From positions 620,001 to 684,000 of the forward strand of contig NW_026570291.1 of the NCBI RefSeq assembly GCF_019649055.1: a DNA stretch of 64,000 nucleotides, given 5' to 3'. Within the stretch, counting starts at the first letter, position 1; every line of letters begins with the position of its first letter. Of the stretch, positions 1 to 64,000 are shown in pieces. A model generated the notes under the pieces. The model searched no databases, was not told the origin of the DNA, and was given only the letters and a program-made list of their open reading frames with translations. The stretch comes from Paramacrobiotus metropolitanus (lineage: Eukaryota; Tardigrada; Eutardigrada; Parachela; Macrobiotidae). A program made the translations under genes and the position numbers.

Positions 1-1356
1 TCTGTTGAATAACGCCGGTGACGGCGTAGTGTGCCGCCGCGTGATGCAGCCTCGACAACCGCAAGCTGTTGCTGCTGAACAGTGAACTCTGAATCCGGCC
101 AGTCCATTCCTTTTCGTATTCAGCGTGTTCAACGAATGTTTTGTTTGAGGCGGAACGGGCCCATTTCAAACCGTTTCAAACCCATTATGCTAGAGATATT
201 TAAATAGCGCCTGCCAAATGTTCTTATCTTATGTGATATCTTTCTGTAAATCTTTTTTACTGCTTTTCTTTCTAGAATATTTGATGTATTTATTGCTTAT
301 TAATTTTTATAGATTATGTTCGCTGGAACTTCCGTATCTTACGAGCTTACGTATCTTCACTACGCTCTAGTCTGATGAATTAATTCATTAATTATACAAT
401 AATTAATTAGCGCGGCGGTGGTGTCATTCACGGCTGGTCTGCACAGGAAAACAAAATGCGTTTTTGTTTTTTTACTTTGTTTATTGATTTACAGTACTGT
501 CTGCACCTTGACGCTGTTTGGTCGTAGCGATTGTTCCTGTGATTTGATTCGCTATTATACCGTGCTGTTAGATAGTGAAGTTCTGTCCTTTCCGTGTCGG
601 AAATTTAGTTGTAATTTAATGTTATTATGATGGCTCATTCAAAGTAGCGTTGATATAGTTTCATGCATACAGTAGACGATGAAATGAATAGTTTAATGTT
701 GACACCAAAGCGTTGCCCTTTTTTCAGGTTCGGAAATCTGACTAAGAAATGCATCTATTGCATGTAGCATTTTTCTCGGATGCTTTTCAGTGCGTTGATG
801 TGCTGTACGGATGCAACCAGAAATGTCGCTCTCGTTCCGAAGTCCCGCAGCACACGACACACTGCCGACCGGAAGGGCGGAATGTGGAAACGTTGTGCGG
901 ACGCGATGCGGAATCCTTAATCATCAGAAGAAATGTCTCGTTGCTCGTGGCGAAGCGCCGGTAACGTCAAAGAAGGCACCGGAAGTGCTCAGGGGATACT
1001 GATGCGTGTGTTTGTCTTCGGATTAGTGATTATTGTATTTCCGGTTACTCCAATACTGTTTCTAGTTCTGCTTTATGGAACTTGTGTTCGGACCAGTTCG
1101 GTTAATCTTTTGCGCTGCACAGACGCCTTCGTAAGCAGCAGAAACTGTTGCAGATGTTAACGCATTCACGCAGATGGATCTCCTGGATGGTAACATTTTG
1201 CTAAGGGGATCGTTTGATGATGTACGCAAAACTTGCTTGCAAAAGCAACTGACAATGATTAGCGAAGCCAAATTATTGGTTTATTCGAGTTTGTGCATGC
1301 TGATATTCTCGTATACGTATAAAGAAAAAGTAGAAAATATATGTGTATCGGTTTAG
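1..1356. other. No supported gene
   Basis: AT-rich sequence with only short open frames. I see no recognisable domain or RNA gene here. The end of the stretch (about 1341-1356) reads as a pyrimidine-poor but usable splice acceptor ending in TTTAG, just before the SCOT-like exon. Confidence 0.5.
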
Positions 1357-1958
1357 GGTACACTGGCCGAGCGTATACGCGCGGGCATTGCCGGTATACA
1401 CGCCTTCTACACGCCCACCGCCGTGAGTACCCTGGTGCACGAGGGCGGCGCCCCCATCAAGTACGGGCCCAACAAGAAGATCGACATCGCCAGCCAGACC
1501 CGCGAGTCGAAAATGTTCAACAACCGCGAGTACATTTTGAAGGAGGCCATCACCGGCGACTTCTCCCTGGTCAATGCGTACAAGGCCGACAAACTAGGGA
1601 ATCTGGTCTTCCGCAAGACCGCGCGCAACTTCAATCCGCCCATCTGCAAAGCCAGCCGCATCACCATCGCCGAGGTGGAGGAGATTGTAGAGGTAGGCGA
1701 GCTGGATCCAGAGCAGATCGACGTGCCGGACTTGCACCGGCTGGTGCAGGGCGAGAAGTATGAGAAGCGGTCCGAGCGGATGACGCTGAAGAAGATGGAC
1801 GAAATGAAGGGCGGCGATGGTGTGGATGCCATTGTGCGAGAAAGGATTATCCGCCGCGCCGCCACGGAGTTCAGGAGGGCCGAGGAGATGCATGCTAATC
1901 GGGCACTGGGATTGCCATGGTGGCCAGTACTCGTATTTTTCAAGGGATACGTGCAAAG
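1357..1958 (+). pseudogene. Succinyl-CoA:3-ketoacid CoA transferase (SCOT) exon fragment
   Basis: The frame starting after the AG at 1355-1356 encodes a clear SCOT (OXCT family) segment: TLAERIRAG, an FYTPT motif, then EGG.PIKYG, ITGDFSLVNAYKAD, FRKTARNF and GEKYEKRSER, ending in RERIIRRAATEF and HAN. SCOT is the mitochondrial enzyme that moves CoA from succinyl-CoA to acetoacetate. At about position 1900 the frame breaks. The family continues with L-G-x-G-I, and those residues follow in the next frame (GTGIAMVASTRIF), as if one base were missing. A good donor (AAG|GTACGT) follows at 1958. I found neither the preceding N-terminal exons nor the following exons, including the catalytic-glutamate SENG segment. 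This is therefore either a partial duplicate or one exon of a gene I could not complete. Its GC content is visibly higher than its surroundings. Confidence 0.7.
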
Positions 1959-4900
1959 GTACGTGATCGGCGATCGGGAAATTCTACAGCGGGGAGTGGC
2001 ATCGGTACCGAAACCCTTTATGTTTTTTAGCTTAGCTATGTTTTAGCTTAGCTATGTTAACCACAGCCTGGCTAGCGCCATCCAAGACGCCAGCAAGAAC
2101 ATCTTGCAGTATGACATAAGTTCTGATTACTCAGCCGGAACAGAAGTCTTTTCATGGAGAAGGAAATGAAGGTATAATATTTGTACGAGTACATACAATA
2201 ACGATTTGGCTGCCATCATGCACTGCTAGAAGTATGTATGTGACAAGCTGGCAATAATCTGCGCGGTGTTTAAGAATTGCACCGCGGCTAGATGGCTAAA
2301 ATTTGGCCACCGCATGAGGTGAGTATGCAAAATGATTAAAAGATTTTAAATATAGGTGTATATTTAAACAATTGTTAAAACATGATCGATTATGACGAGA
2401 AGTATTGTGAAAAAGGTTCTCTGAGCACGGTAATCTTAGCACCTAATTTATTTTATCACGTGTGTATGACGTTTTGTAGATGTAATCGCGCTTTGGGATT
2501 TTGAATGCTTTCTCCGCGAGTATCAAGGGCCTTGAAGTCTGTTTTGAATGACGGTCCCTCTATTCTGCGGGTTCCGCCTTTCACTGGTAGTGTAATCATG
2601 CGGTACATCGTACAGTTGGTTATAGCGGAATGGACGGACCGCCGACGGAGTCGCGATTTTTTACTGACTGTGGTGATGCTATTGAATGGAACACGGTCGA
2701 ACAATCTCAGCGCGGTGTGTATAATCAGAACTTCATTGAAACCATGAAGCTTGATTATACCCGCCGTACTGAAATGGGCGACGATGACTTCGTACTGAAC
2801 GTGGACAGAATCGATTATTACGTAAACCGACATTACACCCAACGCTTACGGTGAATACCATGATTTTGTGATTTAGATGCAGCAATTGCTGTTTTCTCTA
2901 TGGGTTACCTCTTTATAGTACTTACTGGTTACCCCTTCATAAATACAGGTCGTCGACCTGTGTTTACGAAGGGATCGACCTGTTAAGCTGCGGGTAATAG
3001 ATAATGGAAGACAAGTCTCTTTGTTCGTAAAAAATCCCGATCCCTGCTAACCTATAGCGCCTGGCGCAGTGGCAGGACATAGCTGGATCGCATGGATCGC
3101 ACGTGGAGCAACTTGCGACGTTGTGGACTGAGCTACGCAGGTGATCCAATCTGGCTGCTCGATTCTGCGTGTGTCGATTGTTTGCTTAATTGGCGTGTAT
3201 CTTATCGGCAATTGACGGCTCGGAGAGACGGACGTCAAGTGGGCCGGCACTTGCTGCCACGATCTGCGGATTCACCGCATCGTAAACGCTACCTGTCGCG
3301 CGACTCTCATCATTATTATGCCCTTTACGCCGTCCCTACCGACCGTTGCCGTAATTATCCTGAATCGATCCTATTTTTATATTCCTTGTTTGCAATTTTT
3401 ACACTGATGTACGACGAGTGTACGGACGAGGTGCGTACATCACGAAGTTTTTAGGCTATCTGTTGTGCTATCTGTAGTCTGTACCGTAAAGTATACTTAT
3501 CTACGACAAACAACGTTGAACGTAGTACCACTTACCTAAATTTATCTTCATTTTTAATATTGGTAATAATAGACTACACAGTACAATTGTACCTGGGATG
3601 TACAGATTGACACTGGTCCATGACCATACCATATTTTCGAACTAGAAAATATTTGGTCGGTTGCATGATTTTGAATTTTTATTTTTCTAGAGGTGAGCAA
3701 CGAGCCGGAGCCGGCGACAGACGTAAATCGTCAGTCGACCATCACGCAGAGGCGCAGTGTGGATGAGTGTTGCCATGCCGGACCATTGCCGGTGTCGTTT
3801 ACGGCAACGGTCAACGCTGGTCCCCGACTCCCCACACTCCATTACCACTGACCTCCGCCCCATGGATGCCGGCAATCAGTGCATCCAGTGTTACTGTCAT
3901 GTAGATCGGAAATTAATCATCATTATGTTTTGCTTCATTTACGGCCGTCTATAATTACAGTACTTACCAGCTTGTACAAGGAAAGTTTTGTAAACGTTTT
4001 TGCGTTTTTATGGGATGGTCAAACGATGTGCTGCTTGAAAACTTGTCCAGTGCTTTCCTGTGATACCGTCATCGTATCTGTAGCACATAAACTGCTGTCC
4101 CGTTTGTGTAGGCAAACTACAGTACATAGATACGGATTCGAAAATGTTAAGTACGCTACGCTTTCTGCAGCAAGCGAAAGCTGGTAATTTCTTGCGTGCA
4201 GCTTTATCAGTTTTTCCTAACTTTAAACGCCACAGATTTATAAAAGGCAAACACTCATAGCGAATGACAAAATAGTTATTACTACGCAACAGGCAGCAGC
4301 AGTTGGTTTATACTCGTAGAGTTAACGTTACAGAAGACGAGAAAAACTATAGAAGTATGCAATAAAATTAATCATATAGATGCGTCAATTCACATGTACC
4401 GATATGTATGTATCCGTACACATGGACATTCATAGCGAATGTGTCATATTCTGCAGTCTCATCAGTCCACAGAAGACGCTGAATCCCCTGGCGAATCCGG
4501 AAACAATTATGAAAAGTATGCCGAAACACCGGACGAGAGAAATCTCGGTACATATAACATCATCTGTCTCATCGAATGATTGTACGTAGTCTCGATAGAA
4601 ATGATATGCGGATCTTCGCTATGCATGAAGGTCAACGACTATCAGGATACGAACGTTTCCTCCATAGAGTTAAAGATCTGGGAATTCAGACGCAGCGAAC
4701 CTTTGGAAGACTACAAATTTTTGGGAATTGCCAAATCCATTACGTATACTTGTACATATGGTACCTAAAAATCAAAGTCAGAAATACCGGAAACTACAAG
4801 TATTATTATTGTTATACGTGTGTGGTTACTGCACATATGAAAGGTCAACATCGTTATCTGCAGAAAGGGTCAGCCGCTTTTTCCGGCGCTAGAACTAGAC

Positions 4901-5429
4901 CCGCCACACTTGCCGGCATCGATGTAGCAAACGCATGGAACGCTTAATTCAGACGCTGCTGATTCAAGCCGTGTACACCGGAATTAGTAAATCCAGCTGC
5001 CCGAACAGCCGTTGATATACGATTGTAAACGGGGGGTCCCGGTGATACTAAGCTTTACCAGCAATTAACCGATCGAGGCGGCTGCGTGACGTCACTGCGG
5101 CCAGGCCACAGCTACTACACAGTATACGTACACAACACAGTGCGGATTTTATTCGTGCACAATGGATCTCAACTTCAATCCGAACAAGCATAAAGCGTCG
5201 AGGCGATTGTAATTTGTAATAAAACAGTGCGGGTAGGTCGTCGTTGTATATACAAACTCAGTCTAGAAGATTAATTACGAAACGTGTCTGAATGGAAATA
5301 TGCAGTGTATAGTGTGGATAGATGAAACTAAACCGATGTTACGCTGTACTCTCCAAAGAAGAGTCCAATCCAACTTGACAAAACTAAAACTTGCGGCACT
5401 GGACAAGAAACATACCTATTGCTCTAAGC
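1959..5429. other. No supported gene
   Basis: This stretch has overlapping short frames on both strands, the longest around 2456-2842 and 3092-3454. None shows a recognisable motif, periodicity or splice-consistent extension. I treat it as intergenic or decayed sequence. Confidence 0.45.
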
Positions 5430-6296
5430 TGAAGCACTCAGTCAGCTTCTCGGAGGCACACGATAATCGCGCTTGCGACTCGGCGTTTAACACGACCGGA
5501 TAATATTCTCCATTTACACGAGTCGCCCAACGCCAAATCCTTAAAAATATGAACATCAGCATGCCCCCCTCTCAACCTTGAGGAAGAATCGATTCCATCC
5601 TATATGGTTATGACGACCATAGCGATATCCGGTACAGTGGACAGTACAGCCGTGGAGCAGTACAGCCGTCGCGATATCCAGTACAGCAGATCGACTAATC
5701 GTGTCTTCATCACCTGTTCACTCGCAGTGATAGCTTTCATAAAATGTGCGTTGACCTTTTCAGATTCAAAACTAATTAATTAATTTAAACTAATTTTTAT
5801 AAAAGGCGCTTCGCCGAGTAGCGCGCCCGCAGATGACTGTGCAGTAGAAGGTTCCTGTATTTCTGTACAACTTGCCAAAGATGTGCAATGTGACATGGGT
5901 TTGTTGTTTTCTTGTTGCGTTCGATGGCAGTATCGAGTAATACATAGCACAGCGCTTTGTGTTCAACAGAACAAAGGCTGAACATTTCAGCAGGATGAAA
6001 AACGCATGGTGAGTTCTGGTTGGCTCGCACAGCAACGTATACGTTGGGAGTAGGGAAATAGTGGTACACTTCTTCCATAGACAACGCCAGAATATGATGA
6101 TGTTCCCACACGCGCTGTAGAACAATCCAGAAAGGCGGAATCTGAGTACAGCCGAAATCGACAAAAGCTTTATCGCCGTCGATATCCTGGACGTGTGCCA
6201 AATACCACACATCGTCGCCACGATTAGCCAATACAGTGTATTGCCCAAGTTAAACTTATTATGTCCACCTTTGCAGAAAAAATACGAAAATGACAT
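5430..6296 (-). pseudogene. Decayed copy of the Tudor-like gene at 10263-11129
   Basis: On the minus strand this is a near-parallel copy of the intact frame at 10263-11129. It begins with a similar Met-Ser/Gln-Ser-x-Tyr-Phe start at 6296 and shares GHNKFNLGNT, then NRGDDVWYLAHVQDI, DGDKAFVDF, FPTPNVYVAVRA and CYVLLDTA. It has several frame breaks: near 6235 the reading moves frame between GNTL and NRGDD, and further breaks and a short internal duplication of an AGTACAGCCGT-type segment occur around 5630-5690. The 3' part (5430-5560) still aligns at the DNA level with 10300-10440. It looks like a dead tandem or dispersed duplicate. Confidence 0.75.
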
Positions 6297-7292
6297 TCTT
6301 GTAGTGGATAAATTTATGTTATTCGCAATGAAACTGTATACGCGATTCACGTCTTATACGGTTCAGAGATCATATCTTGTACTTTTATTTTGCTGGAACG
6401 CTTTTATGCACCATATCTTGTACCGAGAAGACCAGAACATACAAACTAATAAATTAATATTAATAATTTTGATCTGTGAAAAGCATTATTTCTATATTGT
6501 TGATCAGCACATTTGTCCAGCTTTGTATTGTATGTGTTGCTCACCTTTTTTAGTGGAGATTTCCACAATATCTAAAGAACGGCGAGCTCGAGTCAACGTT
6601 GATTTCTCATGCTTCTGTTGCGTATGAATATGCTGCATCATCTCTTATCCTATACACTAGACAGTGCGGCTTATCACCATTTCGAAGCATAATTAAAATA
6701 TTAGAAGTGCATGTTCGTGAACTAACAGTCCACATAATAATTTCAAAAGGGATGAACAGCTTCTAGAGGCAAATCATGTCTAGCATTGATCAAATGCAGA
6801 ACGTAGCGGCTAAGCGGCAGATCATCGAAACGTCTTAAATCCAAACTATCCCAAAATGCATCATTATCCTTTTCCACGAATTGTGTAAAATGGTGCCTGC
6901 AAAATGCGTGCATTTCATTTACTCGACTATTGCATTTACGAGATTAGCGATACTGCGTGTTTTGCGTTTTCTCGTACCGAAGTGAACTGCAGTTTCATTG
7001 ACGTACTGATACATTAGCGCTCCATTAGTCCATTAATGACGTACCCTTTTTACGCGATTCATAACAGACCAAAAGGCCGATCTGATAATAACTGGGTAGT
7101 GAGTACAGCTACCCGCGCATACTATTAAATTTGTACTTACCTTGCAGCTCAGTTGCTGTTATTACGAGTAGTGTAAGCACTTACTGTAACTAAAATTATA
7201 AAAGTATTATGCGTGTATGCTGTTTTAGGCTACAGGGCACACATACTGTACTTTTAATTTTTGTTATAATATGAAGAGTCTCATATTCTCAT
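6297..7292. other. No supported gene
   Basis: AT-rich spacer between the decayed Tudor-like copy and the F-box-like exon. I see no coding, RNA or repeat signal I can support. Confidence 0.45.
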
Positions 7293-7962
7293 TCACCTCT
7301 TCAACAATTTTCGGAACTTGTGCCAGCCATCTGGGTAAGGTACCGTTTCCACCATCAGCTGATGCTGCTGCTTCACTCGCTCCTTAATGGAATCTGCTGG
7401 TGGCAGAGAATTCTCCAGGATATCCATGAAGCATCGCAGGATTTCGCCGGCATTAGCTGAACAATCAAATGACATCCTAGGAACCGTAACATCGAGCTTT
7501 CTCGACAGTAACGCATCGTTGGTTATTAGACGTTCATCGCGTTGCGCGTGGTGGAAACAACCGACAGCGTTTATAAAGGTACAGTTAACCACCAACAACT
7601 GCCGACAAACCGGCATAAGCACAGGCAGGCGGAACAGACGATGACCTGTCTCAGTTGGAAACAGTTCCGAACACGCACTGAAGTCTTTGATCAAAATGTA
7701 CGGCAATTTGAAACTCTTTAGGTAGAACAAGGAATAGACGGTGTACATGTCGGTAAAGGCGCAACCGCGGTACCCCAGATTAACTAACGATAGGGCTTTG
7801 GTGGAGGGCGTTATGCTATGATCCAGCATGTACCCAATATGGTACCCTTCCGTTTCATTAGGACCCGGAGGCTTTCTGCTGATAGCTCGAAAATCAACGG
7901 TGACACAAACATCTCTGGGTGCCCAGGAGCTAGCTAGCACTTGATTCCATAACCGACAAACT
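7293..7962 (-). CDS. C-terminal exon of an F-box-like protein
   Basis: This is a single long minus-strand frame. The exon probably starts at 7962, after a TTTTGCAG acceptor, which adds RVCRLWNQVLASSW in frame to the open part. That string resembles the last helix of F-box domains (R-V-C-x-x-W-N). F-box domains bind Skp1 and recruit targets to SCF ubiquitin ligases. The remaining 215 residues have short leucine-rich stretches and end in HKFRKLLKR before the stop. I remember, without being able to check, a tardigrade family that joins a Tudor-like N-terminus to an F-box and a C-terminal region ending in a similar motif. On that basis this exon could be the 3' end of the gene whose N-terminus is at 10263-11129. 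The exon carrying the first half of the F-box is not resolved; a candidate lies near 8990-9050. Confidence 0.5.
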
Positions 7963-10262
7963 CTGCAAAATAGTTAACGTGTATAAGTAACAAGAAATCT
8001 TCAGTAATTTTTAATGCTTTCGCAGTAAATAGCGAACTACTTTTCCCCGTGATAGTAAGCCACTGCAATTTAGAAGTGCATGGTTTTCGCCAATCGATCG
8101 AAGCGAAGCAAAGGTCACCCGTGTTTAACGAACAAGAAAAATGTGTTTTCGACACCAGATACACAAAAGTGGCTAGTTAATCACATCATTTGCACCGAGC
8201 GCGCGTACAATGCCACTACAAAAGTGGACTGGACTTGCGAAGTGTTACACTGCAGTGACTACACAGTTCGAGGCATCAGACAAATTTGCGCCCTTGACAA
8301 AATCTTTTGACGTAGCTTTTTGCTGCGCTGTCGCGAGTATTGCCGCTTACTCAGATGCTTCCCCTACATGGCCATGCTCGGTCTTGAAGTTTCTTCTGTG
8401 TGTCATCTTCTCGTTGTTCCAAGGGTTAGAACAAAACTACTCAAGGGTTAACCCTCCTTGAGTACGAGGAGGCTCGTACAGTTTTGCCTAGAGTATCATA
8501 AGCGGTGCTATTGATCATTAGTTGTGCAACTGTCCAGCTTCGGCTGTGTCCTTCCGCCACGTCAGGGACATCGCACAGTGCGTGCCCTTGACAGTGCGAT
8601 GCAAACAAAAGCACACTACACGGCGGCCGGATATGCTCACGCCATACACAATCGTACAGCATGTTGGTCTCCGGGCCTCCGGACCCGCCAGTTTCTGATT
8701 TGCAGCGACACGACACGCCGGCTCGGGGCGGTTTGTAGGCAGATGCCGAGTAGCCAGCGTAGTCCCGTAGCACGAACCGGATTTTCCTGTCACCTTTTAA
8801 ACATTACGAGTTCGCAAACTATCACGTCTGCTAGTGCGATATATACGGTACATGATCAAATTTACAGAAAACTATCTATGTGTAGAGAAACACATGCCTA
8901 ATAAAAAACTGTAACGTTTCTAATAATTTGCACCGAGCGCGAAGCGCGAGGTGCTGCAATAAGTCTTCGTCGAGAGCATAAAATTTGTCTGACGCCACGA
9001 AGAGCGTACGTCACGCTTTTCCAATCCAACAATCCTAATACCATTTCCCAGTGGTACTGCTGCTCGCGCTCGTGCAATAGTGTGGTTCGCAACCACCGCT
9101 AGTCCTATTATGAAACTAAGGAGATGGTGGTACTGAGACGTAATGCCTCCACCAGGCTAAGAGCACTGGAGAAATAGAATTTTTTCGTTCATTCTGCTCT
9201 TCAAATATGTACGCAGTTTAGTTAGTGTAGTGTATATTTTCACCACGAGCCGCAAGGCTAGGCGCTCTGTGAGATAACCGGTTGCTGTTGGCCGAGCCGA
9301 CCTGATATTGGACGCTGGGCATTACCCATTAAAATTTTGTTTTTAGTGTTTGTACAATTTTTTATCTTAACTTTTAAATCCTTCCAACCACGATAGTACA
9401 CACAAGTACTTATCTATCGTCGGCCGCAAAGATTTTGTGAGCAATTTACTAGCGAACATTTTCATGAAGTCCACGGTTCGAACTGTGTGCAGTCGATATT
9501 TTTTCAAGCTTCACTTAACCTTTGAAAAATCATCACAGTGATCACACGTAAGCATCGGCACTTAAACTACGGCACTTTGCACTTAAACCTCTCAGCGAGC
9601 GTATAATCAATTTAACAGAAAAGAACCATTGCTACATATTGAAAGGCTGGCTCTGCGGGATATTGTTATTTGCAAATAATAAATGCCCAGTGAAAGCAGT
9701 ACCGGGAAAAACAAAATTATAAAATAACTGAAAAAGTTTTTTTCAAATCAGGTCTGCAGATGTTGGAACCTGTATAGAGCATTCTACGCACCGTGTTGCT
9801 TTGGCTTGCGAATGGACATCCAAAACCAAAAGTATTTCTGACAAAACGTTGCATAGAAATACTTCTGTGATGAATTCTCCGTTTTCTGTAAAGGACAAGG
9901 TCAACATTAGTTTATAAGATTAGTGCATTCTCTGATCACGAACTGCGATTATATAATTTCGAAAATATTCGGAGAAGAATCTGAAAACAGAACCGTACTG
10001 GGGCAAGTAGGGCAGTTTAACTCCGGATGGAGAACTGAATGTTCACAGGCCAGTTTGTACGGGCAAGTAACGTTATTGCATTCTGTGGGAAAATTGCGAC
10101 ACCCGCACATCATGAACTTAGGTTGACGTAGCGTCCCCACCATTTGAAACCACCAAAGTCCATACTTCACTTTGTCACAAAACCCTACCAGAAAATAAAG
10201 AAATAAGTATGATATGAACAAAACCGGTTGTGTTATACATCCACACCCTTATGAGCGTTCGT
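7963..10262. other. Unassigned: possible intron of an F-box-like gene
   Basis: This separates two same-strand exons that may belong to one gene. A minus-strand stretch near 8990-9050 reads WEMVLGLLDWKSVTYALRGVR, which has the spacing of an F-box first half, but it has no good splice donor. A short string containing TTTGCACCGAGCGCG occurs twice (near 8189 and 8928). Nothing else is supported. Confidence 0.35.
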
Positions 10263-11129
10263 TTAAGCGTTTTCATTACCCGAACAATAGGCATTCAAAA
10301 GAATCTCGCGGTTGTCTTCGCTGTAGCTGAAGCATTCAATCAGCTTCTCGGAAGCACTCGATAATCGCGCTTGTGATTCGGCAGTCAGCGCGAACGGATA
10401 ACGTTCCCGCTCAACACGTGTTACCCAACGCCAAATCCTTAAAAATATGAACGTCAGCATACCGCTCTCAACGTTGACAAAGAATCGATTCCATCCCATG
10501 TGGTTTAACAAACCGTAGCGATATCCAGCACCGTGGAACAGCAGATCGACAAATGTCTTCATCTCCTGCTCGCTGGTAGTGATAGCTTTTATAACAGCAG
10601 CGTTGACCTTTTCAGATTCAAAACTAATTTTTATAAAAGGCGTTTCGCCAGGTAGCGCGCCCGCGGATGGCTGTGCAGTAGGAAGTTCATGTACAACTTG
10701 CCAAAGATGTACAACCTGGCAGAGGTTTGTTGTTTTCTTGCTGCGATCGACGGTAGTATCGAGTGAGACATAACACAACGCTTTGTTTTCAGTAGAACAA
10801 ATGCTGAACATTTCACCCGGATGAAAAACGTATGGTGAATTCCGGTTGGTTCGCACGGCAACGTACACGTTGGGAGTGGGGAAATACTCGCCGAAAGTCT
10901 GATCGTTTGCTTCCTCAGATAACACCAAATGATGATGTTCCCACACATACTGTAAATCAATCCAGGAGGGCGGAATCTGGGTACAGTCGAAATCGACAAA
11001 AACTTTGTCACCCTCGATATCCTGGATGTATGCCAAATACCACACATTGTCACCACGATTGATCAGTACCGTATTGCCTAAGTTAAACTGATTATGCCCA
11101 CGTTTGGGGGAGAAGTACGAAGATTGCAT
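10263..11129 (-). CDS. Tudor-like domain protein, lineage-specific family
   Basis: An intact 288-codon frame. Residues about 25-60 (NRGDNVWYLAYIQDI, then EGDKVFVDFD and IPPSWIDLQYVW) have the spacing of a Tudor/Agenet-type beta-barrel: an N-terminal strand with W-Y-L-A, a V-F-V-D-F strand, and an aromatic W-I-D-L strand. A second half-repeat follows (FPTPNVYVAVR, then FHPGEMFSICS, then ALCYVSLDT). The C-terminal half is helical with no recognised motif. The start is chosen at 11129 because the decayed copy at 5430-6296 keeps the same ATG and flanking residues. Tudor folds bind methylated Arg or Lys, but no aromatic cage can be assigned here, so the function is open. It may continue into the F-box-like exon at 7293-7962 through a splice site upstream of its stop. 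Confidence 0.6.
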   Translation of the reverse strand: MQSSYFSPKRGHNQFNLGNTVLINRGDNVWYLAYIQDIEGDKVFVDFDCTQIPPSWIDLQYVWEHHHLVLSEEANDQTFGEYFPTPNVYVAVRTNRNSPYVFHPGEMFSICSTENKALCYVSLDTTVDRSKKTTNLCQVVHLWQVVHELPTAQPSAGALPGETPFIKISFESEKVNAAVIKAITTSEQEMKTFVDLLFHGAGYRYGLLNHMGWNRFFVNVESGMLTFIFLRIWRWVTRVERERYPFALTAESQARLSSASEKLIECFSYSEDNREILLNAYCSGNENA

Positions 11130-12979
11130 TCTTGTAGCGGATAAATATTATGATAATTATTTGCAACAAAATCGTATACGCGATTCGCGTCTTATGCGGT
11201 TCATAGATCAGAAACGTGGATTTGTTCCCTTGGAATATTCATATGTAGTCTGGCAGACAGAGACATTTGCGTCGGTAATGATGAGCCTGTGCTTATATTT
11301 CCTCATTTATATAACTATGGTAACTTCCAGAGTATTCTGTTTTTAGCATTGCAAATAAACGAAATGATTAGGTCAAACGGTATAGGAGTCAGCACTGCTT
11401 ATTGTGCCGAGCAGAGTCCAGGCGCAGACTTAAGGCAGAAGAGGCAGGCTGTTGAATCGTAGTGCATATGAAAGAGTCTCCTTCATATGCATTACGGTTG
11501 AATAGAAGATTTTCGCCGATGCACTGGAAGAGCACAAAGCCACAAGCCCAAAAGGAATTCAAAGCCACGAAGTGACGCCCTGCACCAGGCATGTACCTGC
11601 GACAGCTGTGAGTCTCCTGACTCTCCTCGCACGGTAGTCGTCTCGCCTTTCAGTTAGCTCTTATTTGAGGCGCACTACTCAAACTTCGTGCAGACAAAGG
11701 CAGAAAATACAATGGTTGAAAGACTGGCTCTGTCGACTGTCTGCACATACTTATTACGTGGTTATCACCCGTAGTTGTCATACATACGTAGCTAATATAT
11801 CTATATTTATACTTTACATTTCTCGCGATCGCACTTGCTGAAACAGCACCACAGTACAGGAAGTGACGCAGCCTCGGTCAGATTCGACACACATTAACGA
11901 AGGAGTATCCTGCATATATATGCAGTACAGTTGCGTAGAAAGCATTTCCATTCATACTAAACAAAAACATAAACATTTACAGTACATTTACGTTTTAAAT
12001 ATCTTAAAACACTTCGTAGCCATACGAAACAAGACGCTAAATAACGGATCACCGTTTACTTCGACAAACTACGAGAACGCTCTCCTGCGCCGGCTCCCGT
12101 GCGTCAAATTAATATTGGCTCCAATATGTTCGAATGTTCCTCCCTTGATAACAGGTAGCCTTTTATGTTTTGTACTAACTGTGAAAAAAAATAAGCAAAT
12201 GTAGATGGTATTTAACAGTAACGGTTATCAATTTTACCCATTGCTGCACAACGGGTGACGGGGATGCTAATTTGCAGCACTTTAGATTTTTTCTGTATCA
12301 TTTACCTGATACACTATACGCTGGAGTACCGGGAATCGTTAATTAGCGTGTGTTTCAGGGCGCTCTATTGTAAAAACTGTTGCTTGAAATCGCACATAGA
12401 CAATTCAGAAACCAAACATCACATACCACGGAAACTGACGGCCGCACAACAGGGCATATTTGATACAAATTACTCGAAGCTGGTTTCGTTCCCAGACGGA
12501 TGCCGCGTTTGAATTTTGATAGTGATCCGCTGGCGGCGGTGCAGTATTTCTCTGTTACTACTTACCTGTTTTCTTGTTGATTTTCCTGCCCAGTTCTCCG
12601 ATAACAGAGAGGCTTACTGTCCGAAAGGCCCCAGAGTCTCAATTCACCAACGGGACGAAACAGGTATACTTGAGTACTGTAACTGCGGTTACGCTGTCCG
12701 GGCAGTTGGATTTACAGTACAGTACTTCCGGTGTACAGTGCTGTACACGGCTCTAATCCTTAGCAGCCATGCCGGCAACTGGCAAATATGACAGATCGTT
12801 GTTCAAACGTAGAAATAAAGGCTCACCCTTTTGTAAATAATACCGGTTGCACACCATGGCTACCTTTCAGTTTATAGTAGTGTGGCTAGACGCGTATAAT
12901 ATCTTACTGTATTTTTGTCTAACAATTGTTCATCGACCGGAGCGCAGCGAAGGTCCTCTAATTCAACAAAAGTGGAAAG

Positions 12980-13105
12980 TTGTCTGTCTGTCCGTCTGTC
13001 TGTCTGTTACGGAAGTGGAAGATAACTTCCTTATTGCGTCATCACTTCCTTAACCCGTAACTTCCTTATTCTTCAGAACTTCCTTATCCTTTAACTTCCT
13101 TATTA
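12980..13105. repeat. CTGT microsatellite followed by ACTTCCTTA degenerate repeats
   Basis: A run of CTGT/CCGT units is followed directly by about five copies of a 9-11 base motif containing ACTTCCTTA, spaced by 4-12 bases. It looks like a decaying minisatellite. Confidence 0.8.
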
Positions 13106-14504
13106 CTCCATCCCCATCACGGCGCAGGGACAGACAAAAATCAAACGACAGATTCCCGACAATCTAGAAAATGTCGAGAGAAGCGCTCTCCAAGAGCAGA
13201 GTAACGGTATAGAGTATTGAACTGAGAAAGGCCATGCAGGACGGAAATGTTAAACGAAGCAACGAGGAGTGCCAGCAACGTGTAAGTTTGGAAAGGACAA
13301 ACTAAGCGCGCGCTGTCTCGGGCAGCAACAGCCGCAAAAGCTCGTGCAATAATTATTCCCCGCGCAAAATGCGCGGACTACATCAGCGACTAGCGATTCA
13401 ATAAATAAAGTCTGCTGTGACTTTAAAACCAGCATTTAAAAAATTTGAATTCGCACTACGTTAAATTTACAGAGCACCGTGAAACATTGGAAGATTTACC
13501 ATATGAAGCGCTGCATAGAATAGCCGACTTGTGATAGTTCTTACCAGTTACCCGGGTCTTCTTTCGCACCGGGGTGTCGAGAAAGACTGCGAAATAAAAC
13601 CTGCAGATTACAATATGCCTGTAACCAAAACGAAAAAATAGTTACCGGTCATTTACTGCAAACTGTAGCAACCCATTCAAAGCATTTCTAGTACACTTTT
13701 GGTGTAAACACTTTTAGTCTGTGTTCGCATCCCAACATCTGTCGTAAATCATAATTGGTTCATTAGGACGTAACGATCATCCTCGGTCTAACAATAAGAC
13801 TCCATTGTAAAGTCAGTAAAGGAAATCCATTTGGCACGAACTACATAATTCTCAGCAGCAGTGTATTATGTCGCGACTGGGCTAACCTCAGTGACGTCAC
13901 TTAACCGTCTCAAACAGTTGCCGGCTAAACTCAATGTCACCGGGGACCTCAAGTTTACAATCATGTACCGTATCGACGGGCAGTTTGACTTACTTCCGGT
14001 GTACACGGCTTTCCAGTCCGCAGATCTGGATTAAACGCCCCATGCGCTACCTGCAGTGATGCCGTTTAGTGTATGTACTGTGAATGCGTATCGTAACTTT
14101 ATTGTCAGAATCGTAGCGCGATCGGGAGCAACTGAATGAATAGGAAAGTCAAGAACCGTAGCTAGGAGAGAAGACAAGATAGCTGCTAAGAAGGTAGAAA
14201 ATATGAAAAGAAAGGGAATCACGAGAACCAACAGAAGCATACATCACATGCCGGAAAGTGTGGCGGAAAAAGCGGCTGAGCCCTTCTAAAAACATTGTTA
14301 ACCTTACAGTATATAATGTTTAACAACAGCAGCAGGGCATAAGCCATTACTTTTGGTCCAATTAAAGCAGAATAATTTTATTAATTTTTTAGTTTCTATC
14401 ACCAACTCTTGCGGCAAAACTATCCAATGACTTCGCCTACTTTGCGCGAGAATTGCTATTTTAATGTGATCTGTAACTTGTACTAGCACTTTGCTCCAGT
14501 GAAT

Positions 14505-14548
14505 TTATTTCTAATCATGACACTATTAAATGTCACGATTAGAAATAA
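14505..14548. repeat. Inverted repeat, 18-bp arms
   Basis: The arms at 14505-14522 and 14531-14548 are complementary at 17 of 18 positions, with an 8-base loop. It lies in noncoding, AT-rich DNA. It may be a small foldback element or cruciform. Confidence 0.8.
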
Positions 14549-15109
14549 TTTGAAATCAAGCATAAAATAGTATCATGTGTGCAGTAACATTCATAACAAA
14601 CGCAGCATAAGTAAAAGACAACATACATAAAAAGCGTAACACAAGTAACATGACGATCATAACAAGCATAACATAACTTACATAATAACAAAACATACAT
14701 AAAACCTTTTGGCACGAACGGCTCGTCATAGTTTTGCCTTGCAAGATGTTCGACAACCAAGTCGATTGTTTCTGGCCAGCAACAGAGTCATAATTCAAGA
14801 AAATGCGCAATAAGCCAGATTTCCAAATACAGGATAAACAGCAAAAGTTGTGAATTCTTCCGTTCATTACAAGTAATGACCCGTATTCCAGGGCCAACTG
14901 AGCCCCATCGTTTTGGGCTCAGCTTATCCTACCAGTCGGGTCTCTTTGGGGCCAAAACACACAAAAAAATTAAAACAAAATCGAATGTATTCTTGTTACA
15001 GATTCAAATACAATAACTAGGAACATTCGGTCTCTAAATCTCGCTTGCTTGCAATGTTGGACGTGATGTTGGTATGGGTGCAAGAGGAACAGCAATCGTA
15101 TTTGCAGCT

Positions 15110-15148
15110 ATTCGTATGAATGCTGCACAGTGCAGCATTCATACGAAT
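15110..15148. repeat. Perfect 39-base palindrome, 19-bp arms with 1-base centre
   Basis: The 19 bases at 15110-15128 are the exact reverse complement of 15130-15148, with a single A at 15129. No gene is nearby. A palindrome this perfect suggests a recent foldback event, a template-switch artefact or a foldback transposon remnant. Confidence 0.9.
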
Positions 15149-16230
15149 CATTGTTACCACTTACCAGTGCTGCAGAAAGGAGGAATTTCATCGTTCCAAA
15201 ATGCGGTGAGAATTAATCACGTACTAAACTTTTTTGGACATAGAGCTGAACGATAAATTTAGGGCTCACTAACAAGAAATCTCGACACTGGATTCTTGTT
15301 GATTACCAAATTTTAAATAAACTTCCACAAAACGTCAGGCAATAAAAATCTTCTTTTGACCGCTGCCGCTATCTTAAATAACTATTCCCTGTGCAGCGGA
15401 AGCTGAACTCGACGCTGGGAATTGGATTCTGGGATAAACAGACTGAATTTGTGCTTATGTATACATAAGTACATTTGACGGTACATTTTGTCGGACCGGG
15501 TCCTTTAATCTGCTGCACAAAATATGAAAAATACTTATGTGTGGATGAAGTTTTTTTGAAAGCCGGTGAAATTTTATTATTGTTAGTCATAGATATGGCA
15601 TAGGAGTTAATTCACTGTTTCCCTCAAGGACAACAACTGACGAGACAGTAAAGCCTTTGAGCTATCAATCCGCTGTACAGCTAGCGGTCCGTAACAGTAG
15701 CTTTGAATTACTTACCTTGCATATCAACTGTAGTTTCAGTGAGTGCTTGTTAAATTTAATAATTCGAAGGTTGAATCTGGTACAGTTTTAACTGATCACT
15801 GAGAACAGCAGTCATCCGTTAAGTACCAAATAAACACAATAATATAAAGAGATGCTCCCAAGTCAGGCTTTATTACCCGGCTCTTTTATACAAGTACGAG
15901 TATTTTTCTTTTACCTTCGTCCTGTGGTATAACATTGGCAGACGTAATTATGTCTCGCCAATCTTGCCATTACATGTATTTTTTATTCACCTTGAGTGTA
16001 GTGGACAGCATTACAAAAATACTATCAAACTAAAAAGTTATCTCTATTTGAGCGCGTGGAGACAGTGGCGTATAATTTGATGAAAATCATACTAGAAGTA
16101 TGGTATGCGTATAACTTTCGCATGCGCTTTATTTATTCAAAACGTTATTAATACCATCACCAGAGCTGGAAAAGTGGAATATGGGGTACCTTGTGGAAAT
16201 AGTTCCCCTTAGGAATTCTGTACGAGTATG

Positions 16231-16344
16231 ATTACAGAATATTAGCACAAACCGATGCTACACTGAGCACTATATTAGCACAATATTAGCACACTGAGCA
16301 CTATATTAGCACAATATATTACAGAATATTAGCACAAACCGATG
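16231..16344. repeat. Nested direct repeats
   Basis: A 27-base unit at 16231-16257 recurs at 16318-16344. Between them a CACTGAGCACTATATTAGCA unit occurs twice. It lies about 270 bases past the stop of the first guanylate cyclase, so it could be in its 3' flank. Confidence 0.85.
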
Positions 16345-16613
16345 TGTTCCGTAATACTATGCAAGATGGATCCGCTGCCTATTGACCTTTTCCATGACGT
16401 TGTCCCTAAAGACAGGTTCAACTTTGGGCAAAAGTTTGAGTACTTTGACAGTAATGCCAAGACACCGTTACTTCTGCAGAATATTGACTACTTTAAATTA
16501 ATTTATTGAACACGCACTAAGCGGTTCGCAACAATGAGTCCAGTCATTTAATTGGACCAGCTGACAGATAGATCAAACCAAAAACAACACAATGTGGAGA
16601 TAAAGCTATATTT

Positions 16614-19600
16614 TCATTTCACTTGACCTATATCTAGTAAAGAAGACAACCGTTCGTCCTCTGTGGCATCGTATTCAGGAAGCACTCCACTGAACTCATC
16701 ACTGCTTATCAACCAGTAAGTCAACATGGCGCCTTTTCCCTGTAAAACCCATGGCAAATGGCAATATTCTTGTTAATTTAGAATTTTAGACCGCAAATGC
16801 GAGTACGCGGAGTACCGCGTTATCGATTTTCCATCCTATGTATACCTTGACGTCACGTAATCCTCGTTCAACAATCCGATAAATATTAAATTCATCGAGT
16901 AAAACTTTTGTAGCTTCCGACAACTGGATTCGTAAAGGTAACGATGAGCTCTCCATCCTGGAAGCAGTATTGACTGCAAATCAAGAAGCGGCGTTAACGG
17001 TAAGACAAGTGATCTGGACTGAATTCGTAACCGCGTACCAGTATCACCAAATAGGCAGTAGTGAGGCATTTTCAGTCCCACTATGCCAGCTATCACAGGC
17101 CCGCTGTTGATTCCAATCCGTACTTTCAGCGGCTCCGTAAGAAAATCAGAAATTTTCACACTTATAACTGTGCTAAGGATGCTTAAAGCGAGATTGGCAA
17201 TTTCCGCGGAATGTTTGTTCCCGTTACGGTTTGGAATTCCGGAGACGCACATATAAGCGTCGCCAATTGTTTCCACTTTGTACACGTCAGAACTTTGTAT
17301 TATGACGGCATCGAAAGCTGCAAAACACTATTATAGTATTATACGGAGTGAATTTTTATTGACGTTAAATACTCCTACCTGAGTAAAGGTCATTCAAAAG
17401 TTTGACAACTTCAAAAGGTGTGTGAGCAGAGGCAAAGGTTGTAAAGCCAACAATATCTGAGAAGAAAACCGTGGCACTCTCGAAGTATTCAGGCTCCACT
17501 AATTCGCCACTGGCTAGCTTCGCAGCCAAAGCAGCCGGAAGCATATTGTTCAGCAATGATTCCAGACTCTTGGTCGTCTTCTCCAGATCTCGGGTTCGCT
17601 CCATGACTTTTTCCTCTAAATTAACTGCATACCGTTCTACCGCCACCATCATCGTATCCAAGATGCTTTTCTGCTTGGGATTGGCCATTTTCAGCTGCTT
17701 TAAAATCTCGGAAAACGTCGGTCGATTGTGGGGAGTGGTATCCCACGTGGACCAAATCAGCGCTCCGATTTCATCGAACTTCATGGCCAGTTCGTTATAG
17801 TACGCCGGGCGCAGTTGCTCCGATTTGATTTGCTTCAGTAGCATTTGCGGGGATTTGTAGAGATCCTCACTGAGCGCTTTCAGTACGGATTCATACGGTT
17901 CACAACCGGCGAACGTCTCATAGACGACGACACCGTAGCTGTAGACATCGGCGGATTTCTGCATGCCACCGGCGGCGTAAACTCCGGCAATCCACACCAG
18001 GGCTTCGGGAGCGGTCCAGAAGAGCAGTTTGTAGTAGTCATACTGGCTGATCTCTTGATTCTGCTCGTCTTGGAGCGCGCTGTGCACCCGCTCAAATGCG
18101 TAGAATTCAACCTTTTGGGCTTTATGCAGAGATAGTTGTTCCCAGTCGCCAATGACGACGTTCCACCGGGCATCAATATAGCAGCAGCTTGTTGTCAGCT
18201 GACCGTGGATAATGTTTTTCTGATGCAGGTGAGCCATGCCTTTCGCAATGTCGTTAATGATCGAGTTGCGAAAGATGTTATCCAGGTTGAACTTAGTTGT
18301 TCGCAGAATGTCGGTGAGTCTACCTGTAAAGAATCCGACATTTGCTAGTATTTTACAATTGCAGTTTACTTACATATGTTTCTGTTTCTGGGAGCTAAGT
18401 TTTCAGTCGCTGTTAATAGTGGCAGGATTAAAATAATGTTTCTAAAATTTTGAGGCACGATATAAGGTAGGCACGATATAAGGTAGATACAAGGTAGATA
18501 CAGTTAAATGCACCATTTAGCATAATTACTGAAAATTAATTAGCAGTTTGTCAAGTGGTTTCACTGCTATGAAAAAATTGTACAAACTCTTTATACTATA
18601 ATTAGTCCGCAGTTTCCGAAATTGGTCACAATGAATTGCGATCACTTATTTTAAAAATTTGACATATACTGTACATAGTGCTTATTTCAATACCTTTTGT
18701 AGGACATATACTGACCACCTTCCACCGTTCCTTCCTTTCACAAATTCCAATAAATTTCACGAGATTCCCCTGTGCGATCTCGTCGCGAAAGCGGACCAAC
18801 GCAATTTTGGCCTGCCAGGTCAGTTCCTCAGGATTCAAATGCGCGCATAATGGCGTCAAAAGGAGATTATCTCCGATAATCTGCTGAATAATTTCCCGTT
18901 CAAATCCGGTCGCCATCCAATCAATTATCGTCGAACTGGGGCCAGACTGTTTGGTCTTGGTGCTGGTGACAGAACCTATCGGCTTCATTTGCGTTTCGAT
19001 CTGATTATTGGACAAGATGAATGAATTTGTTAGGGCGCTCTTATGTTTCTGATACTTGGAATAACCCAACACTGACAGGACGATTAAGACAACCACCATA
19101 ACAAGAACGATGACAATAGCGGTGGGCAATTTCCACGCGTCACGGGAACCGTTTTCTACGGATATAGCGTACTCCGTCATCTCTTTAACGCTTTGACCCT
19201 GACAAATCATCTGGTTGAGCGCTTGCTGCTTGACCTGGTTAAAGGCGTTGTCGTTGAGCGGCACTTTCAAGAGATCACGGGCCACAGTTTGCGCTAAAGG
19301 GTCACTCAGTAAATAATCCAGCATACGGTACAGTTCCATGGCGACGGTGCAGTTACGCATGGTTGTTTTACGGATGACAAAGTATGTGAAGCCGGCAATG
19401 GGATAGGTCAAGTCCCTGGAAGATTGTTCAGATCAGATGTTAATCGCGCACTAAAACTGGGTGACGCATCCAGAGCGGATTGAACGTTTCTCAGGTTCGG
19501 ATAAATCAGGTAGCCGTCTTTATTTTGTAGGCGGGCTTCCATTAGGTTAGAATCTCTTGCATCAGATGTTCCCAAATACCCGATAGAGTACTTGTTCTCC

Positions 19601-21257
19601 ATGATAATAGCGGCTACGCCTCGGCCGGCGTTGCCGCATCGGATTGTTAAACTGGCGTTCCATTTTACCGGTTGTCCGTTTTTACACCCTGCAATGTTCC
19701 AGTTAAGCGCTATAAAATATTACTGTAGGCCAGCATTACAAGGCTTCCATATATTTCCATTGGTTATAAACTTATTAATATAATTAATGACACGAATCTA
19801 TACTTTGCATATTGTGAAACCTTTTGCAGTTCGCTTTAACACCGTACAATAACAAAAATGCATTTACGCACGTAGTAATTATATTAATTGCATGATCGAG
19901 AAATGGTGATACGGACCATCGCTAAACCTTGAATAAGTGGTTTTCCACATAGGGCTGAAGCGTCCCAGCGCTCCTGAGAATATCTGCGTTGTTCCTGAGC
20001 CATCGGCACGTACGACCACGGTGATTGTGCGGTTAACATCACGCAACGCTTCATTGTACATCACAATCAAAGGATCGTTCCAATAGATTATCGTCCCGTT
20101 GAATATACCCACGAGTGCCTCTTGGGAAAGGTTTAAACATCCAGATAATTCTTGAGAAGCGTTGCTGCAGTTAGGAGAAAGCTCAGGTAGATTGTACGCC
20201 AGCGAGACCGATCTAGAACAAAAATGCCGAATCAAGATTATTTAAAGCAGTACAAAGCTTCGATTCCCCAGCAGGTCACAGTTTAGCGGAAACTGTGGAC
20301 TTCCACCTGATAATAAGAATTTTAAACAATAAATGATAATTATAACTTTTAATGTTTTCATTATACCGTATACCTACGTCTGGATTTCGTAAAATGTTTC
20401 TGTAAAGGCTATTTCTCTGTAAGGGATCGAATACCGAACGATAAAAATTGGTATATTTAAATACCCGGGACATTTCAATACGGCTTCCCGCTAAGCTATA
20501 TATAGGTTCAATTTCAGAAATCGTCTTTTGACGTGCGTTATGATAAAAGCATCTTACGCGGCCATTGTAGGAAACATTTGGAAGTCAGGAAATGCATCGT
20601 ACGTTGCATTATTCAGCTCCGCATCCGATCCTGCCACGTCGAATTCACCGGTTTTCAGTTTGGCGATCCCTTCTCCGCTGCCGACCCCCTGATAGCTAAA
20701 CTCTACTCGCACAAACTTTGAACGGTAGGCTTGATAAACAGGTTTCCAAACCTGCTAACGAAGCAGACCACTTATTTATGTACAAGTACGACACGCAAAG
20801 GAGTCAGTAATGATTCATTTTAGCGTATAATGCGTTTTAGCGTAAAAAACATGTGTATAATAAGGTCACACTTGCATTGTTGCCGCGTGGTACAAAAACT
20901 ATGCCAAAGCATAACAGAACATCACAAAGCTCCAAGCCGTTCAAAAAACCTGTATGGTCTGACCATTAAATTCAGCACCGGTGAAATCATCGCAAGCTCT
21001 TCTAACCACTCAACTGTAAATTATAGACGCCATACGGTTAATAAGCGTCTTGCTGAGGAAAATCTTTTTTTGTATTTCTGGTAACAAACACTGTTGTGAC
21101 AAACACTGTGACCGACCTTATAAACATCAAGGGGCAACGTCGAACCTCCAGCATGAATTAATGTCGATGGCAGTTCGGCATTCAGAAAATGCTTGGGCAC
21201 AAATACAAACACAATCAGCAAAACAGCACACTTCCGTTTTTCCGATGCAATCTTCAT
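16614..21257 (-). CDS. Receptor guanylate cyclase with PstS-like phosphate-binding ectodomain (copy A)
   Basis: Eight exons on the minus strand: 21257-21117, 20751-20558, 20212-19917, 19688-18694, 18323-17379, 17317-17039, 16973-16846, 16739-16614. Splice phases agree, giving about 1034 residues if one missing base near 19413 is allowed for. Order: signal peptide (1-28); PstS-type periplasmic binding fold (about 30-385); one membrane helix (about 399-421); kinase-homology domain with HGQLTTSCC and GDWE in place of HRD and DFG, so a pseudokinase; coiled-coil linker; class III cyclase with [18 protein letters not shown] and a Cys before LFGDT. The Glu and Cys fit GTP use. Bacterial PstS phosphate contacts have counterparts: T40, S72, D90, R180, D182, S184, G185, T186. 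Inference: an extracellular phosphate or similar oxyanion controls cGMP production. The frame break is probably an assembly deletion, since copy B reads through there. Confidence 0.9.
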
Positions 21258-22161
21258 GATCACCCAGAAAACGCAATTTTAAAGTCCCTTAATTACGTAG
21301 GTTTAAGTTAACGAATTAAAGAACGCAGGCAGGTGGAAGAGTTGGGATTATACGCAGTTGCGTGCGGGAAAGTGATAACCATTTTATTGTCACGTTCGGA
21401 ATAAGCTTCCAACAGATCCGGGATAATTGGGATTGTCTAAGCCGGGCAGCCTAATAGTGCCGGTAGGGACCCAAAGAAAAGAAACGCATCGCATCGCGGC
21501 CGTTCAATCGATTTCGACAAGCCGCACGTATGCATGGGCGCTCTGCCTATAGAACCCTGCCCTGCCATCTTCCTTTAATCAAGTGCAACAGTATTGTGAC
21601 CTCGATCGAAGGCGCGTTTTGAATCTGCCATGGAATTCTCAGCCTGAGCATTTCCTCAAAAGGAAAATCTGATCCACCCCTTAATGCTGAATTGCTGCAC
21701 GCAAATCTGCACAAACGATAATTACGAGTACTGTACTTTTAGCAGGCTGACAACAGGCCTGTACCGCAGCATCTTATCTCATATTGTTATACGTACATTA
21801 TTAATAAGAGCTGTCAAGCTTTTTAAGCTTTTTGCAGTGAATCTATTATTGCATAAAAGTTAAAATATGATTTCCTTTCTTATTCGAATTATTTTCCTAA
21901 AAGATTTTCTGGAAAGCGTTAGCAGATTTCGAAATTATGTTTTTTTGTGCTGTTCCTCTTCTTTACATTAAACATCACAGTTGTGAAGTTGAATTTATAT
22001 TCACTGTTGTTCTCGCTGTTCCTACAAATACTCTTCATATACTACAAAGTAGTACGTATTAGGTAAACGCGTTGCAGTTACAGCTAATTACACGGTTACA
22101 CCAAACCATGCGAATAGATATACGAGATAACATCAAGCAGTATACCAACTGTGCCTCATAC

Positions 22162-22272
22162 CTTGTAGATCTCAATGGGCAAAGTGGCTCCTCCACTGTG
22201 TATATAATGCACCGGAATGCACCATCGTATCGGAAATATCAGACTCGTTGTCGCTATTAATACGGCGAACAT
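22162..22272 (-). CDS. Extra signal-peptide exon of the PstS-like cyclase (alternative first exon or remnant)
   Basis: A 37-codon frame starts with ATG at 22272 and ends at a GTATGAG donor after 22162, in phase 0. It encodes a hydrophobic leader followed by HSGGATLPIEIYK, which matches the end of exon 1 of copy A ([13 protein letters not shown]) and of copy B. The phase lets it splice to exon 2 of copy A (20751-20558). It sits about 0.9 kb upstream of exon 1 of copy A. The exon at 30712-30818 holds the same relative position before copy B and resembles this one more than it resembles either exon 1. Either each gene has two alternative first exons, or a third receptor was lost apart from its first exon. 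No matching downstream exons of a separate gene are visible. Confidence 0.7.
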
Positions 22273-23512
22273 CTCTTGAAAAATAGCAACCGCACGTTTA
22301 AAGGCATTGATCCTTCGTTAACAACTGGCGCCGAGCAATGTCTTTAACAGCTTAAGATGCAAGAAAATCCAGGCACATTCTGGAGCGTCACCATTTCACC
22401 GGCATGATGCGAAATACGTACACATTTCCTGAAATGGTATCAAGGACAGTAGCATCTTAATTAAACTTGTGCTCAGATGCAAAAACCTACTTCCGCCACG
22501 CAAGGTATTTGAGCAGGCTACTGCATATTTGTATCGTAGGAAAAAGCACCGTCTTTCCATTACTGCAGTTGTGGATACAGTGCGAATATTGAACCTGCTC
22601 TGCCAGTCCACGATTCAGCGTGCCGGTTCAGTTTCATCCAAAACCAGATTAAGTCAGCACAATGTACAGCTGGGATCCGGTTCGGGATAAAATTCCCATC
22701 ATAAGGGCGCTAAGTAGCGGTAGGGCTGATGGCCTCATACTTACGATTACCGCTTATGCTGCTTTTGAAAACTGAGACTGACGATGGAAAGGCAATAAAA
22801 TTAGCAAATTAACCATTTTTCATAAACTCGTACAATTTCCGGCAGGTGAATGGTGCATGCTCTAACGGCGTGCTCTTGTACATGTTTGCTTTACATGCAA
22901 GAGGCGCTGCTGGTATAGTAAAATAATGGAGCAAAGTGTGTGCGTCTGAAATAATAACCACGACCTTCAAGACTGAAATTTTGATTCTGGTGATCTTTAG
23001 TGTGCAACATAACTTTCATTACAGTAAAAACACACGATTATTGCCTCGATGGCTGTTTTCCCGGCTTTCGGCAATTCGATTATCAAATAAGTATCTGTAC
23101 TATGCAGCTTTCCCGAGCTTTCTAATTGTAGCATCTTTATTTTCGATAAATTATCCTTAATCAATTTCCAGAATGTAATAGTAAAAAAATTGTTCATACA
23201 TCGAGCAAAAGAAACATTTCAGACAATAAAATGTCGGTCGGTGTCGGTTCATTTTCCCGCTGCCTCAAGGACAAATGCTTTATGTAGCACCTTAGAGCTT
23301 ACACTAGCAAATCATACATCGTATAAATCACGGTAATTTCTGATTTCTTAAAGTGTTATTCGTCATTGAGACATAAAACAGCGTCAGCAGAATATCGTAA
23401 GCTGTATCAGTGTTATGCTTGGAAAAGCATCAGCTTTAGTAAAACCTTCACGCCAACATTGTTATTAACATAAATAAAAAGGGGCATCGTCGATCGAAAC
23501 GGAAATAGGATT
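22273..23512. other. No supported gene
   Basis: Spacer upstream of the cyclase A first exons. It would be expected to hold their promoter, but I cannot point to a specific element. Short frames only. Confidence 0.45.
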
Positions 23513-24302
23513 CTAATTATTAAAGAAAAGTAATATACTAGAAACCATGTTCACTGCGAGGAAAAGCCCAAACATGGATGCCGCAAAGGTTTTTACAACG
23601 TAGTGTACTTTGTCGATGATTTCCCAGTTATCATCGACAAACTCCATGAAGTCAAGGCTTTCCTCGTATAAAATACATGGTATCAGTAATACTACGACAG
23701 CACATATCAGTACGCCCATGACTGTCAGTATTCCATGTACAGGATTAACGATCCCCAGAAGCTTGTACCAGAGGCTATCGGGATTCGGTTTCCAGGATAA
23801 CGCACAAGTACTAGTATTGGAGGTCTTTGCAGGCACATCGGATTTCGGCGAGACTGGGTTATCTTTCAACGCTACGTCTGGAACCGGGCAGGTATCGGGA
23901 CCATGTGGAGCGATTCGGTCAGTAAGTAACTGAATGTTAGAACTATAAATACAAACAAACACGCTAAGCTCTTCAATGCTACAAAATTCACTAGTAACCA
24001 CTCTGGCTATTCGTTATTACAACAGCTATAAAAATCGCAGTTTTTCGAAAAAAAACACGCCATCTTAAATCGTTATAATTTGCTGGTATACTGACTGATC
24101 TTCGTTACTTCATGACTTTGACGTAGTGACTGAGGATTTGCAGATGGGTTTGTGTTGTCAGCGTTGCCGCAGTCACATTCAGTGAACTGCGAAGCTGTTG
24201 ATCATCAAAATCCAGGAATGCGGTGGTGCCACAGTAGCCACTAAACGTCATGATAACGGTAACGCTGCACAGCAGCGGCAGTAGCTTTGCAAAAGTGATC
24301 AT
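23513..24302 (-). CDS. Small secreted-start, two-pass membrane protein with DTCP motif (paralogue 1)
   Basis: Two exons on the minus strand, 24302-24109 and 23942-23513, joined in phase 2 give 207 residues. There is an N-terminal hydrophobic leader and a short extracellular part with an N-x-T site. A conserved segment NIQLLTDRI, then DTCP, opens exon 2. Two hydrophobic spans follow (GILTVMGVLICAVVVLLIPC and a span near the C-terminus starting ASMFGLFLAVN). The gene at 50720-51613 has the same two-exon layout, the same intron phase and the matching NIQILVDRI and DTCP motifs, which supports both models. I do not recognise the family. The gene lies between the two cyclase copies on the same strand. 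Confidence 0.75.
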
Positions 24303-24879
24303 GTCGGGTATTATAGCTAAACCGACGACAGACCTATGTCGTTCCGCAGCACGAGAAACTTTTCTAAAACAGCTGGCAAGAATTTTAAAGGGCTTAAGTT
24401 TAATAAGATGTAATTATGCAGGCCCGCGAAATGCTCCTGAAATGACAACTAGTCCTTAACCTCCACACGCGTCAGTTTGGCTTCGTCTTCTGATGATGTC
24501 TTTTATGGTGAAGCAGTTGACAGCAGGCGGATGCGCGCAATAGACTTAAGACTATGTACGGGAATTCTCACATCAATCACATTCACTTCTCCAGTTCTTT
24601 GAAAAATTAGCCATCAATCAACTAGAATGCGAAACTTGCTTCGTAACCGCTCCGTAACCGCTTGCTCCGTAACAGCATATCTTTTAAAACGTTTCGTCTA
24701 AACCAGTTGTGTGTAGTCTGCAGATGAAGTATTTTCTACGTCATTCTAATGTCCTGCACGAGTACATCTGATTTTCTGCCGGATGAATAAGGTGTACATT
24801 GCCGCGTGAGTAGAACTAAGCTTTATTAATTATGTTTTTCGTGATCAACAAAGATCATCGGATGTGATTGGATTTTTAC
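24303..24879. other. No supported gene
   Basis: Spacer between the start of the DTCP gene and the stop codon of cyclase copy B. It must include the 3' flank of copy B and the upstream region of the DTCP gene. I see no distinct signal. Confidence 0.45.
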
Positions 24880-27800
24880 TTATTTCACTTGAGTGGAATC
24901 TAACAACAAAAATAACTGGGCATCATCTGCGGAGTTATATTCAGGAAGCACTTCTTTGAACTGATCACTGCTTATTAGCCAATAAGTCATCATCGTTCCC
25001 TTTCCCTGAAAAGCAGAAAACAGCTATAAATAAATGTTCATCAGTGGTTTACTTTTCTGGTTTACTTTTCTGGTTGTACCTTCACACTCTGCATTCCTCG
25101 TTCTACCATGTGATAGATATGGAATTCATCAAGCAGTAATTTTGTCGCTTGCGACACCTGGATTCTTAAAGGCAGAGACGAGCTCTCCATGCGGGAAGCA
25201 GTATTTACTAGAAAAAACCCGAATGAAAAAGCGTTCTGTCTGCGCAGGAACGTGTTCTGTAATATCGTGCAGTGTGAGAACGACAGTTGCATACCGGTAT
25301 CACCGAAGAGACAGTAGCGGGGCATTTTCAGACCCACTATGCCGGCTATCACAGGTCCGCTGTTAATCCCGATCCGAACTTTCAGTGGTTCCGAGAGTAC
25401 CTCGGATATTCTGACCGACACTACAGTGTTCAGAATACTTAGAGCCATGTTGGCAATTTCCGCTGAGTGCTTATTGCCATTACGCTGAGGAATACCCGAA
25501 ACACACATGTAGGCATCACCAATTGTTTCCACTTTGTACACCTCTGCACTTTTCATTATCACTCCATCAAAAGCTGCAAAAAAAACCTGCATTTAGAAAC
25601 ATCGTATATTGGAAACAAATAGCCTGTACACGCTGCTCATCAGCGCAAGTGTAGCAAAACTGCTGGTACCCAAAAACTCTGATCGATAAAAGCATTGCCT
25701 CTTTACCTGAATAAAGGTCATTCAGAAGTTTCACAACTTCAAAAGGCGTATGTGTAGAAGCAAACGTCGTAAAGCCGACGACATCGGAGAAAAATACCGT
25801 GGCACTCTCAAAGTACTCAGGCTCAACCAGTTCTCCATTGGCCAGTTTGGCAGCCAATGCCGCCGGTAACATATTATTCAGCAGTGATTCCAGGCTCTTG
25901 GTTGTCTTTTCTAAATCTCTGGTGCGTTCCATCACTTTCTCTTCCAAAGTAGCAGCATAGCGCTCCACGGCTACCATCATGGTGTCCAGGATACTTTTCT
26001 GCTTCGGATTAGCTTTCTTTAGCTGTTTTAAGATTTCCGAGAATGTTGGACGGTTTTCTGGATTGGCATCCCATGTCGACCAAATTAGCGCACCGATCTG
26101 GTCGAACTTCATGGCTAATTCGTTGTAATACGCCGGTCGCAGATGATCGGATTTGATTTGTTTCAGCAGCAACTGGGGAGATTTGAAAAGGTCATCGCTC
26201 AAGGCTTTCAGTATATGTTCATATAATTCACAACCGGAAAATATCTCGTACATAACGACTCCGTAGCTGTAAACATCAGCGGGTTTCTGCATACCACTAG
26301 CGGCATATACACCCGCTATCCAAATTAACGCTTCGGGAGCCGTCCAGAAGAGCAGTCGGCAGTAGTCGTATTGGTTAATCTCTTGGTTCTCTCGTCGTTC
26401 AAAACATTGTGTATTCGTTCGTAGGCGAAAAACTCAACTCTGTTGGCTTTGTGCAGAGATAGCTGCTCCCAGTCTCCAACGACGACATTCCAACGGGCAT
26501 CGAGATAGCAGCAGCTTGTTGTCAACTGGCCATGGATAACGTTCTTTTGGTGAAGATAAGCCATGGCTTGAGCAATGTCTGTGATAATGGAACTTCGGAA
26601 GATGTTGTCCAAATGGAATTTTGTGCTGCGTAGGATGTCCGTTAACCTACCTTCAAAAATCGTAATACCTATATCATTAAACAGGCGTCCAGCTGTTCAT
26701 GCGAATGTCGCAGTTTAAACATTTACTGGCCGTCGCAAAATTAGATCTTTCTAAGTGCAGATACTAGAATTCAAATTCTCCAAACACTTTGGTCGTACAA
26801 CGGTTCCAAATAAAATTACTCGTACTCGTCTGAGTCGTCTTTACTTATATTTGTATGCATACTCGTATAGTGTTACAACAGAATACCTGTATGTATCCGA
26901 AGGCAAAATCACAGGCTTCATTACCCTACATCAACTTTACCTTTAGCGGGACAGATGCTAATAACGTTCCACCGCTGCTTCCGCTCACAAATTCCAATAA
27001 ACTTTAATACATTTCCATGATCAATGTCATCGCGAAAATGTACCAGCATGACCTTCGTCTGCCATCGCAGCGCCGTAGGCTCTAGATGGTAGCATAATGT
27101 CGTCAGCAGCAGATTATCCCCTATCATTTGATGCACAATCTCCCCTTCAAATCCCGTTATCCAGTCCACCACTTCTCCCGAACTGGGACCCGAATGTCTG
27201 GATTTCGTGCTAACGGCCGATCCAACCGGTTTGGCGTGCGCTTCGATGACCGCTGCGGGAACGATAAAAGAGTTGGTCAGCGCACTTTTATGCTTTTGAT
27301 ACTGCGCAAAACCCCACACGGAAAAAATGATTAAGCCAATAGCCATGACCAGAACGATGACGATGGCGGTAGGCAGTTTCCAGGCGTCATGAGAACCGTC
27401 TTCTAGCGACACAGCGTAATCCGTCATTTCTTTGACATTATGGCTTTGGCATGTCATTTGAAACAGCGCTTGCTGTCTGACCTGATTGAAGACGTTAGCG
27501 CTCAGTGGGACTTTCATCAGATCCCGTGCTACAGTCTGCGCTAAAGGATCACTCAGCAGATAATCAAACATTCTGTACAGTTCCATCGCAGTGGTGCAGT
27601 TGCGCATAGACGTTTTTCGGATTACGAAATACGTAAAACCGGCGATTGGATACGTTACATTTCCCCGCAGATTGTTGAGGTCGGATGTTAACCGTGCGCC
27701 GAAATTGGGCGCTGTATCGATAGCCGCTTCGACGCTGCGGAGAGTTGGGAAAATGAAGTGACCTTCTTGATTCTCCAGCCGAGCTTCCATCAAACTGGAA

Positions 27801-29792
27801 TCACGTGCGTCAGATGTGCCTAAGTAGCCGATGGAGTATTTGTTTTCCAGAAGAATAGCGGCTAAGCCACGCCCCGTGTTGCCGCATCGAATATTCAGCG
27901 TAGAGTTCCATTTTATTGGTTTTTCGTTGGATTTACATCCTGAAAATGTTAAACCAGATAATAAATCAGCGGAGAAAGCTTTAGAAACCGTAAATTACTG
28001 TAATACTTGATTTTGGCTTGCGTACCATCGCTGAATTTGGAATAGACTGTTTTCCAAGTATTGCTGAATAGCGCCAACGCTCCTGTGAATATCTGGGTCG
28101 TGCCTGAACCGTCAGCGCGAACCACAACGATGATTTTGTTATTGACATTGCGTAAAGCTTCGTTATGCAGGATAATTAATGGATCATTCCAGTACTGGAT
28201 GGTTCCGTTAAATATCCCAACAAGGGCTTCTTGGGTTAAGTTTAAGCAGCTGGACAGATCGTGTGATGCCGTGCTGCAGTTGGTCGAAAGCTCCGGGACG
28301 TTGTATGGTACCGACACCGACCTGCCATCATATTATTCTATCACCAACTTAATATTATTATACTTGTCTGTGCAATCAGTAATCATGATCAGCATTACTG
28401 CGGGACCATTTGGTTCTTTAAATACTATTCTTTGCCCTCAAAATTCCTTTAACTACCGCCTACCGGCATGCAGTCTAACTGTCGCAACAGTGAAGTGTGG
28501 CAAACGGCACGTTCCTAAATAATTTTCAGTACTGGATAGCCGCCTGCAGAACAAACTGCTGTCTCTCCGAATCAAATTATTACTTCGAGCGGTTTAACAT
28601 TAAAAACGGGTGGTTAACGCGATGTAAGCCTTTTCACATCATTCTAATATCGCTGATGCACTACGCAGGCGGTATGTGCCTTACCCTGCCATTGTGGGAA
28701 ACATTTGGAAATCCGGAAATGCATCGTATGTTGCATTATTCAGTTCCGCATCCGACCCCGCCACGTCGAATTCACCGCTTTTTAATCTGGCAAGGCCTTC
28801 CCCGCTACCTATGCCTTGGTAGCTGAATTCCACCCGCACGAATTTAGAACGATGTGCTTGGTAGACGGGCTTCCAGACCTGCTAATCATACCAACATTCG
28901 GTGCATGAATGCATTTTGCAGTATACACCTATATCAGCCTGCAAAACGGAAAGTGAAAATTCAACCTGGTTTCTGGAAATAGGCAGCAGCTTAAACTAAA
29001 CCGGTAACAAAATCTTACCGCGGTTATCCAAATTATATACAGATAGTTAAAACCGCGAAGGCAAGGAAGTTTTGATGTTTCGGGCAGATCCAATGATGTA
29101 CTACGAGTAGTATTTTTATTTATACTTTGCGTGCATTCGTGACGACATTTATTAGTTACTGAAATCACCATTACGACTTAATTATAAGCATGCTCTTAGT
29201 AAAGGTGAAAAGGTTTATGCACTTTCGATACCTCGGATGCCTTTTAACACCGGCTAAACTATACTTATCTAACCCCAGTACTGTATACTGTAGAGCTGAT
29301 GTTAAGAGTTTACGGTACAAGTATGCAGGATATCTATAGATTGCTTTATACAATTGTATCTACAGAGTAGATTGCTGTTACTACTCGTACTCTACCTTAC
29401 GGTTAGAACACGGCATTCCTGCCGTACCGGTTGGGTAAATCTGCCAGCATAGAAGTGTACGCAATGTACTAGCATGTACAAATAAATTCAACTGCTGCTG
29501 ATAGTTACGGTATGGAGTTAACAAAACTTCGTTTACAGCATAGCTAATAGTAGGTTTTTACGTTTTGTATACATGTAAAAACACTAAAATTAAACTATTA
29601 TTGAGAAGGATTGAAAACTGATACTGCAGTTCAGTCATAGGCTGTCCGACAGAAACAGACCTGGTAGACATCAAAGGGCATTGTAGAGCCTCCGGCACGC
29701 ACAACTATCAATGCTTGTGTGTCAGCGTCTATGATCCCGGCGAATATGAGCAAAAGTACAATCGTAACACAAAAGTCTGCCAAGAAGGCCAT
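24880..29792 (-). CDS. Receptor guanylate cyclase with PstS-like phosphate-binding ectodomain (copy B)
   Basis: Eight minus-strand exons: 29792-29661, 28878-28685, 28321-28026, 27939-26941, 26650-25707, 25573-25295, 25207-25080, 25005-24880. Exons 2, 3, 6, 7 and 8 have exactly the lengths of those in copy A. About 1032 residues result if one missing base near 26390 is allowed for, where LNDE should run into NQEINQYDY. Domain order matches copy A: signal peptide, PstS-like fold ([32 protein letters not shown]), a membrane helix starting [17 protein letters not shown], pseudokinase domain, linker, and cyclase with FFSDVVGFT and VETIGDAYM. The C-terminal tail [17 protein letters not shown] differs most from copy A. 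The two copies are a tandem duplication with constrained catalytic domains, so both are probably functional. The frameshift is likely an assembly error; copy A is intact at that position. Confidence 0.9.
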
Positions 29793-30711
29793 CGTCGGAA
29801 GTGTGCTATGAATGTCATTGTCGTCCAGCAGACATGTTTCTGGAAGCGAGGTTTAAACCAAATCTCCGCTACAGATGCTGCTTCTATGGTTAAATGAGCT
29901 GGATCAAAATCCCACATGTAATCAATCAGTGATCGGCTTACCGCCATGATCAGAATAGATGAACTAATAAAAGATTCATGCTGGAGATAATTGGGATTTG
30001 CGTTTGTGCTTCGACAGAACGGTGTCGGTCATCGGATGTTACTCGTATTACTCATAGTCAGGTATACAGGAGGCGTTTCAAAGGCTCAATGCGTATGGAG
30101 CTAATCTCATTATCTGACTTCGCCTGTTTACGGTCTTGCATCAAATCGGTATACCTAGTTACAAGGGTTAAGCCCAGAAAAATACTAACAGCCGGAAAGT
30201 GTCGGTTTCACAAATCACGTGCAATGCTGGCTGTTACACGGGAAGTAGCTCACTTACGTGTTTGCAGCGGAGCTAAAACTGGCCTGACGTTGAAGGTTAA
30301 GTGTTATGAATTATATACATTCAGGATCTTTTGTATACAGATTTGTTAGCAATTCGCGCACAATCGTTTTTAAATTTAATCAGTACAAAAAATAGGCAAG
30401 CCTAGATAAAGCAGATCACTGATTCATTATCAATTTTACTGGACATGGAAGCGGTAAATAATTTACTCGGTATACACTATATAGCCTTACGTAGTCCATC
30501 CGTTTACCGTTCTTTTTCGAGATTAATCAAGCAATGCACAAGCACAATCAAGTACACAAGAAAATTAACATGTAAACAACTACGAGCGAAAGTCTTCAAT
30601 AAAAAAAATGTAAAAAGAAACGCTCTGGTTTTCTGAACGGTACTCCTACTGTCTACATATATGAACTGTCTCGCATAACAACGTTGCAGTTCGTGTCTCT
30701 AAATGCAGTAC
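29793..30711. other. Spacer between the two candidate first exons of cyclase B
   Basis: No further exon is recognised here. If 30712-30818 is an alternative first exon, this is its intron and also holds the promoter of the exon at 29661-29792. Confidence 0.4.
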
Positions 30712-30818
30712 CTTGTAGATTTCAAGTGGTAAAGTAGCTCCCCGCTGTTAATGTAATATATCGGGAGGCCAAGCACCGGGAAGGTTACGATCGCAACGGC
30801 CAACAAGAGCATCACCAT
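30712..30818 (-). CDS. Extra signal-peptide exon of the PstS-like cyclase, upstream of copy B
   Basis: ATG at 30818 begins a strongly hydrophobic leader. The exon ends with GATLPLEIYK before a GTACTGC donor after 30712. One base is missing in a C run near 30740-30743 (plus strand). With that base allowed for, the exon has 36 codons, ends in phase 0 and reads NSGGATLPLEIYK, parallel to the exon at 22162-22272. Position and similarity suggest that the duplicated unit contained two first exons. Confidence 0.6.
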
Positions 30819-33800
30819 CTCCTGGCACGGTCGCGCTCAGTACAGAAATGAATCCCATCAGTTTTATCTGCCGCTAGTGCAAAATGGACGCTTGTCCGTC
30901 CGTACGCTTATTTGCGCATGCGCGATCATCTATATGAATGCCGGAACTCCGATAACGAGCGAAATTTAGCAGGTATGCACACAGCTGTAATTACCTTGGA
31001 AATGTATACTTCCAGTACTGCCACCACCGCATTCGAATTCATGGCCATACGGCACATACCGGTGGAATAAGAGAAACGTTGGAATCTGCCTAAACTTTCG
31101 AGATAATCCATTCTGACGCAGGCTTCGTTGTAATTTTAACAAGGACAGTAATTCTCTGTTTAATTAACAAATACACTGTAAAATCGTTAAGGACGATCAG
31201 TAAAAATAAACACCGCGGAAGATTGGCCGTGATGGCCGAATAGTGTGTGATTTCGTCATCAGTCGGACGTTGAAGCTGTAGACGGGACAGATTACATCAG
31301 AAAGGCTAACGAAATTCACAGATTAGGAATATGTCATTATCCCGCAAGACCGATGGAAATTGTTGTAATACGTGTCGACAGCCGGTAAAATCGAAAATTG
31401 CTTTCAGCAGGAAGCTGGGAGTGCGCTTTTACGTGTTCCGACAGGTGAATAAGATATAACAGCTGCTGCAAAAAGCCGCAAACAGGACAGCTTGAGGGTA
31501 ACTGGAAGCTGTTTGTACGATGTCTCTCTTTGCATCAACAGCGCTTTATGCATAACCCGGGCTACATACATAACCTTTGCCACAATCGTTTCCCTGCAGC
31601 TTGTTACATTATTTTCATTTTCAGAAAATGGTACATGATATACTTGTGGTAAAAAAACAAACCGGTACTCAAATTGCTGTCTTTATTGTAGATCGATTGA
31701 TTATTGAACAGTTGCTCGCGTAACTTCGTTGTGTATACGAAATACAGTATGGCCACTGGTCCAGTACCGAAAGATACAGCAGCTAATTCACAGCCACAGC
31801 ACTATAATTTAAGGTGACTTCTTTCATGTTTTCGCCGATTCTGTCGAGGTATTGTATGGCACCAAGTGGTGCTTCACTCATGAGTCATGACTATGCAATA
31901 CATATAATGGGCCACAACAAAAACGATAATCATAATTTCTTGTTTCTCAAATATTAATCCAGCAGTACCGCAGTAACAGATGGCGGCGTCACATATATGC
32001 GCATGTACCAACTGCACGGAACCCATGAAAGCGTGACGGGAAATGGAATATAATACCGAATGTACAATAAAGTCGATCCGTCGGCGTCAAACCGAAAGTC
32101 AACCCAGCATTGTCAGCTAGTTTATTTTACTCCCCACAAAATATGAAGACATCCGCTTGCACTTTCGTAGCACACGCAAACATAATCCTGCTTATCTCTA
32201 CAAAGTGTGTGAAGCAAATCTCTATCTTTCGTCGTATTATTCGACTGGAGTTGACTGGCGTTTCTCATTATGTTGCAGGTACAGTGTAGAAGGCGCCTAG
32301 CCACCGCCCTGGAAGAACATCCTTATACAGTGGAACCTTCGAATTCAGAGATAAGTTTCAACTGACGGACTTCGCAAACAATAAGTGAAAGAAGTTTCGC
32401 ATTCCTTATGGCGCAGCTTTAGAACGAGCTGAAACTTCCTCGGGAGTCGTATTCAAGCATCGCCTGTTTCAACACTCCAGTTTGGATCGTGTCAAATGGA
32501 CGGAACTAAGCTGGACCAAATGTGTCATTTACTGATGAGCATTATTCTTTATTGTGGATTACTGTTGCATCCTTTATTGTTTTGTTTTGCGCAGTGCTTT
32601 CATTCATTCCCCATCAATATTAAAAATATGAATCATAGTAATATCGGTACAAGTATTTAGACGTTAACTCATACGGGAAACGTATGAATCACAATCACCC
32701 TTAAATCAGTGTTTTTTCGTCTAGAAAAAGACAAAATTTGTCCTGGAAGTTTTTTGTCGTAATCCGACATAACGTAATAATTTTGTCGGTACGAATTGTG
32801 CCTCCCGCCCCCAATCGTTTATGAAATTAATTGCGGCTGTATTCTAAATATTATACATATTATCCGTTATATGTATTCTGTAGTACGATACTAGTAATTT
32901 TAATGCGATTGTGCGGATTCATTTGTTTCGGCGCTTTTCTTCATTAATCAGCAGGGCAATCTGGATTTGGTTGTTGTGGTGTATGTATCAATGTGGCAAT
33001 AGTTTTCGGCTGATACAGAAATGACACTGGCATCGAACAGTTAATTAATAACAGTTTGGGCAAAATTGTATTCATCGTTTCCTGGAAAAATAACTTTTTG
33101 GTCACTGCATTCTGCATGCAGACAGCTGCAGGTTTCTGCGTGGATGGTTTATTCAAACCATCCACTCCAATTTGGCTTGATTAGCATTAAATTTTAACGT
33201 GCGGTTTGATTGTGAAGCAATCAGGGATTCATAACAGTGCAATGCGCACAATAACCATGCAACAATTCACCAAAGCAAAGAAATACGAGCATCGTAGGCA
33301 GGCATCAGTTTGTAATAAAATGCGGCTGCACTGTTCAGACGATTTCAAAATCTTTGCCTAAAGACGCAGTGACACAGCTTGTTGCTCCCTGTTGATATCC
33401 CAATTAATTAAATAGTTCCATATGAGCTGCCGCCGATAATTATTTACTTGGAAACGCAAGACCAGTGAAATCAAGATTTAGTGGTGCAGTGCGGTATGAA
33501 GCTTGCGATCGACTAAAATATCAAATTTTGAGTTTGCATCGCACTGACAACTTTTGCCGCACACCATGGGACTGTACATATGGCACATTCAGCCGTTGCG
33601 ACGCGACTCCGTGTGAAATCCTGATAACTTGTGATAAGAGACTTTTTTTATACTAGTAATATTATCACGCACGCGTCCGTGCGCGTCTGCTATGGGAGTT
33701 CAGCTATTGTAACTGTTTAATGTGTTCTGTTAATTAATCATAGGATTAATGAACAGAAAAAGGAAAAATAAAATGAAAAACGTTTTACAGTACATACTTC

Positions 33801-35594
33801 CGCGGTGTTCGTTATATACGTAAGCACGGTACACAGATTATATTGTACCGTTCCGAAAGTATACTGTACGTACATATAATATCTATAATATAGATATATT
33901 ATCTATATATTATTATCGATCTATAATATAATATCTATAATATTTACTTATATTATAAGTATGCACATAGCGATAATATGTACACATGTTGTGTAAGTAT
34001 GCGTATTTGGGCTTTTGAAATAATTTTTTGCTGCATCTATCACAAGATTACAAGAGCCGTTATTTTAGAATTTTACAGTAAGTACTATGGATAAAAGCAG
34101 ACTGTTTCGGTTTTGTGCTTACCGTGATTAGGAATCGATTTAATTTACAGGCACAAGGCGATTAATGTTTTTAAGTAATTAACGTAATCGGTTAGTATTT
34201 CATGGCGCATGTGAAAAATTACACATACCGACTTTCATTAACAGTGTCTACTCACTGTTTAGCTGCTCCCGAAATTCTGAAGTCCGTAGGTCATACTATC
34301 TCGGTTATTGTGCGTACTCTCCGTAGTCAGCATAGATCTCTCTCCAGATTTGTGAAGTAAAGTATTTATAAAGTATTTATAAAGTGATATTATATGAAGT
34401 ATTTTAAATGTTTATACGAAGTGCTACCCATATATGTGAATGCATATAATTATGTAAGTACGTATATGCAGATGCATAATGATGCATACTGCGCCTTATG
34501 CGTAATCACTGATAAGGGCAGATTTTATAATCAATTATTAAGAACAAAAATGAAAAAACCTAATCTTTTAAGGTACTCGTGCACCAAGATTCATAGAGGT
34601 TTATCCGTGTATACTATTTTATAGAGATTTATCCATATTATTATAGCGTTCTATAGCATGCGGTCGAAAGTCCCGCTACGCATTATGCGCAAGCAAACGC
34701 GCAAAATGGTTGACTGGAAGTGCAGGGCTGATCACCTGATTTTCACAGTTTTTCACAATGACGATGGATGAGCGTGTATCAACTTGAGCATTTCCCTATT
34801 TAAAAATTAGAAAAAGGAAAATATATTTAATGTAAAACTTAGCAAAAATACATAAAGTATATAAAAATATACAAAGTGTATGCAACTGAGGTTTTGCCGA
34901 TAAAATGCAGGATTATTAGCTAGTATGTGTATAAGGTATGTGTGTTTTCGAACAAAAGTTGCCAAACCACGACAATAATCGTGCCGAACGAGATAGAAGT
35001 TACACTACCCAGGCGTTATCAGTCAGCGCTGAAAGCGATTTGCATGAACCGACGTGCAAACCTGTGTATCACATGCGTTTTTTTGTGAATCACTCATCCG
35101 AAACATATAAAACTGTCTTTCCATATAAATGTTTTTAATAGGGATTATACGAGAGCACATTCTCTTGTGGTAGTCTACAATCTCGTGCAGGGTTGTCTCG
35201 ATTGTTGTAGACCTTAAGCTAATTAAATAAACAAACAAACGATCGATCATAAATCTGACCTTATTTCTTATTTCCTTATAAGCTATGCTTATTTCCTTAT
35301 AAGCTATTGGCACTTATTGTATCAAAATTTATCCGCAAGCTACAGTTAATATGCGAGTGCATCTACATATAAATTATAATACATTTTACTTTTACAGCAA
35401 CAAATGCTGTTTTTACCGTTTCAACCACCGAAGAAACGGTAATGGTTGTTTGCAGCTACATGTAGTTGTACTAGTTGACAAGAATAATTTTACGCTGTTG
35501 TCTGTCATTTATCGGCCCACACTTGCATTTATGCACGCCTGGTGACAACTTCTAGTGAAGCTTGTTAGTTTATCATCACCAGTTTATATTCTAG
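30819..35594. other. Gene-poor spacer
   Basis: About 4.8 kb with only short open frames on both strands and no recognisable product. An AT-rich, self-complementary stretch of TATAATATCTATA-type units lies at about 33870-33965. The end of the stretch should contain the arylsulfatase promoter. Confidence 0.45.
33870..33965. repeat. AT-rich, self-complementary low-complexity block
   Basis: Repeated ATATCTATAATATAG-like units can fold back on each other. There is no coding content. Confidence 0.7.
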
Positions 35595-38500
35595 ATGTCA
35601 AAACCTATCACGACCTTTTGTACGTGGATAGCTGTTCTGATAGCTCTGGCGATTGCATTAAGTGAATGTAGCCGGAGATATAACGCAAGACACTCAATCA
35701 GACGCCGTTTCCGGCATGGACACGCGCGGGCCTGGAATCCCGGAACACCAGCTCGGGTTAGGCATGTTGACCGGGTTGGAGAGGAAAAGGCCACCACACG
35801 AATACCTAACATTGTCCTTTTCATTGCCGATGACCTGGTAAGTTATTGCGAAAATTATATAATCCTAATACGTAGAACAGCAGCAATGTGTACGATATGT
35901 TCTTTCATGAAAGCGGAACAAGAGTTGTTCACGTCAAGATTTATGCGCTTTCAAGAGTTAAGAAAAATTATGATTTTTTCGGTTTTTTTCTGAACATTTA
36001 TGCACATGTGCCAGTATGCTGTCGTTCACTACTTCGTAAAAAATCGTAAAGATATTATTGAGGCAATGTTGAAATATCAGTGGATTTGTCAAAAGTAGAA
36101 CATTTTATATATTACTTTCGCGGTTTTGTCGTAAATCTTCAGTCGATATCTCAAAATTTCATTCAATAACAATTATGCGGATGCAAATGCGGTGCATAGC
36201 CTTCCGTAATTGCTTTGTATATGTATTGTTAATTGTAACGTAAATTAGCAATCATAAGCGTGCACCGGATGGACCAAGCCACGCACGCTAAGTACGTAGG
36301 AGAAGTCCCTACCTTTTAAATTTACTGAATTTCGTGATTACTTTATATTTCGCAGGGACATGCCGATATTGGTTACTCGGAAGGCAACCTCCAGACACCA
36401 ACACCGCACATTGATAAATTAGCATGGGACGGGATCATTCTCAATCGTCATTACACCAACCCCTTATGCTCGCCATCACGCTCAGCCTTAATGACCGGCA
36501 AAGATGCTTGGAGAGTTGGTAATTTATGTGATACAATTAAGCGAGTAACGGTGTCCCTCCTATCCATGTGAGTGCAGCTACGAATACAACAATACGTACA
36601 AAAATTGATTTTTACAAATCTATGTTTTTGATTTTGTTGAACTCGAACTATAATGTTCTTATACTGTCTAAGATAAAAGCTGCGAGCACATCTTTGTATA
36701 TACCATAATTGTGCAGGAATGCAGTCCAGTGTGCTTAGTGAAGGTGAACCGTGGGGACTTCCAGTGCAGTTCAAGATTCAACCGCAGTATTTTAAAGATT
36801 TGGGATACAATACATTCCTCGTCGGAAAGGTAAGTCTGCATTTATTTTTCGGTTTACGTTTTACTTTCGATCTCCACTATTTGCCTTTTTTATTAGTGGC
36901 ATTTGGGAACATACTCCCGGGACCATTTTCCCAGTAAGTGGGTACTGAAGTTAACGGATTGTGCGCTTTTTAATTAGTTACTCACTACAGCGTGCATTAA
37001 TTGATTGCAGATCATCGTGGTTTTGATTATTCGTTCTGGTTCCATAGTGGTGATCTGAACTGGTTTAATTACACAACTGGATGGGTAAGAAATGCGACAA
37101 CTTAATCATGTTTGTTTTGTATCCATAATACACCCAGACTTCCGATTTATTACATATTGTCACTGCAAATGTTGCAGTTTTATCATGTCTGTTAAATTAA
37201 TCATAAACCATTCATAAATTATTATCGATCCAAGTTTTTCGCGCCATACGGTTGTAACAAAATTATTATCCAGATACTTGGCCTTGGCCTTAATCATGCT
37301 TGTTTTGTGCCCATAATATACTCAGATTTCCGATGTATTACGTATTGCAAATGTTGCAGTATCATGTCTGTTAAATCAATCATCATAAATTCTCGTTCAT
37401 AAATTATTATCGATCCAAGTTTTTAGCGCCATACGGTCGTAACGAAACTACTGCCTAGAAATTTGGCCTTGAAAACTTCTTGACTGCTGTCAAGAAACTT
37501 GACACCGAAACTGTTTTTTAATAGCTGAGTGTATCAGTTTAAAAGTGATACACTTTTGAAATGCGGAGCTGGATACTTGTATGATTTATGGTAGTTCAAC
37601 CGGCGTTCATATCTACTTAATTCATATTCAACCAAACACAGCAGGCACATTTGGAGGAAAAGTCATTTTAAGGGCAGTAAAGGAGAAGAAAGTATATAGT
37701 AAAGGAGAACAAATACTAGTAAAGCAAAGTACAGGACATAAAAAGAACTTAACCTGTAATGACAAAAAATACAAAATACAAAAGTCATCACCTCCATTAA
37801 ACAAGAAACCTATGACGGCGTTTAGATTGCGCCGGTGCCAAACAGCGGACGGGCATTTCGCGAGAACGACAACATGGTGTTCGCCAATATAACGAACAAC
37901 TTCTACTTCCCGGAAATGATGACGGCCAAGGCCGAGCAAATCATACACGATCAGGACCCCAATCAGCCGTTTTTTTATCTCTGCTTCGCTACACCCGTTC
38001 CACACACCGCAATTGGTCAGTTCGGACCAGTTTTGCAGGTGATGCCCAAATATCAACTACGTCCACCTGTTCGCTCGTTTACTGACCACTTTCTCGAGCG
38101 CAAAAAACACATCGGTAAGGTCGTTTGTTTACAACACGGCACAATTTCTTGGAATCGCGCGCATTTAAAGACCTTCAGCATTATCTTTAACACTTTAACA
38201 CTATGGGCAGTACAGCAAAAACAAACCTAATTAAAAGATAAACCAAAGGTCATGTCCGTGCTTGAAATTTAACTTTCAGGGCTTATTCAAGTCCTGGATG
38301 AACAGCTCAAACGCATAGTGGAAGCCTTGACGTACACCGGCGCCATTGACAACACCATCGTAGTTTTCATCTGTGATAACGGTGCGCCGATTTTGGGGTC
38401 CTCTGCCGCACGCGCCAACCGCGGCAGCAACTGGCCGTTGCGTTTGGGCAAGGGTTCGCTGTTTGAGGGAGGAGTGCGGACGTTGTCTTTCATCTGGTCA

Positions 38501-39535
38501 CCGTTACTTCAGCGTCGTGGTCACATAACCAATCAGCTGTTCCACATCTCTGATTGGCTGCCGACGCTGTACGAGGCAGCCGGTGGAAATCTGGCCGACC
38601 TCGATAAGTATGACATTACCGGCATGAGCCAGTGGACATCGTTGACTCAGGGGCAAAATTATGGGCCGAGAAGGGAACTGGTGAACAACATCGATTCAAG
38701 AGAGGGATCGTACGCCATGATTTACCAGGACCCGTATGGCGGATTGTATAAAATTTACGGTCAGTGTTAACTGCTTGACATAAGCAAAATTAGCAATTAA
38801 TCTGTGCTCTATCTGTTCTCTCCTGTACTTGGCTAATCATGTAAAAATCGGAATTCTAAGTGTTTGCTGTCATTGTGTCAGTAACATTGTTGTCCTTTCA
38901 GGCGGGAACCTTGGCATGAATAATTATTTCGGATGGTAAGTTTAAAAGTAGCCGATCCGGTATTCCGATTTTGTAATATGATACAGACAAAGTTAACGGA
39001 AGTGCAGTACTTAGAATCTTAAAGCACAATTTTCAATCTGGAATCTGGATATCTCCAATAAGTGTTCAAAAGGAACACGACCATACGGAGCCCGGTTTCT
39101 CTTCTCGCTTTGAATTTATCATCGCATTCACGGTTCGGTAGTGAATGGCAGACTTGTTGTAGGGGAACAACAGAAGGCACTTCTCCCGAGAACCCGATGA
39201 AAGTCTGGACACCCACCTCGGTGAAATGCAATTTCCCCGAAGGCACGGAGGTTAGGCAATGTCGGCCGTATCTCAGCGACTGTCTATTCGATCTGATTAA
39301 CGATCCATGCGAAACCAACAATATCGCCTCAGTGTATCCGAACCAATTACAAACGCTAAAACAGAAAATCAGCGTTTATAATCAGTCAGTTTTTCCCTTT
39401 CAAAACAAGCCCTTCGACCCCGCCTCCCATCCTGACCTGCATCAGGGATTGTGGACACCCTGGCTGGACCCTAACGAGGTTTACGATGCTGAACCGCTGA
39501 CGTATAGCACCTTTATACCGACATCGTTCTTCTAA
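35595..39535 (+). CDS. Arylsulfatase (arylsulfatase B/I/J type), complete
   Basis: Nine exons: 35595-35837, 36356-36518, 36717-36829, 36897-36933, 37011-37084, 37826-38114, 38280-38759, 38902-38935, 39142-39535. Lengths sum to 609 codons with consistent phases, so the 608-residue model is well supported. Sulfatases remove sulfate esters, here probably from extracellular or lysosomal glycosaminoglycans. The N-terminus has a signal peptide (hydrophobic about 7-25). Visible active-site parts: NIVLFIADD (two metal-binding Asp, about 79-80), LCSPSR at 118-123 with Cys119 the residue converted to formylglycine, VGKWHLG spanning the exon 3-4 junction, HTAIG after TPVP, and ICDNGAP with the last metal ligands. 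HRGFDYSFW is typical of the ARSB group. Intron 5 holds a tandem duplication. This gene has no frameshift. Confidence 0.92.
37101..37480. repeat. Tandem duplication of about 190 bp inside arylsulfatase intron 5
   Basis: Two adjacent diverged copies share the strings TTATTATCGATCCAAGTTTTT, CGCCATACGG and AAATGTTGCAG in the same order, starting near 37101 and 37293. They do not disturb the exons. Confidence 0.8.
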
Positions 39536-39859
39536 AATCTTTATGACCAATTTCCGGTTGTTTGAAACTCATTTCAAATTCTTACGGCGTTATTAAACCG
39601 GAGTCAGCAGGAAATCAAAGATTTAGAAACAAGTACTCGTATTTTCACAAATGTACAGTAGAAGTAGCCATGGCGTTTTAAATACTCATATATGCAATAT
39701 TCACACACCTGATTCCAGATTAAAAGCTGTCGTTGCATTTTAATTAGCCTCAAGCTCAAAATTTGGCAAAACCGGCATTTATATTTATTGCAACACGAAT
39801 GCGATATTAAAGATTTGAATGTTTAGGATAATACCCCTGTAAATTATCAGAAAAATACA

Positions 39860-40380
39860 TTAGTCACAGTCTTACAGGACTCGACTCGTTTGCTTATAGT
39901 CCACACACGGTCGAAATTTATAAAGCAACCTAGTAAACAACTCAACTTTGAAAGCGCTGTCGACGCACCTATCCACTGCAGAATGATGTTCACCTCAGCG
40001 GAGATGTGGGAGGTGCATGTATCGCGACAACCGACCATTGCTGACCCGGATGATGGGCGCAGCAGATCATCAAGAGTGAAAGGAGATCGTAATTTTTTGA
40101 TGTAAGCTTTGCCTTATTATAATTAGCTTATTACCATACCCGCCACCCCAACCATCTGCATTAGCGAAACCGAACCAGACTACCGTAAACCGTTGGGTCG
40201 TGCATGTAGCCGATGAAACAGTGGAAGTTATTTCAAAAGACCTTGGACGATGCTGGCGTCCGTATACTATCGACCGTTTCATCATGAACCGGCGATCGGT
40301 TAGGATTGCACAGGCAGCATTTCATCGGTCGAAGTTCCCGTACTGACCACTGAACACGTCAACAAACAGGGAAACTAACC
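39860..40380 (+). pseudogene. Truncated copy of the F-box-like gene at 41189-43136
   Basis: Aligns by eye with 41950-42400: TCAGCGGAGATGTG, then VSRQPTIADPDD, then the AAGGAGATCGTAATT string, then NQTTVNRWVVHVADETVEVI, then RFIMNRRSVRIAQAAF. The N-terminal Tudor-like half and the C-terminal end are absent and the frames are interrupted. It is a dead partial duplicate just upstream of the longer copy and downstream of the arylsulfatase. Confidence 0.8.
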
Positions 40381-41188
40381 GAATCTCATTACGGCTGAAA
40401 TCTGGGAAAATGGAGAATAAATATGCGTTTGCCATATTGGCGGGACTAACGATCAGCCTAATGGCATGCTGGTGTCCAATCTACTTTCACTACGTCGTAA
40501 CTCTTTAATGGGAACCGTTCCGAACACTTACGTTTTTCAGATAACTGAGGTTCTTTTCTTATTTCAGCCGATTGCGGACCCAATCCTTTTTATAATTGCA
40601 CTACCCGACCTACAGGCTGCAGCTTTTTGGGAATTTTTCGCGGTAGAATGTGGTAATGCATTTAATACCATTGACTGAATAAAATGTACTTTGCTTTTTA
40701 CCTTTTTATATCACACTTTATTATGTATTAGAGTGAAGTTAACAACTTAACATTCTTGGGAAAAGCGCCGATAGGGGCAAATTTAGATAAATTTTCTCTG
40801 TGATTAGGCCGCCTCTGTCGATTGATGCTTAAAGTTATTGTAAATATCTTATTATACAAAAAAAATTTAATAATGTAAAATGTAAAATTAATAAAAGCAT
40901 TGGTTAAAAAAAAACTGAACACTAGCTGGCATTCGTTTAATTCCCCCCCCCCCCCCGCCCGGCGGTCGATGCTGTCGGTGCCTATTACTAGTTATGTACC
41001 TACGTAGCTTTTCATGCGCAATTTTACTTTTCTTCCTGTTTGTCTCATTTAAAAGTTAAAACGAGCACTCTCTTTCTCTTGCTTTGCGCATTTGGCAGCT
41101 TTACTGACCATATTTATGTTTTCCCTTTATCGTTCCTTCCATTACACTCAATTACTTTGTCGTGTCTCTTTGGGCAGTCCAGAGAAGA
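40381..41188. other. Spacer, with a poly-C tract at 40943-40956
   Basis: This holds a 32-codon hydrophobic frame at about 40410-40508 that I cannot assign, an AT-rich segment and a run of 14 C bases. Near 41162-41188 there is a TTTGGGCAG acceptor-like site upstream of the next gene. Confidence 0.4.
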
Positions 41189-43136
41189 ATGCATCTGTAC
41201 AAAGATGCTGAATCTCTGTACGACTGGAATGCGGTGGATGTGGAGATTGACGGTCAGTTGCATCACGGCCATGTTATCGGCCTCGAAGGGAACGGCAGCG
41301 CTGAACCGCGTCTGGTCGTCGATTTCGGATTTCCCACACAGCAGGCGGTGCTTGTTCCATATGGAACGGTCTGGGACAGCTCAACCGAGATATCATACAG
41401 CGCGCGCATGGGAGACGCTGTGGAAGTGCTGCTGCGCGGCGGCCGGGATCGTCCTTGGAAGTGGCATCCCGGAAAAATGTTGATTTCACCATGTCCTGGT
41501 TCCGTCACATAAATGATGATATGTACCTCGGGAAGGTGATGATGGACGGACGGTGTCGTCGAGAACTGCTTCCGAGCCGACAGATACGGAATTTCACGGA
41601 TGACGCCAGCAGGCCAGGACTTCTTGCCTTGGGCCATTTTGTCGCCAGGACATGCCGTGTGCCGAATGGTTACTGGATTCTAGAGCCGTCCGTATCGGCG
41701 TTGCTGCTCCGAAAAGTTGAGTGATATCTAGGGCTGCGATTCGTCAAAGTGCTGAGTATGGAGATGCACTGTGTGCGACAGAGCAAACGATCCGATCACG
41801 CACTGAGGAAGCTGAGTATATTGTGAGTCGTTAGTACTACTCGTTACTGGTTATTGATATCGTACTTGTCGTCCGGGAATTAAGTACAGTGCTGGGCTTT
41901 CGTATTCTTTTACTATAGGGGATTGTGTTCGAAAGAGAGAGAAACGAGTGGGAATTTCTCCACGAAATATCGAAAACGGAGATTGATGGTTGTGAGCCGA
42001 AGCGGAAGCAGCCGCCGAGTGTTGCACTGTGGAATGCCATTCTCACATCGGCGGAGATGTGCAGCGAGGTGCGTGTATCGCGGCAACCGATCATTAGTGA
42101 CCCGGATGATAGGCCAGGCATAGCAGATCCTCTGCAGCGAAAGGAGATCGTAATTATTTGATGTACGCTTGCCTTCTCAAGCTTATCTCACCCGCAACCC
42201 GCACCTTATGCATTAGCGACACCAAACCAGACTACCGTAGCCGTTGGGTCGTGCAGGTAGCCGATGGAACCGTGGACGTTATCCATGAGATCTTGCACGA
42301 TGCCATGGCCTCCGTATCGAGCGTTTCATCATGAACCGGCGATCGGTTAGGATTGCACAGGCAGCATATCAGCCCAGGTTAACCTACTGACCGCTGAGAT
42401 CACCGCGCATCTGCCGAAGCTCATGTCTGTTTGTGATCGTGTGATTTGGAAGAACTATGTCCTGATTTTGTTAGACAAGAAGCGCTCGCCCTTGCTGAAT
42501 CTCCGCATTCCTGTTGAAGTCTTCACCACGGGACCTGTCGATGAGGCGCACATTGTGGACCTGTTCGAGCAGAATCTACCCTGCGAAGGTCAGCCGTTGG
42601 ACATGGAGCGCATTTCCCACTGCCTGGCTAACAGGATCGGCTACAGAGAGGACGCCAGGAAACTGAGAACGTACGTACAAGTATGGACATAGCACTGTTA
42701 GGCAGCTTGTTGGCGCTTTTTACAAACATTTTCCGATTTCCGATAGAAAGTGCTTCCAGTTATTTATCATACCGAATTAAATACTGTCCCGATTGTTTAT
42801 TATGCCGTATAAGAAGTAAATTGTCGGCTTGGTAAAGTGATTAATTTGCTGAGTAATTCCGCAGATTCTGCGGGACTACCAAACCTGTGATCCGAGACCG
42901 TCGGCGCAGTATCGCCAGCACAGATGGACGCTGTATAATGTGGCCAGCGTGGATGTTACCAAGCTGAACCGATTGTCTGTGCGCCTTATGGCATTATGTG
43001 CAGGACCGGTGGCCAGCATACCCGGATACTGACGCACAGGATGTGCAATTTCCGGAGTCCAGTGGTGAATCCAGCGAGGCCAGCAGCTCCGCGTCCAAGT
43101 ACGGCGAATTCGAGGATGGCGACTAATGGGGAGGAT
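41189..43136 (+). pseudogene. Tudor-like / F-box-like protein gene with several frameshifts
   Basis: The start MHLYKDAESLYDWNAVDVEI leads into a Tudor-like strand pattern (HHGHVIGL, PRLVVDFGFP, VPYGTVWD), then PWKWHPGK and a second module (SWFRHINDDMYLGKVMM, RRELLPSRQIRNF). After an intron (about 41830-41920), ALWNAILTSAEMCSEVRVS resembles the end of an F-box. Later blocks are FIMNRRSVRIAQAA, LTAEITAHLPKLMSVCDRVI, GPVDEAHIVDLFEQNLP and a final exon from about 42866 ending in an acidic, Ser-rich tail at 43136. Conserved blocks switch frame near 41475, 41720, 42285, 42385 and 43000, each by one base. It is either a recent pseudogene or a real gene damaged by assembly indels. From memory it resembles a tardigrade-specific Tudor/F-box family; function unknown. 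Confidence 0.65.
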
Positions 43137-44828
43137 GCCGAAGAATAAGAAGTATACCATTTAGACGTTCTTCGCATTCCGGACAGTTCGCGTACCGGAT
43201 ACCAGAGACACGGTAATCTCTGCGTTGTTTCACATTAAAAAACTTGATAATTTTTTTTTAATTTCGTGTACAGCTTGGATAAAAACAAAAATTGTCTCTT
43301 AATTAATTTTTGAAATGTTTATGTTCTTTGTTAGAAGCTTTTAGTGCTCAACGTCAGTCGTATGCGTACATAATGCGTATTCCACAAATCTGAATAAAAT
43401 CTTTGTCATCAGTCTGTCCTATAATTAGTTTTGACTTAAGGAAATTAATTTTGTACTTTACGTTACTTTACTGTGCATCAGGTACAGCTTAACATGTCAG
43501 TGCAGCTTAACATCGCTCGGAGACTGCCGTGCTCTAGTAGTGAAAAGTGTACACTAGTTAATTTTATCTTTTGCGTTTTAATTCCACTGACAATGAGTAA
43601 AGAACACACGTACTGAAGGGGTATTGCACACAGTACAGTGAACATGAATTTTATGCAGCAGAAAGTGTGTGAGTACTTAACTTTGTAAGAATTTATGTTG
43701 CAGCAGAATACTATTATAATAATAATTATGTGGCTGCTTATATCTACAGGCGGTCCGGATTAATGGTAGCATACGATAGACATTAAGTATTCCAAACAAA
43801 ACGAGAATGCACATCAGTACGAGTCCACCTCACCGGTCAGTCCAGTAATGCTAATCTTATAACTCCGTATATCAGGTCAGATTTTTGAGAAAAAGACAAA
43901 TTTACATACCGTACGCCACAGGAAATACCTGAGTGACGCAGACAAATGTCTTAAATAACACATTCGGCATATCCATATACGCGGTGTATAATGAAAATTC
44001 CTCTAACTAACGCGCGCTACTTCCGCAGAGCGGAAAGGGTTTTACAATAACACCAAAATACTCGAACAATAGTGCAAATTGTTCTGATTGCCCTTGCCTC
44101 CGCAACGGCATACATGCACCGGCTGCACACGTAGGTGTACTTGCGCAGGTGCCGGTATCTCAACTTTAAATACCGCTCTGACAAAGCGGTATCGATTTGC
44201 GACGAAGAGCACGCTACCCTCAAAAACATGCCGGGAATTCCTCTGTACATTAGCATTTCCCTTTCAGCCGTATTATTCGTAGCTTTTAGTTGGGTTCTAA
44301 AAAACACTTTACCGCCGATCGCAGCATAATTCCCCACACCGCCGGTGTATGTCAATACGTCTGCCGACGCAGCACGCGCGGGAACAGGTTTTCTCTCAGC
44401 CGGTCGATACGTGTGAAGAACCAACAAAACCGTTACTGTTGTGTCGTATATGTATCGTGATACGCGCGGGTACATAGTGTTTTCGGCTGCCCGTCAAATA
44501 GCAAACAAAACCCGCCGGGCATCATTAACTCTCGAGCATTTTTCTGCCGATATATCCCCGCACATCCGTCTCCGTATACCTACCTCGCTAATCACCACCG
44601 ACGAAACACTGGGGCTTATTAATGCCTTTCACTGAACCAAGACACGCGCATATTCGGATGGTTCGTTGAATATCATTTCCGACTCTCGCACCCGACAAGA
44701 TTACTCATACATACAGAAAATGGACGATGGTGAATTGATTATACAATAACCTTCCCATGTGGCAAATGTGCTGACTGTCATCATCTGGCTGCTGTCCCGT
44801 AATGTGATAATACACAAATGACGATCCA
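43137..44828. other. No supported gene
   Basis: Spacer before the GH16 receptor kinase. A 33-codon hydrophobic frame at about 44229-44330 has one predicted membrane span but no homologue I recognise. The 3' part should contain the promoter of the kinase. Confidence 0.4.
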
Positions 44829-47800
44829 ATGGACAGGTGTACATTGGGGATTTTTGTTGTTGTCATCGGTGCTGCAGTGTGGCCGACCGCAGTGTGGTGT
44901 TACGTGGGAGTGGATGTGACACATTTTGTTGATATCTTCCGCGATGATTTCACCGCCGATGGACCACCGGATCCCGCCAAATGGAATGTCGGGCCGCCCA
45001 ATAAGAAAAACGCCTTTCCGGGCGAACTGCAGACATATCGCCGGGAAAATGTGGTGGTCGAAAATGGATATTTGCATATCTTTACCAGAAAGGAGGAGTT
45101 TAATGATTACAACTACACTTCCGGTCGCGTAGACACTCAGGGTCTTTTTGATTTCCAGGTGAGCGTAAATTCTGATTACACTAAATTTTAAATAGAAGTC
45201 ATTACACATGAAAGAATTTACGTTGGGAGCACATGTGTTCTGTGACTATAACTAAATTTCTGTAACTATTTTGACACACCGTAAGTATAACAACTATTTT
45301 GCCATAAATATAAAAGAAGAACTGAAAGCCTGAAAGTCACATCACGATTTAATTGCTTCTGGTGAAATTCCTACTTATTTTTTTGTGCCAATCTACACTC
45401 CTGTAAGCTTAACAATTTTATATTGATCCACATTATTGTTAATGTAATTTAACCGATAAATACTGTATTTTTTGAGCGTAAGTAATAAGCCTACACGATG
45501 TTATGCTTTGTAAGCTCTCGTATGCCTCCCTAAATTTGCATTAGATAAACAATGTTTTTTTGTACAAAGCGCTGCACGATCGTGTCAGTGTTCCCAAGAA
45601 CAAAAAGCGGGGAAAACCGGTTTCTCACACAACAGTTTATGCGAGTCAGTTCCAGAAACCGACCCTTTTTAAGCTGAATGCATTCTTTTTAATGACGTAT
45701 AGAAGCGCTGGTTCTGCATAAAATTATTTTCCGTTAAACTTTTTTGAGTTATGCCAGCGCTTCTGTGTATTCTGTGCGTTCTGCATTTCAGTCTGATTTT
45801 GTAATCAATTTCAAAGATTTTGCATTTCAGTTAGTACTCGCATACGGTTAAAATAGTAAAATACGTATTTTAGAATGCTCTTTAGCTCTGTATTTGTTTA
45901 ATTTTAAAAAGAACGATTTAGTCAGATCAGAATTTAGGTCAGCAATGCGTGCAAATACATAGAATTTTAAAGTTTCACAGTATTGTACTCGTATGTACAT
46001 TGTCGATGCCATACGTTATTGTAACCTTGCTGAATTAATCGATTAAGGCCACTTTAATGTGACAATATGGCACTCAAATCCAACACTGTGTGTCAAGTCC
46101 ACAGGTCCTTGTAAATATTTCCTCAAAATACTTATATCATAACTGTAATGTTTAGTTTGGTGAGATCGAATGGCGCGCCAAAGTGCCCAGTCCACGCGGC
46201 ATCAACCCGGCCATCTGGCTACTTCACTACCAATGCTATCCCGGAGCGCCGTGTAAAAAATGGCAGACCAATGTCAAGGTGTCCCGCGGTGATAGTGGCA
46301 ATCAGACCATCCAGACCGTCACCAACTGGAAGTATCCCCAGAGTAAACTGCCGCGCTACAACGCCGAATCCCGCAACAGCACGGCCAGTCTGCCCACGGA
46401 TCTCTCCCTGGACTTCCACATCTACAAGATTATATGGACGTCGGAGGAGCTGATCTGGGTGATTGATGATGTGGCGATATTTAATGTCACCGGCCAGGAT
46501 GTGCCCAGTACACGCATGCAGGTATACAAGTGTGTGTGTGTAATGTGTGTGTGTGCTAATAAAGAGGGATTAATGGGTTTAGTGTCGGGCACGTAAAAGT
46601 AATTTTGCTGGCGTCGACGGAATGTGGGTATGGTGTGGTAATGGTGTTATTGGCATGACACCGTGGTATGCGCCACTTAACAGCGGCACCGCGCTGACGT
46701 GGTGCGGCACGGGGTGTGTAAAGGGAATTCCTTGTTTTGGTTTGCGGAAAGCGCACAGAAGCGGAACTTGTTATTAAATAGCGCAGGTGTAGTTCAGAAA
46801 TAACTTTTTTTTGTCAACTCATCTACAGACATGCAATCTGTCATACAGGTACATGCTGCTGTCATAGATAAAAACAAACATCTCTAAACACAGGTACATG
46901 CTGCTGTCATACCGTAGATAGTTCTAAACAAAAATTTAATATTATTGCATGTTAAGGAATTTACATTATACTGCAATTTTTGATAGGAGAACTCAATACA
47001 ATTTTGTTTAATTTCGCAATGCATTCGTAATTTTATCTTACGAACGTCACCACGTACGTCGCCATTGTCTACAAACCGTTCAGAAAACAATCTTGCCGTA
47101 TAGCTAATAAATTTCAGACTTAAAAAAATGTGTAGATGCTTATATACGTATGAATTAAATTACTGGCAGTATTGCCAAGCATAAAAACACATAAGAGTCA
47201 TAATATTACAGCTGTTAAAAATTTTCACATGGTTACGTTTGCAGATCGTCATGAGTGTGACAGTAGGCGGCCCAATGGGCCCATTTCCGGCAGCGGATAC
47301 GAAATTCCCCACCGAATTTCTTATCGACTACGTGGTGGTCCGGCAGCCGGCCAATATCACCGGTCCACCCCGTCCACCGCCCGCCTCTTCATTTATCATG
47401 CCACTATTGGTCGGGCTCTTTGGGGGCATTTTAATGGTCTTCATCGGGTTGGCCGGTGCGTACTTCTACTGGAGACGACGGCGGGCACGCAAGAAAGCTA
47501 AACATCCGGTACAGTGAGTGTTGCGCAAGAATCTGGTGTTCCAAACCGGATTTTCCTTGTTAGCGGTTGGTTGCACAGTTGCATGTACACTTATACAGGT
47601 TTCACTGCAACATGCCACTTCCTTGACCGCGCTATCCAATGTATACCGGCGCAGTTCGGCATATGTCAACGCGGTTATCCAACAGGATCCGACATTTGAG
47701 GACTATCTCAAACTTTTGGACATCGATCCAACAAGTTTGACAAGCAGTACGTAATTGCATTTTCATAATTATGCCAAAACGTGTGGAATAGTATTCGCAC

Positions 47801-49823
47801 GCAGTGATTTTTGAAATCTGATGTTTTATTTTTTCAGCGGGACAATTGCTGGGCAAAGGTCAATATGGGTTCGTTTACAAAGGCGTGATAAAAAATCTTC
47901 CCACATCACCTGATACGGAGACTCTAGTGGCTATCAAAAGCCTGATCGAGTATGACGATGCAGAACAACAAAAGCAATTTATCGAAGAGATGCGGATTAT
48001 GAAGAAAGTTGGCCGGCATCTGAATATTGTTAACCTTATTGGCTTATGCCGAAGCGGTAAATTTCTCGGCAGTCAGCAAATATTCCGAATCTTTTGATTT
48101 ATGCTTTAGTGTATTATTTCCATAGCGCGTGCTTAACAAGTAGAAACAGTCCGCAGAAAAAGCAGTGAAGCAAAGAGCTGAAAAATAAATAAAAGGCTGA
48201 ACTAGATAATGAATAATCTGTATAAAAGATAGAAGGAACGCAGGAAATTTTTATTAGGTATTGTATATTGGCAGATGAAGTTTATATATGGTTATTTGCC
48301 GTGACACAACGTGGCTATATTTACAGACAAAATACTCCTAATATTTGAATACTGCCCCCATGGATCATTGCTCAAATTCCTGCGATCTCGTCGGCGGACA
48401 TTCACCGATCAGGTGGATGCCGAGGGCTATTTGATAGCGAAAGGCAGCAGTATTCCCGATGAACAGGCACCGGAAACGCCGACTGGTTATGTGCGTGTCG
48501 TATCCGGTTCGGACTATATGAGCACGACCAGTAGTGTTACCGGCAGTTGCCCTGAAGACGCCCTGACCACCTGTGATCTGATTAACTTTGCATACCAGAT
48601 TAGTAATGGTCTGGAATATTTGGCGCTACAGTCCATTATACATCGAGATATCGCTGCGCGGAATATCCTGGTAGCGGATAATTATGTTGTGAAAATTGCC
48701 GATTTTGGTATGGCCAGACGGCGACTGCTGACGGATTACAGCATGAGCAGTGATCAGGTAACACTAACTACATTAAACTATTCTGCTGAGCTATAATTTT
48801 CTGTAAAAACTTTGTTTATTTTTTTGGCACCAAAAAAATAAAAATATTATTCGCGCGCTTATAGCTTAAAAGTTCTTTGGTTATTGCTGTTGTTCCAAAT
48901 TGTTGATTTTATTTCATTGCAAAGGTATGGTAATTGTTGAATTTTAATTCGTTTGTTGTTCGCATATTGAAATGGAAAAGCGCGCAATATACTACGGATT
49001 ATCGCTCCGCGAACAATGCATGTGGTTAACGAAAGTTGACAGTTGTGACCTCTAGGATGGCCGTAGCACCTAACTGCGCATTACCTGCTGTTTACTGAAT
49101 TCATTGATTTGTTAATTAGCCTTCACTTTATTAATCTTCGCCATCGTCACACAGGTGGCCTTACCCATCAAATGGATGGCCCCCGAATCGATTCTCCATC
49201 GTACTTTTTCCTACAAAAGCGATGTGTGGTCGTTTGGTGTACTGCTGTGGGAGATTTTCAGTTTGGGCGATGTACCATATTCATCCACTTCCGGTGGCTC
49301 ACAATTTAATGGCAACATTGCGCAGTTCGTTAATTCACTTACAAACGGCGCACGAATGCACAGGCCACCGTATTCGCCACTACCGATGTACGTGCATGTA
49401 CAATGTAGAATAAGTAATCTGGATATATAATTATATAATTTATAAGATAATACATGTTTAAAAAACTGGCGACTTGTTTAATCGCATCTTTTGCGCTTTT
49501 ACGCGTAAACATAACTGTAACCGTAATTTTAATTTTGTTGCTTTCAGTAACAAAGTTATGGTTCTTGCAATTACAGATACGAAATTATTGGCAAATGCTG
49601 GGAATTGCAAATAGAAAATCGCCCATCAATCGACATAATCCGCCAGGATTTAGCTCAGTTAATTTCGCCGGCATCGTCAGAATTCTATTTGAAACTGGAA
49701 GAACCGTATATTAACTATAACAGCACATTCCGGAAAATTTTAAACACCGGCGGAACTCATGCTCCTGTGGCAGCACAGTCTTCCGTGTCCTCCGCCTATC
49801 AAGTTATGGAAAGGCAGTTATGA
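44829..49823 (+). CDS. Receptor tyrosine kinase with inactive GH16 (beta-glucan-binding type) ectodomain
   Basis: Eight exons: 44829-45158, 46156-46521, 47245-47508, 47599-47746, 47838-48056, 48327-48757, 49155-49387, 49577-49823. Phases agree and give 745 residues. A signal peptide is followed by a GH16 jelly-roll (about 35-267): [65 protein letters not shown] and [11 protein letters not shown]. The E-x-D-x-x-E catalytic motif after PAIWLL is absent, replaced by a Cys-containing, Asn-glycosylatable segment, so it is probably a binding domain. Then come a Pro-rich stalk, a membrane helix (about 283-306), [12 protein letters not shown], and a kinase: [32 protein letters not shown], with a kinase insert of roughly 60 residues containing YVRV and YMST, as in PDGFR/VEGFR-type kinases. 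Inference: beta-glucan or other glycan sensing. The exon 3 donor (GTACAG rather than the nearby GTGAGT) is chosen to keep frame. Confidence 0.88.
46845..46911. repeat. 22-bp direct repeat, two copies
   Basis: Identical units lie at 46845-46866 and 46890-46911, in intron 2 of the receptor kinase. Confidence 0.85.
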
Positions 49824-50719
49824 TTCGCGAAAATGGATTAATAACGTTGAATCGTTATATACTGTGATGACTTAGGATAGCTCTGTTTCGCAACACTTGC
49901 TGAAAAGCTTATACAAACAAGTATACGTAACAACATGTCCACTATTTCATTGACGTCGCTTTTATACAATTGCAAATTTGTGCATTGCATTGCCAAATTG
50001 ATTAAAACGTTCAGATCACAAGAAGTTTACTGACCACAGTAGCTATTACTGTAATACGAACAGTATTCCCAAAGTAGATATTAAAGTACGTAGCAATGTC
50101 CACGCTTGATGCTTCTGTCCGCACATGTGCTTCTACGTACTGGCCAGACAGCTCTTGCCATCAACACATACTGGGAATTGGGATCTCCCTTTACTGTCAA
50201 GAGTCACCAAGCTACGTACATACTCTCGACTCGCCGTGTCTGGGCAGTGGTGCTCCTTCCATGCAGCTATGTTCATGACGTAGTGACCATCGCCATGGAA
50301 CAACTGGCCTATGTCATACCATAGGCATAATCATAAAATTCGATTGTCGATCGATTGGTAATAAGACTCCTGCACAGCATTAGGACCATTGGAATGAATT
50401 TCCTGGCAATAACGTAGTAATGTCCATGCTTGATGATTTCATATCGACGGAAGGCATACGATTAAGCAGATGTGGCCATTTTCTTATGTTGGATGAGCAT
50501 ATGCGTACGATAGAAATATCGTAAAGTAATTTTCCCGAAAGGCTTCGGTGTTTTTGATAATTCGTTCTGGGAGTGATTAAACACAGTCCTGCAGTTTCTG
50601 AAATGTCTCTATAGCGAACAACACATTGCGCGAAAACGTTCACAACGTTTAAGACAAGTGTGCGCCGCGGGACCACAGTTTCACAAACGCCGGAAAGGAA
50701 ATCGTTGTAACTTGTCACT
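49824..50719. other. No supported gene
   Basis: Spacer between the receptor kinase stop and the second DTCP gene. It includes the 3' flank of the kinase. I see nothing further. Confidence 0.45.
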
Positions 50720-51613
50720 ATGACTGTTGTTACGAAAGACGGTAGTAGTCCTGTACTGCTTGTTTGGATATTCGTTTTCTCTTTGTCGTATGGATCTGGT
50801 GAATTGTCTGGATTTACCAACGAAGGACCAATATGCAGTCAGCGAAGCTTGAATACAGACTATGGAAAGCAGCACGGACAACTGGAGCTGTTAGTTGACT
50901 GTGTGAGGGCATTGAGGTAAAAAAGGTTAAACAGCTGCTGCTCCCGAAGCGCCTGCTTTGTTAATGAGCAGTAATTATAACTCTGCCTTCTGGTTCTGTA
51001 GATGTCTGCTCGAATCATATCCCTCTCAAAAAATAAAATTTCTTTGCCTCTTGGCCTCGTCGATCGGTTCTAAAAATATCAGCGTAAATTACTAGTCGCG
51101 TCCCATTTCAGTTTCAACATACAAATACTTGTTGACCGAATAGCCCACCATCAACTGTCCAAGGACACTTGCCCGGCTTCAAAATTCACACCCAGGGACG
51201 GACTGCCACAGTTTGATCGGGATATACCGCCTGCAAAAACGATACGCGCGGCAGCGCCGGATGTCGCTCAACCATGGGACAAAGATCCAAGCAGCTGGGG
51301 GTACAAGATCTTCGGGTTTAAGAGCGGCGGCCATGTTTTTCAAACATTGGCGATCATTATGTTGGCTTTTATCTGGGGCTTTATAATTCTGATAGTTCTG
51401 GGTACTATTGTGTTCGTCATTTTTGGACTTGCAGGGTTGAGTTCAAATGAGGATCGGGAAAATGCGCGGGAAATCGTACAAGTTGCAGGTTTTGTCGTGT
51501 TTTTAATCTGTATTATAATCTTGATTATTAACATTATTACCAAAATATTTTCCAGTGATAAGTTGTTTTCTTCGTCCCAAGAAAACACCGATGGCGATGG
51601 GAATGTTAACTAG
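50720..51613 (+). CDS. Small secreted-start, two-pass membrane protein with DTCP motif (paralogue 2)
   Basis: Two exons, 50720-50916 and 51112-51613, joined in phase 2 give 232 residues. A hydrophobic leader (about 12-28) is followed by CSQRSLNTDYGKQHGQLELL, then NIQILVDRI and DTCP. Two long hydrophobic spans follow (FQTLAIIMLAFIWGFIILIV onward, and VAGFVVFLICIIILIINII), and the tail is Ser/Asp-rich. It shares exon layout, intron phase and motif order with 23513-24302, on the opposite strand and about 26 kb away. Unknown family. Two AATAAA signals lie in a duplicated 24-bp unit about 200 bases after the stop. Confidence 0.8.
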
Positions 51614-51806
51614 CGTGCAGACTCTGTATGTACTTTGTAGTCCCTCTGTACTATCTGTGCACTTCTAAATTCTATCTATATTTGCACATATGTGCAGTGT
51701 TCTGTCACTGCTAATAATGATTATTAATCGCTGCACGAAATTACAAGGCCCATGAAATGCTAGCCTGTTTTGTGCCGATTAATGTACTGTAATGATAAAC
51801 ATGAGA

Positions 51807-51854
51807 AAGTCTGGAATAAATTCAGCTAGAAAGTCTGGAATAAATTCAGCTAGA
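51807..51854 (+). repeat. Perfect 24-bp tandem duplication carrying AATAAA
   Basis: Units at 51807-51830 and 51831-51854 are identical, and each contains GGAATAAATT. They lie in the expected 3' UTR of the gene ending at 51613, so that gene has two potential polyadenylation signals. Confidence 0.85.
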
Positions 51855-52588
51855 GTTTCAGTTTTCTAGGGCAGTTCTTCTACTTACAGTACGTATCTGT
51901 GACTTCGTCGCCTTATAACTTTGTACGTTTCGTCTAATTAATTTCTTGTAGTGCATGAAAACAGAAAACACTAGAGTAGTGGTACTTACTAATGATGGGT
52001 AGCGTTTTTATTCCGATGGTGATTTCATAGCACCATACGGTAATATTCATCTTAAAGTGATGAACTATTATGTTAAACTCGCACAGTGAGTATACTTTTA
52101 CCGTAGGTAGTTAAGCAATTGTTTTGGTGTGTTGCCTCCAGTCTAATGTTTTTGCCTCGCTCCCGGCAAAAAAGTCTGTTCAGGCACGGAGATGTTCTTA
52201 ATGAAAGCACAGCTGTGCGATCTTCGATCGAGTAGTTCCTCTTTTGTGTGTGTTCTGAGAAGCACCCAGAAAAGCACAAACTAGAGGAAGGTTTCGGATG
52301 CGATGTATTTCAACAACAAACCCATAAAACCTCTAAAAATAATAAGGTATTCTTCTTTCGTGTTTTTGCACGTTCGTATAATTGGGTAAATGGAATTGTT
52401 CTGTTCCGCCATCTCTTCAGTTATTCATCTCTGTGCTAACTTTGCATCGTACCTGGACTATATTACTCGGGACATGTATTACTGGTTTAGTTTATGACGG
52501 AAACCGTATCAGTGTTCTACATTAATTAAGTTACAAAACCGAATTAATTGTCGGCGAAGTTTACTTATGGAATTCGAATCCGACCACA
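51855..52588. other. Intergenic, upstream of Lifeguard
   Basis: No gene is supported. It should contain the promoter and 5' UTR of the Lifeguard gene. I see no clear core element. Confidence 0.4.
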
Positions 52589-55500
52589 ATGTCGTACCAG
52601 GGTGAACATGTAGTTTACGTCGATAGACCTGATCCGACGACCAACATTGACGATGATGCCGGCAGATTCGGCGATGCAGCGATCCGCAAAGGTATAAAGT
52701 AAAGCACCCTGTTAGAATTTATATTAGGAGATTATTATAGTCACGGGAACAGAAACCGGAAGCGTCGCACACACTGGTGTTGTTCTGTTATGTTCTGTTC
52801 ATCAACGTTATACAAGATGGTTGCTTATATAGCACACGGTACATTCATGATATTAGTAAGTTACTGCACCTAAACATCTGATAAACAAGGGGATTGGTGA
52901 CCTGGGTGCACCGTACACTCATAGATCAGTTAGTAGGACAATGGTCATAGTTCACAAGTACATGACACATCATGAGTGTATATTATATTGGTAATATAAT
53001 TTCTAACACCCCCCTTCACCCAGCGCGCCATATCCACTGAAATGCACACTGGTTCCAAAGGTTCTTGATTCGGATCCTTGATATCTTCACATTGATTCTC
53101 TCACGCGTTCACGTCGGCAATGTTGCACTCGGTGTCCCACGATTCCACAGTTAGTGCAAGCCGGGCAAGTTGGACATGTTCTGGTTGTGTGTCCTTGCAT
53201 TCCGCAGTAGTTGCATTCGATGTCCATATCTTGATATGCGGATCCTGAAGTCCGTGGTCCTGGCGCTTGATCATCTCTCTCTCTTTTATTCTCTCTCTCT
53301 CTCTCTTTTAATCTCTCTCTCTCTCTCTGACTGAAACTCGGATACGCTGATCCGAAAGGTCCTTTAGGATATCCTCGGTTTTCTTCTTGGCTTTTTATCA
53401 TCTGTTCAGTTAACATCAGCTTTTCACGGAAGACGCTCATCTTCGGATCGGGGCCAGCCATCATATTCCATGATGCCACAAAGGGTCCGTATTCAACTGG
53501 CAGGCTGGACAGTGTTTTCGAAATCAGCCACTCATCGCTGGTTTTCACGGCTTTCCCACAGGCGTCGATCTTCGATGCCAATACGTGCAGCGTTGACATG
53601 AAGGTATTAACGTCGTCGTTATCCTTCCACTTCAGTCCGAAAAACTCAGTCATCGCGGTCATTAAGTCGCATCCAGTTTTCGGCTCCCTTAACTCTTTAA
53701 TCCGATCCAAAATTTCCGCTGATGTATTACAATCTCGTACCTGGTTAAAGGTGACGTCGTCGAGCGTCGCTCGCAAAATGCTCCTCGCTTTTCCGTCTCC
53801 GGATATCCATTTATTATACGCGGCATGTTTCTTCTCGTCTGCTGGATCATCTCTTGGTATCTTGTTGCTTCCATCCACAATGCTCCACACGCCTTCTCCA
53901 GTTAAGACGTCCTCCACTTCGACTCTCCATCGAGCGTAGTTCGAGCCATTGAGTACCGTGACCTTGATCTCCTTCAACGTTGCCATCTTGGCGTCCGTAA
54001 CAGTAACAGTAGTAAACCACTATACTAATAAGACACGGCAGATACAACTTCCTGCTTAGAGACAAGCAGGTCTCATAATCTGTTAGAATTTATATTAGGA
54101 GATTATTATAGTCACGGGAACAGAAACCGGAAGCGTCGCACACACTGGTGTTGTTCTGTTATGTTCTGTTCATCAACGTTATACAAGATGGTTGCTTATA
54201 TAGCACACGGTACATTCATGATATTAGTAAGTTACTGCACCTAAACATCTGATAAACAAGGGGATTGGTGACCTGGGTGCACCGTACACTCATAGATCAG
54301 TTAGTAGGACAATGGTCATAGTTCACAAGTACATGACACATCATGAGTGTATATTATATTGGTAATATAATTTCTAACACACCCAGTTGCGAGTCTGTAA
54401 ATGCCAGTGCTTTAAATTCACATCTCCGTTAACTTGGTTTCGCAATTAAAAAAGACAGGTAACGCAACGGAAACTGTAGCACCCGGTTCGCCAGGTAGCA
54501 CTTTTTTGACGTGCGTTGTGCAGACCCGAGACGTGACGGCGACAGTATGTTTAAGTAGAGTTATCGCGCAATGTTTGACGTTAATTGGTACGTCTGGAGT
54601 ACGTAGACTACGTAAATTTACAACGAAATTGTTACAATTAAAACGCATCCGTCCTGGCTCCGTATTTTGACGGTGCTCGGCACATCTAATCCATGAAGGC
54701 CTTTTTACGAAATCGAACCGGGGCATACTGTAGTCTGTAGCCATACATAAATTTTCACTGCAGTATTCAAAAACTCATTTAATTTATCAAACTGCGGTAC
54801 TCGTACATAATTAAAGAAAAACTGTACAGCAATTCTGTCCCACGTATTGTGTGTAAGAATTTATTTAGTGCACTTACAAGTTTGCAAAGCACATTATAGC
54901 CGCAAGTAATTAATGTGAAGTTTAGGTTTTCTTAAAGTCTAAAAGATCTTTTAAAACGTGAACTTAATTAACTGATGTCTATTGCATACCACACTGCTTG
55001 GCAAATAATCTTTTGCACGGTTTTCCAGGATTTATCCGGAAGGTATTCGGAATTCTTGTAGTGCAGCTAATAGTGACCATGCTGATTATTGCGATGTTTA
55101 TTTACGTGTAAGTTGTCGCAACTATAAAAGTCTTGTTTATTAATACTTAATAATTCTAAAATTCAAAGCTATAATCCCTTACAGTGATGAAGTAAGATTG
55201 TACGCGAGCACGCACATTTGGATGGTATGGACTGCCCTGTAAGTACGTCACCTTTCGACTCTACTGCATACTCACAGAAGATTTTATTTAATAAATAAAT
55301 AGTTAGTTAGCAAATAATAAATGTAATAAATAAATAAAATAAATAAATAGTTACCATTTTGTTTAGCAAACAAGTTTATGTGAATATTATTGCTTTATAG
55401 CTGCCAACATAAAAAGTCAACACAGTTTAAGTTTTTTTAGGTTGTTGACTTTGATGATGTTAATTGTACTGGCCTGTGCTGACGACATACGGAGAAGGAC

Positions 55501-56918
55501 ACCTTGGAATTTTATCCTTCTTGGATTATTTGTAAGTATGAAAGTATGACCGGTGAAACTAACAATTTCGAATAACAGCCGCTTGGATAGAAACGTTTGT
55601 GTTAGACATGTATTAGTTATTTTATTGTGTATGTATTTATTAAACATCTGCTGTATGCATGTACTGTACCTGTCAGTCTCTCACCGAGCTCATCCGCAAA
55701 ATATTTTGCAAAAAATGACGAATGGTTGATTAAATAGCGTTTTTGGCAAATTGTAGACATTATTTGAAGGCTGGATGCTGGGATGTTTTGCTAGGTCAGA
55801 AATGCTTTTGAACAAACTTGGTTTTGCTGAAGTTAAAATGTACAACAGCGCTAGCTTAATAAAAAAATTTCCTGCAGCGTGTTTAGCAGCAACGAAGTCC
55901 TTCTAGCGGTGGGGATTGTGACTATTGTGGTGATAGCTTTGACCATCTTCGCTCTGCAAACGAAATGGGACTTCACGACTCTGGGCGGTATGCTGGTGGT
56001 ATTCGTCATGGTGCTGTTGCTGTTCGGCATCATAGCTATTTTCGTCCAAAGTAACATTCTCAACATCGTTTACGCGTCCCTGGCAGCCTTGATTTTTGGA
56101 TTCGTAAGTTTATAACACATAATAATTGTTTTTTTGTATTCCGCCTAAAAAATCGTGCAGCCCGAATGCGACACAAATTCCGCGTACGCCTTGTTATATA
56201 CAACTCAAAAGTTGTTGTCTATAACTCAATTTTGTTATATGTAACTCAATTTTTGAACGTATTTTTGTGAGCGATGCTCGTCTCTGTACTAATTATAGGT
56301 ATTTTTGTGAGCGATGCTCGTCTCTGTACTTATTGCAAATAAAATGCAATAACTCAAAAGTCGAATTTAATTTTTTGAAACTACGATGAATAAAAATATT
56401 TCTTAATAAAACTATATGCGTACATACGTACATATACGTATCCGTACATGATGGTTGATCCTTAATTTGTTAATTTTGTTTGTAGTACTTGGTCTTCGAT
56501 ATACAACTCATGCTTGGCGGGAAACATAAATATTCCATATCACCAGAGGAATACATCTTCGCCGCTCTTAGCCTTTATATCGACAGTAAGTATACACGAA
56601 AAGGTCAAACTGTAGCCTGCACTCCCATAATTCTGCACGCGTATGGCTGGAGTCTGGACAATAAGGGCCGTAAAAGTATTGAGCACTCTATCTCTTCATT
56701 TTGTATGTTTTGTAGTACCCTGTACGCATAATGTTTTAACAGTTCAAATCAATGACGTGTGGGTCTGCAGATTATTAGCTGCGATCATGAGTATTGTAAA
56801 CTGGTAATGCGAACGGCGTAAATACTGGACACGCGTGCGTTACATTAACTGTTCAATTGCAGTTGTCCTCCTATTCATGGAAATTTTATTCCTTATTGGA
56901 AGCGTTGGGAGAAGATAG
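52589..56918 (+). CDS. Lifeguard / TMBIM family protein (Bax-inhibitor-1 superfamily)
   Basis: Eight exons: 52589-52691, 55029-55107, 55185-55238, 55441-55531, 55757-55794, 55878-56103, 56486-56585, 56863-56918. They total exactly 249 codons in consistent phase, giving 248 residues. Family marks: GFIRKVFGILVVQLIVT at the first membrane span, VFSSNEVLLAVGIV, ALQTKWDFT, NIVYASLAALIFGFYLVFDI, and the C-terminal part SPEEYIFAALSLYIDIVLLF. Seven membrane spans fit. TMBIM proteins act in the Golgi, ER or plasma membrane as pH-sensitive calcium-leak channels and anti-apoptotic factors; the Asp in YLVFDIQ and the C-terminal Asp belong to the conserved pore di-aspartyl site. The N-terminal cytosolic part is short compared with the Pro-rich GRINA form. 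Intron 1 contains a recently inserted LTR element. Confidence 0.92.
52705..52709. other. Target-site duplication, left copy (CACCC)
   Basis: CACCC precedes the left LTR directly and is repeated at 54380-54384 after the right LTR. Confidence 0.9.
52710..53008 (-). repeat. 3' LTR (relative to gag)
   Basis: 299 bp, TG...CA termini with short inverted ends TGTTAGAA/TTCTAACA. Identical by eye to 54081-54379. Confidence 0.95.
53009..53021 (-). promoter_or_regulatory. Polypurine tract
   Basis: Reads GGGTGAAGGGGGG on the minus strand, directly before the 3' LTR, as needed for plus-strand priming. Confidence 0.85.
53087..53986 (-). CDS. gag: Copia-type Gag polyprotein with two CCHC zinc knuckles
   Basis: An intact 299-residue frame. 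The N-terminus (LNGSNYARWRVEVEDVL) is the start typical of Ty1/Copia capsid proteins. The middle part matches the helical capsid region (WISGDGKARSILRATLDD; TLSSLPVEYGPFVASW). A charged Arg/Glu stretch encoded by a CT-rich repeat follows. The C-terminus has two C-x2-C-x4-H-x4-C knuckles (CNYCGMQGHTTRTC and CTNCGIVGHRVQHC) for RNA packaging. The frame ends at a stop 78 bases from the 3' LTR, leaving no room for pol. Confidence 0.92.
   Translation of the reverse strand: MATLKEIKVTVLNGSNYARWRVEVEDVLTGEGVWSIVDGSNKIPRDDPADEKKHAAYNKWISGDGKARSILRATLDDVTFNQVRDCNTSAEILDRIKELREPKTGCDLMTAMTEFFGLKWKDNDDVNTFMSTLHVLASKIDACGKAVKTSDEWLISKTLSSLPVEYGPFVASWNMMAGPDPKMSVFREKLMLTEQMIKSQEENRGYPKGPFGSAYPSFSQRERERLKERERENKRERDDQAPGPRTSGSAYQDMDIECNYCGMQGHTTRTCPTCPACTNCGIVGHRVQHCRRERVRESM
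53275..53332. repeat. CT microsatellite inside gag
   Basis: CTCTCT runs interrupted by TTTTA encode the RERERLKERERENKRERD stretch of Gag on the minus strand. They are prone to length change. Confidence 0.85.
54066..54080 (-). promoter_or_regulatory. Primer-binding site, internal tRNA-Met type
   Basis: Directly next to the 5' LTR. The plus strand reads GCAGGTCTCATAATC, which resembles the anticodon stem-loop of a Met tRNA (CAU anticodon in TCTCATAATC). Priming by an internal half-tRNA is characteristic of Copia/Ty1-type elements. The tRNA match is from memory. Confidence 0.7.
54081..54379 (-). repeat. 5' LTR (relative to gag)
   Basis: 299 bp, identical by eye to the LTR at 52710-53008. It is followed by the second CACCC at 54380-54384. 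Confidence 0.95.
54385..55028. other. Remainder of Lifeguard intron 1
   Basis: AT-rich, with no gene or second element recognised. It ends in a TTTTCCAG acceptor. Confidence 0.6.
56259..56330. repeat. 32-bp direct repeat, two copies
   Basis: Identical 32-base units at 56259-56290 and 56299-56330, in intron 6 of the Lifeguard gene. Confidence 0.9.
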
Positions 56919-58162
56919 AACTTCAAGAATCAGAGCGCATTGGCAGTTGCAGCTAAACAACAATTAAGGCAAAAGCGTAAACTCTTTGCCAATATCGCTG
57001 CAGCATTGGTTATCAGATATTTCATCATACGCGTTGATTAAATTCTTGCAGACTTATGAATTTAGCCTAATTAACATTATTATGTATGTCATTATAGATG
57101 TATATAGTATACAGTAGGCCAATGTATCTTAAATATTGTTAATTGTAACCGGCACCGTACAAATTCCATACTTTACAAAACAAACCCGTCGACCGTCGTA
57201 CTCGTGCGGCCACAGATATCAACAGGTCGACACCGGTTTAACTGAAAGTGTAAAAAAAAATTGTAATAAAAATTGCAATCGTACAATGTACACTAACTGC
57301 GCGATTCTTTAAAAAAAAATAAGAACCGCATCGTAAGAATAAATCCTTTGCATATTGCGTAAATGGTACTTCGAAAGTGGAACTATCACTTCTTCTTTGT
57401 ATCTTATTCTTATATCGTCTGCAGTCACATGTCGACGTACGGTATGTCGGATCACACAAGCACCATGGTGGTGGGGATAGCCAACTTGACATATTTTTTA
57501 TCAACGATATTTCGGCCACCTGTATTTTAATCAAGTACAAGCTTAGTAATAATCGAACGGGAGAAAGTCAGTTTTTTCAACGTTTAAATCTCCAGTCTCC
57601 AGAGTGTTTCGGCAATCTTGTGAACGGGTGATCAGGCGAACGCAAGGCGTTGCCGTTCGTTGAACATACTGAATAAAGTTAGTTTATTATTATGCTTTAT
57701 AATAATAATAAATTAGGCACGTATGTACTTGTATGTCTTCTAAAATTTATAGTGCTTGTACGAGTACTAAAAGAAATGTAAACATTTGCCGCTTTCTTGC
57801 AATATTTTATTGTGTACCATTTGGAAGCATCGCCCGAGGGCGGTGATCACGGTAACAGTCGAACAGATGCGAGTTTCTGTAAAGCGCCAGTTTTAGAAAT
57901 TTTCAGTTGGTTTTTAAACAGCCAGGTTTTTTTAGTTTGTTACTGTAATCATTAATGATAGTTATTAGTTAACAGTTTGTTTATTTATAGTTTATTTCGT
58001 TCTTTCATCCGTCGTTCGTTTACTCTAAATGGTTTTACTCCGTTTGAGTTAGTTCGAGATTCAAGGGACGTACTGCACGCGTATATTGCCTATTCAGTGG
58101 AAGAACTCTCAGTTAGGAAGATACATCTTATCACGGATCCTTAGCAAGACGTCAATGAAACG
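56919..58162. other. No supported gene
   Basis: Spacer between Lifeguard and IMMP1. It contains short frames only and must include the 3' UTR of the former and the promoter of the latter. Confidence 0.45.
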
Positions 58163-60001
58163 ATGAGAAAACTCATCCATCTTTTCTCCACCCCGCACCG
58201 CATTCCCTTATTGAGTGCTGGCATCAGTGTGCCGTCTCCGTTTGCTTCTGTCCTACGGAAAGCTGGTCGATGGTCCGTGAAGCTCTTCAAATGGACCTGC
58301 ATCATCTACTGCATCAACACGTACTGTGTGGATGGATATATGGTACAGTAATCGCTGCTGGTGCATCGTAGCCATTCAGAAATGGAAAATCTGACGTTGA
58401 TAAAGTCCAGTCTGTGTGCATATGTCACTGATGACTGATATGTGTATATATGTTACTGGGATTTCGTGTAACTGACAGCCTGTTAAATTTAATTTATCTG
58501 GAAAGAAAATATAGCAAAGTTGTTGGATGTGCCTTGCAGTGTATTGGAGAATCCATGGAGCCCACGATTTATTCTCATGACATCGTCCTTACGGAGCATT
58601 TCACACAGCTCTTCGGGCACTTGCGAAGGTACGGATGACAGGACGTTCTACAGAATAAAATACAGCTCAAAACTGCCTGTTAATAACAAATACTTTTATT
58701 CACAATTTTCAACTGTGCATTACTGCCTTTATCCAATAATTTATTATTGATGTTTGAATTTTTTATGGCATGATAATGTTCATCAGTTAATCCAAGATTT
58801 TTAGTGACTGCACAATTTTGTGGGAGCCGTGCTTTGGCAAGAAATTACTCGGGTATTAATTCGCAGTTTCATTTTTGTTTTCCGATTTTTTTGCGGGTTG
58901 ATTTTTTATTTTCTAATTTTTCTGATTTTTTTGCTATATTTGTTTACTATTTCGCGCACTGTGATTTTGTTATTGGTGCGTCATTGTTTTTAAAAAAGTA
59001 AACAGTATGCGGCTTTGTATTTCGGGTTTCACGGTTAATTTGAACGCGCATTTCCGTCTGCAGGGGTGATGCGGTGATTGCCCGGTCTCCCGTGGATCCA
59101 CGACCATCGTGTGCAAGCGGATCCTCGCTAAACACGGAGATCTCGTGTACGATGAGCATTATCAACCGGTCAAAGTAAGTGCTGTAATACCGGGCTATTA
59201 CCGGCTGGAAATCGGATGTGGAATTTTTATTGTTCGTATTGAGTCGTGAAGTCTTTCCAAACTTTGTGCCGTATGCATCGTCTTGGCCTAATTCCTGCAT
59301 CTGTGATCGGGAATCGGGATGCATTTTCGTTCACACGTTATGTGCGTTTGCAGGTGCCTCGTGGACATGTTTGGTTGGAAGGCGATAAACCTTCCGATAG
59401 TCTCGATTCTCGTCATTACGGTGGGTATTCGTGATTATGTTTTATACAGTACAATGAGCACATTCATTGTCGACTTCTCATTTATTTACCACTGTGTCAC
59501 CACAATTAATGCGTTCTAATTTGTAGGACCTGTCCCGGAAGGCTTGATTTTGTCCAAAATTTTCTTACGGGTATGGAAAGAAAACACCACGTAGTACATT
59601 ATTTGCATTTGTAATTCTTACTCGTATATCGATAGTATTCCGATATGCTGATTGTATTATTAAACACGCTACTTTCCGGCTGTGATGCTTTCTCATAAGG
59701 CCTTTTGAGAATCCCTTATGATAAGGGATTTCCGGATTTAGGACAGTAACAATATACAGAATTCGTAACGTGATGGATAATAATACGAGTAAATTTTATG
59801 CCGTATTGTAGCATTTTATGTTATTTTGTAGTCTGCCTGATTTTACTGAGGATTGTTTTGCGTGCTCTTCAGATTTGGCCGTTGTATCGGTTTGGTCGTT
59901 TAAAGCGTTATCAGAGGAAGGCTTTAGACGGCGAGGATTTCGAGGCGGATGATTATTTTGTGCCAGAAAAGGCTCGATTTGGTGATACTATCCGATTTTG
60001 A
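58163..60001 (+). CDS. IMMP1L: Mitochondrial inner membrane protease subunit 1 (IMMP1), with one frameshift
   Basis: Six exons: 58163-58342, 58540-58628, 59064-59174, 59354-59420, 59527-59570, 59873-60001. The sum is one base short of 207 codons. IMMP1 is a signal-peptidase-type Ser/Lys protease that trims presequences of proteins sorted to the intermembrane space. Visible: an N-terminal membrane region (VKLFKWTCIIYCINTY), CIGESMEPTI with catalytic Ser at about residue 65, GDAVIARSPVDP, then in the shifted frame TIVCKRILAKHGD with the catalytic Lys, PRGHVWLEGD, DSRHYGPVPEGLI and IFLRIWPLYRFG. The break is near 59099, where a GATCC(C)ACG context looks like a lost C. The protein is conserved on both sides, so an assembly deletion is more likely than inactivation. 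The C-terminal tail is longer and more charged than I expect. Confidence 0.85.
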
Positions 60002-60672
60002 CGATAAATCGTCTTTCTTTTATTGTAAATTTGTAAATAACCGTTTTGTCCGTTTTGTTTCATGTTGCACTGCGTTTTGTAGCGGTAGCCCGATAGCATC
60101 TAGTTTACTTGTCTTTTGCACGAGTTTTTTGTACATATTCAGAAAAAGGTAAACCGGGTAAAACAGAAGACTGAAAATGAATTAGGCAAAAGTTTTTCCT
60201 TATGGAATTACGACAAATTAAAATTCCTCGAATTCGACTTGCGGCTGCATCAGATCGTTCCAGTGATTTTATTACCTCATTAATAAAATTGATACAATCG
60301 GGTTCGGCAGAATTATGCAGTACATACTCCTTTTTTTCTTTGCTGTAAGTTGCCAGCACCAAGCATTTGCATTGCTCAAGTAATATTACACAGCCAAATA
60401 ATTACACTAAATACACGCCATTGCAATCAAACGTAAAATTAATATAAACAAATTATTATATCGTACACACGCAGCACATCAGTTAGGTCAGTGCCATAAT
60501 AAGTTAAAGCTTTGTAAAACACTTGAAAGAAAAAGAGAATCAAGTTAATACCACAACATGCACCGGAGTTTTTTGGTAAAAGAACGAGTAAAACGCAACA
60601 CCCCATCTTCCCAGTCCCCCATTACATCACACTGTCATCCGCCGACAGCGCGCGTCCTGCCCCTTCCCTCCA
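60002..60672. other. Convergent intergenic region between IMMP1 and PHTF
   Basis: It holds the 3' ends of two genes that point towards each other. A weak minus-strand frame at 60105-60362 is not recognised. Confidence 0.5.
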
Positions 60673-63238
<2,566 letters not shown>

Positions 63239-64000
63239 CTTGGAAAATGTCGAGCCTACAATGATTTAATGAGGTTGTAATTTTTCCGATCGTTGTATAA
63301 GTGATTTTACTGTCTAATAAGAAAACCAACATCCAGTAATTTCCTCCGCTCCCGATGGACTCAACTATTTGAGACTATTAGTGAAGCTGAAGCATAAACT
63401 GGTTTTTTGGTCACCCCGCTGCGAGAACACACATACTGTACAGTGGTACACTATCTGCGATGATAAATTCAAATATTTGGATGGGAAAATTTGTGTTACA
63501 AACTTGACTGTACACAAAACTGGAAACCTGCTTCGCCGAGTAACTTTTTAAAAAAGTAAAAAGAAATCAGAAAATTGTGAAAATACTTTTTTTCGTGAAA
63601 TTTATGAAGTGCCAAAATAAATCTTCAGTATTGGTCAATAATGCGGCAAGAATGGCAGTTAGGAAACTCATTTCTTTTTCAAAACCATCATTTTTTCAAA
63701 TATGGGGAAATGATTTTGTCGGTCGAAACTAAAAAAACATTCGCCAAAAACCGCAGCAAATGCCACCACCGGAAGGCGGATCGATGTCGAATGTTAGAAA
63801 AGTCAAGCTCAAGGTCGTTGTACATTAGATGCATTTTCTGCGACGAGCCAGCGCGCGCGCTGTGTGAAATCGATGAGCTAAAAGCAGCCTATCTCAGCCG
63901 GAGTGAGAGGGAGAAAAATCTATGTTTCAACCTGACATTCAACACCATAATCCTTTCAATCGTCAACTTGAGTATCAACGGCACTACATCACGCAAATAT
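63239..64000. other. PHTF intron or upstream sequence
   Basis: I see no exon I can support. The missing PHTF N-terminal exon is either here and unrecognised or outside the window. Confidence 0.4.

Follow-up and report, generated by a model that had tools for sequence, protein, structure and literature searches.

The window analyzed here, a stretch of 64,000 nucleotides from the tardigrade Paramacrobiotus metropolitanus, carries two genes for apparent receptor guanylate cyclases in which a PstS-type fold replaces the usual ANF-type ectodomain and which would act as outward-facing phosphate (oxyanion) receptors making cGMP. We assign this reading a probability of roughly 0.6, with binding, the direction of the response and expression as its inferred parts. 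The fold, the conserved oxyanion pocket and the order of ectodomain, membrane helix, pseudokinase, linker helix and cyclase can be read directly from the sequence, and it is a fair inference that such a receptor turns external phosphate into cGMP. Among the literature matches listed (titles, abstract openings and open-licence literature), no PstS-type receptor cyclase was described, and subscription or unpublished work may differ.

Gene structure and domain architecture

Both genes lie on the minus strand and consist of eight exons (Table 1), with GT-AG introns throughout, whose positions match between the genes. Each encodes, in this order, a start resembling a signal peptide, an ectodomain of the PstS family, a single membrane helix, a pseudokinase and a guanylate cyclase of class III. 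They belong to an array of four copies on contig C71, completed by a second pair (copies C and D). Copy C (C71:558239-562882) is open throughout its 1034 codons, being the sole unbroken copy of the four, and its single 1034-amino-acid protein contains all three Pfam domains (PF12849, kinase and cyclase). In gene 2 and copy C, a single open frame within exon 4 runs from the ectodomain through the membrane helix into the kinase homology domain. A first-pass annotation of the window had described two eight-exon genes of this architecture, each as one spliced frame; the coordinates, exons and domains agreed with our results, but the single frame did not hold in either window copy, owing to 1-base frameshifts. 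Those frameshifts, the second gene pair and the diverged relatives described below were absent from that account. Scans of the window against Rfam (gathering score) and for tRNAs yielded 0 matches.

Table 1. Positions of the two receptor genes and their exons within the window
Feature	Position	Strand	Evidence or remark
Gene 1	16614-21257	-	
Gene 1 exon 1: signal-peptide-like start, PstS AGGST motif	21117..21257	-	GT donor, ATG at 21257
Gene 1 exon 2: YQGVGSG and GSDA segments of the pocket	20558..20751	-	Pocket alignment
Gene 1 exon 3: phosphate loop RADGSGT	19917..20212	-	Pocket alignment
Gene 1 exon 4: PstS remainder, membrane helix (19061-19138), N-terminal half of kinase homology domain; 1-base frameshift near 19414	18694..19688	-	
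Gene 1 exon 5: remainder of kinase homology domain, linker helix, cyclase start	17379..18323	-	
Gene 1 exon 6: cyclase domain	17039..17317	-	
Gene 1 exon 7: cyclase domain	16846..16973	-	
Gene 1 exon 8, including stop codon	16614..16739	-	Stop codon ends at 16614
Gene 2	24880-29792	-	
Gene 2 exon 1: signal-peptide-like start, AGGST motif	29661..29792	-	ATG at 29792
Gene 2 exon 2: YQGIGSG and GSDA segments of the pocket	28685..28878	-	Pocket alignment
Gene 2 exon 3: phosphate loop RADGSGT	28026..28321	-	Pocket alignment
Gene 2 exon 4: PstS remainder, membrane helix (27308-27385), N-terminal half of kinase homology domain; single open frame	26941..27939	-	
Gene 2 exon 5: remainder of kinase homology domain, cyclase start; 1-base frameshift near 26391	25707..26650	-	
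Gene 2 exon 6: cyclase domain	25295..25573	-	
Gene 2 exon 7: cyclase domain	25080..25207	-	
Gene 2 exon 8, including stop codon	24880..25005	-	

Kinase domain matches were obtained for both window genes with Pfam. In copy C, the kinase homology domain matched PF07714, with HGQ replacing HRD and GDW replacing DFG, the catalytic motifs of kinases. Gene 1 matched Guanylate_cyc with an E value of 1e-62 and the gene 2 cyclase exon (C71:645296-645586) matched PF00211 with an E value of 1.3e-27, while copy C scored 211.9 bits against PF00211 and shared [18 protein letters not shown] and [15 protein letters not shown] with ANP receptor 1, motifs that we take to be catalytic. With a match to human ANP receptor 1 at an E value of 3.4e-73, the cyclase end is, as judged from its sequence, that of a normal receptor guanylate cyclase. 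Hydropathy windows above 1.6 in copy C covered residues 9-29 and 393-424, with one further single window at 900 inside the cyclase, consistent with one membrane helix after a hydrophobic N-terminal start.

Animal receptor guanylate cyclases such as GC-A/NPR1 and the nematode GCY receptors likewise have one membrane helix, a kinase homology domain, a linker helix and a cyclase of class III. Animal receptor cyclases mostly carry ANF-type ectodomains, whereas the tardigrade ectodomain is PstS-type (PF12849). The ANF_receptor profile (PF01094) gave no match for genes 1 and 2 up to an E value of 1 (HMMER filters drop most matches above 0.1) and none for copy C up to 0.01.

A PstS-type ectodomain with a conserved pocket

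One of the Pfam profiles by which the first-pass annotation had proposed to check its PstS assignment, PBP_like_2 (PF12849), was found in gene 1 (E value of 1.2e-21) and gene 2 (4.5e-20). A phmmer comparison with the PDB retrieved PstS structures with E values from 9e-31 to 2e-26, covering nearly the whole chain. The predicted model of the ectodomain (pLDDT 88, pTM 0.87) had PstS as its closest structures (Z score of 39.7, 2.2 Å over 312 residues), although the alignment used for prediction held 55 prokaryotic PstS rows and the model is thus not independent of the PstS family. Taken together, the PstS identity proposed earlier was borne out by sequence and by predicted fold, and we regard the PstS fold as secure on these two grounds. 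Chance is excluded by the E values and by the occurrence of the same domain order at eight genomic loci.

Bacterial PstS is a transporter subunit that is free or lipid-anchored. The tardigrade domain resembles bacterial and archaeal PstS in whole-length sequence match, predicted fold and oxyanion residues but differs in being the membrane-anchored, cysteine-bearing, intron-split ectodomain of a receptor. In copy C, it contains six cysteines past the signal stretch and nine N-glycosylation motifs, and introns split the PstS domain itself. Membership in the DING/human phosphate-binding protein group was considered and rejected: the predicted model shares the broad fold of this group (Z score of about 31), but the sequence match is far weaker (2q9t, E value of 0.0035 versus 9e-31 for PstS by phmmer). 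To our knowledge, DING proteins occur without a cyclase.

All four array copies have retained counterparts of the eight E. coli PstS residues considered (T10, S38, D56, R135, D137, S139, G140, and T141). The same eight had been reported for the window, and their numbering (T40, S72, D90, R180, D182, S184, G185, and T186) fits gene 1. Those of S38, D56, R135, S139, G140, and T141 were invariant in 56 of 56 rows of alignment A3.

Relatives in the genome, selection, and origin

The genome carries SAHS genes, in line with its tardigrade origin. A nematode host was considered and rejected; a search for the nematode cuticle collagen N-domain gave no match, a weak negative given that it gave none in control genomes either. 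A search of the genome's contigs revealed eight loci on four contigs with a PstS-type ectodomain, each adjoining kinase-like and cyclase-like exons. The locus on C4 has kept five of the eight pocket residues (T10 is replaced by S, S38 by G, and S139 by A), and those on C22 and C39 are strongly diverged, indicating that not every member of the family need have phosphate as its ligand. Between the two gene lineages, the ectodomain had a dN of 0.139-0.147 at synonymous saturation (dS was 3.5 and 4.5 for two of the four pairings and not computable for the other two), and the cyclase had a dN of 0.100-0.120 and a dS of 1.40-1.50. Saturated synonymous sites in a little-changed protein show, at the sequence level, long purifying selection.

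The genes may have arisen when a prokaryotic-type PstS was taken up by a tardigrade lineage and joined to a receptor guanylate cyclase, giving a dedicated cell-surface phosphate receptor that was then duplicated and diverged to other ligands, with the metal-site motif of the cyclase degraded in some of the resulting members; we hold this scenario tentatively, at slightly less than even odds. A quick phylogeny built from 61 rows placed the three rows from the tardigrade next to nine from Chloroflexota (98 SH-aLRT), at the end of a long branch. Because the tree software flagged long branches and unusual residue composition, no donor phylum is claimed.

Proposed function

The combination of a PstS ectodomain with a guanylate cyclase points to a receptor by which an animal would detect dissolved phosphate. 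Because phosphate binding by PstS proteins is tight, the receptor would be expected to face dilute outside water, in a chemosensory role, or a lumen poor in phosphate, and not body fluid. It would presumably form a dimer with the PstS domain outside, the two lobes of which may close on phosphate or on a close relative such as arsenate; closure would shift the membrane-proximal ends and switch the cyclase, so that external phosphate would set cGMP. There is precedent in nematode receptor cyclases, which act as direct ion sensors according to the available part of PMC5225109.

The molecular mechanisms of extracellular phosphate sensing were described as poorly understood in a 2021 review (PMC8199323, available part). 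The vertebrate sensors treated there, CaSR, PiT2, and FGFR1c, have in common with the tardigrade receptors the proposed role of reading external phosphate but are different proteins, and the same part of the review names no PstS-type sensor ("Pst" occurs 0 times in the paper). If our reading is correct, a bacterial nutrient-capture protein can turn into the sensing head of an animal receptor, and these genes would supply a natural switch from phosphate to cGMP, its pocket already well studied, and a ready candidate for how an animal senses extracellular phosphate directly.

Alternative readings

The PstS fold and anion pocket could have been kept for a different physiological ligand, whether arsenate or sulfate, an organic phosphate, or some phosphorylated metabolite. 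Compared with E. coli PstS, the ectodomain has insertions (among others, around [12 protein letters not shown] and ahead of GCK) and M or L in place of F11; these features and the altered pockets at the related loci point in this direction, but we consider it unlikely, since the retention of every pocket residue considered, D56 and D137 included, in all four array copies is hard to square with phosphate recognition having been given up. It is improbable, too, that the PstS domain is structural and that peptides, partners, or other receptors drive the receptor, in which case phosphate would be no more than a bound cofactor, like chloride in the natriuretic peptide receptor ectodomain. The available part of PMC5225109 does report that some nematode receptor cyclases can do without their ectodomain and that the ectodomains of GC-A and GCY-8 bind chloride; against this, the tardigrade pocket residues have been retained across lineages with saturated synonymous divergence.

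Regarding the integrity of the genes, three of the four array copies have frame breaks in this assembly (a 1-base gap within a G run of exon 4 in gene 1, one missing base in exon 5 of gene 2, and an 8-base gap in exon 4 of copy D), as would be seen if the array were decaying and no copy gave a working receptor. This is highly improbable given that copy C is open, that the breaks lie at three different places, and that the ectodomains of gene 1 and copy C differ by five synonymous and zero nonsynonymous changes. Moreover, the gene 1 break falls in a G run of an assembly that is Nanopore-based (PMC8277472, available part), and in another gene of this assembly a frameshift has been traced to a misassembled single base (PMC11191345, available part). 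Bacterial contamination or a chimeric contig is barely conceivable. The close matches outside this genome were indeed prokaryotic, in a comparison with noneukaryotic collections, but the nearest prokaryotic rows are only 36-37% identical to the ectodomain, introns lie inside the PstS domain, the C71 and C4 genes have intron positions in common, and the loci are spread over several contigs. The surroundings also argue against it: 6 of 10 neighboring window frames scanned had matches over the cutoff, among them PHTF1/2, sulfatase, GH16, a tyrosine-kinase-type domain, and copia-type gag.

Gene structure and domain order

The two window genes (gene 1 and gene 2) and a second gene pair on the same contig, C71 (copies C and D), make up an array of four copies, which has diverged relatives on other contigs of the genome. 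As the first-pass annotation had proposed, each window gene has eight exons under GT-AG splicing, with lengths closely alike between the two. The latter part of the PstS domain lies in exon 4 together with the membrane helix and the N-terminal half of the kinase homology domain, the remainder of which is encoded by exon 5; thus, the ectodomain and the cytoplasmic parts belong to one gene, also as first proposed. The single spliced frame claimed for the window genes was recovered in only one of the four copies, copy C, which is open from the ATG over 1034 codons and in a single Pfam scan matched PBP_like_2 (4.6e-23), PK_Tyr_Ser-Thr (2.5e-23) and Guanylate_cyc (7.2e-63). Both window genes are broken by one missing base, inside a G run of exon 4 near 19414 (gene 1) and in exon 5 near 26391 (gene 2), and exon 4 of copy D has a gap of 8 bases. 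Considering that the assembly was built from Oxford Nanopore and Illumina reads with Pilon polishing (PMC8277472) and that a frameshift from a single-nucleotide misassembly is on record for another of its genes (PMC11191345), assembly error is a plausible cause of these breaks, although this falls short of proof.

Coordinates of the PstS-type receptor genes and their diverged relatives (C71 coordinates include the stop codon)
Feature	Position	Strand	Remark
Gene 1 (copy A of the first-pass annotation)	window 16614-21257	minus	
Gene 2	window 24880-29792	minus	
Copy C	C71:558239-562882		second pair, same contig
Copy D	C71:567338-572237		second pair, same contig
Diverged relative (L015)	C22:985281-986078		PstS-like ectodomain, degraded cyclase metal-site motif
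Diverged relative (L016)	C22:415490-415708		PstS-like ectodomain, degraded cyclase metal-site motif
Diverged relative (L014)	C39:367628-368747		PstS-like ectodomain, degraded cyclase metal-site motif

The linker and cyclase resemble human ANP receptor 1 (3.4e-73) and have two stretches of 17 and 15 residues in common with it. In the kinase homology domain, the HRD and DFG motifs of active kinases are replaced by HGQ and GDW.

PstS-type ectodomain and putative phosphate pocket

In phmmer searches against the PDB, the ectodomain matched PstS of Yersinia (9e-31), Burkholderia (1.1e-27) and Escherichia coli (2.2e-26), whereas DING proteins matched far more weakly (E value of 0.0035 against 9e-31). 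Its AlphaFold2 model (pLDDT 88, pTM 0.87) aligned to PstS 8ods with a Z score of 39.7 and 2.2 Å over 312 residues (VIA-align), and a Foldseek search with the model gave a best E value of 8e-32; the sequence match is nevertheless the firmer evidence, since the 55 prokaryotic PstS rows in the input alignment could steer the prediction. The receptor architecture with a PstS fold is, in our judgment, close to certain. Alignment revealed that T10, S38, D56, R135, D137, S139, G140 and T141 of E. coli PstS, which we take to be its phosphate contacts, have identical counterparts in all four array copies, bearing out the pocket first read from one of them. The counterparts of S38, D56, R135, S139, G140 and T141 are also invariant across the 55 prokaryotic rows; F11 is replaced by M or L in the array copies. 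Past its signal region, the copy C ectodomain contains six cysteines, and it has nine N-glycosylation motifs, features that fit a secreted animal protein.

The top prokaryotic match was an Anaerolineae record with 36% identity, among the best 80 of at least 567 confirmed relatives. In a tree including 56 of these 80, the tardigrade branch was long and stood beside Chloroflexota, a placement that is not safe. Judged against this prokaryotic comparison set, the domain may have been taken up from a prokaryote by an animal ancestor, directly or via another eukaryote, or may descend from an older eukaryotic gene.

Duplication, constraint and diverged relatives

A second version of the window block 16434-29867, split into pieces of 90 to 95% identity, lies at roughly C71:558.1-572.3 kb and constitutes a segmental duplication of the gene pair; weaker repeat matches (76 to 82%) cover window 14749-15890. 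Between gene 1 and copy C, identity is 98 to 100% in exons 1 to 5 and 89 to 92% in exons 6 to 8, and dS is 0.02 for the ectodomain but 0.31 for the cyclase, which suggests gene conversion between the two genes. A further cyclase exon-7-like match (47% identity), situated downstream of copy C at one end of the fetched piece (L011 7-177; C71:556506-556676), represents either a decayed family member or a portion of a different cyclase gene.

By Nei-Gojobori counts, which are rough at saturation, comparison of gene 2 and copy D with gene 1 and copy C gave an ectodomain dN of 0.139 to 0.147 with saturated dS (3.5 and 4.5 in two of the four pairings, the other two giving no computable value), and a cyclase dN of 0.100 to 0.120 with a dS of 1.40 to 1.50. 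Within lineages, the ectodomain shows 0 nonsynonymous and 5 synonymous changes for gene 1 versus copy C, and 15 and 20 for gene 2 versus copy D (dN/dS of about 0.21). These counts point clearly to strong long-term constraint on the receptor genes.

Across the genome (169.8 Mb, 533 contigs), at least eight loci carry a PstS-type ectodomain (four on C71, two on C22, one each on C4 and C39), and searches with the PF12849 profile, with copy C and with an ectodomain from C22 all reached these eight among the best-scoring candidates, one C22 member matching weakly (E value of 0.018 to 0.07). Kinase-like and cyclase-like exons follow in the same order at the window pair and at the six loci fetched around the remaining ectodomains. 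The C4 gene has intron positions in common with the C71 genes at the junctions inspected and keeps D56, R135, D137, G140 and T141, with T10 replaced by S, S38 by G and S139 by A. The aligned piece of the C39 ectodomain, which excludes the R135 loop, shows Q at T10, N at S38 and E at D56; in the C22 genes, the first-lobe motifs are unrecognizable, and the single C22 row covering the loop reads RLDRYLST in place of RADGSGTT. The cyclase metal-site stretch FSDIVGFT is replaced in the C39 gene and both C22 genes (MHMTMVEYAEL, FYCNLVEYGNL and LRCSLANYDAI), making these possible pseudo-cyclase receptors. Counted exon by exon, the ANF_receptor profile matched 86 places and the Guanylate_cyc profile 200 or more, which makes it likely that this genome also has many ordinary receptor cyclases. 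For two other tardigrades, a 2017 comparison mentions a 284-member family (276 tardigrade) whose annotation names a receptor ligand binding domain (PMC5531438).

Proposed signaling mechanism

With its parts, domain order, pocket and constraint established at the sequence level, the receptor would act as a dimer with an outward-facing role, in which the two lobes of the PstS domain would close on phosphate and this closure would switch the cyclase. An inorganic-ion ligand has precedent among receptor guanylate cyclases, considering that nematode members are described as direct ion sensors and that chloride is bound in the ectodomains of GCY-8 and GC-A (PMC5225109). We consider it fairly probable that the ectodomain binds phosphate or a close oxyanion, and we give the whole chain from phosphate to cGMP a probability of roughly 0.6.

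Other features of the window and genome

Two related blocks with long open frames (window 5427-6372 and 10325-11210) are 81 to 85% identical; a Pfam scan of one of their frames, 10263-11147, found nothing up to an E value of 0.01. Two small putative membrane proteins (window 23513-24413, minus strand, and 51074-51613, plus strand) have in common a DTCP stretch ahead of a hydrophobic region, and neither frame gave a Pfam match over the cutoff. Direct 305-base repeats (window 52709-53013 and 54080-54384; 99.7% identical) flank a copia-type gag frame (53087-54019) and probably mark the two ends of a short retroelement of recent origin. On contig C3, a cluster of SAHS-like exons yielded 16 matches, the best of which has tardigrade SAHS1 as its top PDB match (2.2e-20), in keeping with a tardigrade host; SAHS proteins are described as tardigrade specific (PMC11191345).

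Follow-up and report, generated by a model that had tools for sequence, protein, structure and literature searches.

Does the gene at positions 44829-49823 of the 64,000-nucleotide stretch of Paramacrobiotus metropolitanus DNA analysed here (the window) encode a receptor tyrosine kinase (RTK) whose extracellular part is a dead GH16 glycosidase, and, if so, what might such a receptor sense? The gene lies on the plus strand and consists of eight exons with GT-AG splice sites throughout, on which hand splicing and a splice-aware protein-to-DNA alignment agree. Its predicted product of 745 amino acids is identical to NCBI protein P0001 over the entire length of the latter in the splice-aware alignment. 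The original prediction had placed the gene and its length exactly, and spoke of exons 1-5 of what is an eight-exon gene.

Exon 1 (44829-45158; this and all following features are on the plus strand) provides the start codon, a signal-peptide-like stretch and the first part of the GH16 domain, as judged from the splice model, hydropathy and identity to P0001. The middle of the domain is encoded by exon 2 (46156-46521), which also encodes a Cys137-x5-Cys143 pair and, at about 46270-46284, contains the site from which the catalytic motif has been lost. Exon 3 (47245-47508) supplies the end of the domain, a stalk, the transmembrane helix (about 47395-47469) and basic stop-transfer residues, and exon 4 (47599-47746) supplies the juxtamembrane segment according to the splice model. 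The kinase N-lobe, with the GKGQYGFV glycine loop and the VAIK lysine, is in exon 5 (47838-48056); the hinge, kinase insert, HRDIAARN catalytic loop and DFG are in exon 6 (48327-48757). Exon 7 (49155-49387) encodes the end of the activation segment (WMAPES) and part of the C-lobe, and exon 8 (49577-49823) encodes the end of the C-lobe, the C-terminal tail and the TGA stop, which is included in the coordinates. The GH16 (laminarinase-fold) pseudoenzyme domain is spread across exons 1-3 (44931..47349, residues ~35-267), and the tyrosine kinase domain across exons 5-8 (47838..49652, residues ~371-689). Hydropathy reveals hydrophobic stretches at residues ~3-28 and ~278-308 (numbered without the first Met), and the structure model places a helix at residues 283-316, in agreement with the single membrane helix proposed originally. 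An extracellular part and a single transmembrane helix on one polypeptide are predicted from hydropathy, the structure model, a paralogue and a Hypsibius relative.

The ectodomain has the GH16 beta-jelly-roll fold, as the original prediction held. This assignment comes from Pfam (Glyco_hydro_16, E 1.3e-13, residues 70-241) and from sequence and fold comparison, and the structure model is likewise a predicted GH16 fold, with low confidence at residues ~141-190, the region of the motif. In fold and sequence the domain resembles GH16 endo-beta-1,3-glucanases (the laminarinases 3azy, 4dfs and 3iln). Unlike these enzymes, it is fused to a kinase, is membrane-bound and lacks both catalytic Glu residues and the Asp: the E-x-D-x-x-E motif is absent, its aligned columns reading N-V-K-V plus a gap, so that the E/D/E columns are N, K and a gap. 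W127, although conserved as tryptophan in outside enzymes, is replaced by N, and columns 236 and 245 are changed too; W131 and W146 are kept. Because the W127, E/D/E, 236 and 245 columns are changed, the groove of the window protein may accommodate a different ligand, or none that resembles a sugar.

Nor does any of the models at the 26 kinase-linked loci described below have the catalytic motif in its GH16 part. When 198,512 bases were scanned in six frames, the strict form of the motif occurred once, in C25d, a GH16 protein from this genome that is secreted and lacks a kinase; its motif is complete, and it branches just outside the receptor clade. The family is a case of an enzyme turned receptor in which a relative with a complete catalytic motif persists in the same genome.

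The intracellular part is a full tyrosine kinase with an insert, as had been proposed. Pfam detects PK_Tyr_Ser-Thr (PF07714) at residues 371-689 with E 9.7e-81, and PDB sequences support the same domain. The catalytic Lys, the HRD Asp and the DFG Asp (in the form DFGM) are all present, and the tyrosine kinase motifs are intact. The structure model is poor across the kinase (mean pLDDT 59.2).

A GH16 part and a kinase, in constant order and strand, are found at no fewer than 26 loci of the P. metropolitanus genome, and some of these loci have two GH16 units. Paralogue P0002 matches the window protein from the GH16 part across the membrane helix into the kinase, with 35% identity (E 4e-122), and Hypsibius exemplaris P0014 aligns end to end at 38% identity (E 2e-158), both E-values being those of single comparisons; the two matches exceed what chance would give. 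In the databases the family is hidden beneath PDGFR-, FGFR-, VEGFR-, Kit- and M-CSF-receptor-like names; P0001, for example, is named "platelet-derived growth factor receptor beta-like [Paramacrobiotus metropolitanus]", and P0014 is named "M-CSF receptor". In P0007, P0008 and C74, the GH16 part, membrane helix and juxtamembrane part lie in a single unbroken exon. These paralogues and the database model of the window gene run through the membrane helix, which argues against transcripts that end the GH16 part before it. The intron before the kinase has a constant phase and column in all six members compared, apart from a shift of one column in P0011. This apparently undescribed tardigrade family, large in Paramacrobiotus, is most simply explained by one GH16-to-RTK fusion. 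Neither its extent (at least 26 loci) nor its presence in a second tardigrade genus had been noticed originally.

Within the family, the window gene and P0014 are the closest pair in their kinases (49% over 317 columns). The GH16 tree groups them weakly (88/49); in the kinase tree, from which two of 26 rows were dropped, their clade appears in 46% of bootstrap trees and is not rejected by the AU test (p 0.437). Orthology of the two genes is not supported, as their grouping is not a supported clade although the kinases are the closest pair. Pairwise averages of dN/dS for the GH16 part in six paralogues other than the window gene are 0.04-0.29, with several dS values near or above 1, and indicate purifying selection. 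Arms-race evolution was rejected on these values, which reflect strong constraint and no diversification in the six paralogues.

Regarding function, we consider with modest confidence that the gene probably encodes a polysaccharide-binding RTK, in which the dead GH16 domain is the ligand-binding part, and that it belongs to a tardigrade family derived from one fusion. The architecture, the fold, the lost catalytic motif, the intact kinase motifs, the family and its presence in a second tardigrade genus are established computationally, whereas the ligand, the dimerisation and the role of the receptor are what we infer. Sensing of glucan or another glycan, in immunity, feeding or the monitoring of matrix as proposed originally, would be among the conceivable roles. 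The pseudoenzyme would retain a carbohydrate-binding groove, and a multivalent polysaccharide would cluster receptors by binding to it. Candidate ligands are beta-1,3-glucan and other beta-linked glycans, whether from algae, fungi or bacteria or from the matrix of the animal itself. Clustering would lead to trans-phosphorylation and to signalling, for which the kinase insert and the tail would provide docking sites, and secreted kinase-free relatives may serve as soluble binders or decoys.

A possible but less probable alternative is that the dead fold docks a secreted protein or peptide, or secreted GH16 relatives, and that the protein, having no sugar ligand, acts as a receptor for growth factors or in development. 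There is precedent in the available text of a report on Klotho and beta-Klotho, cell-surface proteins in RTK signalling: these FGFR co-receptors have two tandem glycosidase-like domains (KL1 and KL2) and bind FGF hormones, and so exemplify dead glycosidase folds as protein binders (PMC10284700). According to the same text, they differ from the window receptor in being separate co-receptors with a short intracellular part. The groove residues lost from the window protein fit a protein ligand, as does the finding that its closest GH16 relatives are the kinase-free C96a-c (100/99). However, other members keep more of the groove, with tryptophan in 13 of 33 tardigrade rows at the 127 column and in 16 of 33 at the 131 column, and ligands from the environment would account for the strong lineage expansion better than one fixed hormone would.

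It is unlikely that the receptor instead senses self matrix, whether cuticle, eggshell or extracellular polysaccharide, in the way that discoidin-domain receptors read collagen. GH16-fold proteins bind many beta-linked polysaccharides, and in the six paralogues tested the GH16 part is under purifying and not diversifying selection, both of which agree with a self-matrix ligand; however, 26 loci are many for one structural ligand.

Still less credible, and indeed very improbable, is the reading implied by the database names, namely an ordinary orthologue of PDGFR, VEGFR or FGFR. Among solved structures the kinase does score best against VEGFR1 (204.7 bits), PDGFRA (203), FLT3 (201), KIT (194) and FGFR2 (194), a higher EGFR row being a chain with two kinase copies. 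These are pairwise scores, obtained without a reference-RTK tree, and FGFR2 is within about 11 bits of VEGFR1, PDGFRA and FLT3. The window receptor shares with PDGFR, VEGFR, KIT and FGFR a single membrane pass and an insert-bearing tyrosine kinase with intact catalytic motifs. Unlike them, it has a GH16 ectodomain, and Pfam detects no immunoglobulin domain in P0001 or in eight further family proteins. A gene model that joined adjacent GH16 and kinase genes was rejected as exceedingly improbable on sequence grounds, namely the constant arrangement at 26 loci, the paralogues with GH16 part, membrane helix and juxtamembrane part in one exon, the shared intron position and the matching architecture in Hypsibius, even though the database models P0012 and P0013 stop before or inside the kinase, which is in the DNA downstream at both loci and broken at the P0013 locus.

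To our knowledge, the ectodomains of RTKs form a short and well-known list in which a glycosidase fold does not figure. Here, such a fold serves as ectodomain at 26 loci in one animal and also occurs in a second genus. In keeping with the original prediction, no RTK with a GH16 domain was described in the literature searched (papers other than preprints and most subscription articles). The nearest architectural parallel is the plant CHRK1-type receptor kinase, in which a GH18 chitinase-like ectodomain is joined to an intracellular kinase (PMC5485988, PMC4707873) and, in the available text of one report, is predicted to be enzymatically active (PMC5485988). The likeness is in architecture only: CHRK1-type proteins are plant receptor-like kinases, and the window gene is not a member.

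Arthropod GNBP/BGRP proteins recognise ligands by a GH16-like fold without catalysis and carry an N-terminal CBM39 domain. The likeness to them that had been proposed holds for the non-catalytic fold and extends no further: they are secreted, the present family consists of receptors, and no CBM39 was detected at E 0.001 in the nine family proteins scanned. A whole-genome search for CBM39 gave no match, but its controls were silent as well. Kinship with GNBP was rejected as unsupported, given the lack of CBM39 in these nine proteins and given that the nearest outside sequences found for the GH16 part are bacterial-type beta-glucanases, in trees that did not include arthropod GNBP sequences.

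The available text of an eight-species tardigrade survey reports that no GNBP1/3 homologues were found in any sample, including H. exemplaris and Paramacrobiotus richtersi, and no Relish either, whereas Toll-like receptors were found, as were PGRPs in most eutardigrades (PMC7056985). The family suggests a testable way in which tardigrades, given that the survey detected no GNBP1/3 in them, might sense microbial or food polysaccharides, which these receptors may let them do directly. More tentatively, a single fusion could have joined a laminarinase of the GH16 type, whose origin may be bacterial, to an RTK; with catalysis lost and the polysaccharide groove retained, dozens of glucan receptors would have arisen from it. 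These would form a recognition system of the tardigrades' own, instead of or beside such known components, in which microbial or algal glucans, on touching the receptor directly, cause tyrosine phosphorylation and secreted relatives act as soluble partners. A bacterial origin of the GH16 part is only suggested by sequence similarity. A tblastn search of plasmids with P0001 returned 274 records, all below 60% identity and none reaching 80% query coverage; the two best matches, one in Persicobacter and one in Emticicia, are of GH16 type and 33% identical.

Computation shows that the protein encoded at window positions 44829..49823 is receptor-like: its outer part is a pseudoenzyme of laminarinase fold, its inner part a tyrosine kinase that appears active. 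This is the architecture proposed in the original prediction. In a manual splice model, the plus-strand gene has eight exons, all GT-AG, beginning with the ATG at 44829, ending with the TGA at 49821-49823 and encoding 745 residues. The predicted spliced frame is confirmed by this model and by splice-aware alignment to the window of P0001, the gene's NCBI protein (named 'platelet-derived growth factor receptor beta-like'), in which the exons agree and the sequence is identical. The window lies on contig C71 of the 170 Mb genome. The tyrosine kinase is complete, as had been claimed; its catalytic motifs and WMAPES are present, and judging from these residues it looks catalytically alive. The scores of the solved kinases VEGFR1, PDGFRA, FLT3, KIT and FGFR2 against it all fall within about 11 bits of one another, too close to single out a kinase class.

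The GH16 domain was also predicted to lack the catalytic motif E-x-D-x-x-E, and this is borne out by an alignment of 75 GH16 domains (the short domain C98b was left out), in which the three catalytic columns of the window protein read N, K and gap. The complete motif is present in 40 of 41 outside (nontardigrade) domains versus 1 of 34 tardigrade domains. The outside set consists of 40 proteins from database matches (three, then every third, of P0015-P0125); some bear bacterial names, most are unnamed metagenome proteins, and 'bact' is our own label. The motif is absent from the GH16 part of all 26 kinase-linked locus models, and the bare pattern has one match among them, inside the kinase of the window protein. 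Since some models of two-unit genes span only one GH16 unit, 198,512 bases in 40 stretches were also scanned in six frames; this gave a single occurrence of the strict motif, in the kinase-free gene C25d.

The family in this genome exceeds what the original prediction reported. A genome search with GH16 found 40 places, and one with P0001 found at least 84 (60 of 611 candidates scored). Among 38 sorted GH16 loci, a downstream kinase on the same strand is present at 26 and missing from the locus DNA examined at 12. A 39th locus (C25:1164914-1166957) was modelled and has no kinase, and the P0001 search gave a further GH16 match at C96:67224, which the DNA examined covers incompletely. The locus count is a lower bound. 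Some family members may be pseudogenes. Lys, HRD and DFG patterns without a stop are found in 21 of the 26 kinase-linked models, the others being C136a (HCD), C98a (HFG) and C25b, C25c and C7a (in-model stops). The glycine-loop pattern was unmatched in C354, C98a, C98b and C7a among 21 members examined. The HFG receptor, C98a (G000:C98:217501-220120), is a possible pseudokinase.

Receptor P0011 has two GH16 units, as do P0012 and P0013, partly incomplete; these tandem pairs precede the membrane helix (G000:C25:1150-1175 kb and G000:C144; L044-L047, L052). The database proteins P0012 and P0013 stop before or within the kinase, while the DNA of each locus does continue into one, broken in the case of P0013. 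For P0009 (G000:C136:165537-169024), the database model contains the kinase segment three times, with HCD replacing HRD, and the locus DNA has three overlapping matches to this segment; tandem exon duplication and alternative exons are both candidate explanations.

Four kinase introns share alignment column and phase in six of six members compared, given a one-column shift for P0011, whose model is incomplete. GH16 introns, unlike these, vary among the six. In P0007, P0008 and C74, a single uninterrupted exon encodes GH16, membrane helix and juxtamembrane part. For six paralogues (C74, C354, C6b, C154, C282 and C53), a set that does not include the window gene, dN/dS is 0.04-0.29 for GH16 (15 pairs) and 0.12-0.44 for the kinase. 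The low GH16 values indicate that the dead domain is maintained in these six.

A tree of 57 GH16 domains, rooted by us on the outside set (100/96), leaves out 18 of the 75 rows (long, partial or near-copies) and contains no animal GNBPs. Receptor-type domains form one clade (100/99) that includes the kinase-free C96a-c, C9b, C9c and C154b, and C25d/e/f (100/97) adjoin it. A quick tree of all 75 rows gave the same main groups, with several deep forks poorly supported. The closest GH16 relatives of the window gene are C96a-c (100/99), three tandem kinase-free genes (G000:C96:69042-76900; L036, L043, L033) with a signal-like start and a stop directly after the GH16 domain, whose motif is lost. 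C96b, interrupted by in-frame stops, is a possible pseudogene; the products of C96a-c may be soluble partners or decoys. C25d (C25:1201256-1202301; L001, L030), about 26 kb from GH16 receptor genes, is predicted to be secreted and has an intron and an intact EIDVME. About 1 Mb away on the same contig, C25e and C25f retain the D, not the full motif. The simplest account is a single GH16-RTK fusion, with catalysis lost before the radiation and the kinase later lost in some copies. The motif region of the outside protein P0018 (metagenome, 425 aa; WPPEIDVMEMRG) closely resembles that of C25d, and its source organism could bear on the family's origin.

Earlier ectodomain searches returned four proteins for P0001 and three for its paralogue P0002. 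A consensus query over ectodomain and kinase N-lobe, with the 7994 candidates sharing most words scored, matched 484 proteins. Of the 120 listed, nine have tardigrade names (eight P. metropolitanus, one Hypsibius), and the remaining 111 have GH16 and no kinase domain in the precomputed Pfam list; no further animal-named protein, from Ramazzottius or elsewhere, is among these 120. P0014 from Hypsibius exemplaris (775 aa) is named 'Macrophage colony-stimulating factor 1 receptor'; it combines GH16 with a kinase, lacks the catalytic motif and shares 38% identity with the window protein along the full length.

The literature searched yields no description of an RTK with GH16, consistent with the claim that the architecture was undescribed. 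The main text of a holozoan tyrosine-kinome paper has no words starting 'tardigrad' or 'glyco' (PMC8662651). The Hypsibius/Ramazzottius genome paper reports 27 kinase clusters whose domain architecture matches, among those exclusive to these two tardigrades, and its main text lacks 'GH16' and 'glucan' (PMC5531438). Plant CHRK1 is a precedent for a glycosidase fold as receptor-kinase ectodomain (PMC5485988, PMC4707873). According to a survey of eight tardigrades, including H. exemplaris and Paramacrobiotus richtersi and not P. metropolitanus, GNBP1/3 homologues were found in no sample and Relish in no tardigrade, Toll-like receptors are reported, and eutardigrades except one have PGRP homologues (PMC7056985).

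The most likely reading is that the pseudoenzyme groove binds a polysaccharide; a repetitive ligand would then cluster receptors, whose kinases would phosphorylate one another. The main rival is a Klotho-like role, in which the dead GH16 domain binds protein. In the window protein, the remaining conserved groove positions give a mixed picture, with W131 and W146 retained and W127 replaced by N, and the groove is more altered than in some paralogues, so the glucan reading is weaker for this member.

Elsewhere in the window, minus-strand frames at 17368-18369 and 25570-26433 each match a kinase-like domain that continues into a guanylate cyclase domain, as in receptor-guanylate-cyclase-like genes. 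Other frames match a CoA transferase (1357-2043, plus strand; PF01144), a Copia-type retrotransposon gag (53090-54019, minus strand; PF14223, E 5.2e-21) and the PHTF1/2 N-terminal domain (61931-63265, minus strand; PF12129).
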